Positions 1 to 64,000 of a stretch of DNA of 64,000 nucleotides are shown one piece after another. Location: NCBI GenBank assembly GCA_017983635.1, contig JAGOBA010000003.1:186001-250000 (forward strand), given 5' to 3'. A program made the position numbers and the translations under genes. Positions within the stretch are counted from its first letter, which is position 1. Each line of letters begins with the position of its first letter. The notes beneath the pieces are model-generated. The model had not been told where the DNA came from, did no database searches, and was given only the letters and a program-made list of their open reading frames with translations. The DNA is from Alphaproteobacteria bacterium. Lineage in GTDB: Bacteria > Pseudomonadota > Alphaproteobacteria > Micropepsales > Micropepsaceae.

Positions 1-57
1 CTCGCGCAGTTTAGCACGCTGGCCGACGCCGAAGAGTCGTCAGGCCTCCAACAATCC

Positions 58-1005
58 ATGCCTTCAACCAAGTGGAATGCTTACATGCGGTTCGCGTTTT
101 GGCTCCGCGCAGCGCTGGTCGGGTTCGTGCTGGTGGGGATTGCCGGATGCGGAACGGACAGGGGCGGCGAGGGAGCCTACAAGGTCGGAAATCCGTACCA
201 GATCAACGGCGTTTGGTACTATCCGAAGGATGATCCGTTCTATGACGAGACAGGGGTGGCGTCGTGGTACGGGCACGACTTCCACGGCAAGGCGACCGCC
301 AACGGCGAACGCTACGACATGGGTGCATTGACGGCCGCGCATCGGACGCTGCCGATGCCGACGATCGTGCGAGTGACAAATCTGGAGAATGGGCGGTCGC
401 TGCGGCTGCGCGTGAACGATCGCGGTCCTTATGCGCGCGGTCGGATCATTGACGTTTCGCGTCGCGCAGCAACGCTTCTTGGGTTCATCGACAAGGGTAC
501 GGCTCGAGTTCGGGTTCAGTTTGAGGGTAAGGGCGAAGTCGGTGTCGAACCGCCTGAGGACGAAGACGAAGTGGCGGCCGCTCAACCGGGAACGATGAAG
601 GCAGCGCCGGTCGCCACGGTTGCGAGCAATGCGCTGGCACCTCCTCCGGGGGCTACGGCGGCGACGCCGCGTGAAACGGCGGTACCAATACGCGTTGCTT
701 CAACGGCACCGTCCGTGGCTTCAGCGTCGGACGCCGGGTTGGATGGTGTGGTGACGACTGTCGCCGTTCCGGCGCAAACGCAGCTCTGGGTACAGATCGG
801 CGCGTTTCTCTCGCGCAGCAACGCGGACCGGGCGGTGGAGGGCCTTGTCTATGCGGGGCGCGCGCGCGTCACGCAGTCGGTCGTGAGCGGCAAGCCCCTC
901 TATCGCGTGCGCTTTGGGCCGTTTGCTACAGTGGACGAAGCAGATTCGATGTTGAACAAGGTCATCGATCGGGGCCAAAACGGCGCTCATATCGTTGTCG
1001 AGTAA
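58..1005 (+). CDS. rlpA: RlpA-like septal lytic transglycosylase, lipoprotein with SPOR domain
   Basis: Outer-membrane lipoprotein predicted to cleave peptidoglycan strands that lack stem peptides at the division septum. The N-terminus has a hydrophobic stretch ending in a lipobox (I-A-G-C, Cys31). The RlpA double-psi barrel follows at about residues 65-155, with the ASWYG motif, Glu84, His95 and Asp121 in RVNDRGPY, matching the family's catalytic residues. A low-complexity Ala/Pro linker leads to a C-terminal SPOR domain (about 238-315) that binds denuded glycan. The start is uncertain: the first ATG has no clear ribosome site, and a second ATG nine codons on (MRFAF) keeps the whole signal peptide. 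It is 8 bp from the next gene, a D,D-carboxypeptidase, forming a wall-remodelling pair at the head of the operon. Confidence 0.93.
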   Translation: MPSTKWNAYMRFAFWLRAALVGFVLVGIAGCGTDRGGEGAYKVGNPYQINGVWYYPKDDPFYDETGVASWYGHDFHGKATANGERYDMGALTAAHRTLPMPTIVRVTNLENGRSLRLRVNDRGPYARGRIIDVSRRAATLLGFIDKGTARVRVQFEGKGEVGVEPPEDEDEVAAAQPGTMKAAPVATVASNALAPPPGATAATPRETAVPIRVASTAPSVASASDAGLDGVVTTVAVPAQTQLWVQIGAFLSRSNADRAVEGLVYAGRARVTQSVVSGKPLYRVRFGPFATVDEADSMLNKVIDRGQNGAHIVVE

Positions 1006-1013
1006 GGAAACTC

Positions 1014-2249
1014 ATGCGCTTTCTATCCGTTCTGCTCAGTGCGTTGCTGTTCTCGCTTTCGAATGCCACCGCTCAGCCGGTCGAAGATCCGGCGACGGCG
1101 CTGCAAACCAACGCGCGTTTCGCCTTGATGATGGATTTCGAGACGGGCTCCGTCCTGTTCTCGAAGGATGGCGACCAACCGATGGCGCCGGCCTCAATGG
1201 CGAAGCTGATGACGGTTGCGATCGTGTTCGAGAAGTTGAAGCACGGCGATCTACGCCTTGAAGATACTTTCACAGTCAGCGAGAAGGCCTGGCGGCTGTC
1301 GGTCGCGGACAAGAAAGAATCTTCGAAGATGTTTGTGAGCATCGGCTCGCAGATCAAGGTCGAAGACTTGCTGCGCGGCATCATCATTCAGTCCGGCAAT
1401 GACGCTTGTGCGGTCGTCGCAGAGCACTTTTCGGGCAGCGAGGAAGCGTTCGCCGAGTTGATGAATGCCGAGGCGAAGAAAATCGGCCTCGTCAATTCGG
1501 TTTTCACGAATGCAAGCGGCTTGCCGCATCCGGCGATGCACACGACCGCGCACGATCTGGCACGGCTTGCGGCGTATGTCATCCGAGAGTTTCCCGACTA
1601 CTACCACTACTTTTCCGAGCGCGAGTTTACGTGGAACGGGATCAAGCAGCCGAACCGCAACATGCTGCTGGGTATGTACCCCGGGGCCGACGGATTAAAG
1701 ACAGGCCACACGGTCGATTCCGGATACGGCCTGGTGTCGTCGGCGCAGCAGGACGGCCGTCGACTGATTTTGGTCGTCAACGGTCTCGGCTCTGAAGTTG
1801 AGCGCGCAAACGAGTCGAAACGTCTACTCGACCTTGGTTTCAGAGAGTTCCGCACCTATGCATTGCTGAAGCCGGGCGAGATTGTCGGCGAGGCGGAAGT
1901 TTGGGCGGGTGAGCAGCACAGCGTGCCGTTGGCGGTGAAGCAACCGGTGAAAATTCTGATGCGGCGTGCGTCGCGGGCGGGGCTTAAGGTGACGCTGAGC
2001 TACCTCGAACCGGTGATGTCGCCTGTTTCGAAGGGGCAGGAACTCGGCAAACTTACGATTAGCGCGCCGGGAGTGCCTGAGTTCGCGGTTCCCGTTACGG
2101 CTGGGGCGAACATCGAGGAGGGCGGGGTCTTCACGCAGATCAAGCTTGGCGTGAAGGGGTTGTTCTCGGGACGGCCGGACTCGGCGGCGACCACCGCTGA
2201 ATTGAACCTACCCGACGATTCAGAACCGGCCGCGCCGCCTACGCAATGA
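1014..2249 (+). CDS. D-alanyl-D-alanine carboxypeptidase (PBP5/6 family, S11)
   Basis: Periplasmic, membrane-attached penicillin-binding protein that removes the terminal D-Ala from peptidoglycan stem peptides. A signal peptide ends near residue 20 (ATAQP). The three active-site motifs are present and correctly spaced: SMAK (Ser61, Lys64), SGN (127-129) and KTG (229-231). A C-terminal beta domain (about 280-375) is typical of PBP5, with a short acidic/Pro tail instead of an obvious amphipathic anchor. An AAGGA ribosome site precedes the ATG. Its stop overlaps the tmk start by 4 bp (ATGA), so the two are probably translationally coupled. The rlpA-dac-tmk-holB order is common in Alphaproteobacteria. 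The exact paralogue (dacA, dacC or dacF) is not decided. Confidence 0.93.
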   Translation: MRFLSVLLSALLFSLSNATAQPVEDPATALQTNARFALMMDFETGSVLFSKDGDQPMAPASMAKLMTVAIVFEKLKHGDLRLEDTFTVSEKAWRLSVADKKESSKMFVSIGSQIKVEDLLRGIIIQSGNDACAVVAEHFSGSEEAFAELMNAEAKKIGLVNSVFTNASGLPHPAMHTTAHDLARLAAYVIREFPDYYHYFSEREFTWNGIKQPNRNMLLGMYPGADGLKTGHTVDSGYGLVSSAQQDGRRLILVVNGLGSEVERANESKRLLDLGFREFRTYALLKPGEIVGEAEVWAGEQHSVPLAVKQPVKILMRRASRAGLKVTLSYLEPVMSPVSKGQELGKLTISAPGVPEFAVPVTAGANIEEGGVFTQIKLGVKGLFSGRPDSAATTAELNLPDDSEPAAPPTQ

Positions 2250-2878
2250 AACGCGGGCGCTTCATCACTTTTGAAGGCGGGGAGGGGACCGGCAAGTCGA
2301 CGCAAGTACGGTTGCTTGCTGCGCATCTGACGCAATCGAAGGCGGATGTCGTTCAAACCCGCGAACCGGGCGGGTCGCCGTCTGCCGAGGAAATTCGGTC
2401 GCTACTTGTGACCGGTGCGGCCGATCGTTGGTCGCCGCTGGCCGAGACGCTTCTCTTCTATGCGGCGCGCGTCGAGCATTGGCGGCAGGTGATCGAGCCG
2501 GCGCTGGTGCGGGGCGCGCACGTTCTGTGCGACCGGTTCTCGGATTCTACAATGGCGTATCAATCGTATGCCGGCGGGCTCGACCGGGAGATGATTGCGA
2601 GATTGCATCGTTTGACGATGGCGAATGCGGAGCCCGACCTCACGCTGGTGCTTGATCTGCCGGTGGACGAAGGACTTAAGCGGGCGGCGGCGCGGCGTGA
2701 CGACGAAACGCGGTTCGAACGCAAGGGGCGAGAGTTTCACGAAAGGCTGCGACAGGGTTTCTTGGACATTGCGCGCGGTGCACCACAGCGTTGCGTGGTC
2801 ATCGATGCGGGGCAACAGGTTGACCGCGTGCACGCGGCCGTCGTGGCGGCGGTGAAGACGCGCTTTGGACTTGGCTGA
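2246..2878 (+). CDS. tmk: Thymidylate kinase
   Basis: Phosphorylates dTMP to dTDP with ATP, an essential step of dTTP synthesis. It has the normal 210-residue length. The P-loop is at about residues 10-19 (EGGEGTGKST), the DR(F/Y) substrate motif is in CDRFSDST near residue 95, and an Arg-rich lid follows around 148-156. Its start overlaps the stop of the carboxypeptidase gene and its own stop shares one base with the start of holB, so the three are co-translated. Pairing with holB is a conserved alphaproteobacterial arrangement. Confidence 0.96.
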   Translation: MKRGRFITFEGGEGTGKSTQVRLLAAHLTQSKADVVQTREPGGSPSAEEIRSLLVTGAADRWSPLAETLLFYAARVEHWRQVIEPALVRGAHVLCDRFSDSTMAYQSYAGGLDREMIARLHRLTMANAEPDLTLVLDLPVDEGLKRAAARRDDETRFERKGREFHERLRQGFLDIARGAPQRCVVIDAGQQVDRVHAAVVAAVKTRFGLG

Positions 2879-3981
2879 TGGCGCCGCGCGCACGAACGGC
2901 CGAGCTTGAACCGCAGCCGGAAAGCGATCGGGTTGGCGAGTTGCCGCATCCGCGCGAGCGGTTGGAATTATTCGGTCATACGGAAGCAGTGCGGACGCTT
3001 GCCGAGAGCGCGCGGTCTGGAAGGCTGCACCATGCGTGGATCATTGCCGGACCGAAGGGTGTTGGGAAGGCGACGCTCGCGTGGCGGTTCGCACGCGCTC
3101 TGTTGGCGCATGGGGCGAAGAACTGTCCCGACGATCTGAGCGTTGCGGACGACCATCCCATCCAGCGTCAGCTTGCTGCGATGGCACATAGCGATCTGAT
3201 CTTGGTGCGCCGGCCTTGGGACCCCGATCGGAAGCGCTTTCGAGTGGAATTGCCCGTCGAAGAGGTTCGGCGACTACACGGGTTCTATTCGCGACACTCG
3301 GCGCAGGGGGGCGCGCGGATCGCGATCGTGGATGCGGCCGACGATATGAACCGTTCGGCGCAGAACGCGCTCTTGAAGATTCTGGAGGAACCGCCCGCCC
3401 GCGCGTTGCTGCTGTTGGTTTCGCATGCGCCAGGCGGCCTGCTGCCGACGACAAGGTCGCGCTGCCGGATGTTGACGCTACGACGTCTCGACGACACGAC
3501 GATGCGTCAGGCACTCGCGGCGCTTGCGCCAAAGTTTGACGATGCATCCCGGGCGCAGCTTTCGGCGTTAGCGGACGGTGCGCCGGGTCGCGCACTTGAG
3601 CTGGCGGAGACCGATGCGTTGTCGATGTATCGCGAGATTGGTGAATTGCTGATGGGCCTGCCGCGACTGAACGGCGCAAGGTTGTTCGGGCTGGCTGAGA
3701 AAGTTGCGAAGGCCCCGGCGGAGCGGGGACTCATACTCTTTGTAACGTTGTTGCTTCAATTGGAAGAGCGGCTTCTGCGCGGCTCCTACGCAGCGCTGCC
3801 ACCCGTGCCGGGTGAGGAAGCGTTGCTGCGTCACCTCGGCGCGGCCGTGCCGTTGGAACGGTGGGGGCAGCTATGGGATGCGCTGAAGGCTGAGGCGCTC
3901 AGGGCGGACGATTTGAACCTCGATAAGAAACAACTGGTTCTGAGCACGTTTTTTGCTATTGAGGCGGCTTCGCAACGTTGA
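2878..3981 (+). CDS. holB: DNA polymerase III subunit delta'
   Basis: Clamp-loader subunit that helps load the sliding clamp on DNA. The 367-residue protein has an AAA+ fold: a P-loop-like GPKGVGKAT near residue 59, the conserved segment NALLKILEEPP (about 163-173) and the SRC motif in TTRSRCRML (about 197). The remainder is the helical lid and collar domain. The N-terminal 25 residues form a charged extension. In many Alphaproteobacteria the next gene is methionyl-tRNA synthetase; here tatD follows after only 12 bp. Confidence 0.95.
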   Translation: MAPRARTAELEPQPESDRVGELPHPRERLELFGHTEAVRTLAESARSGRLHHAWIIAGPKGVGKATLAWRFARALLAHGAKNCPDDLSVADDHPIQRQLAAMAHSDLILVRRPWDPDRKRFRVELPVEEVRRLHGFYSRHSAQGGARIAIVDAADDMNRSAQNALLKILEEPPARALLLLVSHAPGGLLPTTRSRCRMLTLRRLDDTTMRQALAALAPKFDDASRAQLSALADGAPGRALELAETDALSMYREIGELLMGLPRLNGARLFGLAEKVAKAPAERGLILFVTLLLQLEERLLRGSYAALPPVPGEEALLRHLGAAVPLERWGQLWDALKAEALRADDLNLDKKQLVLSTFFAIEAASQR

Positions 3982-3993
3982 TTTGAAGCGCCG

Positions 3994-4776
3994 ATGCTCG
4001 TCGATAGTCACTGTCATCTCGATTTTCCGGACTTCGCGACCGAACTCGACACGGTCGTGGCGCGCGCGCGTACGGCTGGCGTCGGGACGTGCCTGACGAT
4101 CGGCACGCGCCTCAGTAAGTTTGACGGCGTGCTTGAGATCGCGGAGCGCTTCGACGATGTTTGGTGCACCGTCGGTGTGCATCCGCACGAAGCGGCGGTC
4201 GAGCCGTTGAACGAAGCGGGCGCGCTGGTCGAGCGCGCGGCACACGTGCGCGTGGTTGGGATCGGTGAGGCTGGTCTCGACTATTTCTATGAGCACAGCC
4301 CCAAAGCGGATCAGGTGCGGAACTTTCGTGCGCACATAGCGGCTTCGCGCGAAACAGGGCTGCCGCTGGTCGTGCATGCGCGCGATGCGGACGACGATCT
4401 GTGCGAGATATTGAGCGAAGAAAGTGCGCGAGGCGCGTTTCCGGGGCTAATCCATTGCTTTTCGTCGACGGCGAAGCTGGCGCGAACGGCTCTGGAACTG
4501 GGCATGTATATCTCGGTCTCGGGTATCGTAACTTTCAAGAAGGCGGATGAGTTGCGTTCTATTGTGGCGAATGTGCCGCTTGATCGCTTGTTGGTTGAGA
4601 CGGACGCGCCGTATCTCGCGCCAATCCCTCATCGCGGGAAGCGAAACGAGCCGTCGTTCGTGCGGCACACGGCGGAGAGCGTCGCGCGCCTCAAGGGTAT
4701 CGACGCCGAACGCTTTGCCGAGACAACGAGCGACAACTTCTTCCGCTTGTTTTCCAAAGTACGGCGGCCGGCGTGA
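3994..4776 (+). CDS. tatD: TatD family metal-dependent DNase
   Basis: TIM-barrel metallohydrolase of the TatD family, with 3'-5' exonuclease activity in characterised members and roles in DNA quality control. Metal ligands are visible: the N-terminal HxH (VDSHCHLDF), Glu in GIGEAGLDY, His in VVHARDAD, His in HCFSS, and Asp in ETDAPYLAP. Length (260 aa) is normal. It lies in the rlpA-holB operon and its TGA overlaps the GTG start of the next gene (GTGA), a coupling also seen elsewhere for tatD and a PhnP-like hydrolase. Confidence 0.95.
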   Translation: MLVDSHCHLDFPDFATELDTVVARARTAGVGTCLTIGTRLSKFDGVLEIAERFDDVWCTVGVHPHEAAVEPLNEAGALVERAAHVRVVGIGEAGLDYFYEHSPKADQVRNFRAHIAASRETGLPLVVHARDADDDLCEILSEESARGAFPGLIHCFSSTAKLARTALELGMYISVSGIVTFKKADELRSIVANVPLDRLLVETDAPYLAPIPHRGKRNEPSFVRHTAESVARLKGIDAERFAETTSDNFFRLFSKVRRPA

Positions 4777-5579
4777 GTGCCGGGCTCAAGGTCACGATCT
4801 TGGGCTCGGGGTCGTCAGGCGGGGTGCCGCGCATCGGCGGCGCCGACGGGCGCGGCGAATGGGGTGCGTGCGATCCTGGTGAGCCGAAGAACCGTCGGCG
4901 GCGCTGTTCGATCTTGGTTGAGCGCGGCGGCACGCAAGTTCTTGTCGACACGTCACCCGACATGCGGGAGCAGTTGATCGATGCGAGGGTGCGAACTCTG
5001 GACGCCGTGCTGATCACACACGATCACGCGGACCAATCGCATGGCATCGATGACCTGCGGATGGTCGCTCAGAACATGATGCGGCGGGTCGATGTATACG
5101 CTGCACCAGAGACGATGCGCGTGCTGACTGATCGCTTCGGTTATTGTTTCAAGGGAAACGAGGTCGGAGCGTATCCGGCGATCCTTAACGGCCATGTGAT
5201 CGAACGGCCTTATCGTTCGTTTTCGATCCGGGGACATGGTGGCGCGATCGACGCTCTGGCGTTCGACCAGGACCACGGCTCGATGGTCAGTCAGGGCTTC
5301 CGCTTCGGCCCTGTTGCGTACTCATCGGACGTCGTGGATCTGGACGACGCCGCCTTCGAGGCGCTTGCAGGGGTCGAGTGCTGGATTGTCGACGCGCTGC
5401 GCTATCGGCCGCATCCAACGCACGCGCACGTGGAAAAGACGCTGGGGTGGATTGAGCGAGTCCGTCCGAAGCGTGCGGTGCTAACCAATCTGCACACGGA
5501 TTTGGACTATCGGGCGCTGTCGCAGTCACTGCCAAAAGGAGTCGAGGCGGCCTACGACGGGCTGGTGATTGCACTATAA
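4773..5579 (+). CDS. MBL-fold metallohydrolase (PhnP-like)
   Basis: Metallo-beta-lactamase-fold hydrolase of the PhnP-like group, probably a phosphodiesterase; the natural substrate is unknown. The N-terminus has the conserved GSGSSGGVPR loop and a Cys-containing insertion (GACDPGEPKNRRRRCS). The metal site HDHADQSHG (HxHxDxxH) is near residue 88, and a later His (QDHGS) and Asp (YSSDVVDLD) complete the set. The GTG start overlaps the tatD stop by 4 bp. It is the last gene of the operon and is followed by a hairpin without a T tract. Confidence 0.88.
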   Translation: MSAGLKVTILGSGSSGGVPRIGGADGRGEWGACDPGEPKNRRRRCSILVERGGTQVLVDTSPDMREQLIDARVRTLDAVLITHDHADQSHGIDDLRMVAQNMMRRVDVYAAPETMRVLTDRFGYCFKGNEVGAYPAILNGHVIERPYRSFSIRGHGGAIDALAFDQDHGSMVSQGFRFGPVAYSSDVVDLDDAAFEALAGVECWIVDALRYRPHPTHAHVEKTLGWIERVRPKRAVLTNLHTDLDYRALSQSLPKGVEAAYDGLVIAL

Positions 5580-6015
5580 GGCGACAATTCCGCGACAACT
5601 TCTCCGTGTGGCCGGAATCGCAGTTTTCTGCGATTTCGAGTGAGGGCTGCCGACTGCCGCTACAGTTTTGGTTTGATTGTGCTTCTGAGTTTTGGGATAA
5701 GCGCGATGGGGAGGGCGTCCGGGGGGACTGGGCGCCATGTTCGTTTTCGAGTGGGGAGTTCGGGCAGTCGAGCCAAAAAGGCGCGACCTGTTCGAGATAA
5801 CAGGCTGGCCTTGTTCTGAGGACCAGCGGATTATCTCCGACATCGGTATGTCTATAGGATCGGCTCTCGCCCCGAAGGCGGGCATCATCGAGTTAAGCTT
5901 TAAACGGCAATCGCCGTTGTCGCGCGTGGCTTGTGCTATGTATGAAGCATTGGTCCGAGCAATGTCGGGAAGGCAAGTGGTTATGGGACGTGTAACAGTC
6001 AACAGGGGTATTCGG
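5580..6015. other. Intergenic region upstream of exbB
   Basis: No convincing gene is visible. A perfect 8-bp hairpin with a TTTT loop lies at 5616-5635 and may end the upstream operon, though no T tract follows. A frame continuous with exbB is open from 5737, but its N-terminal part resembles no protein I know, and a signal peptide begins at 6016, so I treat 5737-6015 as leader. A TTGTCG/CTATGT pair around 5916-5940 could be a promoter, but the match is weak. Confidence 0.5.
5616..5635 (+). terminator. Possible hairpin terminator after the MBL-fold gene
   Basis: Perfect 8-bp stem (AATCGCAG / CTGCGATT) with a TTTT loop, 36 bp after the stop codon. No U-rich tail follows, so it would be a weak or Rho-assisted terminator, or simply an mRNA-stabilising hairpin. 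Confidence 0.35.
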
Positions 6016-6936
6016 ATGACGATCGCGCGCGTTGCCGCCGCGGCAGGATTGATGCTGGGACTCACCGTCATGGTAGGTACAGCGCTGGCACAGCCGGCAC
6101 CTTCTCAACCGGCGCCAGCCGCTGCGCCCGCGACGCCGGGTGCTGCGCCCGCTGACGCGCAACCTGCCGCGCCGGGTGCCGAGCCCGCGCCGCCGGCAAT
6201 CGGTCCGGACGGACTTCCGATCACGCCGGCCCCCGACGCTGCGGCACCGGCTGCGCCGGCCGCCGCTGCTCCAGCCGAGGAAGAGCCCAAGGGTCCGGAC
6301 ATCACGCCGATCACGATGTTCATTCACGCCTCGATCGTCGTTCAGGTTGTGATGACGCTCTTGATGCTCTGGTCGGTGATCACTTGGGCGTTGTTGTTCT
6401 CAAAGCTTTCGTTCTTCTCCGGCATCCGAGGTTCATCGGATCGCTTTGTGCAGGCGTTCCGTAGTGCGGGCTCGCTGCAGGATGCTGGCAAGGCCGCGTC
6501 GAAAAATTTCCGCAACAATCCTCTTGGCCGGATGCTTATCGCGGCGGTCGATGAGATTGGGGCCGGAAAGAAAAACGTGACGTCGCGCGTTGCGCAACGC
6601 ATGGGCATCGTTCAAGCCGAAGTGGGCGAAGAACTTTCCAGCGGCATGGGCATCTTTGCGACCGTCGGCTCGATCGCCGCCTTCGTCGGTCTTTTCGGTA
6701 CCGTTTGGGGCATCATGAACTCGTTTATCGGCATTGCGCAGACGCAGACGACGAACCTTGCCGTCGTCGCGCCCGGCATCGCGGAAGCGTTGTTCGCCAC
6801 CGGCATCGGCCTGTTCGCCGCCGTTCCGGCGGTTATCTTCTACAACATGTTTGCCCGTCGCATTGGCGCCTACCAGACCCGTATGGACAACTTCGCGAGC
6901 GAAGTGCTCGTGCGGGTGTCGCGCGAGTTCGAGTAG
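6016..6936 (+). CDS. exbB: ExbB/TolQ/MotA-family proton channel subunit
   Basis: Inner-membrane channel subunit that, with ExbD, couples proton flow to TonB. The chosen ATG begins a signal-like segment (about residues 1-25, ending TALAQP), then an Ala/Pro-rich periplasmic extension of some 65 residues, then three membrane helices: one near residues 100-128, and the conserved pair containing VGLFGTVWGIMNSF and APGIAEALFATGIGLFAAVPA. The N-terminal extension is typical of long-form ExbB proteins. Upstream ATG codons in the same frame would add residues before the signal, which makes them unlikely. It begins a six-gene ExbB-ExbD-TonB array. Confidence 0.93.
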   Translation: MTIARVAAAAGLMLGLTVMVGTALAQPAPSQPAPAAAPATPGAAPADAQPAAPGAEPAPPAIGPDGLPITPAPDAAAPAAPAAAAPAEEEPKGPDITPITMFIHASIVVQVVMTLLMLWSVITWALLFSKLSFFSGIRGSSDRFVQAFRSAGSLQDAGKAASKNFRNNPLGRMLIAAVDEIGAGKKNVTSRVAQRMGIVQAEVGEELSSGMGIFATVGSIAAFVGLFGTVWGIMNSFIGIAQTQTTNLAVVAPGIAEALFATGIGLFAAVPAVIFYNMFARRIGAYQTRMDNFASEVLVRVSREFE

Positions 6937-6942
6937 GCGCAA

Positions 6943-7371
6943 ATGGCGGGAAGCATCGGCGGGACGAAGTCGCGCGGCCAGCGATACGACGACAACAGTC
7001 AGATCAACGTGACGCCCTTCGTGGACGTCATGCTGGTGCTGTTGATCATTTTCATGGTGGCGGCGCCGCTGGCCAGCGTGAACGTGAAAGTCGAGCTGCC
7101 GCCGTCGGTTTCGAAGCCGGCGAAGGTGAAGGACCCGGTTTACGTATCGTTGCAGGCGAACGGAAAGATCTACATTGGCGACATTCAGGTCAGCTATAGC
7201 GAGTTCTCGACTCGCCTCGTTTCCGCCTCCGGCAATAACTACAACCGGCGCATCTTCATTCGTGCCGACAAGACGGTTCAGTACAAAGAAGTGATGCGGG
7301 TCATGAACGTGATCCAGGACACCGGGTTCTATCAGATTGCCCTGGTGGCCGAAGATCGCGTCACGAATTGA
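6943..7371 (+). CDS. exbD: ExbD/TolR family biopolymer transport protein (copy 1)
   Basis: Single-span inner-membrane protein that works with ExbB. Its TM helix (about residues 24-45) carries the essential Asp28 in the TPFVDVMLVLLIIFMV signature, followed by a periplasmic domain with the IRADK segment. The start is 6 bp after the exbB stop. Two further ExbD genes lie downstream. This copy differs most, with a VELPPSVSKPAK linker where the other two have an acidic/Pro linker, so it may be the partner of the first TonB. Confidence 0.94.
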   Translation: MAGSIGGTKSRGQRYDDNSQINVTPFVDVMLVLLIIFMVAAPLASVNVKVELPPSVSKPAKVKDPVYVSLQANGKIYIGDIQVSYSEFSTRLVSASGNNYNRRIFIRADKTVQYKEVMRVMNVIQDTGFYQIALVAEDRVTN

Positions 7372-7400
7372 CCACGGGTAAATGCGGGTAACGGGCGGTT

Positions 7401-7976
<576 letters not shown>

Positions 7977-7996
7977 TAGTGGGAGTTTGACGGAAC

Positions 7997-8449
7997 ATGG
8001 CAGGCACCGTCGGTACCGGCGAAAGCGCGGGCGGAAAAAGAGGCCGCTATGGCGACAACGCGGAAATCAACGTGACTCCGTTCGTGGACGTCATGCTGGT
8101 GCTGCTTATCATCTTCATGGTCTCGGCGCCGCTCGCCACGATCAGCATTCCGCTCGATCTGCCGCCGCCGTCGGACAACTCGCCACCAGATCCGATCGAG
8201 CCCATTTTCGTGAGTTTGCAGGACACCGGCGTGATCAACGTCGGAACGCAAGCGACGGGCGAAGTGCAGGCCGACTGGGCAAATCTGTCAGACGCGATCA
8301 AGCAGAAGACGGGCGGCGATCTGACCCGTAAAATCTTCATTCGCGCCGACCAGAAGGTGATCTACGCCGACGTTATGCGCCTGATGGATGCCATCGACAA
8401 GGAAGGGTACAAGAACAAGGCGTTGGTGGCCGAGGACGTCGTCGACTGA
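7997..8449 (+). CDS. exbD: ExbD/TolR family biopolymer transport protein (copy 2)
   Basis: Second ExbD paralogue, 150 aa. The TM helix carries Asp31 in the TPFVDVMLVLLIIFMV motif, and the periplasmic domain ends with IRADQKVIYADVMRLMD. It resembles copy 3 more than copy 1 (shared PIFVSLQD/PVFVSLQD and INVGTQ/INIGTQ segments), suggesting a recent duplication of these two. A strong terminator directly follows, so exbB-exbD1-tonB1-exbD2 probably forms one transcript. Confidence 0.94.
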   Translation: MAGTVGTGESAGGKRGRYGDNAEINVTPFVDVMLVLLIIFMVSAPLATISIPLDLPPPSDNSPPDPIEPIFVSLQDTGVINVGTQATGEVQADWANLSDAIKQKTGGDLTRKIFIRADQKVIYADVMRLMDAIDKEGYKNKALVAEDVVD

Positions 8450-8476
8450 CGCGCGTCGGTGGATCCGCTGGAACAG

Positions 8477-8500
8477 GGGCCGGGAGACCGGCCCTTTTTT
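8477..8500 (+). terminator. Rho-independent terminator after exbD2
   Basis: Perfect 7-bp GC stem (GGGCCGG / CCGGCCC) with a GAGA loop, immediately followed by six T residues, 28 bp after the exbD2 stop. It separates the first four genes of the array from exbD3-tonB2, which must then have their own promoter or depend on read-through. Confidence 0.85.
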
Positions 8501-8560
8501 GTTGCCCTTGCGGCATTGCGGAATCGGCGTAGGCTTTGTCCTCCTTCGCGGGAGGTCATC

Positions 8561-8998
8561 ATGGCTGCGACTGTTGGTAGTAGAATCGGCGGGCGTCATG
8601 CCGCTCAATCCGAAGTGAATGTTACGCCGTTCGTGGACGTCATGCTGGTGCTTCTGATTATCTTCATGGTCGCGGCACCGCTTGCGACGGTCGCAGTACC
8701 GATCGATCTCGCCGACATTAATCGGCCTCAGCCGCCTATCGCGCTCGAACCCGTGTTCGTCAGCCTGCAAGACGACGGGGCGATCAACATCGGTACGCAG
8801 AGCGAAGGCGAGATTCGCGCAACATGGGCAACCCTCGAAGCCGCGATCCGTTCGAAGACCGCGGGAAACCCCAACCGGCAGCTGCTTATTCGCGCGGACC
8901 AGAAGGTTCCGTATTCCGAGGTGATGCGGTTGATGGATGTGCTTCAGCGCTCCGGCTATCGGAACAAATCCATCGTGACCGAGGATGTGATTGACTGA
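8561..8998 (+). CDS. exbD: ExbD/TolR family biopolymer transport protein (copy 3)
   Basis: Third ExbD paralogue (145 aa), with the TM helix bearing Asp26 in TPFVDVMLVLLIIFMV and the usual periplasmic domain ending in IRADQKVPYSEVMRLMD. I chose the ATG preceded by a GGGAGGT ribosome site; the same frame is open upstream through the terminator hairpin, but those residues are not ExbD-like. It lies after the terminator and is followed by its own TonB gene, so exbD3-tonB2 may be a separate module sharing the single ExbB. Confidence 0.93.
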   Translation: MAATVGSRIGGRHAAQSEVNVTPFVDVMLVLLIIFMVAAPLATVAVPIDLADINRPQPPIALEPVFVSLQDDGAINIGTQSEGEIRATWATLEAAIRSKTAGNPNRQLLIRADQKVPYSEVMRLMDVLQRSGYRNKSIVTEDVID

Positions 8999-9082
8999 TT
9001 CTGCCGACTGGTTAGGACGGATTGTACGAATCTTGCGAATTGGTCTAAGCTGGACCGGTTGTCTTAACCGGAGGCTTGGCTC

Positions 9083-9682
9083 ATGAACGTTGCTCAAGCG
9101 CGCCCGCGTCTTTGGTCGCCGCAAGTGATCTTGTTCGCCGTCGTTCTGCATGTGGCGGTGCTCTACTACGTGGCCGTCGCGTTCAAGGTGGTTCCTCCAC
9201 CTGTCGATCTGACACCCGACGCGACACCAATCGTCACCTTTCGGCCGACGCCTCCTCCCCCAGTTTTAGAAGTCGATCCGATCAAACCGGAACCGCCGCG
9301 CTTCAGACCGCATGCACCAGTGACACCTCCCCTTCAGGTTGACGTTCCCCCGGTACCGTTTCCACCTGCTCCGCCTGCGGAGTCTACGGCAGATGCGACG
9401 ACTATCGGCGTAAATGCACCGATAGAAGAAGTTCCCGTTGCGCAGGCTTTGCCGCGATACCCAACCGCCGCGCTGGAGCGCGGGATTGAAGGCCGTGTGA
9501 TCATGTCGATCACGATCATGCCGGATGGATCGGTTCGCGATGTGCAGGTCGTGTCAGCTCAACCGCGTGGCTATTTTGAAGCGACGGCCGTCCGCGCCGT
9601 GCAGGGTTGGCGCTACCGGCCGTCCAATGTCGTGCGCACGAACGTGATCGTGCACATGGATTTCGAGCTACGCGACGGTTAG
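9083..9682 (+). CDS. tonB: TonB family energy transducer (copy 2)
   Basis: Second TonB-like protein, 199 aa: short cytoplasmic tip, one TM helix (about 14-34, with VVLHVAVLYYVAV), a Pro-rich spacer (about 45-110) and a C-terminal TonB domain (about 112-199: PRYPTAALERGIEG, ITIMPDG, GWRYRPS). A GGAGG ribosome site precedes the start. The shared LHVAVLYYVAV helix indicates duplication with tonB1. The 3' end overlaps the convergent TauE/SafE gene by 4 bp. Confidence 0.93.
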   Translation: MNVAQARPRLWSPQVILFAVVLHVAVLYYVAVAFKVVPPPVDLTPDATPIVTFRPTPPPPVLEVDPIKPEPPRFRPHAPVTPPLQVDVPPVPFPPAPPAESTADATTIGVNAPIEEVPVAQALPRYPTAALERGIEGRVIMSITIMPDGSVRDVQVVSAQPRGYFEATAVRAVQGWRYRPSNVVRTNVIVHMDFELRDG

Positions 9683-10422
9683 GCGAAGGGGCCGACGAGA
9701 GCTGCCGCCGCGATGATCGCGTAAGCGACGCGGCGGTAGGTTTGCTCCGAGGCTCTGTCGAAGAGTTTCGTGCCGAGCCACACCCCGGCGATGGCCGCGG
9801 GCACGCAAAGGGCGGTCAAAACGGTCACCTCGTGCGTCACCAATCCGCGTGCGGAATAGATGACGGTTGAGACAACGTCGATTGCAAAGAAGTAGACGAT
9901 GACCGTGGCGCGCACCGCCGCGGTCGATCCATCGCCGGCGAGATAGTAGAGCACGACCGGTGGGCCACCGACACCCGAGGCGCCGTTGGCAACACCGGAG
10001 AGTGCGCCGGTTGCAGCAAGGCCCACCGGCGTCACCGAACCCCGGCGTCTGACGTTGGCGAGCAGCAGCGCCAGAAAGATCAGTATCGTCACCGATATCA
10101 CCAAGCGCAGCGTCCGCTCCGGCACCACTTCAAGCAGCCACGCGCCGATAAGCAATCCGGGAAGTGCAGCCACACTCAAGACAGCGATCTCTCGCCACAC
10201 GACCTGGCGCATGGCTGCCGGGAGCATCTGAAAGGACAGCGCGACTTCCAGGAGGATGATCAGCGGCACCGCGACGGTCACCGGATAGAGCGCGGCCAGC
10301 GCCGGCGCCAACACCATCGCCGAACCAAAGCCCGAAAATCCACGCAGCACGCCGGCGAATGCCACGAGTGCAATCGCCGCCGCCGTACCGGCATTGAGGA
10401 ACGGTGCCAGGGCCTCGATCAC
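9679..10422 (-). CDS. TauE/SafE family sulfite/anion exporter-like membrane protein
   Basis: Polytopic inner-membrane permease of 247 aa with about eight hydrophobic segments. It has the two repeated GxSGFG/GxxxGxxGVGGP motifs of the TauE/SafE (formerly DUF81) family: RGFSGFGSAM near the N-terminus and NGASGVGGPPVVLYYL near residue 150. Family members export sulfite, sulfoacetate or related organic anions; the substrate here is unknown. It lies 6 bp after a small zinc-ribbon-like protein on the same strand, so the two probably share a transcript. Confidence 0.88.
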   Translation of the reverse strand: MIEALAPFLNAGTAAAIALVAFAGVLRGFSGFGSAMVLAPALAALYPVTVAVPLIILLEVALSFQMLPAAMRQVVWREIAVLSVAALPGLLIGAWLLEVVPERTLRLVISVTILIFLALLLANVRRRGSVTPVGLAATGALSGVANGASGVGGPPVVLYYLAGDGSTAAVRATVIVYFFAIDVVSTVIYSARGLVTHEVTVLTALCVPAAIAGVWLGTKLFDRASEQTYRRVAYAIIAAAALVGPFA

Positions 10423-10428
10423 ACGCGC

Positions 10429-10713
10429 CTATTGCCTCGCGCGCGGGAGGTTGATTTGCGGTCGGCCGTTTGCGAGTGCCGGAGCGACGTCGAAGGTGGC
10501 GATGCGAATGTCGTCGCTGGATCCGGTGCGGCCGCACATGGTGCAACGGAACCGGCGCTTGAAGTCGAGCAGCGACGATCGCGGATGCGCCATCTCGGCG
10601 ACCTGCGCCGGCAGAAGCGCAGTCTTGTGCCCGCAGGCGCAGTGCAGAGTAACGCCCTTGTCGGCGGCGACGAGCGATCCGACGGTCAGGGGCTTGGCGG
10701 CGCGGGCGGACAT
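10429..10713 (-). CDS. Small hypothetical protein with two Cys-pair (zinc-ribbon-like) motifs
   Basis: A 94-residue protein with two cysteine knuckles, CACG (about residues 24-27) and CTMCG (about 56-60), separated by some 30 residues, as in a zinc ribbon. No enzyme motif is visible. The start MSARAAKPL is preferred because an AGGG ribosome site precedes it; an in-frame ATG 36 bp upstream is possible. It is directly upstream of the TauE/SafE gene and divergent from the acyl-CoA dehydrogenase. Role unknown; it could be a metal-binding regulator or a structural zinc protein. Confidence 0.7.
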   Translation of the reverse strand: MSARAAKPLTVGSLVAADKGVTLHCACGHKTALLPAQVAEMAHPRSSLLDFKRRFRCTMCGRTGSSDDIRIATFDVAPALANGRPQINLPRARQ

Positions 10714-10867
10714 GGCGCCCTGAGTATCGCGCGCACGCTCACCGCGCATCAAGTGTTGCGACACAGTAAATCGGGCCGGCCAGGGCAGGGGAGGGGGCTG
10801 CCCTTTCGGGCGTCGACAGCCGTGATAGGGTCCCCCGATCACGAAATCGCAAACGGAGAGACACCCC

Positions 10868-12103
10868 ATGGCCATCGACCTTGAAATCCCGGCGGAAGCC
10901 AAGGCATTGCGCGAACGAATCCGCCACTGGGTGCAGGACGAATGCGTACCGGCGGAGAAGCGGCTGATCGACGGCGAGGACTACAAGACCGTGCTGAACG
11001 AGTTGCGCACGAAGGCGCGCAAGCAGGGTCTGTGGTGTCCGTTCATCCCAAAGGAGCATGGCGGCATGGGTCTTGGGCCGCTCGCGAACGCACTGGTGCA
11101 GATGGAATTGGGCGAGAGCTACCTCGGCGCGTTGTCCATGAACACGCAAGGGCCGGATGACGCGACGATGCTGACGCTGCTGGAGCACGGCACGCCGTAT
11201 CAGAAGGAGAAGTTCCTAAAGCCGTTGCTGAACGGGGAGAAACGCATCTGTTACTCGATGACCGAGAAGGCTGCCGGCGCAGACGCTACCGGCATGCAGA
11301 CGCGGGCGGACAAGAAGGGCAACGATCGTTACGTTTTGAACGGCGAGAAGTGGTTTTCGAGTGCGGCGAGCGTAGCGGATATCGCGCTCGTGATGGCGAA
11401 GACGGATCCGGACGCACCGCGGCATCAGCAGTATTCCACGTTTCTGGTCGAGCTTCCGAACCCAGGTTACAAGATCAAGCGCAACATTCCGACGATGGCA
11501 ATCGAGGGGCCGCTGTCGCACATTTTGGGTGGCGGGCACGCGGAGATCGAGATTTCGGATCTCGAGGTGCCGGCCGAGAATTTGCTCGGCGGCGAAGGCA
11601 AGGGCTTTGCGATGGGCCAGCACCGGCTCGCGTATGGACGGCTGCGGCATGGCATGCACAACGTTGCGATGGCGCAGCGGGCGCTCGATATGGCGGTGAA
11701 GCATGTGACCACGCGTTCGACCTTCGGCAAGAAGCTGGACGAACGGCAGGCGGTGCAATTCATGCTCGCCGATTGTGCGAGCGAGCTCTACATCGCGCGA
11801 CTGATGCTGATGCACATCGCGTTCAAGGCGGAGAACAAGATGGATCTGCGCCAGGAGAACGGGATCGCGAAGGTCTATCTGGCCAACATGGTGCACAAGG
11901 TGGTCGATACGGCGATTCAGCTGCACGGCGCACTGGGCTACAGCCGCGATCTGCCTCTTGCCGCCTGGTACACGCACATCCGGAGCCAGCGGCTGGTCGA
12001 CGGGCCGGACGAAGTGCATCGCTGGACGACGGGCCGCAACGTGATCAAAGCGTACAAGGCGACCGGCACGACTGCGGGGGCGTGTGGTGGGGATTTGTTG
12101 TAG
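10868..12103 (+). CDS. Acyl-CoA dehydrogenase family protein
   Basis: FAD-dependent dehydrogenase that introduces an alpha-beta double bond into an acyl-CoA, passing electrons to ETF. The 411-residue protein shows the N-terminal helical domain (1-125), a beta domain with the FAD-contacting CYSMTEKAAGADATG stretch (about 126-240), and the C-terminal helical domain with the STFGKKL segment, LHGALGYSRDLPL, and the ending DGPDEVHRWTTGRNVIKAY. Substrate chain length cannot be inferred. An accessory island begins about 100 bp downstream. Confidence 0.93.
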   Translation: MAIDLEIPAEAKALRERIRHWVQDECVPAEKRLIDGEDYKTVLNELRTKARKQGLWCPFIPKEHGGMGLGPLANALVQMELGESYLGALSMNTQGPDDATMLTLLEHGTPYQKEKFLKPLLNGEKRICYSMTEKAAGADATGMQTRADKKGNDRYVLNGEKWFSSAASVADIALVMAKTDPDAPRHQQYSTFLVELPNPGYKIKRNIPTMAIEGPLSHILGGGHAEIEISDLEVPAENLLGGEGKGFAMGQHRLAYGRLRHGMHNVAMAQRALDMAVKHVTTRSTFGKKLDERQAVQFMLADCASELYIARLMLMHIAFKAENKMDLRQENGIAKVYLANMVHKVVDTAIQLHGALGYSRDLPLAAWYTHIRSQRLVDGPDEVHRWTTGRNVIKAYKATGTTAGACGGDLL

Positions 12104-12196
12104 GGCGGCACACCGCCTTCGCGTTGCTTCAACCAGTCGCTTGGGGGTTTGGCGAGCCGTGATCATCGCGGGGCGTGGGTCTCCCAGTATCTCGGT

Positions 12197-12204
12197 CTTT
12201 CATT
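12197..12204 (+). repeat. Target-site duplication, left copy (8 bp)
   Basis: CTTTCATT directly abuts the left inverted repeat of the IS1595-family element and is repeated at the right end. Eight bp is the duplication length known for this family. Confidence 0.9.
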
Positions 12205-12229
12205 CGCGATTGTATACTTGACACATGCA
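12205..12229 (+). repeat. Left terminal inverted repeat of the IS1595 element
   Basis: 25 bp, identical in reverse complement to the right end. Contains an inward TTGACA at 12219-12224. Confidence 0.93.
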
Positions 12230-12275
12230 GGTCACGAATCCAGAATCTCTGGTGGCGTGACAGGCCGGTGTCAGA

Positions 12276-12321
12276 GGCACCCCCTCAAAGTATCGTCGCG
12301 AATGCAAACAGAGGGGGTGCC
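12276..12321 (-). terminator. Inverted repeat downstream of the passenger gene (possible terminator)
   Basis: Perfect 11-bp arms (GGCACCCCCTC and its complement) separated by 24 bp, 33 bp beyond the stop of the minus-strand passenger gene. No T tract is present. It could act as a transcription stop inside the IS, or be another recombination site. Confidence 0.4.
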
Positions 12322-12353
12322 GCAATGGGTGCGGCGTGGTTGGCGTCGATCTA

Positions 12354-13046
12354 TCAGGTGAAGTCAGGATCAAAAGCATCAACTACGTCGGTGACCTGGC
12401 GCTGGAGGTTTTGGAGCGTCTGAACGACAAGGGTTCCGTCCTCGAACGTTGCCGTCGCGGTGATCTGACGGTGCACAAACATTTCCTCTGGAAAGACTCC
12501 AGCTATTGCCTTTGTGAAAACCGCCGGCACCTCCCGGGGCGCACTGCTGAGCTTCCCGACCGTGACGGTGAGGTATCGGTGCTTGTCCCCATTGGTGATG
12601 TCCGCGAGAAGGCTGGGCCACTGGGGCCCACTGTCAAACGGTTGCAGCGCTTGGATCATTGCTTGATGTTTTGGCCTGAGCTTAGGCAACCAAAGCTTCT
12701 TAGCGTCCTTGGGCTTGGCAGCATGCAGGTACTTGTCCCAACTCTCTTTGACGCGTTCAGTCGGAAACTTCGTGCTGTTACTTCGCCGACCGTTCGCCAG
12801 GTAGAAGAGCTCGTGAGCGAGGTAGTCCAAGGCGGATTTGAGGTTGTATGCGACCTCGCCAACCAGGATTGGGACGATAGCGGGCACGTCCACATCAAGG
12901 GTGCTGGTCTGCAAGATTTCCTGATGCTTCCAGCCATCGGCGAGCAAGTTGATTGCGTCGTCGAGGCTTTCGAGGTGTTCCCCGCTCCGAGCTATTCGCG
13001 CGCGGCTTTGATTAAGGGATGGCTTTCGGCTATTGGTGTTGACCAT
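12354..13046 (-). CDS. IS passenger: hypothetical protein with an ALDYLAHEL helix (HEPN-like?)
   Basis: A 230-residue soluble protein of unknown function. The segment GEVAYNLKSALDYLAHEL (about 63-80) followed by a KFPTE stretch resembles a widespread hypothetical family with a recurring NLRSALDHL...FPI pattern. That family's all-helical start recalls HEPN-type RNases, but I see no clear RxxxxH active site, so this is conjecture. The ATG chosen (MVNTNSRKP) avoids an improbable N-terminal extension and interlocks with the ATG of the plus-strand 50-aa gene. It is cargo of the IS1595 element and is not needed for transposition. Confidence 0.72.
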   Translation of the reverse strand: MVNTNSRKPSLNQSRARIARSGEHLESLDDAINLLADGWKHQEILQTSTLDVDVPAIVPILVGEVAYNLKSALDYLAHELFYLANGRRSNSTKFPTERVKESWDKYLHAAKPKDAKKLWLPKLRPKHQAMIQALQPFDSGPQWPSLLADITNGDKHRYLTVTVGKLSSAPREVPAVFTKAIAGVFPEEMFVHRQITATATFEDGTLVVQTLQNLQRQVTDVVDAFDPDFT

Positions 13047-13197
13047 GACAAAATCCGAAACTGAAAAACGCGAAGATGACGTTTTGCGGCGGATGCTCAA
13101 AACACCGCCCAAGCCTCACAAGCCAATAGGCAAGAAGCCTGGGAAGCCTAAGCTGAGTCGGGGTCGTCGATCGAAGGGCGCGAGCGTCGGCGCATAG
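13045..13197 (+). CDS. IS passenger: small basic Lys/Pro-rich protein (50 aa)
   Basis: A short coding sequence of 50 residues: an acidic helix start (MTKSETEKREDDVLRRML) followed by a Lys/Pro tail (PPKPHKPIGKKPGKPK) and an Arg/Ser-rich end. The DDxLRRML...PPKPHK pattern recalls small alphaproteobacterial proteins of unknown role, which supports its being real. No strong ribosome site is seen. Its ATG overlaps the start codon of the opposite-strand passenger by two bases (CATG), so the two genes diverge from one point, as in some toxin-antitoxin or regulator-target pairs. That comparison is inference only. Confidence 0.55.
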   Translation: MTKSETEKREDDVLRRMLKTPPKPHKPIGKKPGKPKLSRGRRSKGASVGA

Positions 13198-13241
13198 GGC
13201 GAATGCGCCTCTTTGGCGTGACCGGGAGGCCGTTGCGGATG

Positions 13242-13259
13242 CGCCATCTTATGATGGCG
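13242..13259. terminator. Hairpin between convergent IS genes
   Basis: A 7-bp stem (CGCCATC / GATGGCG) with a TTAT loop lies between the end of the 50-aa gene and the end of the transposase gene, where a bidirectional stop would be expected. It lacks a T tract. Confidence 0.3.
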
Positions 13260-13286
13260 TGGACGGCCTGCTCAATCGTCTCGCAC

Positions 13287-14195
13287 TTAGTTAGTCGGCC
13301 GATAGGTCAGGCGCTTGCCTTTGATGCCCTCTAGCGCCTTGTCAGCGCGCATCGCGTCGTTAATGCCGAGCTTGACGCGGTTGGAGTAGCGGAAATCGAA
13401 CTCTGCGAGGTAGCGCTGCAAATGCTGCTCGCCGCAGTGCTGGTAGGTGCCGACCATGCCGCGCTTGAAGATCGAAAACACGCCTTCGACCGTGTTCGTG
13501 TGAACGTCACCGCGTGCGTACTCGCCAGCCGAGTGATCGACGCTTTCGTGCTTCGCTACAGCGCTCGCCTTGTACATCTGAGCGCCGTCCGTGTGCAGCG
13601 TGCTCTTGGGGTCAACGTAGTCTTGAATGAGGCCCTTAATCTCGTAGCCCTTGGGTGTACCACCGAGCTTGAACGAGCGCATCTTACCGCCGCGCTCCAC
13701 AAGGCTCAGGATTGCGATCTTGTGCCCAGGGCCGCCGCTGCCAGGGTGTTTGCGGACGCCAGAGCGCGTCCCGATGTACGTCTCGTCCGCTTCGATGATC
13801 TTGCCTTCGCCACCGATGGGCGGAGCGCCAGCCGCAGGGGCCATAGCGGCGCGGATGCGATGCGACATGAACCAGGCGGTCTTGTAGGACACGCCAAGCA
13901 TGCGGCTCAGTTGGTGCGAGCTAATGCCTTTCTTGGACGAGCAAAGCAGGTGCGTCGCGTACAGCCAGGTGTGGAGAGGCACGTGGCTGCGCTCGAACAC
14001 CGTGCCGACCGTGACTGAGAACTGCATGCGGCAGGCGTTGCAGAACATCAGGCCCTTGCGGCCACCTTTGATGCGCGAGGCTTCGTTGACGACGCCGCAG
14101 TGGGGGCACGCCGGGCCGTCCGGCCACTGGATCGATTCCAGGTGCTTGCGGGCGGCTTCTTCGTTGCGGAAACGGGCGGGCAATTCGGCGGGCAT
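13287..14195 (-). CDS. IS1595-family transposase (ISXO2-like DDE domain)
   Basis: A 302-residue transposase that would cut and join the element's ends. An N-terminal zinc ribbon (CPHCG at about 33-37 and CNAC at about 53-56) precedes a helix-turn-helix-like region (SSHQLSRMLGVSYKTAWFM). The ISXO2-like catalytic domain follows, with acidic residues in EADETYIG (about 133-140), HTDGAQMY (about 199-206) and the NTVEGVFSIFK segment supplying the last acid. Length and motifs are intact. It is served by a good promoter starting in the terminal repeat and an AAGGAG ribosome site. Confidence 0.95.
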   Translation of the reverse strand: MPAELPARFRNEEAARKHLESIQWPDGPACPHCGVVNEASRIKGGRKGLMFCNACRMQFSVTVGTVFERSHVPLHTWLYATHLLCSSKKGISSHQLSRMLGVSYKTAWFMSHRIRAAMAPAAGAPPIGGEGKIIEADETYIGTRSGVRKHPGSGGPGHKIAILSLVERGGKMRSFKLGGTPKGYEIKGLIQDYVDPKSTLHTDGAQMYKASAVAKHESVDHSAGEYARGDVHTNTVEGVFSIFKRGMVGTYQHCGEQHLQRYLAEFDFRYSNRVKLGINDAMRADKALEGIKGKRLTYRPTN

Positions 14196-14214
14196 GGTCT
14201 AACTCCTTGCCCTG

Positions 14215-14245
14215 ATTATATAACGATCCGGTTTGCATGTGTCAA
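14215..14245 (-). promoter_or_regulatory. Transposase promoter overlapping the right inverted repeat
   Basis: On the minus strand, TTGACA (within the terminal repeat) and TATATAAT are separated by 17 bp, near consensus for the housekeeping sigma factor. An AAGGAG site lies just before the transposase ATG. Because the -35 is in the repeat, transposase binding to the end could repress its own gene. Confidence 0.75.
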
Positions 14246-14258
14246 GTATACAATCGCG
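14234..14258 (-). repeat. Right terminal inverted repeat of the IS1595 element
   Basis: 25 bp, perfect complement of the left repeat; the 8-bp duplication follows. Confidence 0.93.
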
Positions 14259-14266
14259 CTTTCATT
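14259..14266 (+). repeat. Target-site duplication, right copy (8 bp)
   Basis: CTTTCATT, identical to the copy before the left repeat. Confidence 0.9.
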
Positions 14267-14330
14267 GGTCGTGTCTCAGTTTGAAGTCGGACGGATTTGA
14301 CAGCGCGGAAAACCGTCCCATAGTCCGTGG

Positions 14331-14558
14331 ATGCCCAAAGGACCCAAAGGCGTCAAACGCCCTGCAGATGTGAACGCCCGTGCCGTGATGATTGCGCGGA
14401 TCGCGACCGGCGAACTTGAAGACAACCCATCATCGACTCCAAAGCGGGCGATTGGCGGCCGCGTCGGAGGCAAGGCGCGCGCGAAGAAACTGACCCCTGA
14501 CCAGCGCGCGACCATCGCAAAGCGGGCGGCAAAGGTGAGATGGAAGATCAAGAAGTAG
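14331..14558 (+). CDS. Small basic conserved hypothetical protein (75 aa)
   Basis: A Lys/Arg-rich 75-residue protein. The N-terminus MPKGPKGVKRPADV...ARIATGE and the C-terminal GGKARAKKLTP...IAKRAAKVRW pattern match a family of short hypothetical proteins I recall as common on alphaproteobacterial accessory DNA. The basic composition suggests nucleic-acid binding, but no function is established. It begins 65 bp after the IS target duplication and is upstream of another unknown gene. Confidence 0.68.
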   Translation: MPKGPKGVKRPADVNARAVMIARIATGELEDNPSSTPKRAIGGRVGGKARAKKLTPDQRATIAKRAAKVRWKIKK

Positions 14559-14698
14559 CCGCAAGCCACTGGAGAACGAAAAGACAACTTTTTATCCACA
14601 GGACGCTTACAGGATGTACTTGTCCGAAAGTGTCCGAGTCCTTGTGCTCGGACTCAACCCCCGATACTTTGTGGTGAGCAGCAAGCGAATCACTACCT

Positions 14699-15247
14699 AT
14701 GGACGTGCGGGCATTCCAGAAGCAGCGGCAGCGGCTTGAGGCCGAGCGGGAGGCGCTTGTTCGCGCCATTGCCGACGTTGACACCAAGCTTTCCGAACTG
14801 GACATCGCGGAGCGCGTTGCCGCCAGCATCCCCGATATTGACGACGAGGTTGACCCGCCGCCGATGCAGCGCATTGGCGATGCCGCAAGAGCGATCTTGC
14901 GACCACACGTTTTCTACGGTGGCGGAAAAGAAAAGCCCGTCAAAGAAATGCTTCTCGACGTGTTGCGCGATGCGTACCCAAGCGCCCTGACTGCTGGCGA
15001 TTTGAGAGAGCTCGCCTTGGAGCGCTTCGGCAAAGCAATCAACCCCAACACGCTCACTGTAACTTTGGTCCGATATCGTCACGACAAGCTTGTGACCGTC
15101 GTGAACAAGATGTGGCGCTACGTTCCACACCCCTCAGATCAAATGTTTTTCGGAAATGATGTGGCCGCAGACGATAACTCGGAAGGTGATGCGTCTGCGG
15201 CCACTGATCCAGAACCACGCGGTAATGCGCGGGGAGGTGGGCCATGA
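14699..15247 (+). CDS. Hypothetical protein: coiled-coil N-terminus and winged-helix-like domain
   Basis: A 182-residue protein not assigned to a named family. Residues 1-40 form a likely coiled coil (RAFQKQRQRLEAEREALVRAI). Residues 77-140 look like a winged helix (PVKEMLLDVLRDAY...LTAGDLRELALERFG...TVTLVRYRHDKLVTVVNKMWRYVP), as in small regulators. The acidic Gly-rich tail is probably disordered. An inverted repeat (GAGTCC / GGACTC at 14636-14655) lies about 45 bp before the start and could be an operator. Probably a DNA-binding accessory protein. Confidence 0.6.
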   Translation: MDVRAFQKQRQRLEAEREALVRAIADVDTKLSELDIAERVAASIPDIDDEVDPPPMQRIGDAARAILRPHVFYGGGKEKPVKEMLLDVLRDAYPSALTAGDLRELALERFGKAINPNTLTVTLVRYRHDKLVTVVNKMWRYVPHPSDQMFFGNDVAADDNSEGDASAATDPEPRGNARGGGP

Positions 15248-15253
15248 CATAGG

Positions 15254-15274
15254 CCGCCCTCAAAACAAGGGCGG
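15254..15274 (+). terminator. Hairpin between the winged-helix gene and the tRNA
   Basis: Perfect 7-bp stem (CCGCCCT / AGGGCGG) with a 7-nt A-rich loop, a few bases after the stop codon. No T tract, so termination is only possible. Confidence 0.4.
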
Positions 15275-15313
15275 GGTGCGCGAGCATCTCGCCCTGACTG
15301 CTTGTGGTGCTTC

Positions 15314-15389
15314 CCCGGCGTAGCTCAATGGACAGAGCACCAGACTGCTAATCTGGTGGTTGCGGGTCCGAATCCCGCCGCCGGGGCCA
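15314..15389 (+). tRNA. tRNA with anticodon GCU (Ser-type anticodon on a short class I body)
   Basis: A complete cloverleaf of 76 nt: 7-bp acceptor stem (CCCGGCG / CGCCGGG), D arm GCTC/GAGC, anticodon stem CCAGA/TCTGG with loop CTGCTAA (anticodon GCT), T stem GCGGG/CCCGC, discriminator G73 and encoded CCA. GCU reads AGC/AGU (Ser), and the loop and G73 fit serine, yet the variable region has only five nt whereas bacterial tRNA-Ser has a long variable arm. The T loop begins TCC rather than TTC, so the near-universal U55 is replaced by C. Either an unusual accessory tRNA or a non-functional variant. Confidence 0.8.
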
Positions 15390-15490
15390 CAGGCAGAATC
15401 TACTAAGCAACTGATTTTATGTCAAGAATCGCCATTTCCGAGTCGGATCAATGGCTTGCATACCACTGCGGTTCAAAATGAACGAAATGC

Positions 15491-15519
15491 TTGACAAAAT
15501 AGGCCAGCAATCCAATATC
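15491..15519 (+). promoter_or_regulatory. Promoter-like sequence for the IS1-type transposase gene
   Basis: A perfect TTGACA is followed after 17 bp by AATATC. The expected transcription start falls at about the ATG of the following gene, which has no ribosome site, suggesting a leaderless mRNA. Confidence 0.45.
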
Positions 15520-15526
15520 TCTGCCT

Positions 15527-16393
15527 ATGAACAAGCTTCCCGCCGAAAAGCGCGCCCAAATCCTCAACATGCTCGTTGAGGGTTCGTCGATGCGCTCCGT
15601 CTCACGGGTGGCGGATGTCTCAATCAACACGGTGACGAAGTTGCTCGTGGATGCAGGCAGTGCCTGCGAAGCCTTCCACGACCGCGCCGTGCGCAATGTC
15701 AAAGCGCGCCAAATCCAAGCCGATGAAATCTGGAGTTTTTGCTACGCGAAGAAAGCCAACGCGAAGCAATCGAAGAAGCCGGAAGAGGCTGGCGACGTTT
15801 GGACGTGGACGGCCATCGATAGCGACACGAAGCTGATTATCTCGTGGACGGTTGGCGATCGTAGGTCCGGATCGGCTCACGATTTCATGTATGACCTAGC
15901 GAGCCGCATCACTGGCGATTGCCAGCTAACGACGGACGGTTTGCACCACTACCCGCTGGCAGTGTTTCGCGCGTTCGACGGCAAGATCGACTACGCGCAA
16001 GTGAACAAGGTGTTCGCCGCAGCGCCAGTTGGCAGTCCCGAGCGCCGCTATAGTCCCGGTGTCGTCGTCGGGATGAGTAAGAAGGCCGTTTACGGTTCGC
16101 CCGCGATGGGGCAGGCGTCCACGTCGCACGTTGAGAGACACAATCTGACCATGCGCATGTCGATGCGCCGCTTCACGCGCTTGACGAACGGCTTTTCAAA
16201 AAAGGTCGCGAACCACTGTCACACGCTGGCGCTGTATTTCGTTTGGTACAACTTCGTGCGCATCCATAAGACGCTCAAGGTGACGCCAGCAATGGCAGCA
16301 GGCGTCGCGGACAGGCTTTGGTCCATGGCTGATATCGTCTCGCTAATCGACCAAGCGGAAGCTATTGGCCGGCAGGACGCGGGCGAGCAATGA
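15527..16393 (+). CDS. IS1-family-like DDE transposase
   Basis: A 288-residue single-protein transposase related to the IS1 family. It has an N-terminal HTH ([20 protein letters not shown]...[10 protein letters not shown], residues 4-45) and a DDE domain with IQADEIWSF (about 62-70), LTTDGLHHY (about 130-138) and VERHNLTMR (about 203-211), then [11 protein letters not shown] near the C-terminus. No InsA-type zinc finger and no -1 frameshift are present, unlike classical IS1. I could not find flanking inverted repeats or a target duplication, so it may be a domesticated or repeat-less transposase. Its 3' end overlaps a convergent gene by 32 bp. Confidence 0.85.
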
Positions 16394-16652
16394 AGTCCCA
16401 GGTCGCTTGATCAGCCCACCCCCTCAGTGGCCCAATTGATATGGGCACGACTACAAAGTGAACCAGGGGAAACCGCTCGTGGATGCGTTCGAAAATGAAT
16501 TGTGCGGACTCGCTGCTTACAATGAAAACTGCGCCAGCGCTGAGCCGCCAATTAGCAAACTCGGGAACTGAATCCAAAAAGTCAGTAATCTCTCGCGGGG
16601 CGATCTGAACCCCAGGGCTGGGCGACGCGGCTGTCACCATGTAGCAGTTCAT
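16362..16652 (-). CDS. Hypothetical cytosolic protein (96 aa), second gene of a two-gene cassette
   Basis: A small alpha/beta protein with no named domain: [10 protein letters not shown] start, a central [16 protein letters not shown] segment and a conserved-looking end (FVVVPI...[11 protein letters not shown]). The start codon overlaps the stop of the upstream membrane-protein gene (ATGA), implying coupled translation and joint function. It converges on the IS1-type transposase with a 32-bp overlap of coding ends. Function unknown; the association with a transposase on an island leaves a mobile-cassette or defence role open. Confidence 0.6.
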
Positions 16653-17008
16653 TTGCTCTTTCCGTCCTGCACGTCGTCACTCGCAGGGTTTGCAATCGCC
16701 TCCAGTGAGGATGGCGCAATCAAGAATTTCGATCCCTTCTGTCGAATAAGTTGAAGCGCCTCGTGCCTGATTTGATAGTCCTCCGACTGAAGCTTCTCCG
16801 GGGCCTTCACCATGAACCAAAGAAACCCGACAACGGTTCCGACAATGGGCACGCTGCCGAGCGCCATCAAGGGTAGGGCCAGCGGGCTGTTGGGAAAAAC
16901 GGTGGCCAGTACAACGCACGGCAATGAGAAAATCCCGCAAAGCCAAAGCATCGGGTTAAGCGCGCTGCGAACACGAAGCTTCGCCACCGCCGCAGAGCTG
17001 CGGCTCAT
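16649..17008 (-). CDS. Hypothetical two-helix membrane protein (119 aa)
   Basis: A small inner-membrane protein. After a short basic N-terminus, two adjacent TM helices (about residues 19-40 and 44-65: NPMLWLCGIFSLPCVVLATV and PLMALGSVPIVGTVVGFLWFMV) are followed by a cytosolic tail beginning with the charged element KLQSEDYQIRHEALQLI and ending in a disordered acidic segment. An in-frame ATG 45 bp upstream is an alternative start, but GGGA precedes the one chosen. It is coupled by ATGA overlap to the 96-aa gene. The pair has no recognisable enzyme. Confidence 0.62.
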   Translation of the reverse strand: MSRSSAAVAKLRVRSALNPMLWLCGIFSLPCVVLATVFPNSPLALPLMALGSVPIVGTVVGFLWFMVKAPEKLQSEDYQIRHEALQLIRQKGSKFLIAPSSLEAIANPASDDVQDGKSK

Positions 17009-17299
17009 AATTTGTTCCCACAGATGACTGTGACCAGGCGACGGTGATCCCATGCGTCGAGACAGGCATGAGTCGCTACTGGAATGCCAGGGGCTATATG
17101 CAAGGGGCTATCTCCGTGGAGAGATTGAAACTGAGACACCACCCTTTCATTTCCCATAATACATATTAGGCGATAATTGGACGTCGGAATTGGCTCAAAT
17201 GTGCGGAGAATTGTGCTGCCCTGCTGCTTCCTGGTTGGTTCTCGGGGGGTGGGTCCGATAGACCGTGCGGGACACGGCATCCCACTTGCGAGCGCGATT

Positions 17300-18109
17300 A
17301 TGGACACGCCTGAGGAGCTTGGACGGATTGAGACGCTGCTGGCGATCATGCGGCGGCTTCGGGAGCCTGAGGGTGGGTGTCCTTGGGACTTGGAGCAGAC
17401 GTTCGCGTCGATCGCGCCCTACACGATCGAGGAGGCTTATGAGGTGGCGGACGCGATCGAGCGGCGTGATCTCGGGGCGCTGAAGGATGAGTTGGGTGAT
17501 CTCCTGTTTCAGGTCGTGTTCCATGCGCAGATGGCGAGCGAGGCGCGGGCGTTCGCGTTCGCCGACGTGGTGGAGGCGATTGCCACGAAGATGCTCCGCC
17601 GGCACCCGCACGTGTTTGGGGATGCGGACGTGAAGACGGCCGAGGCTCAGACTATCGCCTGGGAGGAGCATAAAAAGCGTGAACGCGCGGCGCGCGGTGC
17701 CGGGAAGCTCTTGGACGATGTACCGGTCGCCTCCCCTGCCCTGACGCGCGCGTTGAAACTTCAGAAACGAATGGCGAGCGTCGGGTTCGATTGGCGCGAG
17801 CGGGAACCGATCTTCGCGAAGCTGCACGAAGAGATCGGCGAGCTGAACGAGGCGATTGCGGCCGGCGCGCCGAAAGCGAAGCTGGCGGACGAGCTTGGCG
17901 ACATTTTGTTCGTGTGCGCGAACCTGGCGCGGCACCTGGGAGTCGATCCGGAGGCAGCGCTGCGGGGCACGAACGCGAAGGTCGTACGCCGGTTCGAGCA
18001 CGTCGAGGCGAGCGTGATCGCGAGCGGCCGGAAGCTTGGCGAGGTGTCGCTCGAGGAGATGGATGCGGCTTGGAACGAGGCGAAGCGTCTGGAGCCTCCT
18101 CAGCGTTAG
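17300..18109 (+). CDS. mazG: Nucleoside triphosphate pyrophosphohydrolase MazG
   Basis: Hydrolyses NTPs and dNTPs to monophosphates plus pyrophosphate, a house-cleaning enzyme that also affects (p)ppGpp. The 269-residue protein has two MazG repeats: CPWDLEQTFASIAPYTIEEAYE...DELGDLLFQVVFH (about 27-75) and EEIGELNEAI...ADELGDILFVCANLARH (about 180-215), with the EExxE and ExxD metal motifs intact. I chose the ATG before DTPEELGR; upstream codons in frame are not MazG-like. It converges on hflX with a 4-bp overlap. The hfq-hflX-mazG neighbourhood is typical for Alphaproteobacteria. Confidence 0.95.
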   Translation: MDTPEELGRIETLLAIMRRLREPEGGCPWDLEQTFASIAPYTIEEAYEVADAIERRDLGALKDELGDLLFQVVFHAQMASEARAFAFADVVEAIATKMLRRHPHVFGDADVKTAEAQTIAWEEHKKRERAARGAGKLLDDVPVASPALTRALKLQKRMASVGFDWREREPIFAKLHEEIGELNEAIAAGAPKAKLADELGDILFVCANLARHLGVDPEAALRGTNAKVVRRFEHVEASVIASGRKLGEVSLEEMDAAWNEAKRLEPPQR

Positions 18110-19434
18110 TGACGCACCAAGCGCGCGCCGAAGCGGCGTTCGAATTTCGGTAGTGCGTCGGCGACGATGGCGACGCGGAGTTTCACCCTGCCCTTGGCGT
18201 CGTTCGTGCGTTTGAGCACGTCGCCGTGTTCGTAGGCCCAGGCGAGGTCCGCGCCGGCGTCGGGTTCGAGCTTGAGTTCGGCTTCGATGGCGCTGGCGGC
18301 GAGCGCGGTGTCGATCATCGCGAGCAGGTTGGCAAAGCCCTCGCCGGTGAGCGCGGAGACGGAGACGCTGCGCGGCTCGCGCTTGCCGTTCGCGGCGGTC
18401 GGCCGTTCGGCCGGCGGGATCAGATCGATCTTGTTCCAGACTTCGATCATCGCGCTCTGGGCTTGATCGGAGACACCGAGTTCGGTGAGGACGCTCAAAA
18501 CGTCGTCCTTCTGTGCTTGCGCGTCCGGATGGCTGATGTCGCGGACGTGGAGCAGGATGTCGGCTTCCAGTACCTCTTCGAGCGTCGCGCGGAAGGCGGC
18601 GACGAGTTGCGTGGGCAAGTCGGAGATGAAGCCCACGGTGTCGGAGAGGATCACGCGGCGCTTCGACGGCAGCACGAGACCGCGCATGGTCGGATCGAGC
18701 GTCGCGAAGAGTTGGTCTTTCGCCAACACCTCGGCGCTGGTGAGGCGGTTGAAGAGCGTCGACTTGCCGGCGTTCGTGTAGCCGACGATCGCCACGACCG
18801 GGAACGGTACGCGCCGACGCGCTTCGCGATGGAGTTGGCGCGTGCGTTTGACGTCCTCGAGTTCGCGTTTGAGTTTCGCAATGCGATCGCCGATCGCGCG
18901 GCGGTCGGCTTCGATCTGGGTTTCGCCGGGACCGCCCAAGAAGCCGAAGCCGCCGCGTTGGCGTTCCAAGTGGGTCCACGATCTGACGAGGCGGCCCTTC
19001 TGGTAACTCAAATGCGCGAGCTCGACTTGCAGGCGGCCTTCGGCGGTGCGGGCGCGCTCACCGAAGATCTCCAGGATCAGGCCGGTGCGATCGAGCACCT
19101 TTGTGTTCCACGCCTTCTCGAGATTGCGCTGCTGCACGGGCGTGAGTTGGCCGTCGCAGATGACGAGTTCGGGCTTCTCCGCCTCGCAGAGCGCGCGGAG
19201 TTCGTCGACCTTACCCTTCCCGATCAGCGTCGCGGGGCGCAGTTCGGCGAGAGGCGCGGCGAGGGTGGCCACGACCTCAAGGTCGATCGCGTGCGCGAGA
19301 CCCGTCGCCTCCTCCAGGCGCGCGTTTAGAGAGCGCGGCTCGTCGGCGCGCTTGAGGTAGGGATGGACGACGATCGCTCGGCGGGAACCTTGGTTCCAAT
19401 CACCGTACGAACGTCCGCGTGGCGGTTCGATCAA
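18106..19434 (-). CDS. hflX: GTPase HflX
   Basis: Ribosome-associated GTPase that splits stalled or stress-inactivated ribosomes. The 442-residue protein has the N-terminal HflX domain (about 20-120), a coiled linker (QKGRLVRSWTHLERQRGG...ETQIEADRR, about 145-205) and a GTPase domain with G1 GYTNAGKST (218-226), G3 DTVG, and G4 NKID. It lies 18 bp after hfq on the same strand, the classical hfq-hflX operon, and converges on mazG. Confidence 0.96.
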   Translation of the reverse strand: MIEPPRGRSYGDWNQGSRRAIVVHPYLKRADEPRSLNARLEEATGLAHAIDLEVVATLAAPLAELRPATLIGKGKVDELRALCEAEKPELVICDGQLTPVQQRNLEKAWNTKVLDRTGLILEIFGERARTAEGRLQVELAHLSYQKGRLVRSWTHLERQRGGFGFLGGPGETQIEADRRAIGDRIAKLKRELEDVKRTRQLHREARRRVPFPVVAIVGYTNAGKSTLFNRLTSAEVLAKDQLFATLDPTMRGLVLPSKRRVILSDTVGFISDLPTQLVAAFRATLEEVLEADILLHVRDISHPDAQAQKDDVLSVLTELGVSDQAQSAMIEVWNKIDLIPPAERPTAANGKREPRSVSVSALTGEGFANLLAMIDTALAASAIEAELKLEPDAGADLAWAYEHGDVLKRTNDAKGRVKLRVAIVADALPKFERRFGARLVRH

Positions 19435-19452
19435 ATTCGACTGCTTCTTCGT

Positions 19453-19707
19453 TCAATGCGCCGCTTCGGCTTCCGGTGTCTCTTGCTCGAACAACGGGAC
19501 CGGCACCGACGGCATCACCGTCGATATAGCGTGCTTGTACACAAGCTGGGAGTGGCCGTCTCTGCGCAGAAGCACGCAGAAATTATCGAACCACGTGATG
19601 ATGCCCTGAAGCTTGACGCCATTGACCAGAAAAATGGTCAGCGGGGCTTTGTTCTTGCGACAGGCGTTGAGGAACGTGTCCTGAAGGTTCTGCTGTCGTT
19701 CATTCAT
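19453..19707 (-). CDS. hfq: RNA chaperone Hfq
   Basis: Hexameric Sm-like protein that pairs small RNAs with mRNAs. The 84-residue sequence has both signatures: Sm1 ([30 protein letters not shown]) and Sm2 with YKHAISTV. The FDNFCVLL strand and a short acidic tail are typical. The start [10 protein letters not shown] is standard; the longer upstream frame is not Hfq. It is followed after 18 bp by hflX and preceded by dat at a distance of nearly 200 bp, so it likely has its own promoter. Confidence 0.97.
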
Positions 19708-19904
19708 GGGTTGGCCCCATTCTTTGTTACTGGTCCGCCCGAAACACGCGGGCATTCGGTGAGCCGCCCGACCTAACAGGCCGGTGTGACAGGTGTGCGA
19801 AGGGCGACTCAAATCATCCGTACACCAACGTTCGGGAAGATGACGGAGAGTTCATTTAGGGGCAAGCCCGAACGAGCGTGACGACCGTCGCATCGCTGCT
19901 TTCC

Positions 19905-20762
19905 TTAGGTTTCCAGACGGCTTTCCCAGTAAATCCTGCCCAATTTGGCAGAAATTGGCCCTGGCTTTCCCTCAGCCACCTTGTGGCCATCAATTCCGGT
20001 GACAGGCATCGCGCCCAGGGAAGCGGCGGTGATGAAGGCCTCCCGGGCGGCCTTGGCCTCGGCCACGGTGAAGGCGCGTTCGTCGAATTTGATCCCGAGC
20101 TGGCGGCAGAGCGGGATGATCTCGCCCCGGGTGATGCCAGGCAGGATCGCGTTCGAAAGCGCGCGGGTTCTGAGTACGCCTTGCGCATCGACGATCCAGG
20201 CGTTGGTCGAAGCGCCCTCGGTCACGAGCCCTTCCCCATCGACGAACCACGTCTCGAATGCGCCCGACTCGCGTGCGTGCTGTTTGGCGAGGACGTTCGC
20301 AAGCAGCGCGGTCGATTTGATATCGCAGCGCGCCCAGCGGCTTTCGGGTTGGGTCACGACGGCGACGCCGGTGGCGGCGAGCTTCTCGTACTTTGAGATG
20401 TCGAGATTTCGTGCGGTCACAACCAGCGCCGGCTTCACGCCGGCCGCCGGGAAGCCATGATCGCGCCGGGCGACACCACGCGAAATCTGCACGTACACAA
20501 GTCCATCGCTCACCCGATTGCGGCGCACGGTCTCGCGCATGATGAGGCGCAGCTGCGCATCGCCGACGGGGCGCGCGATCTTCAACTCGCCAAGCGAGCG
20601 CGCGAGCCGCTTCATGTGCGGGTCCTCGTCGATCAACCGCCCTGCCCGCACGGCGCAGACTTCGTAGACGCCATCCGCGAACTGATAGCCGCGATCGTCG
20701 ATGTGCACCGTCGCCTGCGCGAAGGGGACATAGCGGCCATTGACGTAAGCGACGCGCGCCAT
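19905..20762 (-). CDS. dat: D-amino acid aminotransferase (fold-type IV PLP enzyme)
   Basis: Transaminates D-alanine/D-glutamate or related amino acids, feeding D-amino acids for cell-wall synthesis. The 285-residue protein begins MARVAYVNGRYVPFAQ, with the catalytic PLP lysine in RCDIKST (Lys149) and the cofactor phosphate loop LPGITRGE near residue 210. The EGASTNAWIV stretch is characteristic of class IV aminotransferases. A D-Ala-type enzyme is most likely, but a branched-chain or aminodeoxychorismate role is not excluded. Its first 20 or so codons and upstream 30 bp are duplicated at 23119-23220. Confidence 0.92.
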   Translation of the reverse strand: MARVAYVNGRYVPFAQATVHIDDRGYQFADGVYEVCAVRAGRLIDEDPHMKRLARSLGELKIARPVGDAQLRLIMRETVRRNRVSDGLVYVQISRGVARRDHGFPAAGVKPALVVTARNLDISKYEKLAATGVAVVTQPESRWARCDIKSTALLANVLAKQHARESGAFETWFVDGEGLVTEGASTNAWIVDAQGVLRTRALSNAILPGITRGEIIPLCRQLGIKFDERAFTVAEAKAAREAFITAASLGAMPVTGIDGHKVAEGKPGPISAKLGRIYWESRLET

Positions 20763-20814
20763 CAGTTCGGTACCCGTTCGGCGCTGTGGCACGAAATTCG
20801 ATGGAAAATCATCT

Positions 20815-20887
20815 GTAACAACGTAACAAGGGCAGAATTACGCGAAAAATTCCGTAACTTTGCCGCTACATCCGCGTAACTTGTAAC
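20815..20887 (-). repeat. Cluster of five GTAAC (GTTAC) motifs upstream of dat
   Basis: GTAAC occurs at 20815, 20823, 20854, 20876 and 20883, far more often than expected in 73 bp. The cluster lies about 50-125 bp before the dat start. It could be a multi-site operator, or chance in an AT-richer patch. Confidence 0.4.
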
Positions 20888-21220
20888 GGGGTGGGTGGGG
20901 CGCGTGTCGCGGCGCTCGGCGCGGATTTGCGCATTGTCGAGGTTCGTTTGACGAGGCGTCGAGGTTGGTGCGCATGTCATGCGAAACGCTGTTTGCCCGG
21001 TGATTATTACTTGGAACAAATATGGAACATCGTGGTTGCGTTTGCAAGCGAAATCTTGCCGCGGCGCGTCTGCGTCGGTGAGTTCCGGACCGAGGCTGCC
21101 ACGGCACTGCCAACGGACGCGGCAATAGGTCAGAACCATCGTGACAATCGGCAGTGACGCGCGCGCGTTGTGTTGCATTGCACTGCCTGCAATCGCCGGA
21201 ATGCATTTTCGTGCCACCAC

Positions 21221-21259
21221 GGTAACACCGGACCATTATTCGATGCGCCTGGTGTTACC
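21221..21259 (+). promoter_or_regulatory. Inverted repeat (possible operator) before the coiled-coil gene
   Basis: Perfect 9-bp arms GGTAACACC and GGTGTTACC with a 21-bp spacer, about 48 bp before the gene start. It shares the GTAAC core with the cluster upstream of dat, hinting at one regulator for both; this is inference. Confidence 0.4.
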
Positions 21260-21306
21260 CAACCCAAGTCCTGCCATGCTCGGCAAGAGACGCTTGGGGG
21301 ATGGAT

Positions 21307-22995
21307 ATGCACCTCATTCTTCGCATCGCACTGCTGCTGATCGCGCTGCCTTTCGCGCAAGCGCACGCTCAACCGCAAACGGTGGAAACACAAGTGCAGC
21401 TTGGCGTGCGCGAGGCGGGCAAGACTCACCCGCTTGCGTTGAACGCGCAGAACGCAGACTGCAAAGAGCCCCTCGACTTTCGCTTCACGTCGAACGCCGC
21501 CTGGCTGAAACTTCCCGCCGACCCGGTGGTGCGCGGTGTCGCGATGGGGCAATCGCGCGCCCTATTGGCAACGATCGACCTCACCAATGTGTCCCCAGGG
21601 CGCTACCAGGCGACGGTTGACGTGCAATGCGAGAACTGCGGCTGGCTTCTCTTCCAAAGTTGCAAGATCGACAGACAACAGATCAGCTTCGTCCTCGACG
21701 TGACTGCCGCGCCGCAGCCGCAGCCGCCCGGCGTGCCGGGCGGGAACGCGCCCGCTTCGCGCGCGATCGATCCGAGCGATCCGCGCCTGCCGCCCGCCAT
21801 CGGCGAGCGTTTGAAGAAAGCGTACGACGACCGTGACGCGGCCGGTGCTCAGAACCCGTGCGAGGAAGCGTTGAAGAAGCTCGCCGCGGAAGCAAAGGCG
21901 GCGCAAGACGCGGCTGACGCGCTGAACAAGCAGGCGGACAACGCAGCGCAAGCCAAGAAAGACATAGAGGAGAGGCTCAAGAAGGCTGAGCAAGACGACA
22001 AGGCAGCGGGCCGAGCCCTCGAAGAGGCACGTGAGCAAGAAGCAAAGGCCGCCAAAGAAGCGGAAGCCATGCAGGTCGGCAAGCAATTTGAAAGCGACAG
22101 AGAAAAGGAGGCGCGTCTCAAGGCGGAAGCCAAGGCCAAAGCCGCCAAGGAGAAAGCCGACAAAGCACAGGACGCGCGAAGGGAGGCCCAAAAAGCTCTT
22201 GATGATGCGCGCAAAGCGGCCGCCGATGCGACAGCCGCAGCTGCAAAGGGCCAGCCGTCACAAGCCGAGCGTAACGCTGCCGACGAGAAGGCCAGGGCGG
22301 CGCAGGCGGCGCTCGCCAAGCAGCAGGCGGACTGTGACAAGGCCACCGCCGACGCCAAAGCGAAAGCTCAAGCCGAAGTCGATAAAGCCGAGAAAGCGGC
22401 ACGGGATGTGTTGGCCGCTCTCCGCTTGGCGGCCGAAAAGGAGTTGAACGACGCTCAACAAGAAGCCGACAGATGCAAGTGCCACCTGGCGAGGCTGATC
22501 CTCACGCAAAAGCGCGCAATCGAAGCGCTCGTGAGGCTCGGCGCCATCACGGGCGAGCAGCAAAGCGCGCTGAAGCAATGGGCCGACAAGCTTAGGGAGA
22601 TCAATGAACTTATCACAATGCTGCCGGACTGTCCTTACAAGGAGCTGGTCCAAACATTGATGAGCTCGGTTACCTTCGTATTGGACATGCTTGAGTACGC
22701 GCAGCCGGTGTTCAACGCCGAGCTGATCCCCGGTACGCGGTCTCACATATTTGGCGACAAGACGGCCGAAAAAACCAAAACCTTCTTGAGGAACGAAGGC
22801 TTGACGGGCGAAGGCAAGGGCGGCGACGGAATAACGGCCGACGAGGTCTATCAGCAGATGAAGAACTACGCCGACCCGGATCCGGATTCGATGAAGAAGC
22901 TGATCGACGATCTCGACGCGGCGAAAAGTGCCTGCCATGCGGCCGATGCGAGGCTTGAACGTGCAAAGGACGATGCGGCGAAAGCCAGAAAATGA
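21307..22995 (+). CDS. Secreted protein with N-terminal Cys-rich beta domain and long Ala/Lys coiled coil
   Basis: Unrecognised exported protein of 562 aa. A signal peptide ends near residue 22 (AQAHA-QP). Residues 25-140 appear beta-rich with several Cys (ADCKE; QCENCGWLLFQSCK), suggesting disulphides. A Pro-rich linker leads to a very long Ala/Lys/Glu coiled coil (about 165-400), then a helical part with paired Cys (DRCKCHLARL) and a C-terminal helix. The composition recalls TolA-like or envelope-spanning spacers, but there is no N-terminal TM anchor or TolA domain. The second ATG is preferred (GGGGGA six bases before). It lies in the segment bracketed by the dat duplication. Confidence 0.7.
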   Translation: MHLILRIALLLIALPFAQAHAQPQTVETQVQLGVREAGKTHPLALNAQNADCKEPLDFRFTSNAAWLKLPADPVVRGVAMGQSRALLATIDLTNVSPGRYQATVDVQCENCGWLLFQSCKIDRQQISFVLDVTAAPQPQPPGVPGGNAPASRAIDPSDPRLPPAIGERLKKAYDDRDAAGAQNPCEEALKKLAAEAKAAQDAADALNKQADNAAQAKKDIEERLKKAEQDDKAAGRALEEAREQEAKAAKEAEAMQVGKQFESDREKEARLKAEAKAKAAKEKADKAQDARREAQKALDDARKAAADATAAAAKGQPSQAERNAADEKARAAQAALAKQQADCDKATADAKAKAQAEVDKAEKAARDVLAALRLAAEKELNDAQQEADRCKCHLARLILTQKRAIEALVRLGAITGEQQSALKQWADKLREINELITMLPDCPYKELVQTLMSSVTFVLDMLEYAQPVFNAELIPGTRSHIFGDKTAEKTKTFLRNEGLTGEGKGGDGITADEVYQQMKNYADPDPDSMKKLIDDLDAAKSACHAADARLERAKDDAAKARK

Positions 22996-23118
22996 CAAGG
23001 GACCTGCTGCGGCGTAGCGGCTCTCGCCGCTGGATGCGGCGATCGAGAGACGAGACGGTTCGTGCGCAGAAGCTAGGCGGGCTTACGCAATCCGCCCCTG
23101 GGTTTTGCGCCCGGGTGC

Positions 23119-23220
23119 ATCGTCGATGTGCACCGTCGCCTGCGCGAACGGGACATAGGGGCCATTGACGTAAGCGACACGCGACCTCAGTCCGGTACCC
23201 TTTCGGCTTTGTGGCACGAG
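23119..23220 (-). pseudogene. Duplicated 5' fragment of dat, start codon lost
   Basis: About 100 bp nearly identical to the dat 5' end at 20694-20795, including codons for RVAYVNG.YVPFAQATVHIDD and 30 bp upstream. The ATG has changed (CAT to CCT on the plus strand) and the frame ends shortly after, so it is a remnant. Its upstream part encodes the last nine residues (CHKAERVPD) and the stop of the PQQ dehydrogenase gene. Length excludes an ordinary IS target duplication. Confidence 0.8.
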
Positions 23221-25271
23221 ATGCGAGACGCGTACCGCCCGCTTAACATCGCGCCAACGAATACAGCGACAAGGGTCGAGAATCCGAACCACCATAGAGT
23301 TGGTCGCTCAATCAGCCGCGAGACTTGAATCAACAACAGCGGCGACACTTCGTCGAGCGAGAAAGCAACAAGCGTGTCCCCCGGCGTCGTGCCGATGATC
23401 TCATGCCCGCCCGCCGCGATCGCCACGTATTGGCGGCCGTGCCAGACATAGGTCATCGGCGTCGCTTGGCCGCCCGCAGGCAGACGGCCACGCCAAAGTT
23501 CCGACCCGCTCTTTGCATCGAATGCGCGTAGATAGTTGTCCATCGCCGCACCGATAAACAGAACGCCGCTCGCCGTCACGATCGACCCGCCCATATTCCC
23601 CGATCCGCGCGGCAGGAACACGTCGCCGAACGGTACGGTGTCTTCAAGCGTGCCGAGCGGACGCTCCCACACCACCTCGCCCGTGCGCATGTCGATGGCA
23701 TGCAGCTGCCCGAACGGCGGCGGATTGCAGGGCGCGCCGAACGGCGACGCGAGCAGCGTGCGTTCCACCGCGTAAGGCGTGCCCGACTGACTTGGCAGAC
23801 CGCCGCGCCGAATGTCGCGATTGCTCGTGTCTTCGTCCGCGCGCCGCCGCAAGCGGATGAGACCGGCCGCGTTGTTGGTGTTGACATAAAGCGTTTGCGT
23901 GCGTGCATCGAATGCACCACCGCCCCAATTCACGCCGCCGCTGATGAAGGGGTAGTGTATGGTACCCTCGAGACTGGGCGGCGTATAGATGCCGTCGTAG
24001 CGATAGCGGCGGATGAGATCGCGGCAGATGGCACGATCCCAGGGCGTGACGCCCCACGCTTCGTCAGGCGAGAGTGTTGTCGGAACAAGCGAGCGCGGCG
24101 CGACCGGGAACGGCTGCGTCGGCGAATACCATTCGCCTGGCACGTCACCCTTGGGAACGGCGCGTTCCTCGACCTCAAACACCGGCTCTCCCGTGTCGCG
24201 GTCGAGCGTGAACACCAAACCCATTTTCGTGGCTTGGATGACGACGTCGCGATTGCGGCCGTCGTGATCGATCGTGGCGAGTAACGGCTGTGCCGCCACG
24301 TCGTAGTCCCACAGATCGTGATGCACGGTTTGAAAGTGCCACGCGACGCGGCCTGTTTCCGCATGCAGGGCGACGACCGAGTTCGCGTAGCGATTGTCGC
24401 CCGGTCGCAGGCCGCCATAGTGATCCACACTCGGGCTTGAGGTCGGCAGGAACACCAAGCCGCGCGCTTCGTCGGCCGACATCAGCGACCAGACATTTGC
24501 ATGGCCCGTATGATCGGCACTGCCGTCGAGCCAAGTCGCGCGTGCGGGATCGGCGGGATCGCGCGGCACCGGATCGAAACGCCACAACGGCAAACCCGTG
24601 CGCGCATCGAACGCACGCACGGCGCCGCTCGGCGCCTTCTGGCGCAAGCCGTCGCTGATGGCAGAGCCTACAATGACGACACCGCGCACGACGATGGGCG
24701 GCGAAGTGATCTGGATTTCACCGCGATGGAGCAGCGCCTTGCCCGGATCGAGTGTCGCAACTCCGCTCTTGCCAAAGTCATGACAGGGATTGCCGGTTTG
24801 CGCGTCGATAGCGATCAGACGAAAGTCGTTCGTGCCCATCAAGATGCGCGTGCGGCAGGCAGACGATGGTCCGGCCTTCGGATCCCTCCACTGCGTCACC
24901 CCGCGACAGGAATAGCCGTTGCCGCTGGGTTCGATGTCGGCGGAATGAGACCGATAGCGCCAGAGTTCGCGCCCGGTACCGGGATGCAGAGCGACAACAT
25001 CGTTGAATGGCGTGCAAAAGATCAGCCGGTCTTCGACCAGGATCGGCGTCGCTTGGAACTTCCATCGCAGACCGCGCGCCCGCGCCAAACGCGCATCGCC
25101 GGTCGAATAGCTCCAGGCGCGCGCAAGGCGATCGATATTCGCCGGCGTGATTTGCGCGGCGGCGCTCGCTCGCTGCCCGCCGAGATCGCCGCCGACATGA
25201 CCCCAGTCCTGGGCCTGTGCCGCCAGCGCAAGCGCGGCGAGCACAAATAGCGCGAAAGAACCGCGGATCAC
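23187..25271 (-). CDS. PQQ-dependent dehydrogenase-like beta-propeller protein (glucose dehydrogenase type)
   Basis: Periplasmic quinoprotein-like oxidoreductase of 694 aa. A signal peptide (about 1-20) is followed by eight-bladed propeller repeats with tryptophan-docking motifs (ALHPGTGRELWRY, AFDARTGLPLWRF, ALHAETGRVAWHF, AIDMRTGEVVWER, AFDAKSGSELWRG). The GGVNWGGG and GGHEIIGTTPGD segments resemble membrane glucose dehydrogenases, but there is no N-terminal five-helix anchor and no CXXCH haem site. Instead a single TM helix occurs near residues 665-685. The substrate is unknown. The final residues come from the duplicated dat upstream segment, so the tail is probably a fusion. Its start overlaps the methyltransferase stop by 4 bp. 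Confidence 0.85.
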   Translation of the reverse strand: MIRGSFALFVLAALALAAQAQDWGHVGGDLGGQRASAAAQITPANIDRLARAWSYSTGDARLARARGLRWKFQATPILVEDRLIFCTPFNDVVALHPGTGRELWRYRSHSADIEPSGNGYSCRGVTQWRDPKAGPSSACRTRILMGTNDFRLIAIDAQTGNPCHDFGKSGVATLDPGKALLHRGEIQITSPPIVVRGVVIVGSAISDGLRQKAPSGAVRAFDARTGLPLWRFDPVPRDPADPARATWLDGSADHTGHANVWSLMSADEARGLVFLPTSSPSVDHYGGLRPGDNRYANSVVALHAETGRVAWHFQTVHHDLWDYDVAAQPLLATIDHDGRNRDVVIQATKMGLVFTLDRDTGEPVFEVEERAVPKGDVPGEWYSPTQPFPVAPRSLVPTTLSPDEAWGVTPWDRAICRDLIRRYRYDGIYTPPSLEGTIHYPFISGGVNWGGGAFDARTQTLYVNTNNAAGLIRLRRRADEDTSNRDIRRGGLPSQSGTPYAVERTLLASPFGAPCNPPPFGQLHAIDMRTGEVVWERPLGTLEDTVPFGDVFLPRGSGNMGGSIVTASGVLFIGAAMDNYLRAFDAKSGSELWRGRLPAGGQATPMTYVWHGRQYVAIAAGGHEIIGTTPGDTLVAFSLDEVSPLLLIQVSRLIERPTLWWFGFSTLVAVFVGAMLSGRYASRISCHKAERVPD

Positions 25272-25909
25272 GGCGCTCGCCTTTTTGCGACGATCAACCG
25301 TGGTTGCTGCGAACTAGGCGTGACCTTCGCGGTCGCACTCCCCGTCGTCACCTCGAACGCCGCGTCGCCAAGCGCGGCAACGACGGAGGCGAATTCCGGG
25401 AAGCGATAGACTTCGCTTGGAAACGCATTGATCGCGTCCTTGTCCGCCGCGTCGCGAAACAGGAGAGCGAGCGTCCCGCCAGGCTTCGTGACCCGTGCGA
25501 TTTCTCCCAAGGCGGCACGCAAGTCATGCCAGAAATACACCGCGTGAACGCAAAGCACCTTGTCGAACGACGCCTCTGCGAACGGGAGATGTTCGGCAGG
25601 CGCAATGGCGACGCGCACGCGGCCTGCCCTGACGGCTGCGGCATTGCGCTGAACAGCGACCTCCACCATCAACTCGGAGGGATCCACGCCGGCAACCAGA
25701 CCCTCGCTTACCCTCGCCGCGAACATTTCAAGCCCATGCCCGGGCCCGCAGCCGATGTCGAGCACATGATCCGTGATTTTAACATCGAGCGAGGCGATTG
25801 CGCGTCGATTGGCTTCGCGTGTCTCGCGCGCCATGATGAACGCGACGATGCGGCCCAAGATCCCCGTTGCGTTGCGCGCCTGTTCGGCAATGAACCTCGG
25901 CCTACGCAT
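25268..25909 (-). CDS. Class I SAM-dependent methyltransferase
   Basis: A 213-residue methyltransferase with motif I VLDIGCGPGHG (about 49-59), an acidic residue in GVDPSELM (motif II), IAPAEHLPFAEASFDKVLCVHA (motif IV) and RVTKPGGTLALLF (motif VI), as in the UbiE/COQ5-like Methyltransf_11 group. Small-molecule substrate likely, identity unknown. It overlaps the preceding small membrane gene by 8 bp and the following PQQ dehydrogenase by 4 bp, so all are translated from one mRNA. An in-frame upstream ATG is less likely because it lies inside the membrane gene. Confidence 0.88.
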   Translation of the reverse strand: MRRPRFIAEQARNATGILGRIVAFIMARETREANRRAIASLDVKITDHVLDIGCGPGHGLEMFAARVSEGLVAGVDPSELMVEVAVQRNAAAVRAGRVRVAIAPAEHLPFAEASFDKVLCVHAVYFWHDLRAALGEIARVTKPGGTLALLFRDAADKDAINAFPSEVYRFPEFASVVAALGDAAFEVTTGSATAKVTPSSQQPRLIVAKRRAP

Positions 25910-26132
25910 CGGAGCGCGCCTGCTTCTGGGCAATCCTGATGCCGGCAACGTAGCAAGGGATGAACCCTAGGACCGTGGCGGCGAACCCGACAGAGAGAGC
26001 GTTCACGCCCGCGATGCAACTCTGCGGGATCATGAAGGCGAAGGCGATGAACACGGCCGGCAGCACGTGCAACGCGAGAGGGGCGTAGAGGACGCAACGC
26101 CGCTGGAGCCGAGGGTTGAGGCGCACCTTCAT
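25902..26132 (-). CDS. Small two-helix membrane protein (76 aa)
   Basis: A short protein with two predicted TM helices (about 18-38, LALHVLPAVFIAFAFMI, and about 45-65, LSVGFAATVLGFIPCYVAGI) and basic ends. No family recognised. It is sandwiched in the operon: its ATG overlaps the desaturase stop (ATGA) and its stop lies within the first codons of the methyltransferase. The tight fit supports a real gene despite its small size. It may assist the membrane-bound desaturase, which is inference. Confidence 0.65.
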   Translation of the reverse strand: MKVRLNPRLQRRCVLYAPLALHVLPAVFIAFAFMIPQSCIAGVNALSVGFAATVLGFIPCYVAGIRIAQKQARSDA

Positions 26133-27043
26133 GGCCTGCGAGCAACGGCGCGACGAGCGCGGTAGGCGAACCAGGGCCACGCCAAGGGAGACAGGATTTG
26201 TCCGATCAAGTTTCGGGGTATGGGATCGAACGTGATCCCGACGTCGGCGATCGTCCTGCGTGATGGATCGGCATAAGTATCGAACAGGTGGTCGAACAGC
26301 ATTGTGAACGGCGAGAGATTGCGCGAACCGTCGGAAATGTCCTTGGCATGGTGCAGCCAGTGGACGGCGGGGGTGGCGAACAGCCAGTTGACGACACGTG
26401 GTAGACGCGTTTCGACATTCCAGTGGTTGGTGTTGCCGAAGGCGTTGAGAAGCGCGGCGATCCAGAACAACACAGTCGCCGGTGCACCCAACACGACAAG
26501 CACACCCACCGCGAAGCAGGCGCGCACGGCCGCCTCCAAGAAATGCAGGCGCCCTGCCTTGAAAATGTGCATGCGATCGGGGTTGTGGTGCAGCGCATGA
26601 ATGGGCCAAGCCCACGCCCAGGCGTGATAGGCGCGGTGTTTCCAATAGTCGGCAAAGTCGTAGAGAATCACCGCCAGGGCGACTTGACCCCAAAGCGGCC
26701 AGTTGTCGGGCCACACACTAAAGGGCGAAGTGATTGCCAAGGCCGAAACCGATGCGGCGACGCCGATCGTCAAGGCGGCGGCACCAATTCGGGCCCCGAC
26801 ATCCAAAAGCGCCCCATGGACGAGATCGTTGATGACCTGGCCGTCTTGACGCCAATCCCAATCGGGCCGCGCCGGCATGAGCACCTCAAGCCCGGCGATT
26901 AAGATCAGATGGACGACTGTCAGGCCGAACAACCACGGGGCGGGATTGAGGCCTAGCTCTTGGGTGATGGCAAAGCCGACAAGCAGCGCGCCGAGCATTG
27001 CCGGCCACACAATAAATGATGCAACGAATCTTAGCGCCCGCAT
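26129..27043 (-). CDS. Sterol desaturase / fatty acid hydroxylase family protein
   Basis: Integral membrane di-iron enzyme of 304 aa that hydroxylates or desaturates lipids. The histidine boxes are present: HRAYH (HxxxH), HALHHNP (HxxHH) and HWLHH (HxxHH), spread over the second half between hydrophobic segments. Substrate cannot be deduced; hopanoids, carotenoids or fatty acids are possible. It heads a chain of overlapping genes on the same strand: small membrane protein, methyltransferase, PQQ dehydrogenase. The membrane-bound AraC-type regulator lies just upstream. Confidence 0.88.
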   Translation of the reverse strand: MRALRFVASFIVWPAMLGALLVGFAITQELGLNPAPWLFGLTVVHLILIAGLEVLMPARPDWDWRQDGQVINDLVHGALLDVGARIGAAALTIGVAASVSALAITSPFSVWPDNWPLWGQVALAVILYDFADYWKHRAYHAWAWAWPIHALHHNPDRMHIFKAGRLHFLEAAVRACFAVGVLVVLGAPATVLFWIAALLNAFGNTNHWNVETRLPRVVNWLFATPAVHWLHHAKDISDGSRNLSPFTMLFDHLFDTYADPSRRTIADVGITFDPIPRNLIGQILSPLAWPWFAYRARRAVARRP

Positions 27044-27149
27044 GAACCGTCCTTCCGCCGCATATCGCCGCGACGGGGAAATTCATGGCTGGCACCGTGT
27101 TGGAATTCTCGCCCAGTTTCAAAAACGGCTAGGCCTTTTAGGGAAACGG

Positions 27150-28187
27150 CTAGGGTTTCTCGCGGCCGAGGGTCGATTGGCGGAATGCCGTGGGCGTTTG
27201 TCCCGTTTCGGCTTTGAAGACGCGGTTGAAGACGCCTAGTGATCCAAAACCCGAATCGAGCGCGATCGTGGAGACCGGCACTTGGGCCTGGCTAGGGTCC
27301 GAAAGAGCAGCCTTAGCCTCTGCCAGCCGATATCCGTTGACGAACGCCGCGAAATTGCGATGCCCCAACTGATGGTTGATCAAGTTTCGTAGCCGGTGTT
27401 CTGCGACGCCCAGCTTGCGCGCGACATCTGCCACCGCCAATTCCGGCTCGCGATGCAGCCGGTGCTGGAGGAACAGGTCTTGTAGTGGCTCCACGAGCGC
27501 ATCCGTCACGGGCGCGGCTGCTGGGATGGCGATCGCGCGGGCCGGAGCGAAGAGGTCCGCCGTTGGCCCGCGGACGAACGCGAGGAGTGTGGCTACCGCA
27601 AACCCGGCCAACGCCGCTGCATTCAGCAAGCTAAGGGGCGCCGGCGGCGGAGCCCCTCGAAAGCCCAACTCGGAAACCCCGATGGCGAGTGCGTAGAGCA
27701 CGGCCCCGCCCATGAGGATCGGGCGAAGTCTCCTTCTTTGCTCGACCAAGTCATCGCGATGGCCGCGCCAGATCGTCCAGGCTGTTGCAACAGCGAAGCC
27801 GATCGTTCCAAGCGTCAAAACGAGGAAAAGCGCCGGGCGGTTTGCGGCGCGAGAAACTTGAGCGAGCCAGAAAATCGCGGAGCCGACAAGGGCATACGCG
27901 ACGTATCCCAACCAATGGGTACGCGTCGGCTTGAACCCATCTTCGAACAAGCGACGCGCAAACAGCCAAAACATCGCCGGGTTGGCGATGCAAATCGCGA
28001 GGATGAGCAAATGCCAATCGACCCCGGTCGGTGGCGCGAACGTCGGCGCCGAACAGACCACATAGCTTGCAACGCCTACGGCGAAAGCGGCGCCAACGCG
28101 CTCCCGCGCGTCGCGCAAGAGCAGGACCGCCCACAACAGTAAGAGCGCGATTGCCGCACCGCGCAGACCAAGTTCAAGTGCCGCCAT
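27150..28187 (-). CDS. AraC-family regulator with N-terminal seven-helix membrane domain
   Basis: A 345-residue membrane-anchored regulator. Residues 5-210 contain about seven hydrophobic helices and the last 110 residues form an AraC HTH domain, with the first helix-turn-helix in LAVADVARKLGVAEHRLRNL and the second in VPVSTIALDSGFGSLGVFNRVFK. This architecture senses a membrane or extracellular signal. It lies 106 bp upstream of the desaturase operon on the same strand and may control it. Confidence 0.87.
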   Translation of the reverse strand: MAALELGLRGAAIALLLLWAVLLLRDARERVGAAFAVGVASYVVCSAPTFAPPTGVDWHLLILAICIANPAMFWLFARRLFEDGFKPTRTHWLGYVAYALVGSAIFWLAQVSRAANRPALFLVLTLGTIGFAVATAWTIWRGHRDDLVEQRRRLRPILMGGAVLYALAIGVSELGFRGAPPPAPLSLLNAAALAGFAVATLLAFVRGPTADLFAPARAIAIPAAAPVTDALVEPLQDLFLQHRLHREPELAVADVARKLGVAEHRLRNLINHQLGHRNFAAFVNGYRLAEAKAALSDPSQAQVPVSTIALDSGFGSLGVFNRVFKAETGQTPTAFRQSTLGREKP

Positions 28188-28359
28188 GTCTTATACTAGC
28201 GCGCTGCGCCGAAATACGAGTAAAGATTTCGCCGGTGCCTTATCGCAGACCGTTTGCAGGCGGTCCCCTGCGCCGCGAAGCTGCTGCATTTGGCGTTTGA
28301 GGGCATGGGCGCTAACGTCTGCCGGCACATCAAGACTCAAGTTTGAAAAGGTGCATTCG

Positions 28360-28800
28360 ATGAAACTGCTGCCTCTCACCGCACTTGCGGCTCTGTCGCT
28401 TGCTCTGTCGTTGCCCGTCGCTGCCGCCGAGAAATGGCTGAAGATCGATCCCAACGATCCGTTCGCTACGGAGGGGGTGTTCCACATGTTTGACGTCGAC
28501 GGTGCGATGGAAGACAGCGCGACCGGGTTTGTCGCCGCAACCATGATCTATGTGAAGCCGGAAACGGCAGCGCCGGGCGTCGATACCTCTCGCCACGTTT
28601 GGGCGTTCGATTGCGCCGGGAACAATGTCTTCTACGTCTCCGTCGCCACGAAGGCGGACGGACCGAAGGTCGCCGCCGATTGGCGCACCAAACCGCAGTC
28701 GCTGGCCGAACCCGTCATGGGTGGGGTCACGAACTTGTTCGGCAAGAAGCTCTGTGCCCTCAAGGGTTCATGGCCGAAGGGCACATTGCCGCTGAAGTAA
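28360..28800 (+). CDS. Secreted hypothetical protein (146 aa)
   Basis: A clear signal peptide (residues 1-22, ending VAAA-EK) precedes a compact domain with two Cys (AFDCAGN and KLCALKGS) that may form a disulphide, and WKTKPQS-like and DWRTKP stretches. No enzyme motif; it resembles the small surface/periplasmic unknowns common in Alphaproteobacteria. AAAGGTG precedes the ATG by a suitable gap. It is divergent from the AraC-type regulator, so it may be under its control. Confidence 0.75.
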   Translation: MKLLPLTALAALSLALSLPVAAAEKWLKIDPNDPFATEGVFHMFDVDGAMEDSATGFVAATMIYVKPETAAPGVDTSRHVWAFDCAGNNVFYVSVATKADGPKVAADWRTKPQSLAEPVMGGVTNLFGKKLCALKGSWPKGTLPLK

Positions 28801-28852
28801 GCCGCGCACGGGTCGATGCAGACCCTTGAGGTCGACGCATCAGCTGCGGTGC

Positions 28853-29791
28853 CTACCTGATCGCCACCGGGTTGATCACCGCCTGCACGGCGCCTTTGAA
28901 CTTCGGTTGACCAAGGACGAACAGGAACTCGGTTGCGCCGTCCGCCGCCAGGGGCGCGGTGTTCATCGTCTCCAGGATATAGACACCGTTTTTGGCGAGC
29001 AGGATCTGGTGCACCGGAAACGCTTCGGTCTTTTCCTCGAAAGGCACGGCTTCGACGCCCCAGGTGTCCGCGCCGACCGCGACGACACCGCGCGCGGCCA
29101 ACAGAGTAGCGCCCTCTTTGCCGAGGCCGGGCTCGCCGCCCATGTACTTCGCCTTGTCCTTGTCGGCGACGGCGAGCCAGCCTGTGTGGAAGATCACCAC
29201 GTCGCCCTTGCCGATGGTCACGCCCGCCGCTTTCTCCGCGGCTTCGATTTCCTTCTTGTTGAACACGCGGCCCGCCGGTAGCTGCTTCACCTTCGCGAGC
29301 TTCGCCATGTCGAGCAGAATGCCACGCGTCGCCATCGGGGGAACGCCTTCGGTGCCGAGCTTTTTCAAGCCGTTCGGCGCGACAAAGTCCTTGGCATGAT
29401 TGCCGTTATAGTAGCGATGATTGATCCCCAAGTGGCCCAGACCGTCGAGTTGCGAGCCGATGCCGACATAGGCCATCAGAATGTCATCGTTGCCGGTCGC
29501 GATGTTCGACCCCAAGGTCTGTCCTGTGCCGTCATTCGACTGCGTCACCACAATTTGAAACGTGCGCGGCGGATAGGCGGGCGACTCCGGCCCGGTGATA
29601 ACTCCCAACGAATAGACCTTGCCCAGCTTCACAAGCTTTGCCGCCGCCAGCGCTCCCTCCGGCGAAAGATTGTTCGCGGCGCCGATCGTGTCCTTGGCCC
29701 CATATTTCGACGGATACCAATCATCGGCCGCGAGAGCGGCTCCGGCGGACAACACGGCGGCGATAACGGCAATGCTGCGAATGGCGTTCAT
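28853..29791 (-). CDS. Cyclase family protein (KynB-like metal hydrolase fold), exported
   Basis: A 312-residue protein of the cyclase family (PF04199), which includes bacterial kynurenine formamidase. A signal peptide (1-22, AALAAD) shows it is periplasmic, unlike KynB. The metal-site region reads GSQLDGLGHLGIN with further His in NHRYYNGNHAKDF and FHTGW near residue 200. Family members hydrolyse amides, lactones or esters. Substrate unknown. The Lrp regulator and a degraded stretch lie upstream on the same strand. Confidence 0.85.
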   Translation of the reverse strand: MNAIRSIAVIAAVLSAGAALAADDWYPSKYGAKDTIGAANNLSPEGALAAAKLVKLGKVYSLGVITGPESPAYPPRTFQIVVTQSNDGTGQTLGSNIATGNDDILMAYVGIGSQLDGLGHLGINHRYYNGNHAKDFVAPNGLKKLGTEGVPPMATRGILLDMAKLAKVKQLPAGRVFNKKEIEAAEKAAGVTIGKGDVVIFHTGWLAVADKDKAKYMGGEPGLGKEGATLLAARGVVAVGADTWGVEAVPFEEKTEAFPVHQILLAKNGVYILETMNTAPLAADGATEFLFVLGQPKFKGAVQAVINPVAIR

Positions 29792-30318
29792 TTTATTCGG
29801 TCTCCCGTAGATTCTTTTAAGCTTACACAGTGGGGAGGCTTGCGCCGTCGCCCCTCATCAGGCGCTCCTTGGATTCCATACAGCGCCGCTGCGCCGTGGT
29901 GCACTCGGCCGGCATCATCTTGCCTTGGTAGCGCGCGGCGGCAATTCAGACGCGCTTCAACACGTTCGTCAACTGATCGACCGCAGCGGTGGTCGCGTAA
30001 TAGATATTGCCAGGCCGCGGCGACCACGCGGGACCAGGCGTGCGCTCGCCGTCACGCGCATGTCCGTGTTGCCTTCCGCCGGGATAACGGCGTGAGCATC
30101 CCGATTGATAATTTCGCGGCTCGATATGAACCAGCGACCATGCGCTTGGCTCCCACCGGTTCGTGCCGGCGCCGCCAGAATTCCTCGTTGAATTGCCCTG
30201 AGTTTTGCCCGCATCCTGTCGCGCCGGGACGCCTGCCGAAGCAAGAGCGCACTGTCCACCCATTTGTTCGTCATCGGTTGCGGCCGCGGCCGCCATAGCA
30301 ACCAGATCAACCTGCAGC
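29792..30318 (-). pseudogene. Degraded or unassigned region between the cyclase and Lrp genes
   Basis: No intact gene is recognised. Several minus-strand frames carry short protein-like pieces, such as MAFELQVDLVAMAAAAAT at the start, EEFWRRRHEPVGAKRM in another frame and GNIYYATTAAVDQLTNVLKRV at the end, which look like one protein broken by frameshifts. The last piece is reminiscent of a class V aminotransferase end, but this is weak. The first frame begins inside the Lrp gene's final codons, as expected for a gene once coupled to its regulator. Confidence 0.35.
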
Positions 30319-30798
30319 TCAAACGCCATGTTGCACGGGCGTAAACAAGCTGCGCTTATAGGTTTGTAGCACAGCGCTCGTTACAAACTTTTTGACATTG
30401 GGATTCTCTTTCAACATCTCCTCCATCAGCGCATCATACTGCTCGATGGACGCTGCGGTCACAATCAAGATGAAGTCGGATGCGCCGGTGACATTGTAAG
30501 CCTGCTGCACTTCCTCTGTGCGATCGAGCCACTGGCGGAATGCAGCATAAAGATCTACACGCTTCCGCTCGATCTCAACGCCGACGACAAAGGTCTGGGA
30601 TTGCCCAACGAGATTCGCTCTGATTACGGCAACTTGTCCCACGAGCACCCCCTCTTTCTTGAGGCGCGCCAGCCGGCGCTGCACGGCTGAAGGGGACGCG
30701 CCGACTAGACCCGCGAGCGCATCAGTGGTCAGGCTCGCGTCGCGCTGGATCGCGCGCAAAAGATTGCGATCTATGTCGTCGATGCCGGTTTTAGTCAT
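30319..30798 (-). CDS. Lrp/AsnC family transcriptional regulator
   Basis: A 159-residue regulator with an N-terminal winged helix (DDIDRNLLRAIQRDASLTTDALAGLVGASPSAVQRRLARL; residues 6-48) and a C-terminal RAM ligand-binding domain (about 70-150, with VQQAYNVTGASDFILIV). It would respond to an amino acid or related ligand and is adjacent to what looks like a broken gene and a cyclase. A longer N-terminus by 12 residues is possible. Confidence 0.92.
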   Translation of the reverse strand: MTKTGIDDIDRNLLRAIQRDASLTTDALAGLVGASPSAVQRRLARLKKEGVLVGQVAVIRANLVGQSQTFVVGVEIERKRVDLYAAFRQWLDRTEEVQQAYNVTGASDFILIVTAASIEQYDALMEEMLKENPNVKKFVTSAVLQTYKRSLFTPVQHGV

Positions 30799-30904
30799 TA
30801 GCGCGGGGTCTCCGTGGGCCAACCCTGCACGCAAGTTAGCAAATGCGGGGGCATCCGTCAGAAAATTTCGCGATACTGAACGCGTAACTTGAGCAGAGGA
30901 TCCA

Positions 30905-31309
30905 GTGAGCTACGTAAGATCGGGGCTAGAGCTGGGGCGCAGTGCGCTCGCAATGGTGTCAGGATACGCCACGTTTGTGGTTGGCGCCTTTGTGGCGCAA
31001 GAGACCATTCTTGGCGGCGTGAGCTATCACGATTCACTCGGCAAACTGGTAGCGGCGGGGCTGCTGACGCCGCTCGCGGCCATCATTGGCGGCGCACTTA
31101 CTGCCGCGCTCGCGGGTACGCGCCCCTTTTTGCACATCCTGCCTATGTGCGCGCTGATTATCGTGGAAACGACCTACCTCTACACAAGCGGCAAGGTCGA
31201 CGGGCCACTCTGGTTCGAAGCTGCGGCTGGAGGATCCTTGGTTGTCGGCGCCGTGATCGGGGCTTGGGCCTGGAGTCGGGCGCGCCCTATCGCACGCGCT
31301 CCGGTCTGA
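30905..31309 (+). CDS. Hypothetical four-helix membrane protein (134 aa)
   Basis: A small integral membrane protein with four hydrophobic segments (about 14-34, 47-68, 76-95, 106-125), no recognisable family. It starts with GTG, preceded by AGAGGA. It is divergent from the Lrp gene (about 100 bp), so the two may share a regulatory region. Function unknown. Confidence 0.7.
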   Translation: MSYVRSGLELGRSALAMVSGYATFVVGAFVAQETILGGVSYHDSLGKLVAAGLLTPLAAIIGGALTAALAGTRPFLHILPMCALIIVETTYLYTSGKVDGPLWFEAAAGGSLVVGAVIGAWAWSRARPIARAPV

Positions 31310-31379
31310 CGCACCTCACCAACTGACGGTATCTATTCCGAGCACGGAAGCCCCGACGGAGGCTCGCGTTTCAGGAAAG

Positions 31380-32915
31380 TTACTTCACCTCCACGAACCG
31401 CTTCCGCAGTTCGAATTTCAGCACTTTGCCGGCGGGGTTGCGGGGGAGTGCGTCGACCGTTTCAAGGCGCGACGGCAGCTTGTAGCGCGCGAGGCGGTCG
31501 GTGCCCCAGGCGCGCAGTGCTTCCAGCGTTAGTGATTGGCCGGGCTTGAGGGCTGCGACGGCGACGACGGCTTCGCCCCACTTTTCGTCCGGTTGGCCGA
31601 AGACCGCGACCTCCGCGATCGCGGGGTGCGCGTAGAGAACGGCTTCGACTTCGGCCGGATAGACATTTTCGCCGCCGGTGATGACCATGTCCTTCACGCG
31701 GTCGCAAATGAAGAGAAAGCCGTCGGCGTCGAAGTAACCGACGTCGCCGGTGTGGAACCATCCGGCCGGATCGATGGCCGCGGCGGTTGCCTCGGGCTTG
31801 TTCCAATAGCCTTTCATGATGTTCGGGCCCTTGCACAGCACTTCGCCGCGCGCGCCCGGCTCGGTCAGGAACTTGCCGTCGTCACTCGCGAGCGCCAGTT
31901 CAATGAAGAAGCCCGGTTTGCCGGCAGAGCCAACCTTCGCGGCACCCCATTCGCTGGTCAGGAACGTCACCATCGGTGCGGTTTCGGTCAGGCCGTAGCC
32001 TTGATTGATCGGCAGTCCGCGCTTCGCATAGAGATGCAGCAGCGGTTCGGGCACCGGTGCGCCGCCGCAGACGATCATCTTCAGGCTCGACAGATCGGCG
32101 CTCGCGAAGGCCGGGTTCGCGCTCACCGCCAGCAGCATCGCAGGTACGGCGAACGCGCTCGTCACCTTGTACTTCATCACGTCTTCGATCCACTTCGCTG
32201 GGTCGAAGCCGCGGTGAAGCACGACCTCGGCGCCCTTCTGAAACGCGGCCAGCGTCGTGACGTTCAACCCGCCGATATGGAAGAGCGGCGCCACCACCAA
32301 GGTGATGTCGTTCTCGTAGGCGTCCATGGTCAGCAAGCTCATGCTGTTGTTCCACCAGATATTGCCGTGGGTCAGCATGGCGCCCTTTGGACGGCCGGTG
32401 GTGCCGGAGGTGTACATGATGACCGCCACCTCTTCGGCGTCGATCGGCACGGCGTTGGACAGCGGTTCGGTCTTGCCGACGAATGTAGCGAGCGAGGTCC
32501 AGTTCGGTGCATCAACGTCGGCCGAAAGATACTGCCGGCAGGGCAGCTTGGCGCGGATGCTGTCGATGACGCCGCGATGCGGGCTATCGGCGACGATGGT
32601 GTGAACGCCGGCGTCGTTGATGATGTAGTCGAGTTCGGGCCCAGTCAGGCGGAAGTTCAACGGCACGAAGATCGCGCCCAGCCGCGCCGCCGCGAACATC
32701 GTCTCGAAGAACGCCGGCTGATTGTAACCGATGAACGCCACGCGATCGCCGCGGCAGACACCGTGCGCTTTCAGCGCGGCGGCCAGCCGGTCAAAACGTT
32801 CCTGCAGCTCAGCATAGGTCGCGGTCTTGCCTTCGAAGGTCAGCGCCCGGCGATTGGGCGTGCGCCGGCTGCGTTGCAAGAACCAATTACCAAGGCTGAT
32901 GTCAGGTGCGGTCAT
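31380..32915 (-). CDS. Long-chain/aryl acyl-CoA synthetase (AMP-binding family)
   Basis: ATP-dependent acid:CoA ligase of 511 aa. The adenylation P-loop YTSGTTGRPKGAML (about 167-180), GYGLTETAP (about 301-309), the TGD motif in WFHTGDVGYFD (about 389-399) and the C-terminal catalytic Lys in RNPAGKVLKF (near 498-503) are all intact. Substrate not determined. It stands alone, convergent with the four-helix membrane gene. Confidence 0.92.
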   Translation of the reverse strand: MTAPDISLGNWFLQRSRRTPNRRALTFEGKTATYAELQERFDRLAAALKAHGVCRGDRVAFIGYNQPAFFETMFAAARLGAIFVPLNFRLTGPELDYIINDAGVHTIVADSPHRGVIDSIRAKLPCRQYLSADVDAPNWTSLATFVGKTEPLSNAVPIDAEEVAVIMYTSGTTGRPKGAMLTHGNIWWNNSMSLLTMDAYENDITLVVAPLFHIGGLNVTTLAAFQKGAEVVLHRGFDPAKWIEDVMKYKVTSAFAVPAMLLAVSANPAFASADLSSLKMIVCGGAPVPEPLLHLYAKRGLPINQGYGLTETAPMVTFLTSEWGAAKVGSAGKPGFFIELALASDDGKFLTEPGARGEVLCKGPNIMKGYWNKPEATAAAIDPAGWFHTGDVGYFDADGFLFICDRVKDMVITGGENVYPAEVEAVLYAHPAIAEVAVFGQPDEKWGEAVVAVAALKPGQSLTLEALRAWGTDRLARYKLPSRLETVDALPRNPAGKVLKFELRKRFVEVK

Positions 32916-33113
32916 GCGTGTTCCTCCAAGGCTGCTCTCGAGGCAGTGTTAGAGCCGTTAGTAGCACAAGACCGGGCGCGGTGGCGTTGCTCCTCCCGTG
33001 GAGCCCCGGCTTGCCAAGCACTCCAGATCGCCACAATTCCACACGAATTGTTGATCCAACTCGCGGCCCGGCCCACGTTCTAATGACCCTCAACAGCCAG
33101 GGGGTTTCAAGAC

Positions 33114-35162
33114 ATGCCGAAATCAATTCGCCTCAATCGCCGCCAGTTGATGGCCAAGGCAGCCGGCCTTGGGGCGGCGCTTGCGCTCCCCGGTGCGTCG
33201 GCAGCCAGCGCCACGAAGGCGCCGACTGAGCGTCGCGATTTGTTTCCGCAGGGTGTCGCGTCGGGCGATCCGGATTCGACCAGCGTGATTCTGTGGACGC
33301 GGCGCCCGCCTGATGTTGTCCGGTCGGATAGGCTCGTTGTTGAGGTGTCGAGCGATCCACGCTTTCAGAGCATTGTGGCGCGCGGGGTGTCGGCTGTTTC
33401 AGAGAGCACCGATTGGACGTGCCGGTTCTTGGCGGCACGTCTGCAGCCCGCGCGCGAGTATTGGTATCGCTTCATCGACGAGCACGGAAATGCGAGCCGC
33501 GTCGGGCGCACGCTGACTGCACCGGCTGAGAATGACGACCGGCCGGTTCGCTTTGCTTTTGTGAGTTGCCACGACGTGACGATCGGCGCGGGCAACGCCT
33601 ATCGGCGCATGAAGTACGAGGACGAACGGCGTCCACGCGAGGAACAGCTCGGCTTCGTGCTGCATCTCGGCGATTTCGTCTACGAGATGGTTTGGTATCC
33701 GGAGGAAACGCCCGGCGGCATTCTGCGCGGCCGGCGACTTCGCGACATGGTGCGCTATCCGCAGGGCGAGAAGATCGGCAAGTTCTATGTGCCGGCGAAC
33801 CTTGCCGACTATCGCGCGCTCTACCGCGGCTATCTCACGGACCCCGATTTGCAGGACGCGCGCGCGCATTGGCCGTTCGTCCCCGTGTGGGACAATCACG
33901 AGTTCTCCTGGCTAGGCTACCAGAGCCAACAGGTGTTCGGCGGTAAAGTCCGCCCGGCGCAGCGCGTCAAAGTCGCCGCGAGCCAGGCTTGGTACGAATA
34001 TCAGCCGGCACGCGTGCGCAAGCCGGGCTCGGGCGATGCCTTCGAGGCGCCCGCGGTTCAGGACGCACCGCTGACGACGCTGGATGAGCGCGGCTTGGGC
34101 TTGGAGCCGAACAACCTGACCGCGGTGAATGCACTCAAGATCTACCGCGCCTTCCGGTTCGGCAAGAACGTCGACATGATCCTGACCGACAACCGGTCGT
34201 ACGCGTCACCACCCGCCGACGGCAGCTCGCTTCCGGAGATCGGGTTCGACGCGATCCCTGAAGACGTCAACGAAATTCTCGACATGGGTCGCGCGTATAA
34301 CGGCGGTTCGCCTCCGGCAACGCTGCGGATCGGCAATGCCGACGTCGCAAACACGCAGAAGGATGCGCCGCCGCAAGGCTATCTCGGTTTGGAGCAGCTT
34401 GCCTGGTTCAAGCATCGCCTGCGCAACGCGAAGGCGCCGTGGAAGATCTGGGGCCATTCGTTCGGAACGCTCAGCTGGCGCATCGATCCTCAGAACGCGC
34501 CGGCGCCGCATAGAAAGGATTGGCCGAGCAACGGATACGGCGTCCAAAACGGCGGCAACGTCGTCGAGCATTCGGACATCTTCGGGATGTTGCAGAAAGA
34601 AGGCATCACGGGGCTCGCGATCGTGGCCGGCGACAAACACTCGTTCTGGGCGGGCTATCCCAGCAACACGCTGCCACCGCGCCCCTTCGAGCCCGTCGGC
34701 GTCGAGTTCGTCACGGGCTCGATCACCGCGCAGGGAGCGGCCGAGGTGCAGGAACTGACAATGAAGAAAGACAAGCCGTTGCGCGCGCTCTACATCCACG
34801 ACAAGCCGGATGGGTCGATGGAGAGCACGTACGGCATGACCTTGCTACACGGCGTGAAGTCGTCGCTGACGCTCGCAGAAACGCACGACCCGGCGCGCGC
34901 GCGGGCTGTGCGCAACCCGGACGTCTCGCCTCATTTGAAGTTCGTCGACTTCGGCGGGCATGGCTACGCGACGGTTACCGCGTCGCCGCAAGAACTTGTG
35001 ACGGAGTTCGTGTGCATCCCGCGTCCGCTCGAGCGCAGCGCCACCGACGACGGCGGGCCGCTCGTCTATCGCGTGCGGCACCGTGTGCACCTCTGGCACC
35101 CCGGCCAACGGCCGCAGCTTGTGCAGGAGGTCGTCGAGGGCGATCCGGGACTTGCGATCTAA
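33114..35162 (+). CDS. phoD: PhoD-like alkaline phosphatase / phosphodiesterase, Tat-exported
   Basis: Periplasmic metallophosphatase of the PhoD family, 682 aa, releasing phosphate from organic phosphates. A Tat-like signal (NRRQLMAKAAGLGAALALPG) starts the protein, followed by the N-terminal beta domain (about 40-145). The catalytic domain has FVSCHD, LHLGDFVYE, WDNHEFSW and GDKHSFWAGY metal-binding segments. It is longer than classical PhoD because of a C-terminal extension. It stands alone; a Pho box is not evident in the 200-bp region upstream. Confidence 0.9.
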   Translation: MPKSIRLNRRQLMAKAAGLGAALALPGASAASATKAPTERRDLFPQGVASGDPDSTSVILWTRRPPDVVRSDRLVVEVSSDPRFQSIVARGVSAVSESTDWTCRFLAARLQPAREYWYRFIDEHGNASRVGRTLTAPAENDDRPVRFAFVSCHDVTIGAGNAYRRMKYEDERRPREEQLGFVLHLGDFVYEMVWYPEETPGGILRGRRLRDMVRYPQGEKIGKFYVPANLADYRALYRGYLTDPDLQDARAHWPFVPVWDNHEFSWLGYQSQQVFGGKVRPAQRVKVAASQAWYEYQPARVRKPGSGDAFEAPAVQDAPLTTLDERGLGLEPNNLTAVNALKIYRAFRFGKNVDMILTDNRSYASPPADGSSLPEIGFDAIPEDVNEILDMGRAYNGGSPPATLRIGNADVANTQKDAPPQGYLGLEQLAWFKHRLRNAKAPWKIWGHSFGTLSWRIDPQNAPAPHRKDWPSNGYGVQNGGNVVEHSDIFGMLQKEGITGLAIVAGDKHSFWAGYPSNTLPPRPFEPVGVEFVTGSITAQGAAEVQELTMKKDKPLRALYIHDKPDGSMESTYGMTLLHGVKSSLTLAETHDPARARAVRNPDVSPHLKFVDFGGHGYATVTASPQELVTEFVCIPRPLERSATDDGGPLVYRVRHRVHLWHPGQRPQLVQEVVEGDPGLAI

Positions 35163-35192
35163 CTCGATGAGTCGCGGCGATCGTATTCGCCC

Positions 35193-35426
35193 TCAGTCAT
35201 CCCACGACGGCCGTTCGGTGAGGTATTCGCAGCTGTAGTCGGCATCCTCCTCGTTCGGCGGCAGGACGGCCTCACATTGTGCTTGGCTTTCGAACGGTCC
35301 TCTCCAGACGAAGGGGCCGACGATCGTGTCGGCGACTTGGTACCAACCCGGTGTCGTCCAGACGGGCGCGGCGGCGGCTGCACCGGCGAACGTCAGCAGC
35401 AGGACCATGGCGACGAGCTTGCGCAT
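35193..35426 (-). CDS. Small secreted hypothetical protein (77 aa)
   Basis: A signal peptide (1-19, AGAAAAA-PV) and a 58-residue mature part rich in Trp/Tyr/acidic residues: WTTPGWYQVADTIVGPFVW, then two Cys (AQCEAVLP and DYSCEY) likely disulphide-bonded. No known family. Convergent with phoD. Confidence 0.68.
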   Translation of the reverse strand: MRKLVAMVLLLTFAGAAAAAPVWTTPGWYQVADTIVGPFVWRGPFESQAQCEAVLPPNEEDADYSCEYLTERPSWDD

Positions 35427-35553
35427 CCCGAGAGGGTATCAGAGCGGTGGCGGGCTTGTCGAACGCACCCGGGATTGGGCCGGGTTTAGGCGGCATTGCC
35501 CTCCCTCATCGCGCCGCGATAGAGCTACGTTCACCAAACGAGAGTCAACGGCA

Positions 35554-36000
35554 ATGAAAACAGCAATCATGTTCGGTTTGTGTGGCGCGCTGGCGATTCT
35601 GCCGGCGGCCGGTGCCGACGCGTTCTCAGCAAGCGACAAAGCCGCGATCTTCAAGGCGGCCGGGTTTAAATCGAAGGGCGGCACATATGTTCGCTGCGAG
35701 GACGACGCGCCCTCATACATGGCGGGCTTCATCGAAGCCGACGATCTGAACGGCGACGGCACAATCGAGGCCTTCGTGCGCGAGAGCAGTTCGTTCTGCT
35801 ACGGCCATACGGCCGAAGCGTTCGTACTGGTCGGCAAGAACGCTAAGGGCGCGTGGACGATCTTGCTCGATGAGGTCGGCATGGCAGTCGTGCTTGAAAC
35901 GAAGGCGAAGAACGGCTGGAAGGACATCGAGGTCGGCGGCCCGGGTGCCGGTCCGTTTCCGAAGTTTCGCTACAACGGTGCGAAGTACGTGAGGAAGTGA
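35554..36000 (+). CDS. Secreted hypothetical protein (148 aa) with a Ca-loop-like stretch
   Basis: A signal peptide (1-24) followed by a small domain. The segment EADDLNGDGTIEAFVRESS resembles FG-GAP/EF-hand-like DxNxDG calcium loops, and the region near CYGHTAEAFVLVG is plausible beta structure. Function unknown. I started at MKTAIMFG because it begins the signal peptide; the longer frame lacks one. Confidence 0.68.
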   Translation: MKTAIMFGLCGALAILPAAGADAFSASDKAAIFKAAGFKSKGGTYVRCEDDAPSYMAGFIEADDLNGDGTIEAFVRESSSFCYGHTAEAFVLVGKNAKGAWTILLDEVGMAVVLETKAKNGWKDIEVGGPGAGPFPKFRYNGAKYVRK

Positions 36001-36022
36001 CGCGCGGCCGAGGTGGCGACCG

Positions 36023-36490
36023 GTGCTTTTCTACCTAGCTCAGAATTGCGCGGCGACGTTGGCGGAAGGGCTTGCGGAGTACTATGCCGCACATCCTTTC
36101 TTGAAGCGGGGCGATGCACTCTCTCCCGCGGCGCAGACGTTTTTCCGGTGCCACGATACGGTACACGTGGTGTACGGGTGCGATACGTCCCTGCCCCACG
36201 AGGCGATTGTGAAGCTCTCGAGCTTCTTCGGCACCACGGAGGGGCTTCGCGTTATGCGCGGCTACCGGCTCTACGAATCCCTCGACATCTACCGGCAGCT
36301 CAGCGCGGCCGATATCATGCATACGATCGCGGCCGCTCCCTTCATCGTTCCGCGCACGATTTGGCGCTGCGCCCGGCAACGGCGGCGTTGGCCGTGGGAC
36401 TCCTTCGACGCGTTCCTCGCCACGCCGCTGCGCGAACTCCGCGCCGACTTTGGAATACGGGTGGCAACGACTGCCGGCCGGTCGAACTAG
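36023..36490 (+). CDS. Coq4-like protein with HDxxH-x11-E motif (155 aa)
   Basis: A 155-residue protein with RCHDTVHVVYGCDTSLPHE, which contains HDxxH followed exactly 11 residues later by Glu. This is the zinc-binding signature of Coq4, a ubiquinone-biosynthesis protein in eukaryotes and some bacteria. The rest (YYAAHPFLKRGD, VMRGYRLYESLDIYRQL) is helical and not clearly Coq4. It starts with GTG after a GAGGTGG ribosome site, and its end overlaps the convergent ntrX by 4 bp. A ubiquinone link is inference. Confidence 0.6.
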   Translation: MLFYLAQNCAATLAEGLAEYYAAHPFLKRGDALSPAAQTFFRCHDTVHVVYGCDTSLPHEAIVKLSSFFGTTEGLRVMRGYRLYESLDIYRQLSAADIMHTIAAAPFIVPRTIWRCARQRRRWPWDSFDAFLATPLRELRADFGIRVATTAGRSN

Positions 36491-37914
36491 CCAATCATAT
36501 CGTCGCCGCGGCCGCCGGTGTTGATGCCTAGCGACTTCAGTTTGCGGTGGAGAGCGCTTCTCTCCATGCCGATGAAGGCTGCCGTGCGGGAGATGTTGCC
36601 GCCGAAGCGGTTGATTTGGGCAAGGAGATATTCCTTCTCGAACATCTCGCGCGCGTCGCGCAGCGGAAGCGCAATGATGCGTTCGCTGCCGGCGCCTTGA
36701 CTGACCGCGGGCGTCGAGTTGCCGACGTCGGCGGGGAGCATATCGGCGGTGATCGTCGCCTCAGGGTCGTCTGCGGCCAAGATCATGAGGCGTTCGACGT
36801 TGTTGCGGAGCTGGCGGATGTTGCCCGGCCAGTTGTGCGCTTGCAGCGCGGCCATCGCGTCGTCACCGACTTTGCGCGGCTGCAGGCCGGTGGCGGCAGC
36901 GATGCGCTGCATAAAATGTTCGATCAGGTTTGGGATGTCTTCTCGGCGTTCGACGAGGGCCGGGACCTTCACGCTCACCACGTTCAGGCGGTGATAAAGA
37001 TCTTCGCGCAGGCGGCCGTCTTGAATCTCGGTGCGCGGGTCGGTCGAGCACGATGAGATCACACGCACGTCGACCTGCACTCGCGCGGCGCCGCCGACGC
37101 GCTGGAAGTTTTGTTCGACCAGCACGCGCAGAATCTTGCTTTGGGTTTCGGTCGGCATGTCGGCGATTTCGTCCAGGAACAGCGTGCCGCCATGGGCCTG
37201 TTCGAACAGGCCGACCTTGCGGCCGCCCTCCCCGCCCGCGGATTCAACGCCGAAGAGTTCGATCTCCATGCGCTCGGGCTGAATTGTGGCGCAGTTGATG
37301 GTGATGAACGGGCTTTTTTGGCGACGCGATTTGGCGTGCAACAGGCGCGCGACAACTTCCTTGCCGGAGCCCGGGCCGCCGGTGATGAGAACGCGGCTGT
37401 TCGTGGGGGCGATCTTTTCCAGAAGCTGGCGCAGCTGGCTGATCGCATGGCTTTGGCCGACGAGGTCGAAGTCGTCCCAGAGGCGGTCTCTTAGGGATTC
37501 GTTTTCTTTTCGAAGACGTTGCGCCTCCAGGGCGCGTTCGACCGTCAGCAAAATGCGGTCCGCTTTGAAGGGCTTTTCGACGAAGTCGTACGCGCCCTTC
37601 CTGATTGCCGTGACAGCCGTCTCGATGTTGCCGTGGCCGCTGATCACCAGAACCGGCAGATCGGGATGCTCCTTCTTGATTTCGTCCAGGACCTGAAGGC
37701 CGTCAAGACGGCTGCCCTGAAGCCAGATGTCGAGGATGACGAGTGCGGGCCGGCGCGAGCGGATCTCGCGCAAGGCGCCGTCGCTGTCGCCGGCGAGGCG
37801 GGTGTTGTAGCCCTCGTCGGAGAGGATGCCGGCAACGAGTTCACGGATGTCCGCTTCGTCGTCTACGATCAAAATATCAAGCGCTTGCAGCGCGCCGTTC
37901 TTGCTCATTGTCAT
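36487..37914 (-). CDS. ntrX: NtrX response regulator (AAA+ family, degenerate sigma-54 contact)
   Basis: Cognate regulator of NtrY, linked to nitrogen metabolism, redox and envelope control. Receiver domain (residues 10-125) with the phospho-acceptor Asp in LVILDIWL, an AAA+ domain with Walker A GGPGSGKE near 180 and LFLDEIADMP (Walker B), and a C-terminal Fis-type HTH (NISRTAAFIGMERSALHRKLKSL). The GAFTGA loop needed for sigma-54 contact is missing: after ELFG comes VESAGGEGGRKVG. It probably acts with sigma-70 or as a repressor. Its ATG overlaps the ntrY stop (ATGA). Confidence 0.94.
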   Translation of the reverse strand: MTMSKNGALQALDILIVDDEADIRELVAGILSDEGYNTRLAGDSDGALREIRSRRPALVILDIWLQGSRLDGLQVLDEIKKEHPDLPVLVISGHGNIETAVTAIRKGAYDFVEKPFKADRILLTVERALEAQRLRKENESLRDRLWDDFDLVGQSHAISQLRQLLEKIAPTNSRVLITGGPGSGKEVVARLLHAKSRRQKSPFITINCATIQPERMEIELFGVESAGGEGGRKVGLFEQAHGGTLFLDEIADMPTETQSKILRVLVEQNFQRVGGAARVQVDVRVISSCSTDPRTEIQDGRLREDLYHRLNVVSVKVPALVERREDIPNLIEHFMQRIAAATGLQPRKVGDDAMAALQAHNWPGNIRQLRNNVERLMILAADDPEATITADMLPADVGNSTPAVSQGAGSERIIALPLRDAREMFEKEYLLAQINRFGGNISRTAAFIGMERSALHRKLKSLGINTGGRGDDMIG

Positions 37915-40172
37915 TCACCTGCGAGTTTGACCGCGCTGATGTGGCGCGGAAAGGTCAGCCTGACCAGGGCGCCGCTTTCGCGGGTCGCTCCGGTCTCATC
38001 CTTAGGTGGCGCGTCGTCGAGAACGAGCGCGCCCTTATGGTCCTCCATAATCTTCTTCACGATCGCCAGGCCGAGGCCCGTGCCCTTGACGCGTTTCGTC
38101 ACGTAGGGTTCGGTCAGGCGGTTGCGGTCTTCCTTAGGTAAGCCGACGCCGTTGTCGACGATTTCGATCGAGACTCGGGCCGCGTCTTGAAGCAAACGAA
38201 TCTCGATCCGTCCACCTTCCGAAAGTTGTTGTTCCTCGTCGCCCTCGCGGCCGAATTTGGCGCGCACGGCCTCGCCCGCGTTCTTGAGAACGTTCGTCAG
38301 TGCTTGGCTGACCAGACGGCCGTCGCATTCGACATGCGTGGGCTCATCGGGTGTCAGCAGCGCGAAGGTGATCTGCGGCAAGGCCACACGCTGCAGGAAG
38401 ACCGCATGGCGGATCAGTTCGCCGATATCCTCATCCCGCATGACCGGTTGCGGCATACGCGCGAAGGAGGAGAATTCGTCGACCATGCGACCGATGTCGC
38501 CGACCTGGCGGATGATCGTCTGCGTGCATTGCTCGAAGACATCCGGATCGGTGGTGATCTCTTTCTTGTACTTGCGGCGCAGGCGCTCGGCGGAGAGCTG
38601 AATGGGGGTGAGCGGGTTCTTGATCTCGTGCGCGATGCGGCGCGCGACGTCGGCCCAGGCAGACGTACGCTGCGCCATGATGAGGTCGGTGATGTCGTCG
38701 AAGGTGACGACATAACCGCGCTCGTCCTCGCTGGCGCGTTCGCGCGTGACGGTGACGGTCAGGTTGCGGGTCTTGCCGCCGCGGGTGATGTCGATCTGGC
38801 CCTGCACGCGAGGTTCGATGCCGTTGATCGCTTGGTGAACGAGGTCGGCGACCTCGGGCACGACTTGGCCAAGGTCGTGGCCGACGACGTCGTCGCGGCT
38901 GGCGCTGAGCAACGTGAGCGCCGAGCGGTTGAGAACGTCGGCTTTGCCCTGCCCGTCCAGACCGACAACCCCGGCGGAAACGCCCGAGAGCACGGCTTCG
39001 GTGAAGTTCCGGCGTTGCTCGGCGAGGCGATGCGACTCAACCAGTTCGTTGCGCTGGCTCTGCAGCTGCGAGGTCATGCGATTGAAGGCGCGGCCCAAAG
39101 AGGCCAACTCGTCATCGTCGTCGGCAAGCATCACGCGCGCGGCGAGATCGCCCTCCGACACGCGCTCGGCAGCACCGATCAGGCGGCCGATGGGGGTCAC
39201 CAGGCGGTTCGCGACGCCTAGGCCGATCCAGATGGCGGCAAAGAGAATGAGGAAGGCGACAATGCCGTACATGAGCACGAACGTCGCCTGCACGTCGTCG
39301 CGGTCGCGTTGGAGCTTGTTGTAGTTTGCGGCCGCCTCTTGCGTGCTGAGTTGATACTCGAGCACTTCCTTGTTCACGTCGCGCACCGTGACCAGAAAGA
39401 GATTTCCGGCGGGGTCGAGACGAGAGACGGCGCGGGCGCCTTCAGGTGAGATCGTCACAACCGGATCGCCAGACCCCGAGCCTTCCTTTTCTTCCTGGGT
39501 TGGCGGGTCGACGGCAATGACCATCAGTCTTGCGCTTGAGACTTCCTTGCCGGCCGCATCGAAGATCGAGGCACCGGGCAACTGCCGCGCGCGAATCTGG
39601 CGGGTCAAAAATTCATCGAATTTGAGCGGGTCCGTTTCCGATCCGAGTATTCCAAACGAGCTGCCGAAATCGAACGCCATCGCGAGCGTATCGGATTGAG
39701 CGATCTTCTTCTGGTCGCGCTGATAAGCCTCGGCCATCGCGATCGAGTTGTCGACGACGGAGCGAACGCCGCCGCTGAACCAGGCTTCCATCGCGAGGTT
39801 GATGGTGACGGCAGCAGCACCGGCGGTGAGCACGACCGGGATTACGGCGATCAAGCTGAAGATGCTGACGAGACGGCCGTGGAGCCGTGAACCAGCGCTT
39901 GAGCGGCGCGCCATCCACATCTGCACCAAGCGTCCGATGACGAGTGCCGCCAACGCGAGCAGAAAGAACGCGTCGATGATGATGAGATAGAGTTGGACCC
40001 CCGGCGCCGTTGGCTCGATCGGTGTCGAGCCGGTCAGAATGAGATAGGTGACAACGACAGCCACCAATGATGCGGCGAGAAGGACGTAGGAGAGCGTCGA
40101 GGTCCGCGCGACACGGAACAGGTTTCGCTGCAGCCAGTCTTGGCCTTGCTCGGGTGCCGCGGAGAGGGTCAT
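37911..40172 (-). CDS. ntrY: NtrY sensor histidine kinase
   Basis: A 753-residue membrane kinase: several N-terminal TM helices (about 25-115 and near 300-320) around a periplasmic/sensor region, a HAMP domain (about 325-380), a PAS domain (about 390-490), the HisKA dimerisation helix with the phospho-acceptor His in AHEIKNPLTPIQLSAERL, and an HATPase domain with N box (LTNVLKNAGEAV), G1 (DNGVGLP) and GTGLGLAIVKK. It phosphorylates NtrX. It is separated from ntrC by 127 bp containing a sigma-54-like motif. Confidence 0.95.
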   Translation of the reverse strand: MTLSAAPEQGQDWLQRNLFRVARTSTLSYVLLAASLVAVVVTYLILTGSTPIEPTAPGVQLYLIIIDAFFLLALAALVIGRLVQMWMARRSSAGSRLHGRLVSIFSLIAVIPVVLTAGAAAVTINLAMEAWFSGGVRSVVDNSIAMAEAYQRDQKKIAQSDTLAMAFDFGSSFGILGSETDPLKFDEFLTRQIRARQLPGASIFDAAGKEVSSARLMVIAVDPPTQEEKEGSGSGDPVVTISPEGARAVSRLDPAGNLFLVTVRDVNKEVLEYQLSTQEAAANYNKLQRDRDDVQATFVLMYGIVAFLILFAAIWIGLGVANRLVTPIGRLIGAAERVSEGDLAARVMLADDDDELASLGRAFNRMTSQLQSQRNELVESHRLAEQRRNFTEAVLSGVSAGVVGLDGQGKADVLNRSALTLLSASRDDVVGHDLGQVVPEVADLVHQAINGIEPRVQGQIDITRGGKTRNLTVTVTRERASEDERGYVVTFDDITDLIMAQRTSAWADVARRIAHEIKNPLTPIQLSAERLRRKYKKEITTDPDVFEQCTQTIIRQVGDIGRMVDEFSSFARMPQPVMRDEDIGELIRHAVFLQRVALPQITFALLTPDEPTHVECDGRLVSQALTNVLKNAGEAVRAKFGREGDEEQQLSEGGRIEIRLLQDAARVSIEIVDNGVGLPKEDRNRLTEPYVTKRVKGTGLGLAIVKKIMEDHKGALVLDDAPPKDETGATRESGALVRLTFPRHISAVKLAGE

Positions 40173-40235
40173 GCGTGGGGGCTCGACCTACCCTGTGTGA
40201 GAAATCTGCAACGTAGGGTTTCAGCAACACGATAG

Positions 40236-40251
40236 TGCTATTCGGGTGCCA
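40236..40251 (-). promoter_or_regulatory. Sigma-54-like -24/-12 promoter motif before ntrY
   Basis: On the minus strand TGGCAC-N5-TAGCA matches the sigma-54 consensus TGGCAC-N5-TTGCA with one substitution in the -12 element. It lies about 65 bp before the ntrY start, in the ntrC-ntrY gap. An activator (such as NtrC) would be needed, yet NtrC here has a P in the sigma-54 contact loop. Confidence 0.4.
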
Positions 40252-40299
40252 ATGTACCCGACCAACTACAGTGTTGCCGATTTTAGTTGCGCTGATACA

Positions 40300-41742
40300 T
40301 CACTTGAACCCGCGCAGCACGGGAATGTCAAGGCTCCGAATCTTCGCCCGGAGGGTATTCCGGTTAACACCGAGGATCTCGGCAGCCTTGATTTGGTTGC
40401 CGCGCGTGGCTCCCAGACACATAGAGATCAGCGGCCGCTCGACGTCGCGCAGGACGCGGTCATAGAGGCCGGGCTGCGGCAGGCGGCCGTTCATTTGGGC
40501 AAAGTGGTTGGTCAGGTACTTCTCGACGACGGTGGCGAGGCTCTCGTTCGCGTCGTCGGCCGAGGGGGCCACGGTCGTTAATGGCTCGCGCAGCTCGCCC
40601 TCGACGATCTCGGTCGTGATGGTTTGGTCGGTATAGAGCGCGACGAGGCGGCGAACGAGATTTTCCAGCTCGCGCACGTTGCCCGGCCAGCGGTGGCGTT
40701 TCATCGCCTCGAAGGCACCCGTGTCGACGCTCTTGCGCGGCATGCCCTGGCGTTCAGCATGACCGAGGAAGTGGCGGACGAGGTCGGGGATGTCCTCCAG
40801 GCGCTCGCGCAGCGGCGGGAGGCGCATTGGCACGACATTGAGCCGGAAGAACAGGTCCTCGCGGAAGAGTCCTTGGTGGATCAGTTGGCGCAGGTCGCGG
40901 TGCGTGGCGGCAATGATGCGCACGTTGGCTTTGATCGCCTGACGCCCGCCAACGGGGGTGAACTCGCCCTGCTGCAGCACGCGCAGGAGACGGGTTTGCG
41001 CCTCCAACGGCATGTCGCCGACTTCGTCGAGGAAGAGCGTGCCGCCTTCGGCTTGCTCGAACTTGCCGACGCCGCGCGCGTTGGCGCCCGGGAAAGCGCC
41101 GCGTTCGTGGCCGAAGAGTTCGCTTTCAATCAGCTCGCGCGGGATCGCGGCCATGCTGACGGCGACGAAGGGGCCGTTGCGGCGCTTGCCGTAGTCGTGC
41201 AGTGCGCGGGCGACGAGTTCCTTGCCGGTGCCGGATTCGCCGGTGATCATCACAGTGAGATCCGTCTGCATCAGGCGGGCGATCACGCGGTAGATTTCCT
41301 GCATCGCGGGCGAGCGGCCGATCAGCGGGAGTTCGTCTTCGCGCGCGACCTCGGGTGCGACGGCTTTCTTTTCGCCACGGGCTTGTAGAGCGCGTTGGAC
41401 GACGCCGGTCAGCTCGTTCAGGTCGAACGGCTTCGGCAAATACTCGTACGCGCCGCGTTCGGCGGCGGTGATCGCGGTCATGAGCGTGTTCTGTGCGCTC
41501 ATGACGATGATGGGCAGTTCGGGGCGCAACTTCTTCAGGCGCGGGATCAGCTCGAACGCGTTCTCGTCGGGCATGATCACATCGGTGATGACGAGGTCCC
41601 CCTCCCCCGCCGAGGCCCAGCGCCAGAGCGTGGCAGCGTTGCCGGTGGTGCGGACGAGATAGCCCGCGCGGCCCAGCGCTTGGTTTAAGACCGTTCGGAT
41701 GGCGGCGTCGTCGTCGGCGACAATGATGGTTCCGGCGTTCAC
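40300..41742 (-). CDS. ntrC: NtrC nitrogen regulation response regulator
   Basis: Response regulator of NtrB controlling nitrogen-assimilation genes. Receiver domain (5-120, phospho-Asp in LVITDVIMP), AAA+ domain with Walker A GESGTGKE near 168 and [10 protein letters not shown], and a C-terminal Fis HTH ([23 protein letters not shown]). The sigma-54 contact loop reads GAFPGA instead of GAFTGA. A T-to-P change in this loop may alter sigma-54 activation. The gene starts with GTG after GGAG. It is 11 bp downstream of ntrB. Confidence 0.96.
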
Positions 41743-41753
41743 AGCTCAACTCC

Positions 41754-42860
41754 TCAACGGTGCATCGGTAGGCGCACGCGGAAGACCGTGCGTCTGGCTT
41801 CGGATTCGCATTCGATCGTGCCGCCGTGGTCACCAACGATCTTGGCGACGATGGCGAGGCCCAAGCCCACGCCTTTGGCTTTCGACGTCACGAACGGTTC
41901 GAACATCGAGGACTGCAGCTCCGGCGAGATGCCGGGGCCGTTGTCGCGGACGCTGATCTCGAGCGGCAACGCGAGACGATCGCGCGAGCCGCCTACCGCC
42001 AGGTGGATGCCGGGACGATAGGCGGTTTGCAGGATGATCTCGCCATCGCCTTGTTCGGCTACGGCATCGACGGCGTTCTTGACGAGGTTCAAGAACACTT
42101 GGATCAGACGGTCACGCTCACCCATGACCGGTGGTAGCGATGGGTCGTAGCTGTCGGTGAAGGTGACGTCGCGGCCGAAGCTCGATTTCGCGAGCTGCTT
42201 CACATGATCCAGGACTTCATGGATGTTCACCGGATTGCCATCGATCGGGCGGCGGTCGGTGAAGACTTCCATGCGGTCGACGAGCTTGCGGATGCGGTCG
42301 GTTTCTTCGCAGATCAGGCGCGTCAGCGTGCGGTCGGATTCGGAGGCGTTCTGTTCGATCAATTGTGCCGCACCGCGGATGCCGGAGAGCGGGTTCTTGA
42401 TCTCGTGCGCCAGGATCGCGGCCATGCTGGTGACGGAGCGCGTGGCGTGGCGCTGGGTCAGTTGGCGGTCCATCTTTTGCGCGATCGATCGCTCTTGGAA
42501 CATCACCAACACGCCGCCCGTCGTGTCGGTGATCGGCGAGAGGTGAACGTCGACCGTGCGGGGCGTGAGGCGAGGCGTTGCGATCTCAAGCCCGTATTCG
42601 CTGACCGTCACCCCGAAGTCGCGCACTTGATCGACGAGTGTCAGGATCGGGCTACCGAACGGGATCAACGCGGAGAGCGCCTGACGGCGAAGCATCGACG
42701 CGCTCATGTCCAAAAACTGTTCGGCCTGCGGATTGGCGAAGATGATCGTGCCCTTGGCGCCGACGCCGATCAGCGGATGCGGCACGGCGGCGAGGAGCCC
42801 GTCGGCGAAGTTCGGCGCGAGCAGAACGCGCTCTTCAGCGGCCTTGGCTTTCGCCGTCAT
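41754..42860 (-). CDS. ntrB: NtrB sensor kinase
   Basis: Cytosolic PII-regulated kinase/phosphatase that controls NtrC. It has a PAS domain (about 15-125), the phospho-acceptor His in LAHEIKNPLSGIRGAAQLI, N box (FLNLVKNAVDAV), and GVGLGLAIVAKIV with the DNGPGISPE G1 motif. The 368-aa length is normal and no TM helix is present. Its start overlaps the dusB stop by 4 bp (ATGA), the dusB-ntrBC operon typical of Alphaproteobacteria. Confidence 0.96.
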   Translation of the reverse strand: MTAKAKAAEERVLLAPNFADGLLAAVPHPLIGVGAKGTIIFANPQAEQFLDMSASMLRRQALSALIPFGSPILTLVDQVRDFGVTVSEYGLEIATPRLTPRTVDVHLSPITDTTGGVLVMFQERSIAQKMDRQLTQRHATRSVTSMAAILAHEIKNPLSGIRGAAQLIEQNASESDRTLTRLICEETDRIRKLVDRMEVFTDRRPIDGNPVNIHEVLDHVKQLAKSSFGRDVTFTDSYDPSLPPVMGERDRLIQVFLNLVKNAVDAVAEQGDGEIILQTAYRPGIHLAVGGSRDRLALPLEISVRDNGPGISPELQSSMFEPFVTSKAKGVGLGLAIVAKIVGDHGGTIECESEARRTVFRVRLPMHR

Positions 42861-43825
42861 GCGGCCTCCGCTTGGGCGCCGCGCGCGAGGCGTTCGAGTA
42901 CGGGTTCGGGGTCCGTTGCGCGCACCAGTGCGTCACGCAGGGCCTTGTCGCCACTGATGCTCTCGGCGTACCAGCCCAGGTGCTTGCGCACGACGCGGCG
43001 GCCGAGGTCCGTGCCGTAGTGACTGAGCGAGGCGCGGTATTGCTCGAGCGCGGTTTCCCATTTCTGCTCGGTCGACGGGTCGACGGGGATAGCGGTGCCG
43101 TCGATGGCGGCTTGCATTTGATTGACGATCCATGGGCGGCCGAACGCGCCACGTCCGACCATGACGCCGTCGGCGCCGGAGACGTCGCGGATGCGGCGCG
43201 CGTCGTCGGTCGTGCGGACGTCGCCGTTCGCGAACACGGGAATCGAGACCGCGGCTTTGACGGTCCCGATGAAGTTCCAGTCGGCGGCGCCTTCATAGAA
43301 CTGCGCGCGGGTGCGGCCATGGACGGAGACGGCGCGTATGCCCTCCCCTTCGAGCCTGCGCGCAAGCTCAGGCGCGTTGCGGTCGGCGTCGTCCCAGCCT
43401 AGGCGCATCTTCACTGTGACGGGTAAGGTCACGGCGCTGACGACGGCGCGGACTAGGCTTGCCGCCAAGTCAGGCTCGCGCATGAGCGCGGAGCCGCAGA
43501 GGCCGCCGACGACCTTCTTTGCTGGGCAACCCATATTAATGTCGATGAGTAGGGCGCCTTCGGCTTCGGCCAGGCGGGCCGCTTCGGCTAACGGACCTGG
43601 CTCGCGGCCGGCGAGTTGGATCGCAATCGGTCCCTCCGCGCGGTCAGCTTTGAGACGCAGGGCGGCGCTGCGGCGGTCGCGGAGGAGTTCGGCGCTCGCG
43701 ACCATTTCCGAGTAGACCATGGCCGCGCCGAAGCGCTTCACCGCCGCACGAAACGGCGCATCGGTGACGCCGGCCATCGGGGCCAGCACCACCGGTTTGT
43801 TTCGAATGATCGATGCGATGCCCAT
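42857..43825 (-). CDS. dusB: tRNA-dihydrouridine synthase B
   Basis: FMN-dependent reductase that makes dihydrouridine in the D loop of tRNA (322 aa). The N-terminal TIM barrel has VLAPMAGVTDAPFR (about 13-26), DINMGCPAKKVVGG with the catalytic Cys (about 94-107), and VHGRTRAQFY, NGDVRT, GADGVMVGRGAFGRPW motifs. It opens the dusB-ntrB-ntrC operon (the old nifR3 gene) and is divergent from ispDF. Confidence 0.96.
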   Translation of the reverse strand: MGIASIIRNKPVVLAPMAGVTDAPFRAAVKRFGAAMVYSEMVASAELLRDRRSAALRLKADRAEGPIAIQLAGREPGPLAEAARLAEAEGALLIDINMGCPAKKVVGGLCGSALMREPDLAASLVRAVVSAVTLPVTVKMRLGWDDADRNAPELARRLEGEGIRAVSVHGRTRAQFYEGAADWNFIGTVKAAVSIPVFANGDVRTTDDARRIRDVSGADGVMVGRGAFGRPWIVNQMQAAIDGTAIPVDPSTEQKWETALEQYRASLSHYGTDLGRRVVRKHLGWYAESISGDKALRDALVRATDPEPVLERLARGAQAEAA

Positions 43826-43960
43826 ATTATGTGCAAGGCCTAGCGATGCCTAATCTGTAGCCACCCTAGGTTGCTCGACGACAAAGGGCAAGGGACATTT
43901 CGCAGGTGCAGCATGGTCAAGCGCTTGACGTGGCACGCCAGGCAGAGGCCCTTTTCCGCG

Positions 43961-45118
43961 ATGTCCCCTGCCCCAAACTGCGTTGCTCTGATCGTTGCCG
44001 CCGGGCATGGCACGCGCGCCGGCGAGGGCTTGCCAAAACAGTATCGGCCGCTTGGCGAGAAGCCGGTGTTGCGGCGGACGATTGACGCCTTTCTAGGGCT
44101 ACCCAACGTCGACTTTGTTCAAGTCGTGATCAGCCCGGAGCATCGGCCGCTATACGACGCGACGGTTGCGGGTCTCGCGCTGCCGGAGCCGGTCGCCGGC
44201 GGCGAGACGCGGCAGGAGTCGGTGCGGTTTGGGCTCGAAGCGCTCGCGCCGCGCGGCCCGCGCTTGGTGTTGATTCATGACGGGGCGCGGCCGTTCGTTT
44301 CGCCGTCGATCATCGCAGCCACCGTTGAGGCGCTGAGCGGTGCTGACGGTGCGCTGCCGGTGTTGGCGACAGCGGATACGCTGAAGCGGGTTCGGTCGGA
44401 GCGCATTGAGGGCACGGTGCCGCGCGAGGGGATTGGTTTGGCGCAGACACCGCAGGGCTTTCGCTTCGACAAGATTTTGGCGGCGCATCGCGCGGCGCGT
44501 GATACGAGCGTCACTGATGATGCGGCTATTGCGGAGCTTGCCGGCATGAGTGTGGCCGCTGTCGCCGGTGCGCGGACAAATTTCAAACTGACGACGGCAG
44601 AGGACTTTTCGATGGCCGAGGCGCTGCTTGCGGGTGCCGGGACAACGCGCACGGGCCAGGGGTTCGACGTGCATCGCTTCGGGCCTGGCGATCATGTGTG
44701 GCTATGCGGTCTCAAGATCGAGCACGGCCAAGGGTTGATTGGGCACTCGGATGCGGATGTGGGGTTGCATGCGTTGACGGATGCGCTGTTGGGCGCTGCG
44801 GCGTTGGGCGATATCGGGCAGCACTTTCCGCCGAGCGACGAACAGTGGCGCGGCGCGCCGTCGCATATCTTCTTGAGCCATGCGGCGAAGTTGATCGCCG
44901 AACGCGGCGGGCACATCGAGCATGTCGACGTGACCGTGATTTGCGAGCGGCCGAAGGTGTCGCCGCATCGCGCGGCGATGGTGGCGCGGATTGCGGAGCT
45001 CCTGTCGCTCGACGTATCGCGCGTGAGCGTCAAAGCGACAACGACGGAGGGGCTCGGCTTTACCGGGCGGGGCGAAGGGATTGCGGCGCTGGCCGTGGCA
45101 ACGGTGCGGCTGCGATGA
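43961..45118 (+). CDS. ispDF: Bifunctional IspD/IspF, isoprenoid biosynthesis
   Basis: Fusion of 2-C-methyl-D-erythritol 4-phosphate cytidylyltransferase (IspD, about 1-220) and 2-C-methyl-D-erythritol 2,4-cyclodiphosphate synthase (IspF, about 225-385) of the MEP pathway. IspD shows the nucleotide-binding [17 protein letters not shown] and the HDGARPF loop; IspF shows [14 protein letters not shown] and [17 protein letters not shown] with metal ligands Asp and His. The ATG before SPAPNC fits other IspDF proteins; the upstream frame is extra. Its stop overlaps the pgpA start. Confidence 0.94.
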
Positions 45119-45618
45119 TGACGGAAATGAAGTTCGCGCGTCTGCCCGAGGGCCGCAGCTTGCGCGAACCGACGACGGCGATCGTGACGCTGTTCGGCGT
45201 TGGGCTGATGCCGCTGGCGCCAGGCAGTTGGGGCTCGCTCGCGGCGGTGCCGCTCGGGTGGCTGCTTGCGATCGTGGGCGGGTGGCCGCTGTTGCTCATC
45301 GGCGCTATCGTCGTTTTTGCGATTGGGTGGTACGCGTCGGAGCAATACGTGAAAGCGACGGGCCGGGAAGATCCGCCGGAGATCGTGATCGACGAAGTCG
45401 CCGCGCAGTGGCTGGCGATGACGGTGGTGCCGATGACGCTCGGCGGGCTCGTCGCGGCCTACTTCGTCTTCCGCTTGTTCGATACGATCAAGCCTTGGCC
45501 GGCCAGTTGGGCGGACAGCGAAGTCGAAGGCGGTGCGGGCGTGATGCTCGACGATTTGTTCGCCGGCGCGTATTCGCTGCTGCCATTGGCGGCGCTGAAC
45601 ATCATGGGGTTCTTTTGA
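45115..45618 (+). CDS. pgpA: Phosphatidylglycerophosphatase A
   Basis: Inner-membrane phosphatase that converts phosphatidylglycerophosphate to phosphatidylglycerol. The 167-aa protein has about four TM helices and the conserved [23 protein letters not shown] and [11 protein letters not shown] motifs. The start ATGATG overlaps the ispDF stop. Its own TGA overlaps the TTG start of the next gene (TTGA). This ispDF-pgpA-cinA order occurs in many Alphaproteobacteria. Confidence 0.94.
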
Positions 45619-46118
45619 GCACGCTGTTTGCCGCAACGACGCTGAAGCTCGCCGAAACCGTGTTGGCAGAGGCGCGGGCGAAGGGGTTGCATATCGTGAC
45701 CGCTGAGAGCTGCACGGGCGGGCTCGTTGCAGGCGTGCTGACCGATATCGCAGGCTCGTCGGATGTGTTCGAGCGCGGGTTCGTGACCTATTCGAACAAG
45801 GCCAAGGAAGAGGCTCTGGGCGTTCCGGCCGCGACGATCCACACCCACGGCGCGGTAAGCGAGGCGACGGCGCGGGCGATGGCGGAAGGGGCGCTGCGGC
45901 ATTCTTGCGCCGAGGTGTCGGTGGCGATCACCGGCGTCGCCGGGCCTGGTGGCGGGACGGCGGAGAAGCCGGTCGGGCTGGTGCAGTTCGCGGCGGCGCG
46001 CAAGGGTGGCGAAACGGTTTCGGTGGAGCACCGCTTCGGCGACATCGGGCGGCTGGAGATTAGGCTTGCGAGCGTGGGCGTGGCGTTGACGTTGCTGAGG
46101 CGGGTGATCAACGCTTAA
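45615..46118 (+). CDS. pncC: CinA C-terminal domain protein (nicotinamide-nucleotide amidohydrolase)
   Basis: A stand-alone CinA C-terminal domain, 167 aa, that deamidates nicotinamide mononucleotide for NAD recycling (PncC activity). The signature VTAESCTGGLVAGVLTDIAGSSDVFERGFVTYSN, and the AITGVAGPGGGTAEKPVGLVQFA stretch are present; catalytic Ser and Lys are retained. It starts with a TTG that overlaps the pgpA stop. No competence (MoaB-like) N-terminal domain is present. It converges on the LytTR gene with an 11-bp overlap. Confidence 0.92.
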   Translation: MSTLFAATTLKLAETVLAEARAKGLHIVTAESCTGGLVAGVLTDIAGSSDVFERGFVTYSNKAKEEALGVPAATIHTHGAVSEATARAMAEGALRHSCAEVSVAITGVAGPGGGTAEKPVGLVQFAAARKGGETVSVEHRFGDIGRLEIRLASVGVALTLLRRVINA

Positions 46119-46983
46119 GTTCCGGCGACGGAACGGCAGACCGAGCTAAAGCCACGCGAACGCTCTCGCGGAAATTGCGGCTCAACCGCAGGACCGTTCC
46201 GTCGATCAGGCGCACCGTCGCGTCGCCGCTCGCTATCGGGGTTATCTCGCGCACGCGATCGATGGCGACCAACGCGCAGCGATGGATGCGCGCGAAGCGG
46301 TCCGGGTCCAGGTTCGCTTCGAAGCTCGTCAGCGTGCCGCGCAAGAGATGGGTGGCGCCGGCCGTGTGAAGCGCGAGATAATTCCCCTGAGTCTCTATGT
46401 GGTCGACCTCCGAGAGGTTCACGATCGTCACGCGGCCTCGCGATCTTATTTCCACTTGGGTCAGATAGCGTGCCGGTTCGACTGGGCGTGGGGCGTTCAA
46501 CTGCAACTGAGCAAGCAAGCGCCGGCTCTGCTCGGCCGAGCGCGCGAACCGGACGGCATGGGCAACGGCCGTGAAGGCTGCGATGCAGAACGCAAGCAGA
46601 AGCCAATTTGCGGCAAGGTGATCGGGAAGTGCGACCAGGAACGGCCGGCTGTCGCCGATGTTCATCAATGGCGCCAACAGGCAGGAAAGCGCGATCAGCC
46701 CGAAGGATATTCCTCCGGCGCTCAGCGCGTGAACGATGGTGTGGCGCCACAATAGGCGACCTTGAATCGGGAAACGCCGCATCAGGGCGAGGAGCACCGG
46801 CGTCGCCGAGGCACCAAGCAGGCTTGCGCCGAAGATTCTCGCAACTTCACCTTCCCAGGCCAACGCTCCCCCAGCCCGCGCCAGATTTCCCGGCTCAAGC
46901 ACCAACAGGAAGGTCAGCCAATAGACAAAGCCCAGGCCGAATTCGCGGCCCCGGGCGAGTGAGGGGTTTTGATGTGCGTCCAT
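46108..46983 (-). CDS. LytTR-domain regulator with N-terminal membrane helices
   Basis: A 291-residue regulator: about four TM helices (residues 10-175), then a LytTR DNA-binding domain (about 185-285, with HIETQGNYLALHT and FARIHRCALVAIDRV). There is no receiver domain, so it senses its signal through the membrane part. It is divergent from the carboxylesterase gene and may regulate it. A TTG 48 bp upstream could extend the N-terminus. Confidence 0.85.
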   Translation of the reverse strand: MDAHQNPSLARGREFGLGFVYWLTFLLVLEPGNLARAGGALAWEGEVARIFGASLLGASATPVLLALMRRFPIQGRLLWRHTIVHALSAGGISFGLIALSCLLAPLMNIGDSRPFLVALPDHLAANWLLLAFCIAAFTAVAHAVRFARSAEQSRRLLAQLQLNAPRPVEPARYLTQVEIRSRGRVTIVNLSEVDHIETQGNYLALHTAGATHLLRGTLTSFEANLDPDRFARIHRCALVAIDRVREITPIASGDATVRLIDGTVLRLSRNFRESVRVALARSAVPSPELKR

Positions 46984-47131
46984 CGTTGAAGTCTGGTCGG
47001 CTGCGGCTGTTCTGTCCAGATTTGTGACCAAGCGCCACGGAAAAGTGACGAGGCGTTGAGGCGCGGCCTACCCTTCCGGCGGCGCTACTCGCAGATTTCT
47101 TGTTTCGAAGCTGACGAGAAGTGGAAACCCT

Positions 47132-48760
47132 GTGAGATCGCTCCTGCTGACGCTTTTCGCCGGCCTATGGGCCGCCCTTTCATCGCTCGCTTTGGCTGAG
47201 CCCGTCGTCTCGGACCGAGGGCTGGTCGAAGGCGTGCAAGAGGGTGCGATCCGGGTGTTCAAGGGCATCCCCTACGCGGCGCCACCGATCGGTGCGTTGC
47301 GTTGGCAGACGCCGCAGCCCGCCTTGGCTTGGGCCGGCGTCAAACGCGCCGACACTTTCTCTCCGATTTGTCCGCAGAACGGCGCGTATCCCCCGGAGTC
47401 GCCGCCGGAACCGATGAGCGAGGATTGCCTCACCTTGAACGTGTGGTCGCCGGTAGGAGCAACGAAGTTGCCGGTGATGGTTTGGATATATGGCGGCGGG
47501 CTTGAGAACGGGTCCGGATCGACGCCGCTCTATGCGGGCGACAAGCTTGCGCAACGTGGCGTCGTGGTCGTGACGTTCAACTATCGACTTGGCGTGCTTG
47601 GATTTCTGGCGCATCCCGAACTCAGCAAGGAGTCCGGAAATGCGCGCTCGGGCAACTATGGATTCTTGGACCAGATCGCCGCCTTGGCGTGGGTCCATCG
47701 CAATATCGCCGCCTTTGGCGGCGATCCCGGCAACGTCACGATCTTTGGGCAATCGTCAGGGTCTATTTCGATCAGCGCGCTGATCGCGTCGCCGTTGGCC
47801 AAGGGACTGTTTCGGCGCGCGATCGGGCAGAGCGGCGGATTGTTCGAGCCGCTTGAACTCGATCCGGGCTTCGCGCTCGCGGGCGCGGAACTGGAGGGTG
47901 AGAGTTTCGTGCGCCGCGCCGGTGGGAAGTCGGTCGCGGCGTTGCGCCAGTTGCCAGCCGAACAGTTGTTGAAGACGCGGTTCATTCCCCATTTCAACGT
48001 CGACGGCTTTGCACTGACGAAGCCGCCATTCGACGCCTATCGCGACGGTGTGCAAAGCGATGTCGACCTTCTCCTTGGGACGAATGCCGATGAAGGTCAG
48101 TTCTTCTTGGATAAGACCAATGTCACGGTCGCGAACTTCAACGATGTGCTCAGCCGGGACTTTCCAGGTTGGCTGGTGTGGCTCTCCGGCGCGACGCCCG
48201 GCGCGACCGATGGGGAGGCGCGCGCGTCGGCTGCGGCGCTTGAGGGCGACATGCGCTTCCGCTGGGACATGTGGGCATGGGCGCGACTCGCGGCGAAGGC
48301 CGGGCGCCGCAACGTGTACTTCTACCAGTTCTCACGGACACCGCCGTTTCAGCCCGCTGACCGCTACCATGGCTTGGGTGCGACGCACGGCATGGAGATG
48401 CCCTACGTGTTCGATCATCTGGAGCAGCAGCAAGTCGCATGGATGGCGAAGGACCGCGAACTTGCGTCGATCATTCCGGCGTACTGGACGAACTTTGCCA
48501 TCACCGGCGATCCGAATGGGGCTGGCCTACCGCGCTGGCAGGATTTCAGGGGCGCGCCCAACGAGGTTATGAACCTGGGCGACACGATCGGGCCGCGAAC
48601 GATTCCCGATATCGGGCGCCTGGAGCGGATCGATCAGATCTACGGCGTCGCGCGCTTTGTGGCTTCGAACATGACTGCCGTCATCGCTTCGGTGCTCGCG
48701 CTCGGGCTTGCAGTACTGGTTGGGCTTTTCTTCGGCGTTCGACGGCTGCTGCGGCGTTGA
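47132..48760 (+). CDS. Type B carboxylesterase/lipase family protein with C-terminal TM helix
   Basis: A 542-residue exported alpha/beta hydrolase. The signal peptide is about 1-22 (SLALAEP). The nucleophile elbow is FGQSSGS (about 209-215), the acid is in NADEGQFF near residue 318, and the catalytic His in GATHGMEMP near residue 413. The YGGGLENG stretch is the oxyanion hole. The extra C-terminal TM helix (about 515-535) would anchor it in the inner membrane, unusual for the family. It starts with GTG. Confidence 0.88.
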   Translation: MRSLLLTLFAGLWAALSSLALAEPVVSDRGLVEGVQEGAIRVFKGIPYAAPPIGALRWQTPQPALAWAGVKRADTFSPICPQNGAYPPESPPEPMSEDCLTLNVWSPVGATKLPVMVWIYGGGLENGSGSTPLYAGDKLAQRGVVVVTFNYRLGVLGFLAHPELSKESGNARSGNYGFLDQIAALAWVHRNIAAFGGDPGNVTIFGQSSGSISISALIASPLAKGLFRRAIGQSGGLFEPLELDPGFALAGAELEGESFVRRAGGKSVAALRQLPAEQLLKTRFIPHFNVDGFALTKPPFDAYRDGVQSDVDLLLGTNADEGQFFLDKTNVTVANFNDVLSRDFPGWLVWLSGATPGATDGEARASAAALEGDMRFRWDMWAWARLAAKAGRRNVYFYQFSRTPPFQPADRYHGLGATHGMEMPYVFDHLEQQQVAWMAKDRELASIIPAYWTNFAITGDPNGAGLPRWQDFRGAPNEVMNLGDTIGPRTIPDIGRLERIDQIYGVARFVASNMTAVIASVLALGLAVLVGLFFGVRRLLRR

Positions 48761-48775
48761 GACGGTTTCGCTTTG

Positions 48776-49240
48776 CTATGTACCGGGCGGGTTTGGGGGT
48801 GATGGTGTCGTTCCATAGAGCGCATCGGCACGGACGATGAAGCTTGAGGTCATCTTTTCTACCGCTCTCGTGAACATGCCGGAGATCAGTGCCTCCAAGG
48901 TGCGGCTTTTGAAGCGGAAGTCGATGTCGAAGGCGACTTCGCTGCCGGTTTGGGTTGCGGTGAAATGCCAGCGGTTTGTCAGGTGTTGGAACGGGCCTTC
49001 GATGTAGTCGATGGTGATCGTCTTGGCGGCGTGGTCGAGGCGGACGCGGCTGGTGAATTTTTCGCGGAAGGCGCCAAAGGCAGCCAGAAGATCGGCGACG
49101 AACTCGTCGCCGTCGCGGGAGCGTATGCGAGTGGCGGCGCACCACGGCAAGAACTCGGGGTAGCGCTCGACGTCGGCGACGAGGGCGAACATCTGTTCGT
49201 CGCTGTATGGGACCTGGCGCTTTTCGCTGTGACTGGGCAA
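48776..49240 (-). CDS. ratA: START-domain protein of the COQ10/RatA family
   Basis: A 154-residue polyketide cyclase/START-fold protein. The VPYSDEQMFALVADVERYPEFLPWC region, and the GPFQHLTNRWHFT and FRFKSRTLEALI stretches identify the coenzyme Q-binding COQ10/RatA group, which supports ubiquinone function or binds ribosomes. It starts with TTG, 7 bp after lipA, in the conserved lipA-ratA order. Confidence 0.9.
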   Translation of the reverse strand: MPSHSEKRQVPYSDEQMFALVADVERYPEFLPWCAATRIRSRDGDEFVADLLAAFGAFREKFTSRVRLDHAAKTITIDYIEGPFQHLTNRWHFTATQTGSEVAFDIDFRFKSRTLEALISGMFTRAVEKMTSSFIVRADALYGTTPSPPNPPGT

Positions 49241-49247
49241 GCGGCGG

Positions 49248-50213
49248 TCACGTCCGGCCGAGTTGCGCGTGGCGCGCGGTGCGCAGACGTTCGAAGTCGT
49301 CGCCGGCCAGATAGGAAGAGCGCGTCAGCGGCGAGGCGGAGACCATTAAGAAGCCCTTCGCGCGCGCGATCTCGGCCAGTTGCTCGAATTCCTCCGGCGT
49401 CCAGAAGCGGTCAATGGCCGCGTGGCGCTGCGACGGTTGGAGGTATTGGCCGATGGTGATGAAGTCGACGCTGGCGGCGCGCATGTCGTCCATCACCTGC
49501 ATCACCTCTTCGCGCGTCTCGCCGAGGCCGACCATCATGCCGGACTTCGTGAACATCGCGGGGTCGATTTCTTTCGCTTGCTGCAGCAGACGCAGGCTGG
49601 CGAAGTAACGCGCGCCGGGCCGGATTTTCAGATAAAGCCGCGGCACGGTTTCGAGGTTGTGGTTGAAGACGTCGGGTTTTGCCTCGATAACGACTTCCAA
49701 CGCACCGGGTTTGCGCAGGAAGTCGGGCGTCAGCACTTCGACCGTCGTGGTGGGCGACGCGGCGCGGATGGCGCGGATGGTTTGCGCGAAGTGTTCGGCA
49801 CCGCCGTCTTCCAGGTCGTCGCGATCGACGGAGGTGACGACGACGTGTTCGAGGCCCAGTTGCGCGACGGCATCGGCGACCTTGCCCGGCTCTGCCGCGT
49901 CGAGTGCGCCCGGGATGCCGGTCTTCACATCGCAGAACGCGCAAGCGCGGGTGCAGGTGTCGCCCATGATCATGAAGGTCGCGTGCTTTTTCGACCAGCA
50001 CTCGCCGATGTTCGGGCAACCCGCTTCTTCGCAAACGGTTACGAGACCGTGGGCGCGGACGATCTCTTTCGTCTCGGCAAAGACCTTCGAGCCCGGCGCC
50101 TTCACCCGAATCCATTCGGGCTTGCGGGGCACGGGATTGATCGGCCGTTCGCGCTTCTCCGGGTGGCGGAGAGCGCGGCGGTCTTTACCAGCTTGGTCGA
50201 AAACGGTGGTCAT
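49248..50213 (-). CDS. lipA: Lipoyl synthase
   Basis: Radical SAM enzyme that inserts two sulfurs into octanoyl groups on lipoyl domains, such as those of the nearby PdhB and PdhC. The auxiliary cluster motif C-x4-C-x5-C (Cys61, Cys66, Cys72) and the radical SAM motif CTRACAFC (Cys87, Cys91, Cys94) are intact, as is the C-terminal RSSY serine ligand. The length (321 aa) is normal. It is followed by the COQ10-like gene. Confidence 0.97.
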
Positions 50214-50409
50214 GCGTCACAGATATAGCGTGGACGGGGCGGAATCACACCGGATGCTAAGCATGGCCCCCTACCCTCGGGTGAAAATCAAGCCCCTGAT
50301 TCAACTGATATTTTGCGCCGGCTAACCATTCGCTTGCTTGAGCGATCAACTGCGCTACCTTATCTGAAACAAAACGTGAGCGGCTTTAAGCCGCACGGGA
50401 GGAGTGCTC

Positions 50410-52020
50410 GTGTCTGCCGTTGCTGTAGCCCCAGGCTCAATCCGCCAACCGTTCGACATCAAGCGGACGGAGCGTTCGATCATTTCGGCCCTGTTGGAAG
50501 CGCGCAAGCGGTTCGGCGGTAAGACGATTGCGCTGTGGGATGCCGACGAGCGGCAGCTCTCCTACGACGAGATCGTGCGCGCGGCGTTCGCGCTGGGCAG
50601 CGCGATGCGCAAACACGCGAAGGCGAAAGAAGCGGTCGGCGTGATGCTGCCGACCGGTGCCGGTGCGGTGCTTGCCTTCTATGCCATTCATGCGTTCGGC
50701 CGGGTGCCGGCGATGTTGAACTTTACCGCCGGCGCGCGGAACCTGAAGGCGGCATGCGCGGCCGGTGAAGTGAAGGTCATTGCGACCGCGCGCAAGTTCG
50801 TGGAACTGGCAAAGCTCGACGATTTGATCGCCGAACTCTCGACGGTAGCGAAGATCGTCTACCTCGAAGACGTGCGGGAGAAGCTTTCGACGATCGACAA
50901 GATCGCGGCCGTGGTCGGCTCGTTCATCCCGCATTGGGCGATCAAGAAGTGGCCGAACCATAACGACACGGCGGTGTTGCTGTTCACGTCGGGCACGGAG
51001 GGCGATCCGAAAGGCGTTGTGCTCAGCCATCAAAACATCCTGGCGAACGTGGAACAGATCCGCGCGCACATCGACCTGTTTCCGAAAACCGACGTTTTGT
51101 TCAATCCGCTACCGACATTCCACTGCTTCGGCCTGACGGTCGGCGCGATCATGCCGTTGATGGTGGGCATCAAGACCGTGTGCCATCCGTCGCCGCTGCA
51201 GGTGAAGGAAATCACCAAGCGCATTCGCCGGACGAAGGCGACGATCATGCTGGCGACCGACACGTTCATCTCGCAATATGCGCGGGCGAGCGATGAGGGC
51301 GACCTCGCGTCCCTGCGTTTGGCGGTGTGCGGCGCGGAGCGCGTGCGCGACGAGACACGGCAGTTGCTGCGCCGGCGTTGCAACATGGAAATTCTTGAAG
51401 GCTACGGCGTGACGGAAGCGGCGCCTGTCGTCGCCGCGAACCAGCCGGGCGCGAACCGATTTGGTTCGGTCGGCAAGCTCATGTCAGGCATGGAAGCGAA
51501 GCTTGAGCCGGTCGAAGGCATTCCGAATGCCGGGCGCATGTATGTGCGCGGACCGAACGTGATGAAGGGCTATCTGAAGCCCGATCAGCCGGGCGTGCTG
51601 CAGCCGCTGGCCGACGGCTGGCACGACACGGGCGACGTGGTGGCGATCGACGACGAGGGCTACATCTCGATCCGCGGCCGCGTTAAGCGCTTTGCGAAGA
51701 TCGGCGGCGAGATGGTGTCGCTGGCCGTGGTCGAAAACTGCGCTTCGGCACTTTGGCCGGACAACATGCACGCGGCGGTGTCAGTCGCGGACGGTCGCAA
51801 GGGCGAGCAAATCCTGCTCATCACCGACGCGAAGCAAGCAAACCGCGGTGAACTCCTTGCCTGGGCGCAGAACCACGGCGTCCCCGAACTCGCCGTCGCG
51901 CGCCGGATCGTGCATGTGGACAGCGTGCCGGTGCTGGGCACGGGCAAGACGGACTACTCCAACGTCGCCAAGCTCGCGAACGCGCACATTGCGATGATCG
52001 AGACGAAGGCGGCGGAGTAG
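50410..52020 (+). CDS. AMP-binding acyl-ACP/acyl-CoA ligase (Aas-like)
   Basis: A 536-residue adenylate-forming ligase. P-loop FTSGTEGDPKGVVLSH (about 195-210), GYGVTEAAP, HDTGDVVAIDDEGYISI and a C-terminal GTGKTDY Lys (catalytic) are present. The overall pattern (VMLPTGAGAVLAFYAIHAFGRVPAMLNF) resembles the acyltransferase/acyl-ACP synthetase domain of Aas, without the acyltransferase part. It may recycle fatty acids into phospholipid. GTG start with GGAGGA six bases before. Between lipA (divergent) and a convergent methyltransferase. Confidence 0.87.
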   Translation: MSAVAVAPGSIRQPFDIKRTERSIISALLEARKRFGGKTIALWDADERQLSYDEIVRAAFALGSAMRKHAKAKEAVGVMLPTGAGAVLAFYAIHAFGRVPAMLNFTAGARNLKAACAAGEVKVIATARKFVELAKLDDLIAELSTVAKIVYLEDVREKLSTIDKIAAVVGSFIPHWAIKKWPNHNDTAVLLFTSGTEGDPKGVVLSHQNILANVEQIRAHIDLFPKTDVLFNPLPTFHCFGLTVGAIMPLMVGIKTVCHPSPLQVKEITKRIRRTKATIMLATDTFISQYARASDEGDLASLRLAVCGAERVRDETRQLLRRRCNMEILEGYGVTEAAPVVAANQPGANRFGSVGKLMSGMEAKLEPVEGIPNAGRMYVRGPNVMKGYLKPDQPGVLQPLADGWHDTGDVVAIDDEGYISIRGRVKRFAKIGGEMVSLAVVENCASALWPDNMHAAVSVADGRKGEQILLITDAKQANRGELLAWAQNHGVPELAVARRIVHVDSVPVLGTGKTDYSNVAKLANAHIAMIETKAAE

Positions 52021-52026
52021 CGGCGC

Positions 52027-52800
52027 CTACCACCCCAAGTCGCAATCGCCTTGCGGGCTGTCGATGCTGTCGCGGAAGACGTCGGCGGTTTTGACGAACA
52101 GGGATGTGCACCACTCGATGCGGTTCACGGGGCCGGGGCCGTAGTAGTCGATGCGGCGGAAACCGGCGGCGCTCAGCATCTTGAAGGCCCCATTGTATTG
52201 CCAGCGGTCGGAGTTGTCGAAGACGATGAAGCCCGATGGCTTCACGTATTGCGCGGCGAGCCAGGCGGAAAGCGTGCGCGCCATGCCGTCGACCACGACC
52301 ACGTCGAAGCTCGCGCGCGGGAAGGCGGTGATCTCGGTCGCGTAGGCGATGAATTCTTCGCTCAACAGGCCGTGCATGATGTTGTGGTCGCGGTTCGGCG
52401 AGACCGGCAACTCGGGCAGTTCGGCGAAGAATTTCGTGGTGGCGGCTTTGCGGTCGGCGGCGCATTCCTCGCCCATCACGCGGGTGATGATCTTCAGGTT
52501 CGCCGGCGCGGTTTTCGCCACGCGCTCGGCCCAGGCGGCGTCGTGCTCGACGCTTGTTACTTCGGCCGCATTCGCCGCCCACCAAAGCGATGAGCCGCCG
52601 CAGCCGTATTCGAACACCGTGAACGAGGGTTTGATGATGCGCTGGATCTGGCGGAACGCCGGGTAGGTGATCCACGGCACGATCCCGTTCTTGTTGCGCG
52701 GGATGCCGTCGAGGCTCTCGAACCAGCCGCGCTTCTCCAGATACATTTGCGCGAACTGGTAGAGGGCTTGATTGACCTGAGCGTGCTCGCCGATGGACAT
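52027..52800 (-). CDS. Hypothetical class I SAM-dependent methyltransferase-like protein
   Basis: A 257-residue protein with a Rossmann SAM-binding motif (VFEYGCGGSSLWWAA, about 62-76; SVEHDAAWAERV; ASFDVVVVDGMART; VKPSGFIVFDNSD), resembling FkbM- or class I-type methyltransferases. The substrate is unknown. GGGAG precedes the ATG (MSIGEHAQV). An extended frame upstream runs into a palindromic repeat and is not part of the protein. Convergent with the Aas-like ligase. Confidence 0.75.
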   Translation of the reverse strand: MSIGEHAQVNQALYQFAQMYLEKRGWFESLDGIPRNKNGIVPWITYPAFRQIQRIIKPSFTVFEYGCGGSSLWWAANAAEVTSVEHDAAWAERVAKTAPANLKIITRVMGEECAADRKAATTKFFAELPELPVSPNRDHNIMHGLLSEEFIAYATEITAFPRASFDVVVVDGMARTLSAWLAAQYVKPSGFIVFDNSDRWQYNGAFKMLSAAGFRRIDYYGPGPVNRIEWCTSLFVKTADVFRDSIDSPQGDCDLGW

Positions 52801-52854
52801 GGGGATACTCCCGCGGGTGGTGGGCCGTGGGTAGCATGATTCGGCTGGGCTCGT

Positions 52855-52998
52855 GCGGCGTCCCCTCATCCGTCTCGTCGCCTACGGCGCCGATCCACCT
52901 TCTCCCGTGCCGGGAGAAGGGCTACCTCATTTGCTTTGCCCTTCGCCCAGGATGGGAGAAGGTGGCGCGGCGCGCAGCGCCATGACGGATGAGGGGCG
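52855..52998. repeat. Intergenic palindromic repeat element
   Basis: A composite inverted repeat of about 145 bp: outer arms CCCCTCATCCGTC and GACGGATGAGGGG, inner arms CCACCTTCTCCC and GGGAGAAGGTGG, with a further small hairpin TTCTCCCGTGCCGGGAGAA. Such REP-like elements are scattered in alphaproteobacterial genomes. It is of a different type from the repeats at 54925-55066, 56017-56175 and 57445-57582. Confidence 0.75.
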
Positions 52999-53009
52999 CT
53001 GCGCGCGAG

Positions 53010-54407
53010 TTAGACGTGCACCACCCGCCCGTACGCATCCAGCACCGCTTCGTGCATCATTTCGCTCAAGGTCGGATGCGGGAAGACCGCGTGCATGAGT
53101 TCGGCTTCCGTCGTCTCCAACGTCCGCGCGATCGTGTAGCCTTGGATCAGTTCGGTCACTTCGGCGCCGATCATGTGGGCGCCGAGGAGTTCGCCGGTCT
53201 TGGCGTCGAACACGGTTTTGATCAGGCCTTCGGTGTCGCCGAGCGCGATCGCTTTGCCGTTGCCGATGTAGGGGAAGCGGCCGACCTTGACTTCGCGGCC
53301 GGCGGCTTTCGCTTTCGCTTCGGTCATGCCGACCGACGCCACTTGCGGCCAGCAATAGGTGCAGCCGGGGATTTTTGAGACGTCGAGCGGGTGCAGTCCC
53401 TTCTGGCCCGCGATGCGCTCGACGGCGATGACACCTTCGTGGCTGGCTTTGTGGGCGAGCCAGGGCGGGCCGGCGACATCCCCGATAGCGTAGAGGCCGG
53501 GCACGGCCGTCTCCGCCCACTCGTTGACGACGATGTGGCCGCGATCGGCCTTCACGCCGGCGGCTTCGAGGCCGAGGTTCTCGATGTTGCCGGTGATGCC
53601 GACAGCGAGGATCACGCGGTCGACGGTGAGCGTTTGAGACTTGCCGTCTTTGGTTTTGATTGAGGCGGTGACGTTGTCGGCCGCCTTCGCGAGTTTTTCG
53701 ACCGTCGCGCCGGTCATGACTTTCATGCCTTGCTTCGTGAAGGCCTTGAGCGCAAGCGCAGAGATTTCTTCGTCTTCAACCGGGAGCACGCGGTCGAGCA
53801 CTTCGACGACGGTTACGTCGCAGCCCAGCGTCCGGTAGAAGCTTGCGAACTCGATGCCGATTGCGCCGGAGCCGATGACGAGCAGCGACTTCGGCATGGC
53901 GGGCGGGACCATCGCTTCTTTGTAGGTCCAGATCAGCTTGCCGTCGGGCTCCAGCCCCGGCAGCGCGCGGGCGCGGGCGCCGGTCGCGATGATGATGTTC
54001 TTGGCGCTGTAGTCCCCTGCCCCTTTGCCGGTGACGGTGAGCTTGTTCTTGGCAGTCAGCTTCGCTTCGCCGTCGATGACGGTGATCTTGTTCTTCTTCA
54101 TGAGGAACTTGACGCCGTTCGAGAGCTGGGTCGCGACCTTGCGGCTGCGCTCGACGATCTTGGCGAGGTCGAACTTGATGTTGTCGGCCGAGAAACCGAA
54201 TTCGCCCAGGCGATGCATCAGGTGGAAGATCTCGGACGAGCGCAGCAACGCCTTGGTCGGGATGCAGCCCCAGTTCAGGCAGATGCCGCCCAGATGCTCG
54301 CGTTCGACCACGGCCGTCTTTAGGCCCAGCTGCGCCGCGCGGATGGCGGCGACGTAGCCGCCGGGACCGGCGCCGATGACGATCAGATCGAATTGCGTGT
54401 CGGCCAT
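53010..54407 (-). CDS. lpd: Dihydrolipoyl dehydrogenase (E3)
   Basis: FAD/NAD enzyme that re-oxidises the lipoyl groups of the pyruvate dehydrogenase complex. The 465-aa protein has the FAD fingerprint GAGPGGYVAA (12-21), the redox disulphide GGICLNWGCIPT (Cys43, Cys48), the NAD fold GSGAIGIEFA, and the C-terminal catalytic HPTLSE. The ATG before ADTQFDL is standard; the longer frame is not real. It follows the VOC and PdhC genes in the pdh cluster. Confidence 0.96.
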   Translation of the reverse strand: MADTQFDLIVIGAGPGGYVAAIRAAQLGLKTAVVEREHLGGICLNWGCIPTKALLRSSEIFHLMHRLGEFGFSADNIKFDLAKIVERSRKVATQLSNGVKFLMKKNKITVIDGEAKLTAKNKLTVTGKGAGDYSAKNIIIATGARARALPGLEPDGKLIWTYKEAMVPPAMPKSLLVIGSGAIGIEFASFYRTLGCDVTVVEVLDRVLPVEDEEISALALKAFTKQGMKVMTGATVEKLAKAADNVTASIKTKDGKSQTLTVDRVILAVGITGNIENLGLEAAGVKADRGHIVVNEWAETAVPGLYAIGDVAGPPWLAHKASHEGVIAVERIAGQKGLHPLDVSKIPGCTYCWPQVASVGMTEAKAKAAGREVKVGRFPYIGNGKAIALGDTEGLIKTVFDAKTGELLGAHMIGAEVTELIQGYTIARTLETTEAELMHAVFPHPTLSEMMHEAVLDAYGRVVHV

Positions 54408-54532
54408 GTGAGTCCCCTCCGGTTTGGGTGCTTGGGTGCCTATGGCGGGCGATGGTGTCAACCTGAAATAGTTCTTGCTTTGTTCCTTTGGCCGTGCATC
54501 CTGCGGCGACCGACTTCGAGAGGAGAGCAAAC

Positions 54533-54919
54533 ATGATGATCGGTTATGTGACGATTGGGGCCTTGGACGAGACGAAAGCGAAGACGTTTTACGACGCGGT
54601 GTTCGGGGCTATGGGCTGCGATCAGAAGTTCAGCGACGGCGGCTGGACCGGCTATGGCGCCAAGGGACAGGACAATCACGACGTCTATATCGTGGCCAAC
54701 CCGGCGGACGGAAAGCCGGCGCGGGCTGGGAACGGGATTATGATCTCGTTCAAGGCGGGCACGAAGGGTGAGGTCGAGGCGGCGTACAAGGCGGGGCTCT
54801 CTCACGGTGGGACTGATGAGGGCGCGCCGGGGCCAAGGCCTGCGGACTCGAAGACGTTCTTCGGGGCGTACTTGCGGGATCCGACGGGGAACAAGATTTG
54901 CGTTTATTGTAAGCCGTAG
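54533..54919 (+). CDS. VOC family (glyoxalase/bleomycin resistance-like) protein
   Basis: A 128-residue vicinal oxygen chelate-fold protein. The beta-alpha-beta-beta repeat is visible: MIGYVTIGALDETKAKTFY, then YIVANPADGK and the second half ending FFGAYLRDPTGNKICVYC. The metal-ligand His and Glu positions are partly replaced, so catalysis is not assured. AGGAG precedes the ATG. It is divergent from lpd and breaks the pdhC-lpd neighbourhood. Confidence 0.83.
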   Translation: MMIGYVTIGALDETKAKTFYDAVFGAMGCDQKFSDGGWTGYGAKGQDNHDVYIVANPADGKPARAGNGIMISFKAGTKGEVEAAYKAGLSHGGTDEGAPGPRPADSKTFFGAYLRDPTGNKICVYCKP

Positions 54920-54924
54920 GGCGG

Positions 54925-55066
54925 CCCCCCCCCTCCACCGTCGCTGCGCGACGGTCCCCCTCCCCCGCAAGCGGGTGAGGACCACATTTGAAGCGCGCGT
55001 TGGTAATCCTCCCCCGCTTGCGGGGGAGGTGGCGGAGCGCAGCGACGTCGGAGGGGGTAAGTCGAC
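54925..55066. repeat. Palindromic repeat in the intergenic space 3' of pdhC (same family as those inside pdhB/pdhC)
   Basis: Contains CTCCACCGTCGCTGCGCGACGG, the CCCCCTCCCCCGC / AAGCGGG hairpin and CCTCCCCCGCTTGCGGGGGAGG with a GTCGGAGGGGG end. Sequence blocks are shared with the two copies inside pdhC and pdhB, e.g. CCCCCTCCCCCGC and TCCTCCCCCGCTTGCGGGGG. Not coding. Confidence 0.8.
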
Positions 55067-55068
55067 CC

Positions 55069-56451
55069 TCACACCAACATCGTCACCGGGTCTTCGATGT
55101 AGCCTTTGAACGCTTCCAGCCAGGTGGCGCCGAGGGAACCGTCGATGACGCGGTGGTCGCAGGAGAGTTGGACGGTCATGACGTTGGCGATGGCGAGGGC
55201 GCCTTTTTTGACGACCGCGCGTTGTTCGCCGGCGCCCACCGCCAGGATCGCGGCGTGCGGCGGGTTGATCACGGCGGTGAAATCTTTGATGCCGAACATG
55301 CCAAGGTTCGAAATCGCGAAGGAGCCGCCTTCGAATTCGGCGGGTTTCAGCTTCTTCGTCTTGGCGCGGCCGGCGAGGTCTTTGACTTCGCGCGAGATGG
55401 CGGCGAGGCTTTTGGTTTCGGCGGCGAAGACGATCGGGGTGATCAAGCCGAACTCGAGCGCGACGGCGACGCCGATGTCGGCGTGCTTGTGGCGAAGAAG
55501 CGCCGTGTCGGTCCAGGAGCTGTTCACGCCGGGCACGCGGATGAGTGCTAAGGCCGCCGCCTTCACGATGAAGTCGTTGACGGAGAGCTTGTAGGAGGCG
55601 GCGCCTTCGGTCGGCGCCTTCTCATTCATCTGCTTGCGCACGTCGAGCAAGGTGTCGATCGTGCAGTCGATCTTCAGATAGAAATGCGGGATGTCGCGCT
55701 TGGCGGCCGTGAGGCGCTTGGCGATCGTCTTGCGCATCGAGTCGTGCGGGACTTCGTCGTAGGCATCCTTCGCGAAGTAGAGGCGCGCGTCCGGAATCGA
55801 CGACGGCGGCGGCGCTTCTGCAGGTCGCGGGGCGACGGGCGTGGGCTTTGGTGCAGCCGCCGGTGCTCGGGCGACTCCGCCTTTGGCCGCTGCCTCGACG
55901 TCGGCTTTGACGATGCGGCCGTGCGGGCCTGAGCCTTGGATGACGGTGAGTTCGACGCCCCCTTGCGCGGCGATGCGGCGTGCGAGCGGGGAGGCGAAGA
56001 GGCGTGCGGCGACTGCGGGAGACTTACCCCCTCCCGCCTTCGCCAAGGCTTCGGCGGGCAGGCCACCATCCGCGGCGCGCGGGGGGGGAGCAACGGATGA
56101 GGCCTTCGTGATCTGTGGTCCTCCCCCGCTTGCGGGGGAGGGGGACCGCGCCGGAGGCGTGGTGGAGGGGGGCGGTGGCGCTGCCTTCGCACCGGCCACG
56201 TATTTCTCACCCTCGTCGCGCAGCTGCGCGATCACCGCGTTGACCTTCACGCCTTCGGTGCCTTCGGCGACCAGCAAGTCGGCCACGACGCCTTCGTCGA
56301 CAGCTTCGACTTCCATCGTGGCCTTGTCGGTTTCGATCTCGGCGATGATGTCGCCGGACTTCACCTTGTCGCCGATCTTCACGTGCCATTTGGCAAGCTT
56401 GCCCTCTTCCATCGTGGGCGAGAGCGCGGGCATGAGGATGGGGGTGGTCAC
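55069..56451 (-). CDS. pdhC: Pyruvate dehydrogenase E2, dihydrolipoamide acetyltransferase
   Basis: A 460-residue core enzyme: lipoyl domain (1-80) with the lipoyl Lys43 in EIETDKAT, a linker, the peripheral subunit-binding domain (about 148-190, [16 protein letters not shown]...[12 protein letters not shown]) and the catalytic domain (about 225-460) ending with the active-site CDHRVIDG. The linker at residues about 93-145 is encoded by a palindromic repeat (see the repeat entry). GTG start; follows pdhB after 3 bp. Otherwise intact. Confidence 0.96.
56017..56175. repeat. Palindromic repeat within the pdhC linker (in frame)
   Basis: Low-complexity block encoding [20 protein letters not shown] and following Ala/Pro residues. 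On the plus strand it contains CTTACCCCCTCC, CTTCGCCAAGGCTTCGGCGGGCAG, GTGGTCCTCCCCCGCTTGCGGGGG and ACCGCGCCGG, shared with the pdhB copy. The block lies between the lipoyl and subunit-binding domains. Confidence 0.8.
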
Positions 56452-56454
56452 TCG

Positions 56455-57840
56455 TTAGCTCCGGTACAGCACGGCTTTCGCCGCCGCGATGACTTCGTCG
56501 ACGTTGGGCAGCGCCAGCTTTTCGAGGTTCGCGGCGTAGGGCATGGGGACGTCTTTACCGGTGACGCGGGCGGGCGGCGCGTCGAGATAGTCGAAGGCCT
56601 GTTCGCCGACTTGCATCGCAACTTCGGAGGCGATGCCGCAGATCGGCCAGCCTTCCTCGACGATGACGATGCGGTTGGTCTTCTTGACGGACTCAACGAC
56701 GGTTGCGGTGTCGAGTGGGCGGAGCGAGCGCAGGTCGATGATCTCGGCGCTGATGCCTTCCTTGGCCAGCGCGTCGGCGGCTTGGATGATGAGGCCGACA
56801 GTGATCGAGTAAGAGACCAGCGTCACGTCGCTGCCTTCGCGCACGACACGGGCTTTGCCGATCGGCACGACGACGTCATCGCCCTTCGGCACGTCGAACG
56901 AGCGGCCGTAGACAATTTCGTTTTCAAGGAACACGACCGGGTTCGGGTCGCGGATCGCGGCCTTCAGGAGGCCTTTGGCGTCGGCGGCGAAGTACGGCGC
57001 GACGACGCGCAGGCCCGGTACGTGTGCGTACCAGGAGCCGTAGTTCTGGCTGTGCTGCGCGGCGACGCGGGCGGCCGCGCCGTTCGGCCCGCGGAACACG
57101 ATCGGGCAACCCATCTGGCCGCCGGACATGTAGAGCGTCTTGCCGGCCGAATTGATGATCTGGTCGATCGCCTGCATGGCAAAGTTCCAGGTCATAAACT
57201 CGACGATCGGCCTGAGGCCGCCGAACGCCGCGCCGACGCCGAGGCCGGCGAAGCCTTGCTCCGTGATCGGCGTGTCGATGACGCGCTTCGGGCCGAACTC
57301 ATCGAGCAGGCCTTGGCTAATCTTGTAAGCGCCCTGGTACTGGCCGACTTCCTCACCCATCAGGAAGACGGTCGGGTCGCGGCGCATTTCTTCGGCCATG
57401 GCTTCGCGCAGCGCCTCGCGCACGGTCATCGTAACCATGGGGCCGGCACTTACCCCCTCCACCATCGCTGCGCGATGGTCCCCCTCCCCCGCGCGCGGGG
57501 GAGGAGCAACGGAGGCTGGCTTCTGTGGTCCTCCCCCGCTTGCGGGGGCGGGGGACCGCGCCGGTGGCGTGGTGGAAGGAGGCTTTGCTTTCGGTTCGTC
57601 TTCGCCTTGCAGGAGCGCGATGGGCACGTTGACCTTCACGCCCTCCGTGCCCTCTTCGACGAGCAGCTTGGCGACCACGCCTTCGTCCACCGCCTCGACT
57701 TCCATCGTCGCTTTGTCGGTTTCGATCTCGGCGATGACGTCGCCGGAGGAGACCTTGTCACCCACCTTCACGTGCCATTTGGCGAGCTTGCCCTCCTCCA
57801 TCGTGGGCGACAGCGCGGGCATCAAGATTTCGGTGGGCAT
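56455..57840 (-). CDS. pdhB: Pyruvate dehydrogenase E1 component subunit beta with N-terminal lipoyl domain
   Basis: A 461-aa E1 beta (thiamine diphosphate enzyme) with a lipoyl domain (1-78, Lys43 in ETDKAT) fused ahead of the E1 beta fold, an arrangement known in Alphaproteobacteria. The E1 beta part (about 135-461) has [32 protein letters not shown], and [21 protein letters not shown] motifs. Its linker (about residues 87-132) is a palindromic repeat. Next to pdhC (3-bp gap); pdhA lies further upstream, separated by two unrelated genes. Confidence 0.96.
57445..57582. repeat. Palindromic repeat within the pdhB linker (in frame)
   Basis: Encodes [20 protein letters not shown] followed by [15 protein letters not shown]; on the plus strand it has CTCCACCATCGCTGCGCGATGG, CTCCCCCGCGCGCGGGGGAG, GTGGTCCTCCCCCGCTTGCGGGGG and GACCGCGCCGGTGGCG. 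Clearly homologous to the pdhC block and the intergenic copy at 54925-55066. Confidence 0.82.
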
Positions 57841-57861
57841 GAGTGCGAGCCAGTCCGTCGA

Positions 57862-58260
57862 TTAAGCGCCGATATTGAACAGCGCGAGGAAGATCATGAT
57901 CGTGCCCACGATGCCGATGCCCCAGAAGATCGGGCGGATGTAAGGCAGACCGGCGAGGTAGACAACCGCGTGGGCAACGCGCGAATAGAAGAAGAGCTGC
58001 GCGCCCAGCACGGTGAGCGAGGTCGAGATTCCCTGATGCGCCGCGATCAGCACCAGCGGCGCGAAGAGGATCAGGCCCTCACGATGGTTGTCGACACAGC
58101 GCTTCGTGCGCGCCTGCCAAACCGACGCCGGCCCAAGATTGTCGCGCGCGTTCGCCATCGTCATCAGGCCTTGCGCCTGCGTGCCGGCGGCAGCTTGAAT
58201 GAGGATAAGCACGAATAGCAGCGCCACGCTCAGCGCCAACATGGTCAGTTCGATGGACAT
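57862..58260 (-). CDS. MAPEG family membrane protein
   Basis: A 132-residue four-helix membrane protein of the MAPEG (glutathione/eicosanoid-type) family. Four hydrophobic segments and the motif NARDNLGPASVWQARTKRCVDNHREGLILFAPLVL with the conserved Arg-Asn-Glu positions are typical. Bacterial members have unknown roles. It sits between pdhB and pdhA and is not part of the complex. Confidence 0.85.
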   Translation of the reverse strand: MSIELTMLALSVALLFVLILIQAAAGTQAQGLMTMANARDNLGPASVWQARTKRCVDNHREGLILFAPLVLIAAHQGISTSLTVLGAQLFFYSRVAHAVVYLAGLPYIRPIFWGIGIVGTIMIFLALFNIGA

Positions 58261-58285
58261 GATTCCCTCCCCTTAGCGAGCGCGC

Positions 58286-58771
58286 TTACGGCACGCCCAT
58301 GACGGTGCCGCCGGAATTGTCGGCTTCGTTGGTTTCGGCCACCGCCGCGCCGGCATCGGCAACGACGGTGAATTCGTAGTTGCCGGACGGCCAAACCAGT
58401 GCGTCCCAGAAACTGAGCTTGTGGCTGAAGACATGGCCGGGCGCGAGGCCCGGACAGGTGACGGTGTACTTGTTCAGGAACGCCGGATCTTCGTAGGCTG
58501 CGGTGGCGCCACGTGCCGGGTCGACGCACCCTCCTCCGCCTAGGTTCTTGCACTCGACAGTAATCTTGAAGGGACCGGCGGCAGCGCTGCCGGTGTTGCG
58601 CACTGAGGCCGTTCCCTTGGCCATGCGCGAGGCTATGGGCACGAGGTTCGGCGCCTTCGCCGTGATGATTGGCGGGATCGACGGTGTCCCCGGCTTCAAC
58701 GGCGGGTCTGCGAAGGCCATAGGCGCTGCAGCTAACGCCGCGATGGCGATTGCGAGTGTCGAAGTGCGCAT
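58286..58771 (-). CDS. Secreted CARDB-like hypothetical protein (161 aa)
   Basis: A signal peptide (1-21, MAFADPP) and a single immunoglobulin-like domain (about 38-160) reminiscent of CARDB adhesion/binding domains: AKGTASVRNTGSAAAGPFKITVECKNL, GHVFSHKLSFWD, ANEADNSGG-like end (VAETNEADNSGG). Two Cys (VECKNLGGGGC) may pair. Function unknown. It lies with the MAPEG gene between pdhA and pdhB. Confidence 0.75.
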   Translation of the reverse strand: MRTSTLAIAIAALAAAPMAFADPPLKPGTPSIPPIITAKAPNLVPIASRMAKGTASVRNTGSAAAGPFKITVECKNLGGGGCVDPARGATAAYEDPAFLNKYTVTCPGLAPGHVFSHKLSFWDALVWPSGNYEFTVVADAGAAVAETNEADNSGGTVMGVP

Positions 58772-58800
58772 GATCAGTCCTCCTTCAATCCCCGCTCATT

Positions 58801-59808
58801 TCAATGGATAATGTCGGTCCAAAGCTCCGAGGGATCGGGCTCCGGCGACGTTTGGGCGAATTCGGCTGCGTGGTTGACGACACCGCGGATGTCTTTGTCG
58901 ATTTCCTTGAGCTCTTCTTCGGTGGCCATCTTGCCTTCGAGCAGGCTCTTGCGCACGTGATCGATCGGATCTTGCGTTTCGCGCACCTGGTCGACTTCTT
59001 CGCGCGTGCGGTATTTCGCGGGGTCGGACATCGAGTGGCCGCGATAGCGATAGGTCTTCATCTCCAGGATCATGGGGCCGTTCCCATCGCGGCACCACTT
59101 CACGGCGCGCTCGCCTGCGGCTTTGACAGCCACCACGTCCATGCCGTCGACTTCTTCGCCCGGGATGTTGAACGAGACGCCGCGCTTATAGAGATGCGTC
59201 TCGGCGCTCGCGCGGGCGAGCGACGTGCCCATCGCGTATTGGTTGTTCTCGATGACATAGATGACCGGCAGCTTCCAAAGCTCGGCCATATTGAAGCTTT
59301 CGTAGACTTGACCTTGGTTTGCGGCACCGTCCCCGAAATAGGTGAGACAGACGCGGTCGTTGCCTTTGTACTTGTTCGAGAACGCGAGGCCGGTGCCGAG
59401 CGGCACTTGCGCGCCGACGATGCCGTGACCGCCGAAGAAGTTCTTCTCGCGGCTGAACATGTGCATCGAGCCGCCTTTGCCCTTCGAGTAACCGCCGCTC
59501 CTGCCGGTCAGTTCGGCCATCACGCCCGCCGGGTCCATGCCGCAGGCCAGCATGTGGCCGTGGTCGCGATAGGCGGTGATCACCTGGTCGCCTTCGCCGA
59601 TCGCGGCCTGCATGCCGACGACGACGGCCTCTTGACCGATATAGAGGTGGCAAAAGCCGCCGATCAGGCCCATGCCGTAGAGCTGTCCGGCCTTTTCCTC
59701 GAAGCGCCGGATGAGCAGCATTTCGCGGTAGTAGCGGAGCAGCTCGTCCTTGCTGACCTTTGGTTTTGGTGGCGTGACTGCGCGGCTAGCCGTGTCGGCC
59801 TTGGCCAT
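58801..59808 (-). CDS. pdhA: Pyruvate dehydrogenase E1 component subunit alpha
   Basis: The 335-residue alpha subunit of thiamine diphosphate-dependent E1. It shows RRFEEKAGQLYGMGLIGGFCHLYIGQEAV (about 35-63), GSMHMFSREKNFFGGHGIVGAQVP (TPP-binding entry) and GDGAANQGQVYESFNMAELWKLPVIYVIENN with the GDG-x-NN cofactor motif, then RGHSMSDPAKYRTREEV. Normal length. It is transcribed with the following cluster, separated from pdhB by the MAPEG and CARDB-like genes. Confidence 0.96.
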   Translation of the reverse strand: MAKADTASRAVTPPKPKVSKDELLRYYREMLLIRRFEEKAGQLYGMGLIGGFCHLYIGQEAVVVGMQAAIGEGDQVITAYRDHGHMLACGMDPAGVMAELTGRSGGYSKGKGGSMHMFSREKNFFGGHGIVGAQVPLGTGLAFSNKYKGNDRVCLTYFGDGAANQGQVYESFNMAELWKLPVIYVIENNQYAMGTSLARASAETHLYKRGVSFNIPGEEVDGMDVVAVKAAGERAVKWCRDGNGPMILEMKTYRYRGHSMSDPAKYRTREEVDQVRETQDPIDHVRKSLLEGKMATEEELKEIDKDIRGVVNHAAEFAQTSPEPDPSELWTDIIH

Positions 59809-59919
59809 CGTTCAGTGTCCCCGTCGCGCGGAAAATTGGTCTCTCAGCCGTTCGTGTACCGCCCGGCCTTGAGGGGCGCAAGCCTCACCGGCGCCAACGG
59901 CGTGCTGCACTGCAAAAGC

Positions 59920-60258
59920 CTAGCGTTTGTCCTTCAGGATCACGACTTCGCCGGGCTCGCTCAAGCCGAGCCGCGCCCGCGCCTGTTCTTCGAGCAGGTC
60001 GGGATCGACGCTTTCGGGGCGGAGCAGACGCACACGATGTTCGAGGGCCGCCCGCTCGGAACGGATGCGGTCAAGTTCACCCTGCTGCAACGCGATTTCA
60101 TGCTGCAAGCGGATCCAATTGACCAGGCCGTGATTGCCGTAGATCGCAAAGTATCCGAAGTACAGCACGAGCGCGCCGACGATCAGCGTGAAGCCGATGC
60201 CGCGCGTGTTGCGTCGTGCCGGAAGCGTCTGTTCGTCCATCATCGCGGAGCGAATCAT
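59920..60258 (-). CDS. ftsB: Septum formation initiator FtsB/DivIC family protein
   Basis: A small bitopic divisome protein (112 aa): a basic N-terminus, one TM helix (about 22-42, GFTLIVGALVLYFGYFAIYG), and a coiled coil (about 48-85, LQHEIALQQGELDRIRSERAALEHRV) with the conserved ARARLGLSEPGEVVI end. It would bridge FtsL and FtsQ. Internal ATGs at codons 6 and 7 (MMDEQ) may be the true start. The eno-ftsB-pdhA order is typical of Alphaproteobacteria. Confidence 0.9.
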   Translation of the reverse strand: MIRSAMMDEQTLPARRNTRGIGFTLIVGALVLYFGYFAIYGNHGLVNWIRLQHEIALQQGELDRIRSERAALEHRVRLLRPESVDPDLLEEQARARLGLSEPGEVVILKDKR

Positions 60259-60367
60259 ATCGGATTCGTGACGGCAAGCGGAAATGGGTTAAGCGGAATT
60301 AAGACTTCACGCTACGAACCGTTTTTCCGGCGCGACTTCTGTTCGGCTCGCAGGATTGGCGCCTCGC

Positions 60368-62937
<2,570 letters not shown>

Positions 62938-63010
62938 TTAGATGTTGTAGCGGTGGCTACATAGCGAATGCGAGGCGGGGGCGAAAGGCCGTCGCTCTGC
63001 GGCGGTTCGC

Positions 63011-64000
63011 TCAGCCGTCAGTTGCGAGTTTGACGAAGCCCAGATTTGCCACGAACAGAACGAAGATGACGATCGGCACCACGATTCCCAGAAGGAACTG
63101 CAAGGCGCGCCACCTTGGGCCGTCCTTGAGTCCAAGCTCTGCCAGCACCGCTTCCTTCGACATCACCCAACCAACGAACAAGCCCAGGAAGATGCCCCCC
63201 AAGGGCAGCATGATGTTTGAGGTTAGGTAGTCGACGATGTCGAAGAACGTCTTTGTCTCGAAGGGCGGAACCGATGCGAGCGGGAACCACTTGCTCCAGT
63301 TGTTAAACGACAGAACGGTGCCGAGGCCGATCACCCAGCAGATAAGCGCGCTACCATAGGCGGCGACGGGGCGGGCCACGCCGACGCGCTCGGTTACCCA
63401 AGCGACCACGAGTTCGAGGAGCGAGATCGCCGAGGCGAGGGCCGATATCACAAGGAGAAGGAAGAACGCAGCCCCAACATAAGCGCCAGCCGGCATCTGC
63501 CCGAAGGCTATCGGCAGCGTCGTGAACATGAGGCCCGCGCCTTCGCCTGGGTTGAGGCCGTAGGCAAAAACAAGCGGAAAGATCGCAAAGGCCGCAAGGA
63601 ACGAGGCGAACGTGTCGGCGGCGATCGTCCACACCGCCGCTTGCCCGAGCCGGATCTCGCGCGGCGCGTATGCGGCGTAGGTGATCATGGCACCGATCCC
63701 GGTACCAATCGAAAAGAAGCCGAGCCCAATCGCGCTGAGTGCGACCTCGGGCGTCAGTTTCGACCAGTCGGGCTTGAAGAAGAAAGTTGCAGCGGCGCCG
63801 ATGTCGGCTGTCGCAAACGCGTAGCCGACAAGGCCAATCAGGATGATGAACATCAGGGGCATGAGAAATGTGACTGCGCGTTCGATGCCGTCACTGATGC
63901 CACGTGCGACAACAACCGCGGTCATGGCCATGAAAACGGCATGGTGAAACGCGAGTCCGACGGGGTCCGCCAGCATTGCGCCGAACGATGCGCCGATTGA
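63011..64000 (-). CDS. Sodium-dependent transporter of the SNF family (5' part beyond the window)
   Basis: The last 330 codons of a neurotransmitter:sodium symporter-family transporter; the frame is open to the window edge, so the N-terminus is missing. It contains eight or so TM helices, with GLGFFSIGTGIGAMITYAAYAP (a signature NSS segment), LLLVISALASAISLLELVVAW, and GLGTVLSFNNWSKW. The substrate may be an amino acid. It ends 86 bp from the enolase start on the same strand. Confidence 0.9.
   Translation of the reverse strand, partial: SIGASFGAMLADPVGLAFHHAVFMAMTAVVVARGISDGIERAVTFLMPLMFIILIGLVGYAFATADIGAAATFFFKPDWSKLTPEVALSAIGLGFFSIGTGIGAMITYAAYAPREIRLGQAAVWTIAADTFASFLAAFAIFPLVFAYGLNPGEGAGLMFTTLPIAFGQMPAGAYVGAAFFLLLVISALASAISLLELVVAWVTERVGVARPVAAYGSALICWVIGLGTVLSFNNWSKWFPLASVPPFETKTFFDIVDYLTSNIMLPLGGIFLGLFVGWVMSKEAVLAELGLKDGPRWRALQFLLGIVVPIVIFVLFVANLGFVKLATDG

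Follow-up and report, generated by a model that had tools for sequence, protein, structure and literature searches.

Gene-fragment relics and partial duplications occur at rearrangement junctions in bacterial chromosomes. The case described here, from a window of 64,000 nucleotides (the whole stretch of alphaproteobacterial DNA that was analysed), resembles such relics in being a short, non-functional direct duplicate of a gene 5' end that lies at a junction of relocated segments. It does not differ from them in kind; the relic here additionally supplies the stop codon of its neighbour. A second described counterpart is the formation of recent protein C-termini when translation reads through into new sequence (PMC4494051). 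There, as at our locus, a coding frame is extended into sequence that is non-coding in that frame; there the sequence is the gene's own downstream non-coding DNA, whereas the tail described here stems from the duplicated 5' portion of a different gene together with that gene's intergenic repeat. With a paralogue in the same genome as control, the locus illustrates how duplication of a neighbouring gene's 5' region can provide a protein with a tail. We consider it probable that the second copy of the repeat is a rearrangement scar, in which a partial duplication of the dat side was trapped at the junction with a dehydrogenase gene and gave that gene its new tail. The scar is an ordinary and well-resolved one with a small consequence for the end of one protein; the original side of the repeat is settled, and no known principle is changed.

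The repeat consists of two direct copies (20694–20801 and 23119–23226), which a repeat search and base-by-base comparison showed to match over 108 bp with 11 mismatches and no gaps (90% identity) at a spacing of 2,425 bp. The initial annotation had described about 100 bp with roughly ten differences; the repeat is real, and its length exceeds that claimed by about 6 bp. Its edges are abrupt on both sides. No homology extends beyond the 108 bp on either side, where the flanks align no better than shuffled sequence. That the repeat is a coincidence or an assembly artefact has a negligible probability: a whole-genome search matched the second copy with E = 7.8e-36, the alignment scored 161 where shuffled sequence reached at most 24, and the 11 base differences, which include changes private to each copy, lie within a 482-kb contig. 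These tests refute both versions, and nothing was found in their favour. No Rfam match was found within 19800–23400. Elsewhere in the window, another 97/108 self-match (56324/57713) corresponds to a pair of lipoyl-domain-like coding sequences.

Copy 1, on the minus strand, comprises codons 1–23 of dat and 39 bp upstream. The dat gene itself (19905–20762, minus strand) is intact and encodes a D-amino-acid transaminase-like class IV aminotransferase (Pfam Aminotran_4, E 3e-47), which belongs to the D-amino-acid transaminase subfamily by its NCBIfam NF005209 score (392.4, cut-off 320). Copy 2, also on the minus strand, is a dead fragment of the dat 5' end, in which a dispersed element described below is reduced to its last ~26 bp. 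Its start codon reads AGG in place of ATG, in agreement with the initial annotation, and with only 23 codons and an Arg10-to-Pro change it fails as a functional dat paralogue. The frame upstream in this copy is indeed the end of a PQQ dehydrogenase (23187–25271, minus strand), closing with ...ASRISCHKAERVPD. Two details assigned to copy 1 did not hold: the overlap between stop and start is TGATG rather than ATGA, and the supposedly equivalent CHSAERVPN belongs to a non-coding frame in which no dehydrogenase ends.

The dehydrogenase, of 694 aa, is a PQQ-type quinoprotein (Pfam PF01011, E 1.6e-228). It scored 760.7 bits against the PF01011 cut-off of 26.7, covering profile positions 1–595 of 595, and therefore belongs to that family. 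Its TIGR03074 score (membrane-bound, glucose/quinate/shikimate dehydrogenases) was 682.2 bits with profile positions 1–150 unmatched, below the curated cut-off of 832.65. It shares with the dehydrogenases of these two families the full beta-propeller and, with some members in the genus, a C-terminal membrane helix; it differs from them in the TIGR03074 score and in a tail unlike that of any relative. This acquired tail, ISCHKAERVPD plus the stop codon (23187–23222, minus strand), is read from dat-derived sequence, and the gene owes its final 9–11 codons and its stop to repeat copy 2. An 88%-identical paralogue on contig C8 of the same genome ends RWWAPRSPRLG and has no such tail; the two genes align up to ~23225 and diverge where the repeat begins. 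Nor did we find the tail in about 20 other relatives, a few of whose sequences are cut by contig ends. The family has highly variable C-termini: some proteins stop right after the propeller (AFALPN), and others possess both a membrane helix and a basic terminus (LIKRWRRK). The dehydrogenase of the window retains the C-terminal membrane helix and has a basic tail, so no loss of function would be expected; its function is probably unchanged, and the new end presumably neutral.

Which copy is the source can be read from the dispersed element, a full-length example of which (20776–20890, minus strand; repeat model R1, E 7e-27) lies directly upstream of dat. At copy 1 this genus-specific repeat, intergenic and ~115 bp long, is present in full, while at copy 2 only ~26 bp of it are present before dehydrogenase sequence begins. 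It is therefore simpler to take the dat side as the source, of which copy 2 is a truncated derivative. Copy 2 is also derived at two element sites on which all 12 other element copies agree, and at codons 1, 3 and 10 of dat, where 9–10 of 10 orthologues side with copy 1. Copy 1 is in turn derived at codons 2 and 13, at which most orthologues match copy 2. Copy 2 was therefore not made from today's dat.

The same element bears on the first alternative raised by the initial annotation, in which the dehydrogenase cluster once ran into dat and the 2.4-kb coiled-coil segment was inserted later, with a target duplication of ~108 bp. Direct-orientation copies do flank the coiled-coil gene, and that gene is lineage-specific. 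However, the element runs intact for ~90 bp past the inner boundary of copy 1 and stops at copy 2; since it is cut there, a later insert would have needed to rebuild exactly the missing ~90 bp. In addition, the 2.4-kb segment contains no transposase, the joined dehydrogenase–dat order occurs in no genome examined, and we know of no transposon that a 108-bp target duplication would match. We regard this insertion as distinctly unlikely. A transposon target-site duplication was likewise rejected as a class, with no relative examined carrying an empty dehydrogenase–dat site and the element complete on one side only.

The synteny of dat with hfq, hflX and mazG matches that of relatives and marks it as orthologous; hfq adjoins dat in 12 of the 12 relatives whose dat region was fetched (hflX also in 11). 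Eight of the ten genus relatives (L069 and L072–L078) have the end of ntrX no more than ~16 bp from the dat ATG, as at the L069 junction, GGGTAATGAGC. The gap is ~0.3 kb in L071, and L070, with only 763 bp of sequence upstream of dat, shows no ntrX there. Among 80 other alphaproteobacterial dat loci, an ntrX-like gene occurs in the flank of 77 and lies within 300 bp upstream of dat in 54. The ancestral order thus has ntrX directly before dat. In our genome ntrX (36487–37914, minus strand), the direct predecessor of dat in most genus relatives, is 15.7 kb away, the interval 20763–36486 interrupting a junction that is common across alphaproteobacteria. Genes between 28.3 and 36.5 kb have counterparts of 77–84% identity that are scattered over contigs C6, C7, C9 and C21 of the close relative G004, so that the interval is not a single block but a mosaic of relocated genes. 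Separately, a transposase-like ORF, of DDE type by its look, is found at 15527–16393, ~3.5 kb past the dat 3' end.

A dehydrogenase joined to dat, the order that the initial annotation suggested looking for, was found neither among the genus relatives, which have ntrX before dat, nor in the flanks of the 80 further alphaproteobacterial loci (0/80). This also weakens a scenario in which a circular molecule carrying the dat 5' end, the element and the coiled-coil gene integrated by a single crossover into a dehydrogenase–dat ancestor. While such an event would account for the direct repeats and for the complete element in copy 1, it requires that undocumented ancestor and a donor already provided with a dat fragment, and the 2.4 kb contain no recognisable plasmid or phage gene. 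We find it very unlikely. The second alternative of the initial annotation, that a duplication gave the dehydrogenase a new C-terminus, is supported and right in substance: the tail is missing from the paralogue and the relatives examined, the fragment coincides with it, and at positions that dat orthologues conserve copy 2 has changes that disable it.

We therefore favour the scar, and propose the following course. The ancestral ntrX–dat junction opened in this lineage, and 15.7 kb of other genes gathered there; the dehydrogenase cluster and the coiled-coil gene are among them, as is a copy of the dispersed element just upstream of dat. During one rearrangement, the piece from dat codon 23 to ~26 bp into the element was probably duplicated in direct orientation and came to rest where the dehydrogenase gene has its 3' end. 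A few native codons at the end of that gene are gone, and it is now read through 9–11 codons of the fragment to a TGA that formerly overlapped the dat start, the outcome being a short new tail after its C-terminal membrane helix. Because both copies face the same way, an inversion was not the direct cause. A tandem duplication of a ~2.4-kb unit followed by a deletion up to the dehydrogenase could leave this pattern, and templated insertion or template switching at a non-homologous junction could do so equally; the breakpoints showed neither microhomology nor a mobile-element signature. We infer the order of events, as no intermediate genome is known and the nearest orthologue of dat shares only 76% identity.

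The repeat copies have diverged by 0.10 per site, compared with a dS of 0.38–0.58 between the duplicated clusters (~0.58 between the dehydrogenases). On this basis the scar appears to postdate the split between the dehydrogenases and between their clusters, although the comparison sets selected against unselected sites. The cluster in question (23281–28188, minus strand) comprises the dehydrogenase, a methyltransferase, a fatty acid hydroxylase and an AraC regulator, and has its second copy at G000:C8:55169–60078 (85% identity). This quinoprotein cluster of four to five genes is thus present twice in the genome, and at either end the match stops at a coding border.

Of more interest than the scar is the dispersed element, a by-product of this analysis that has a nearly fixed length and may deserve its own study. 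There are 18 copies in its own genome (L097–L108 among them), 28 in G007 and 22 in G009, and none outside the genus among 37 genomes searched. In an alignment, 13 own-genome copies span 110–111 bp between the same end motifs. The element contains GTTAC boxes at 11-bp spacing, GTTACAAGTTAC-N6-GTAGC-N6-GTTAC, boxes that may be linked to an OmpR-family regulator of the kind of Caulobacter UzcR. A literature search for the GTTAC motif returned no printed consensus, and one on dispersed intergenic repeats nothing on point. At least six copies sit 10–61 bp upstream of a start codon, the downstream genes being dat and, by N-terminal reading, genes for enoyl-CoA hydratase-like, XseA-like, serine hydrolase-like, RHH and IlvD-like proteins; the remaining copies lie between convergent or divergent genes. 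As an RNA the element gave a weak fold with one compensatory pair and no covariation support. It could be a mobile regulatory module of the genus that brought dat under different control once it had been parted from ntrX, and whose dispersal or recombination caused the duplication and thereby a selected quinoprotein tail, but we think this unlikely.

Between the two repeat copies lies the coiled-coil gene (21301–22995, plus strand), which encodes an Ala/Lys/Glu-rich protein. The protein matched no Pfam or NCBIfam family, and no match to the gene was found in 10 genus relatives. It carries a likely signal peptide and is probably secreted. Its N-terminal ~150 residues recur at two paralogues in its own genome (L067 and L068).
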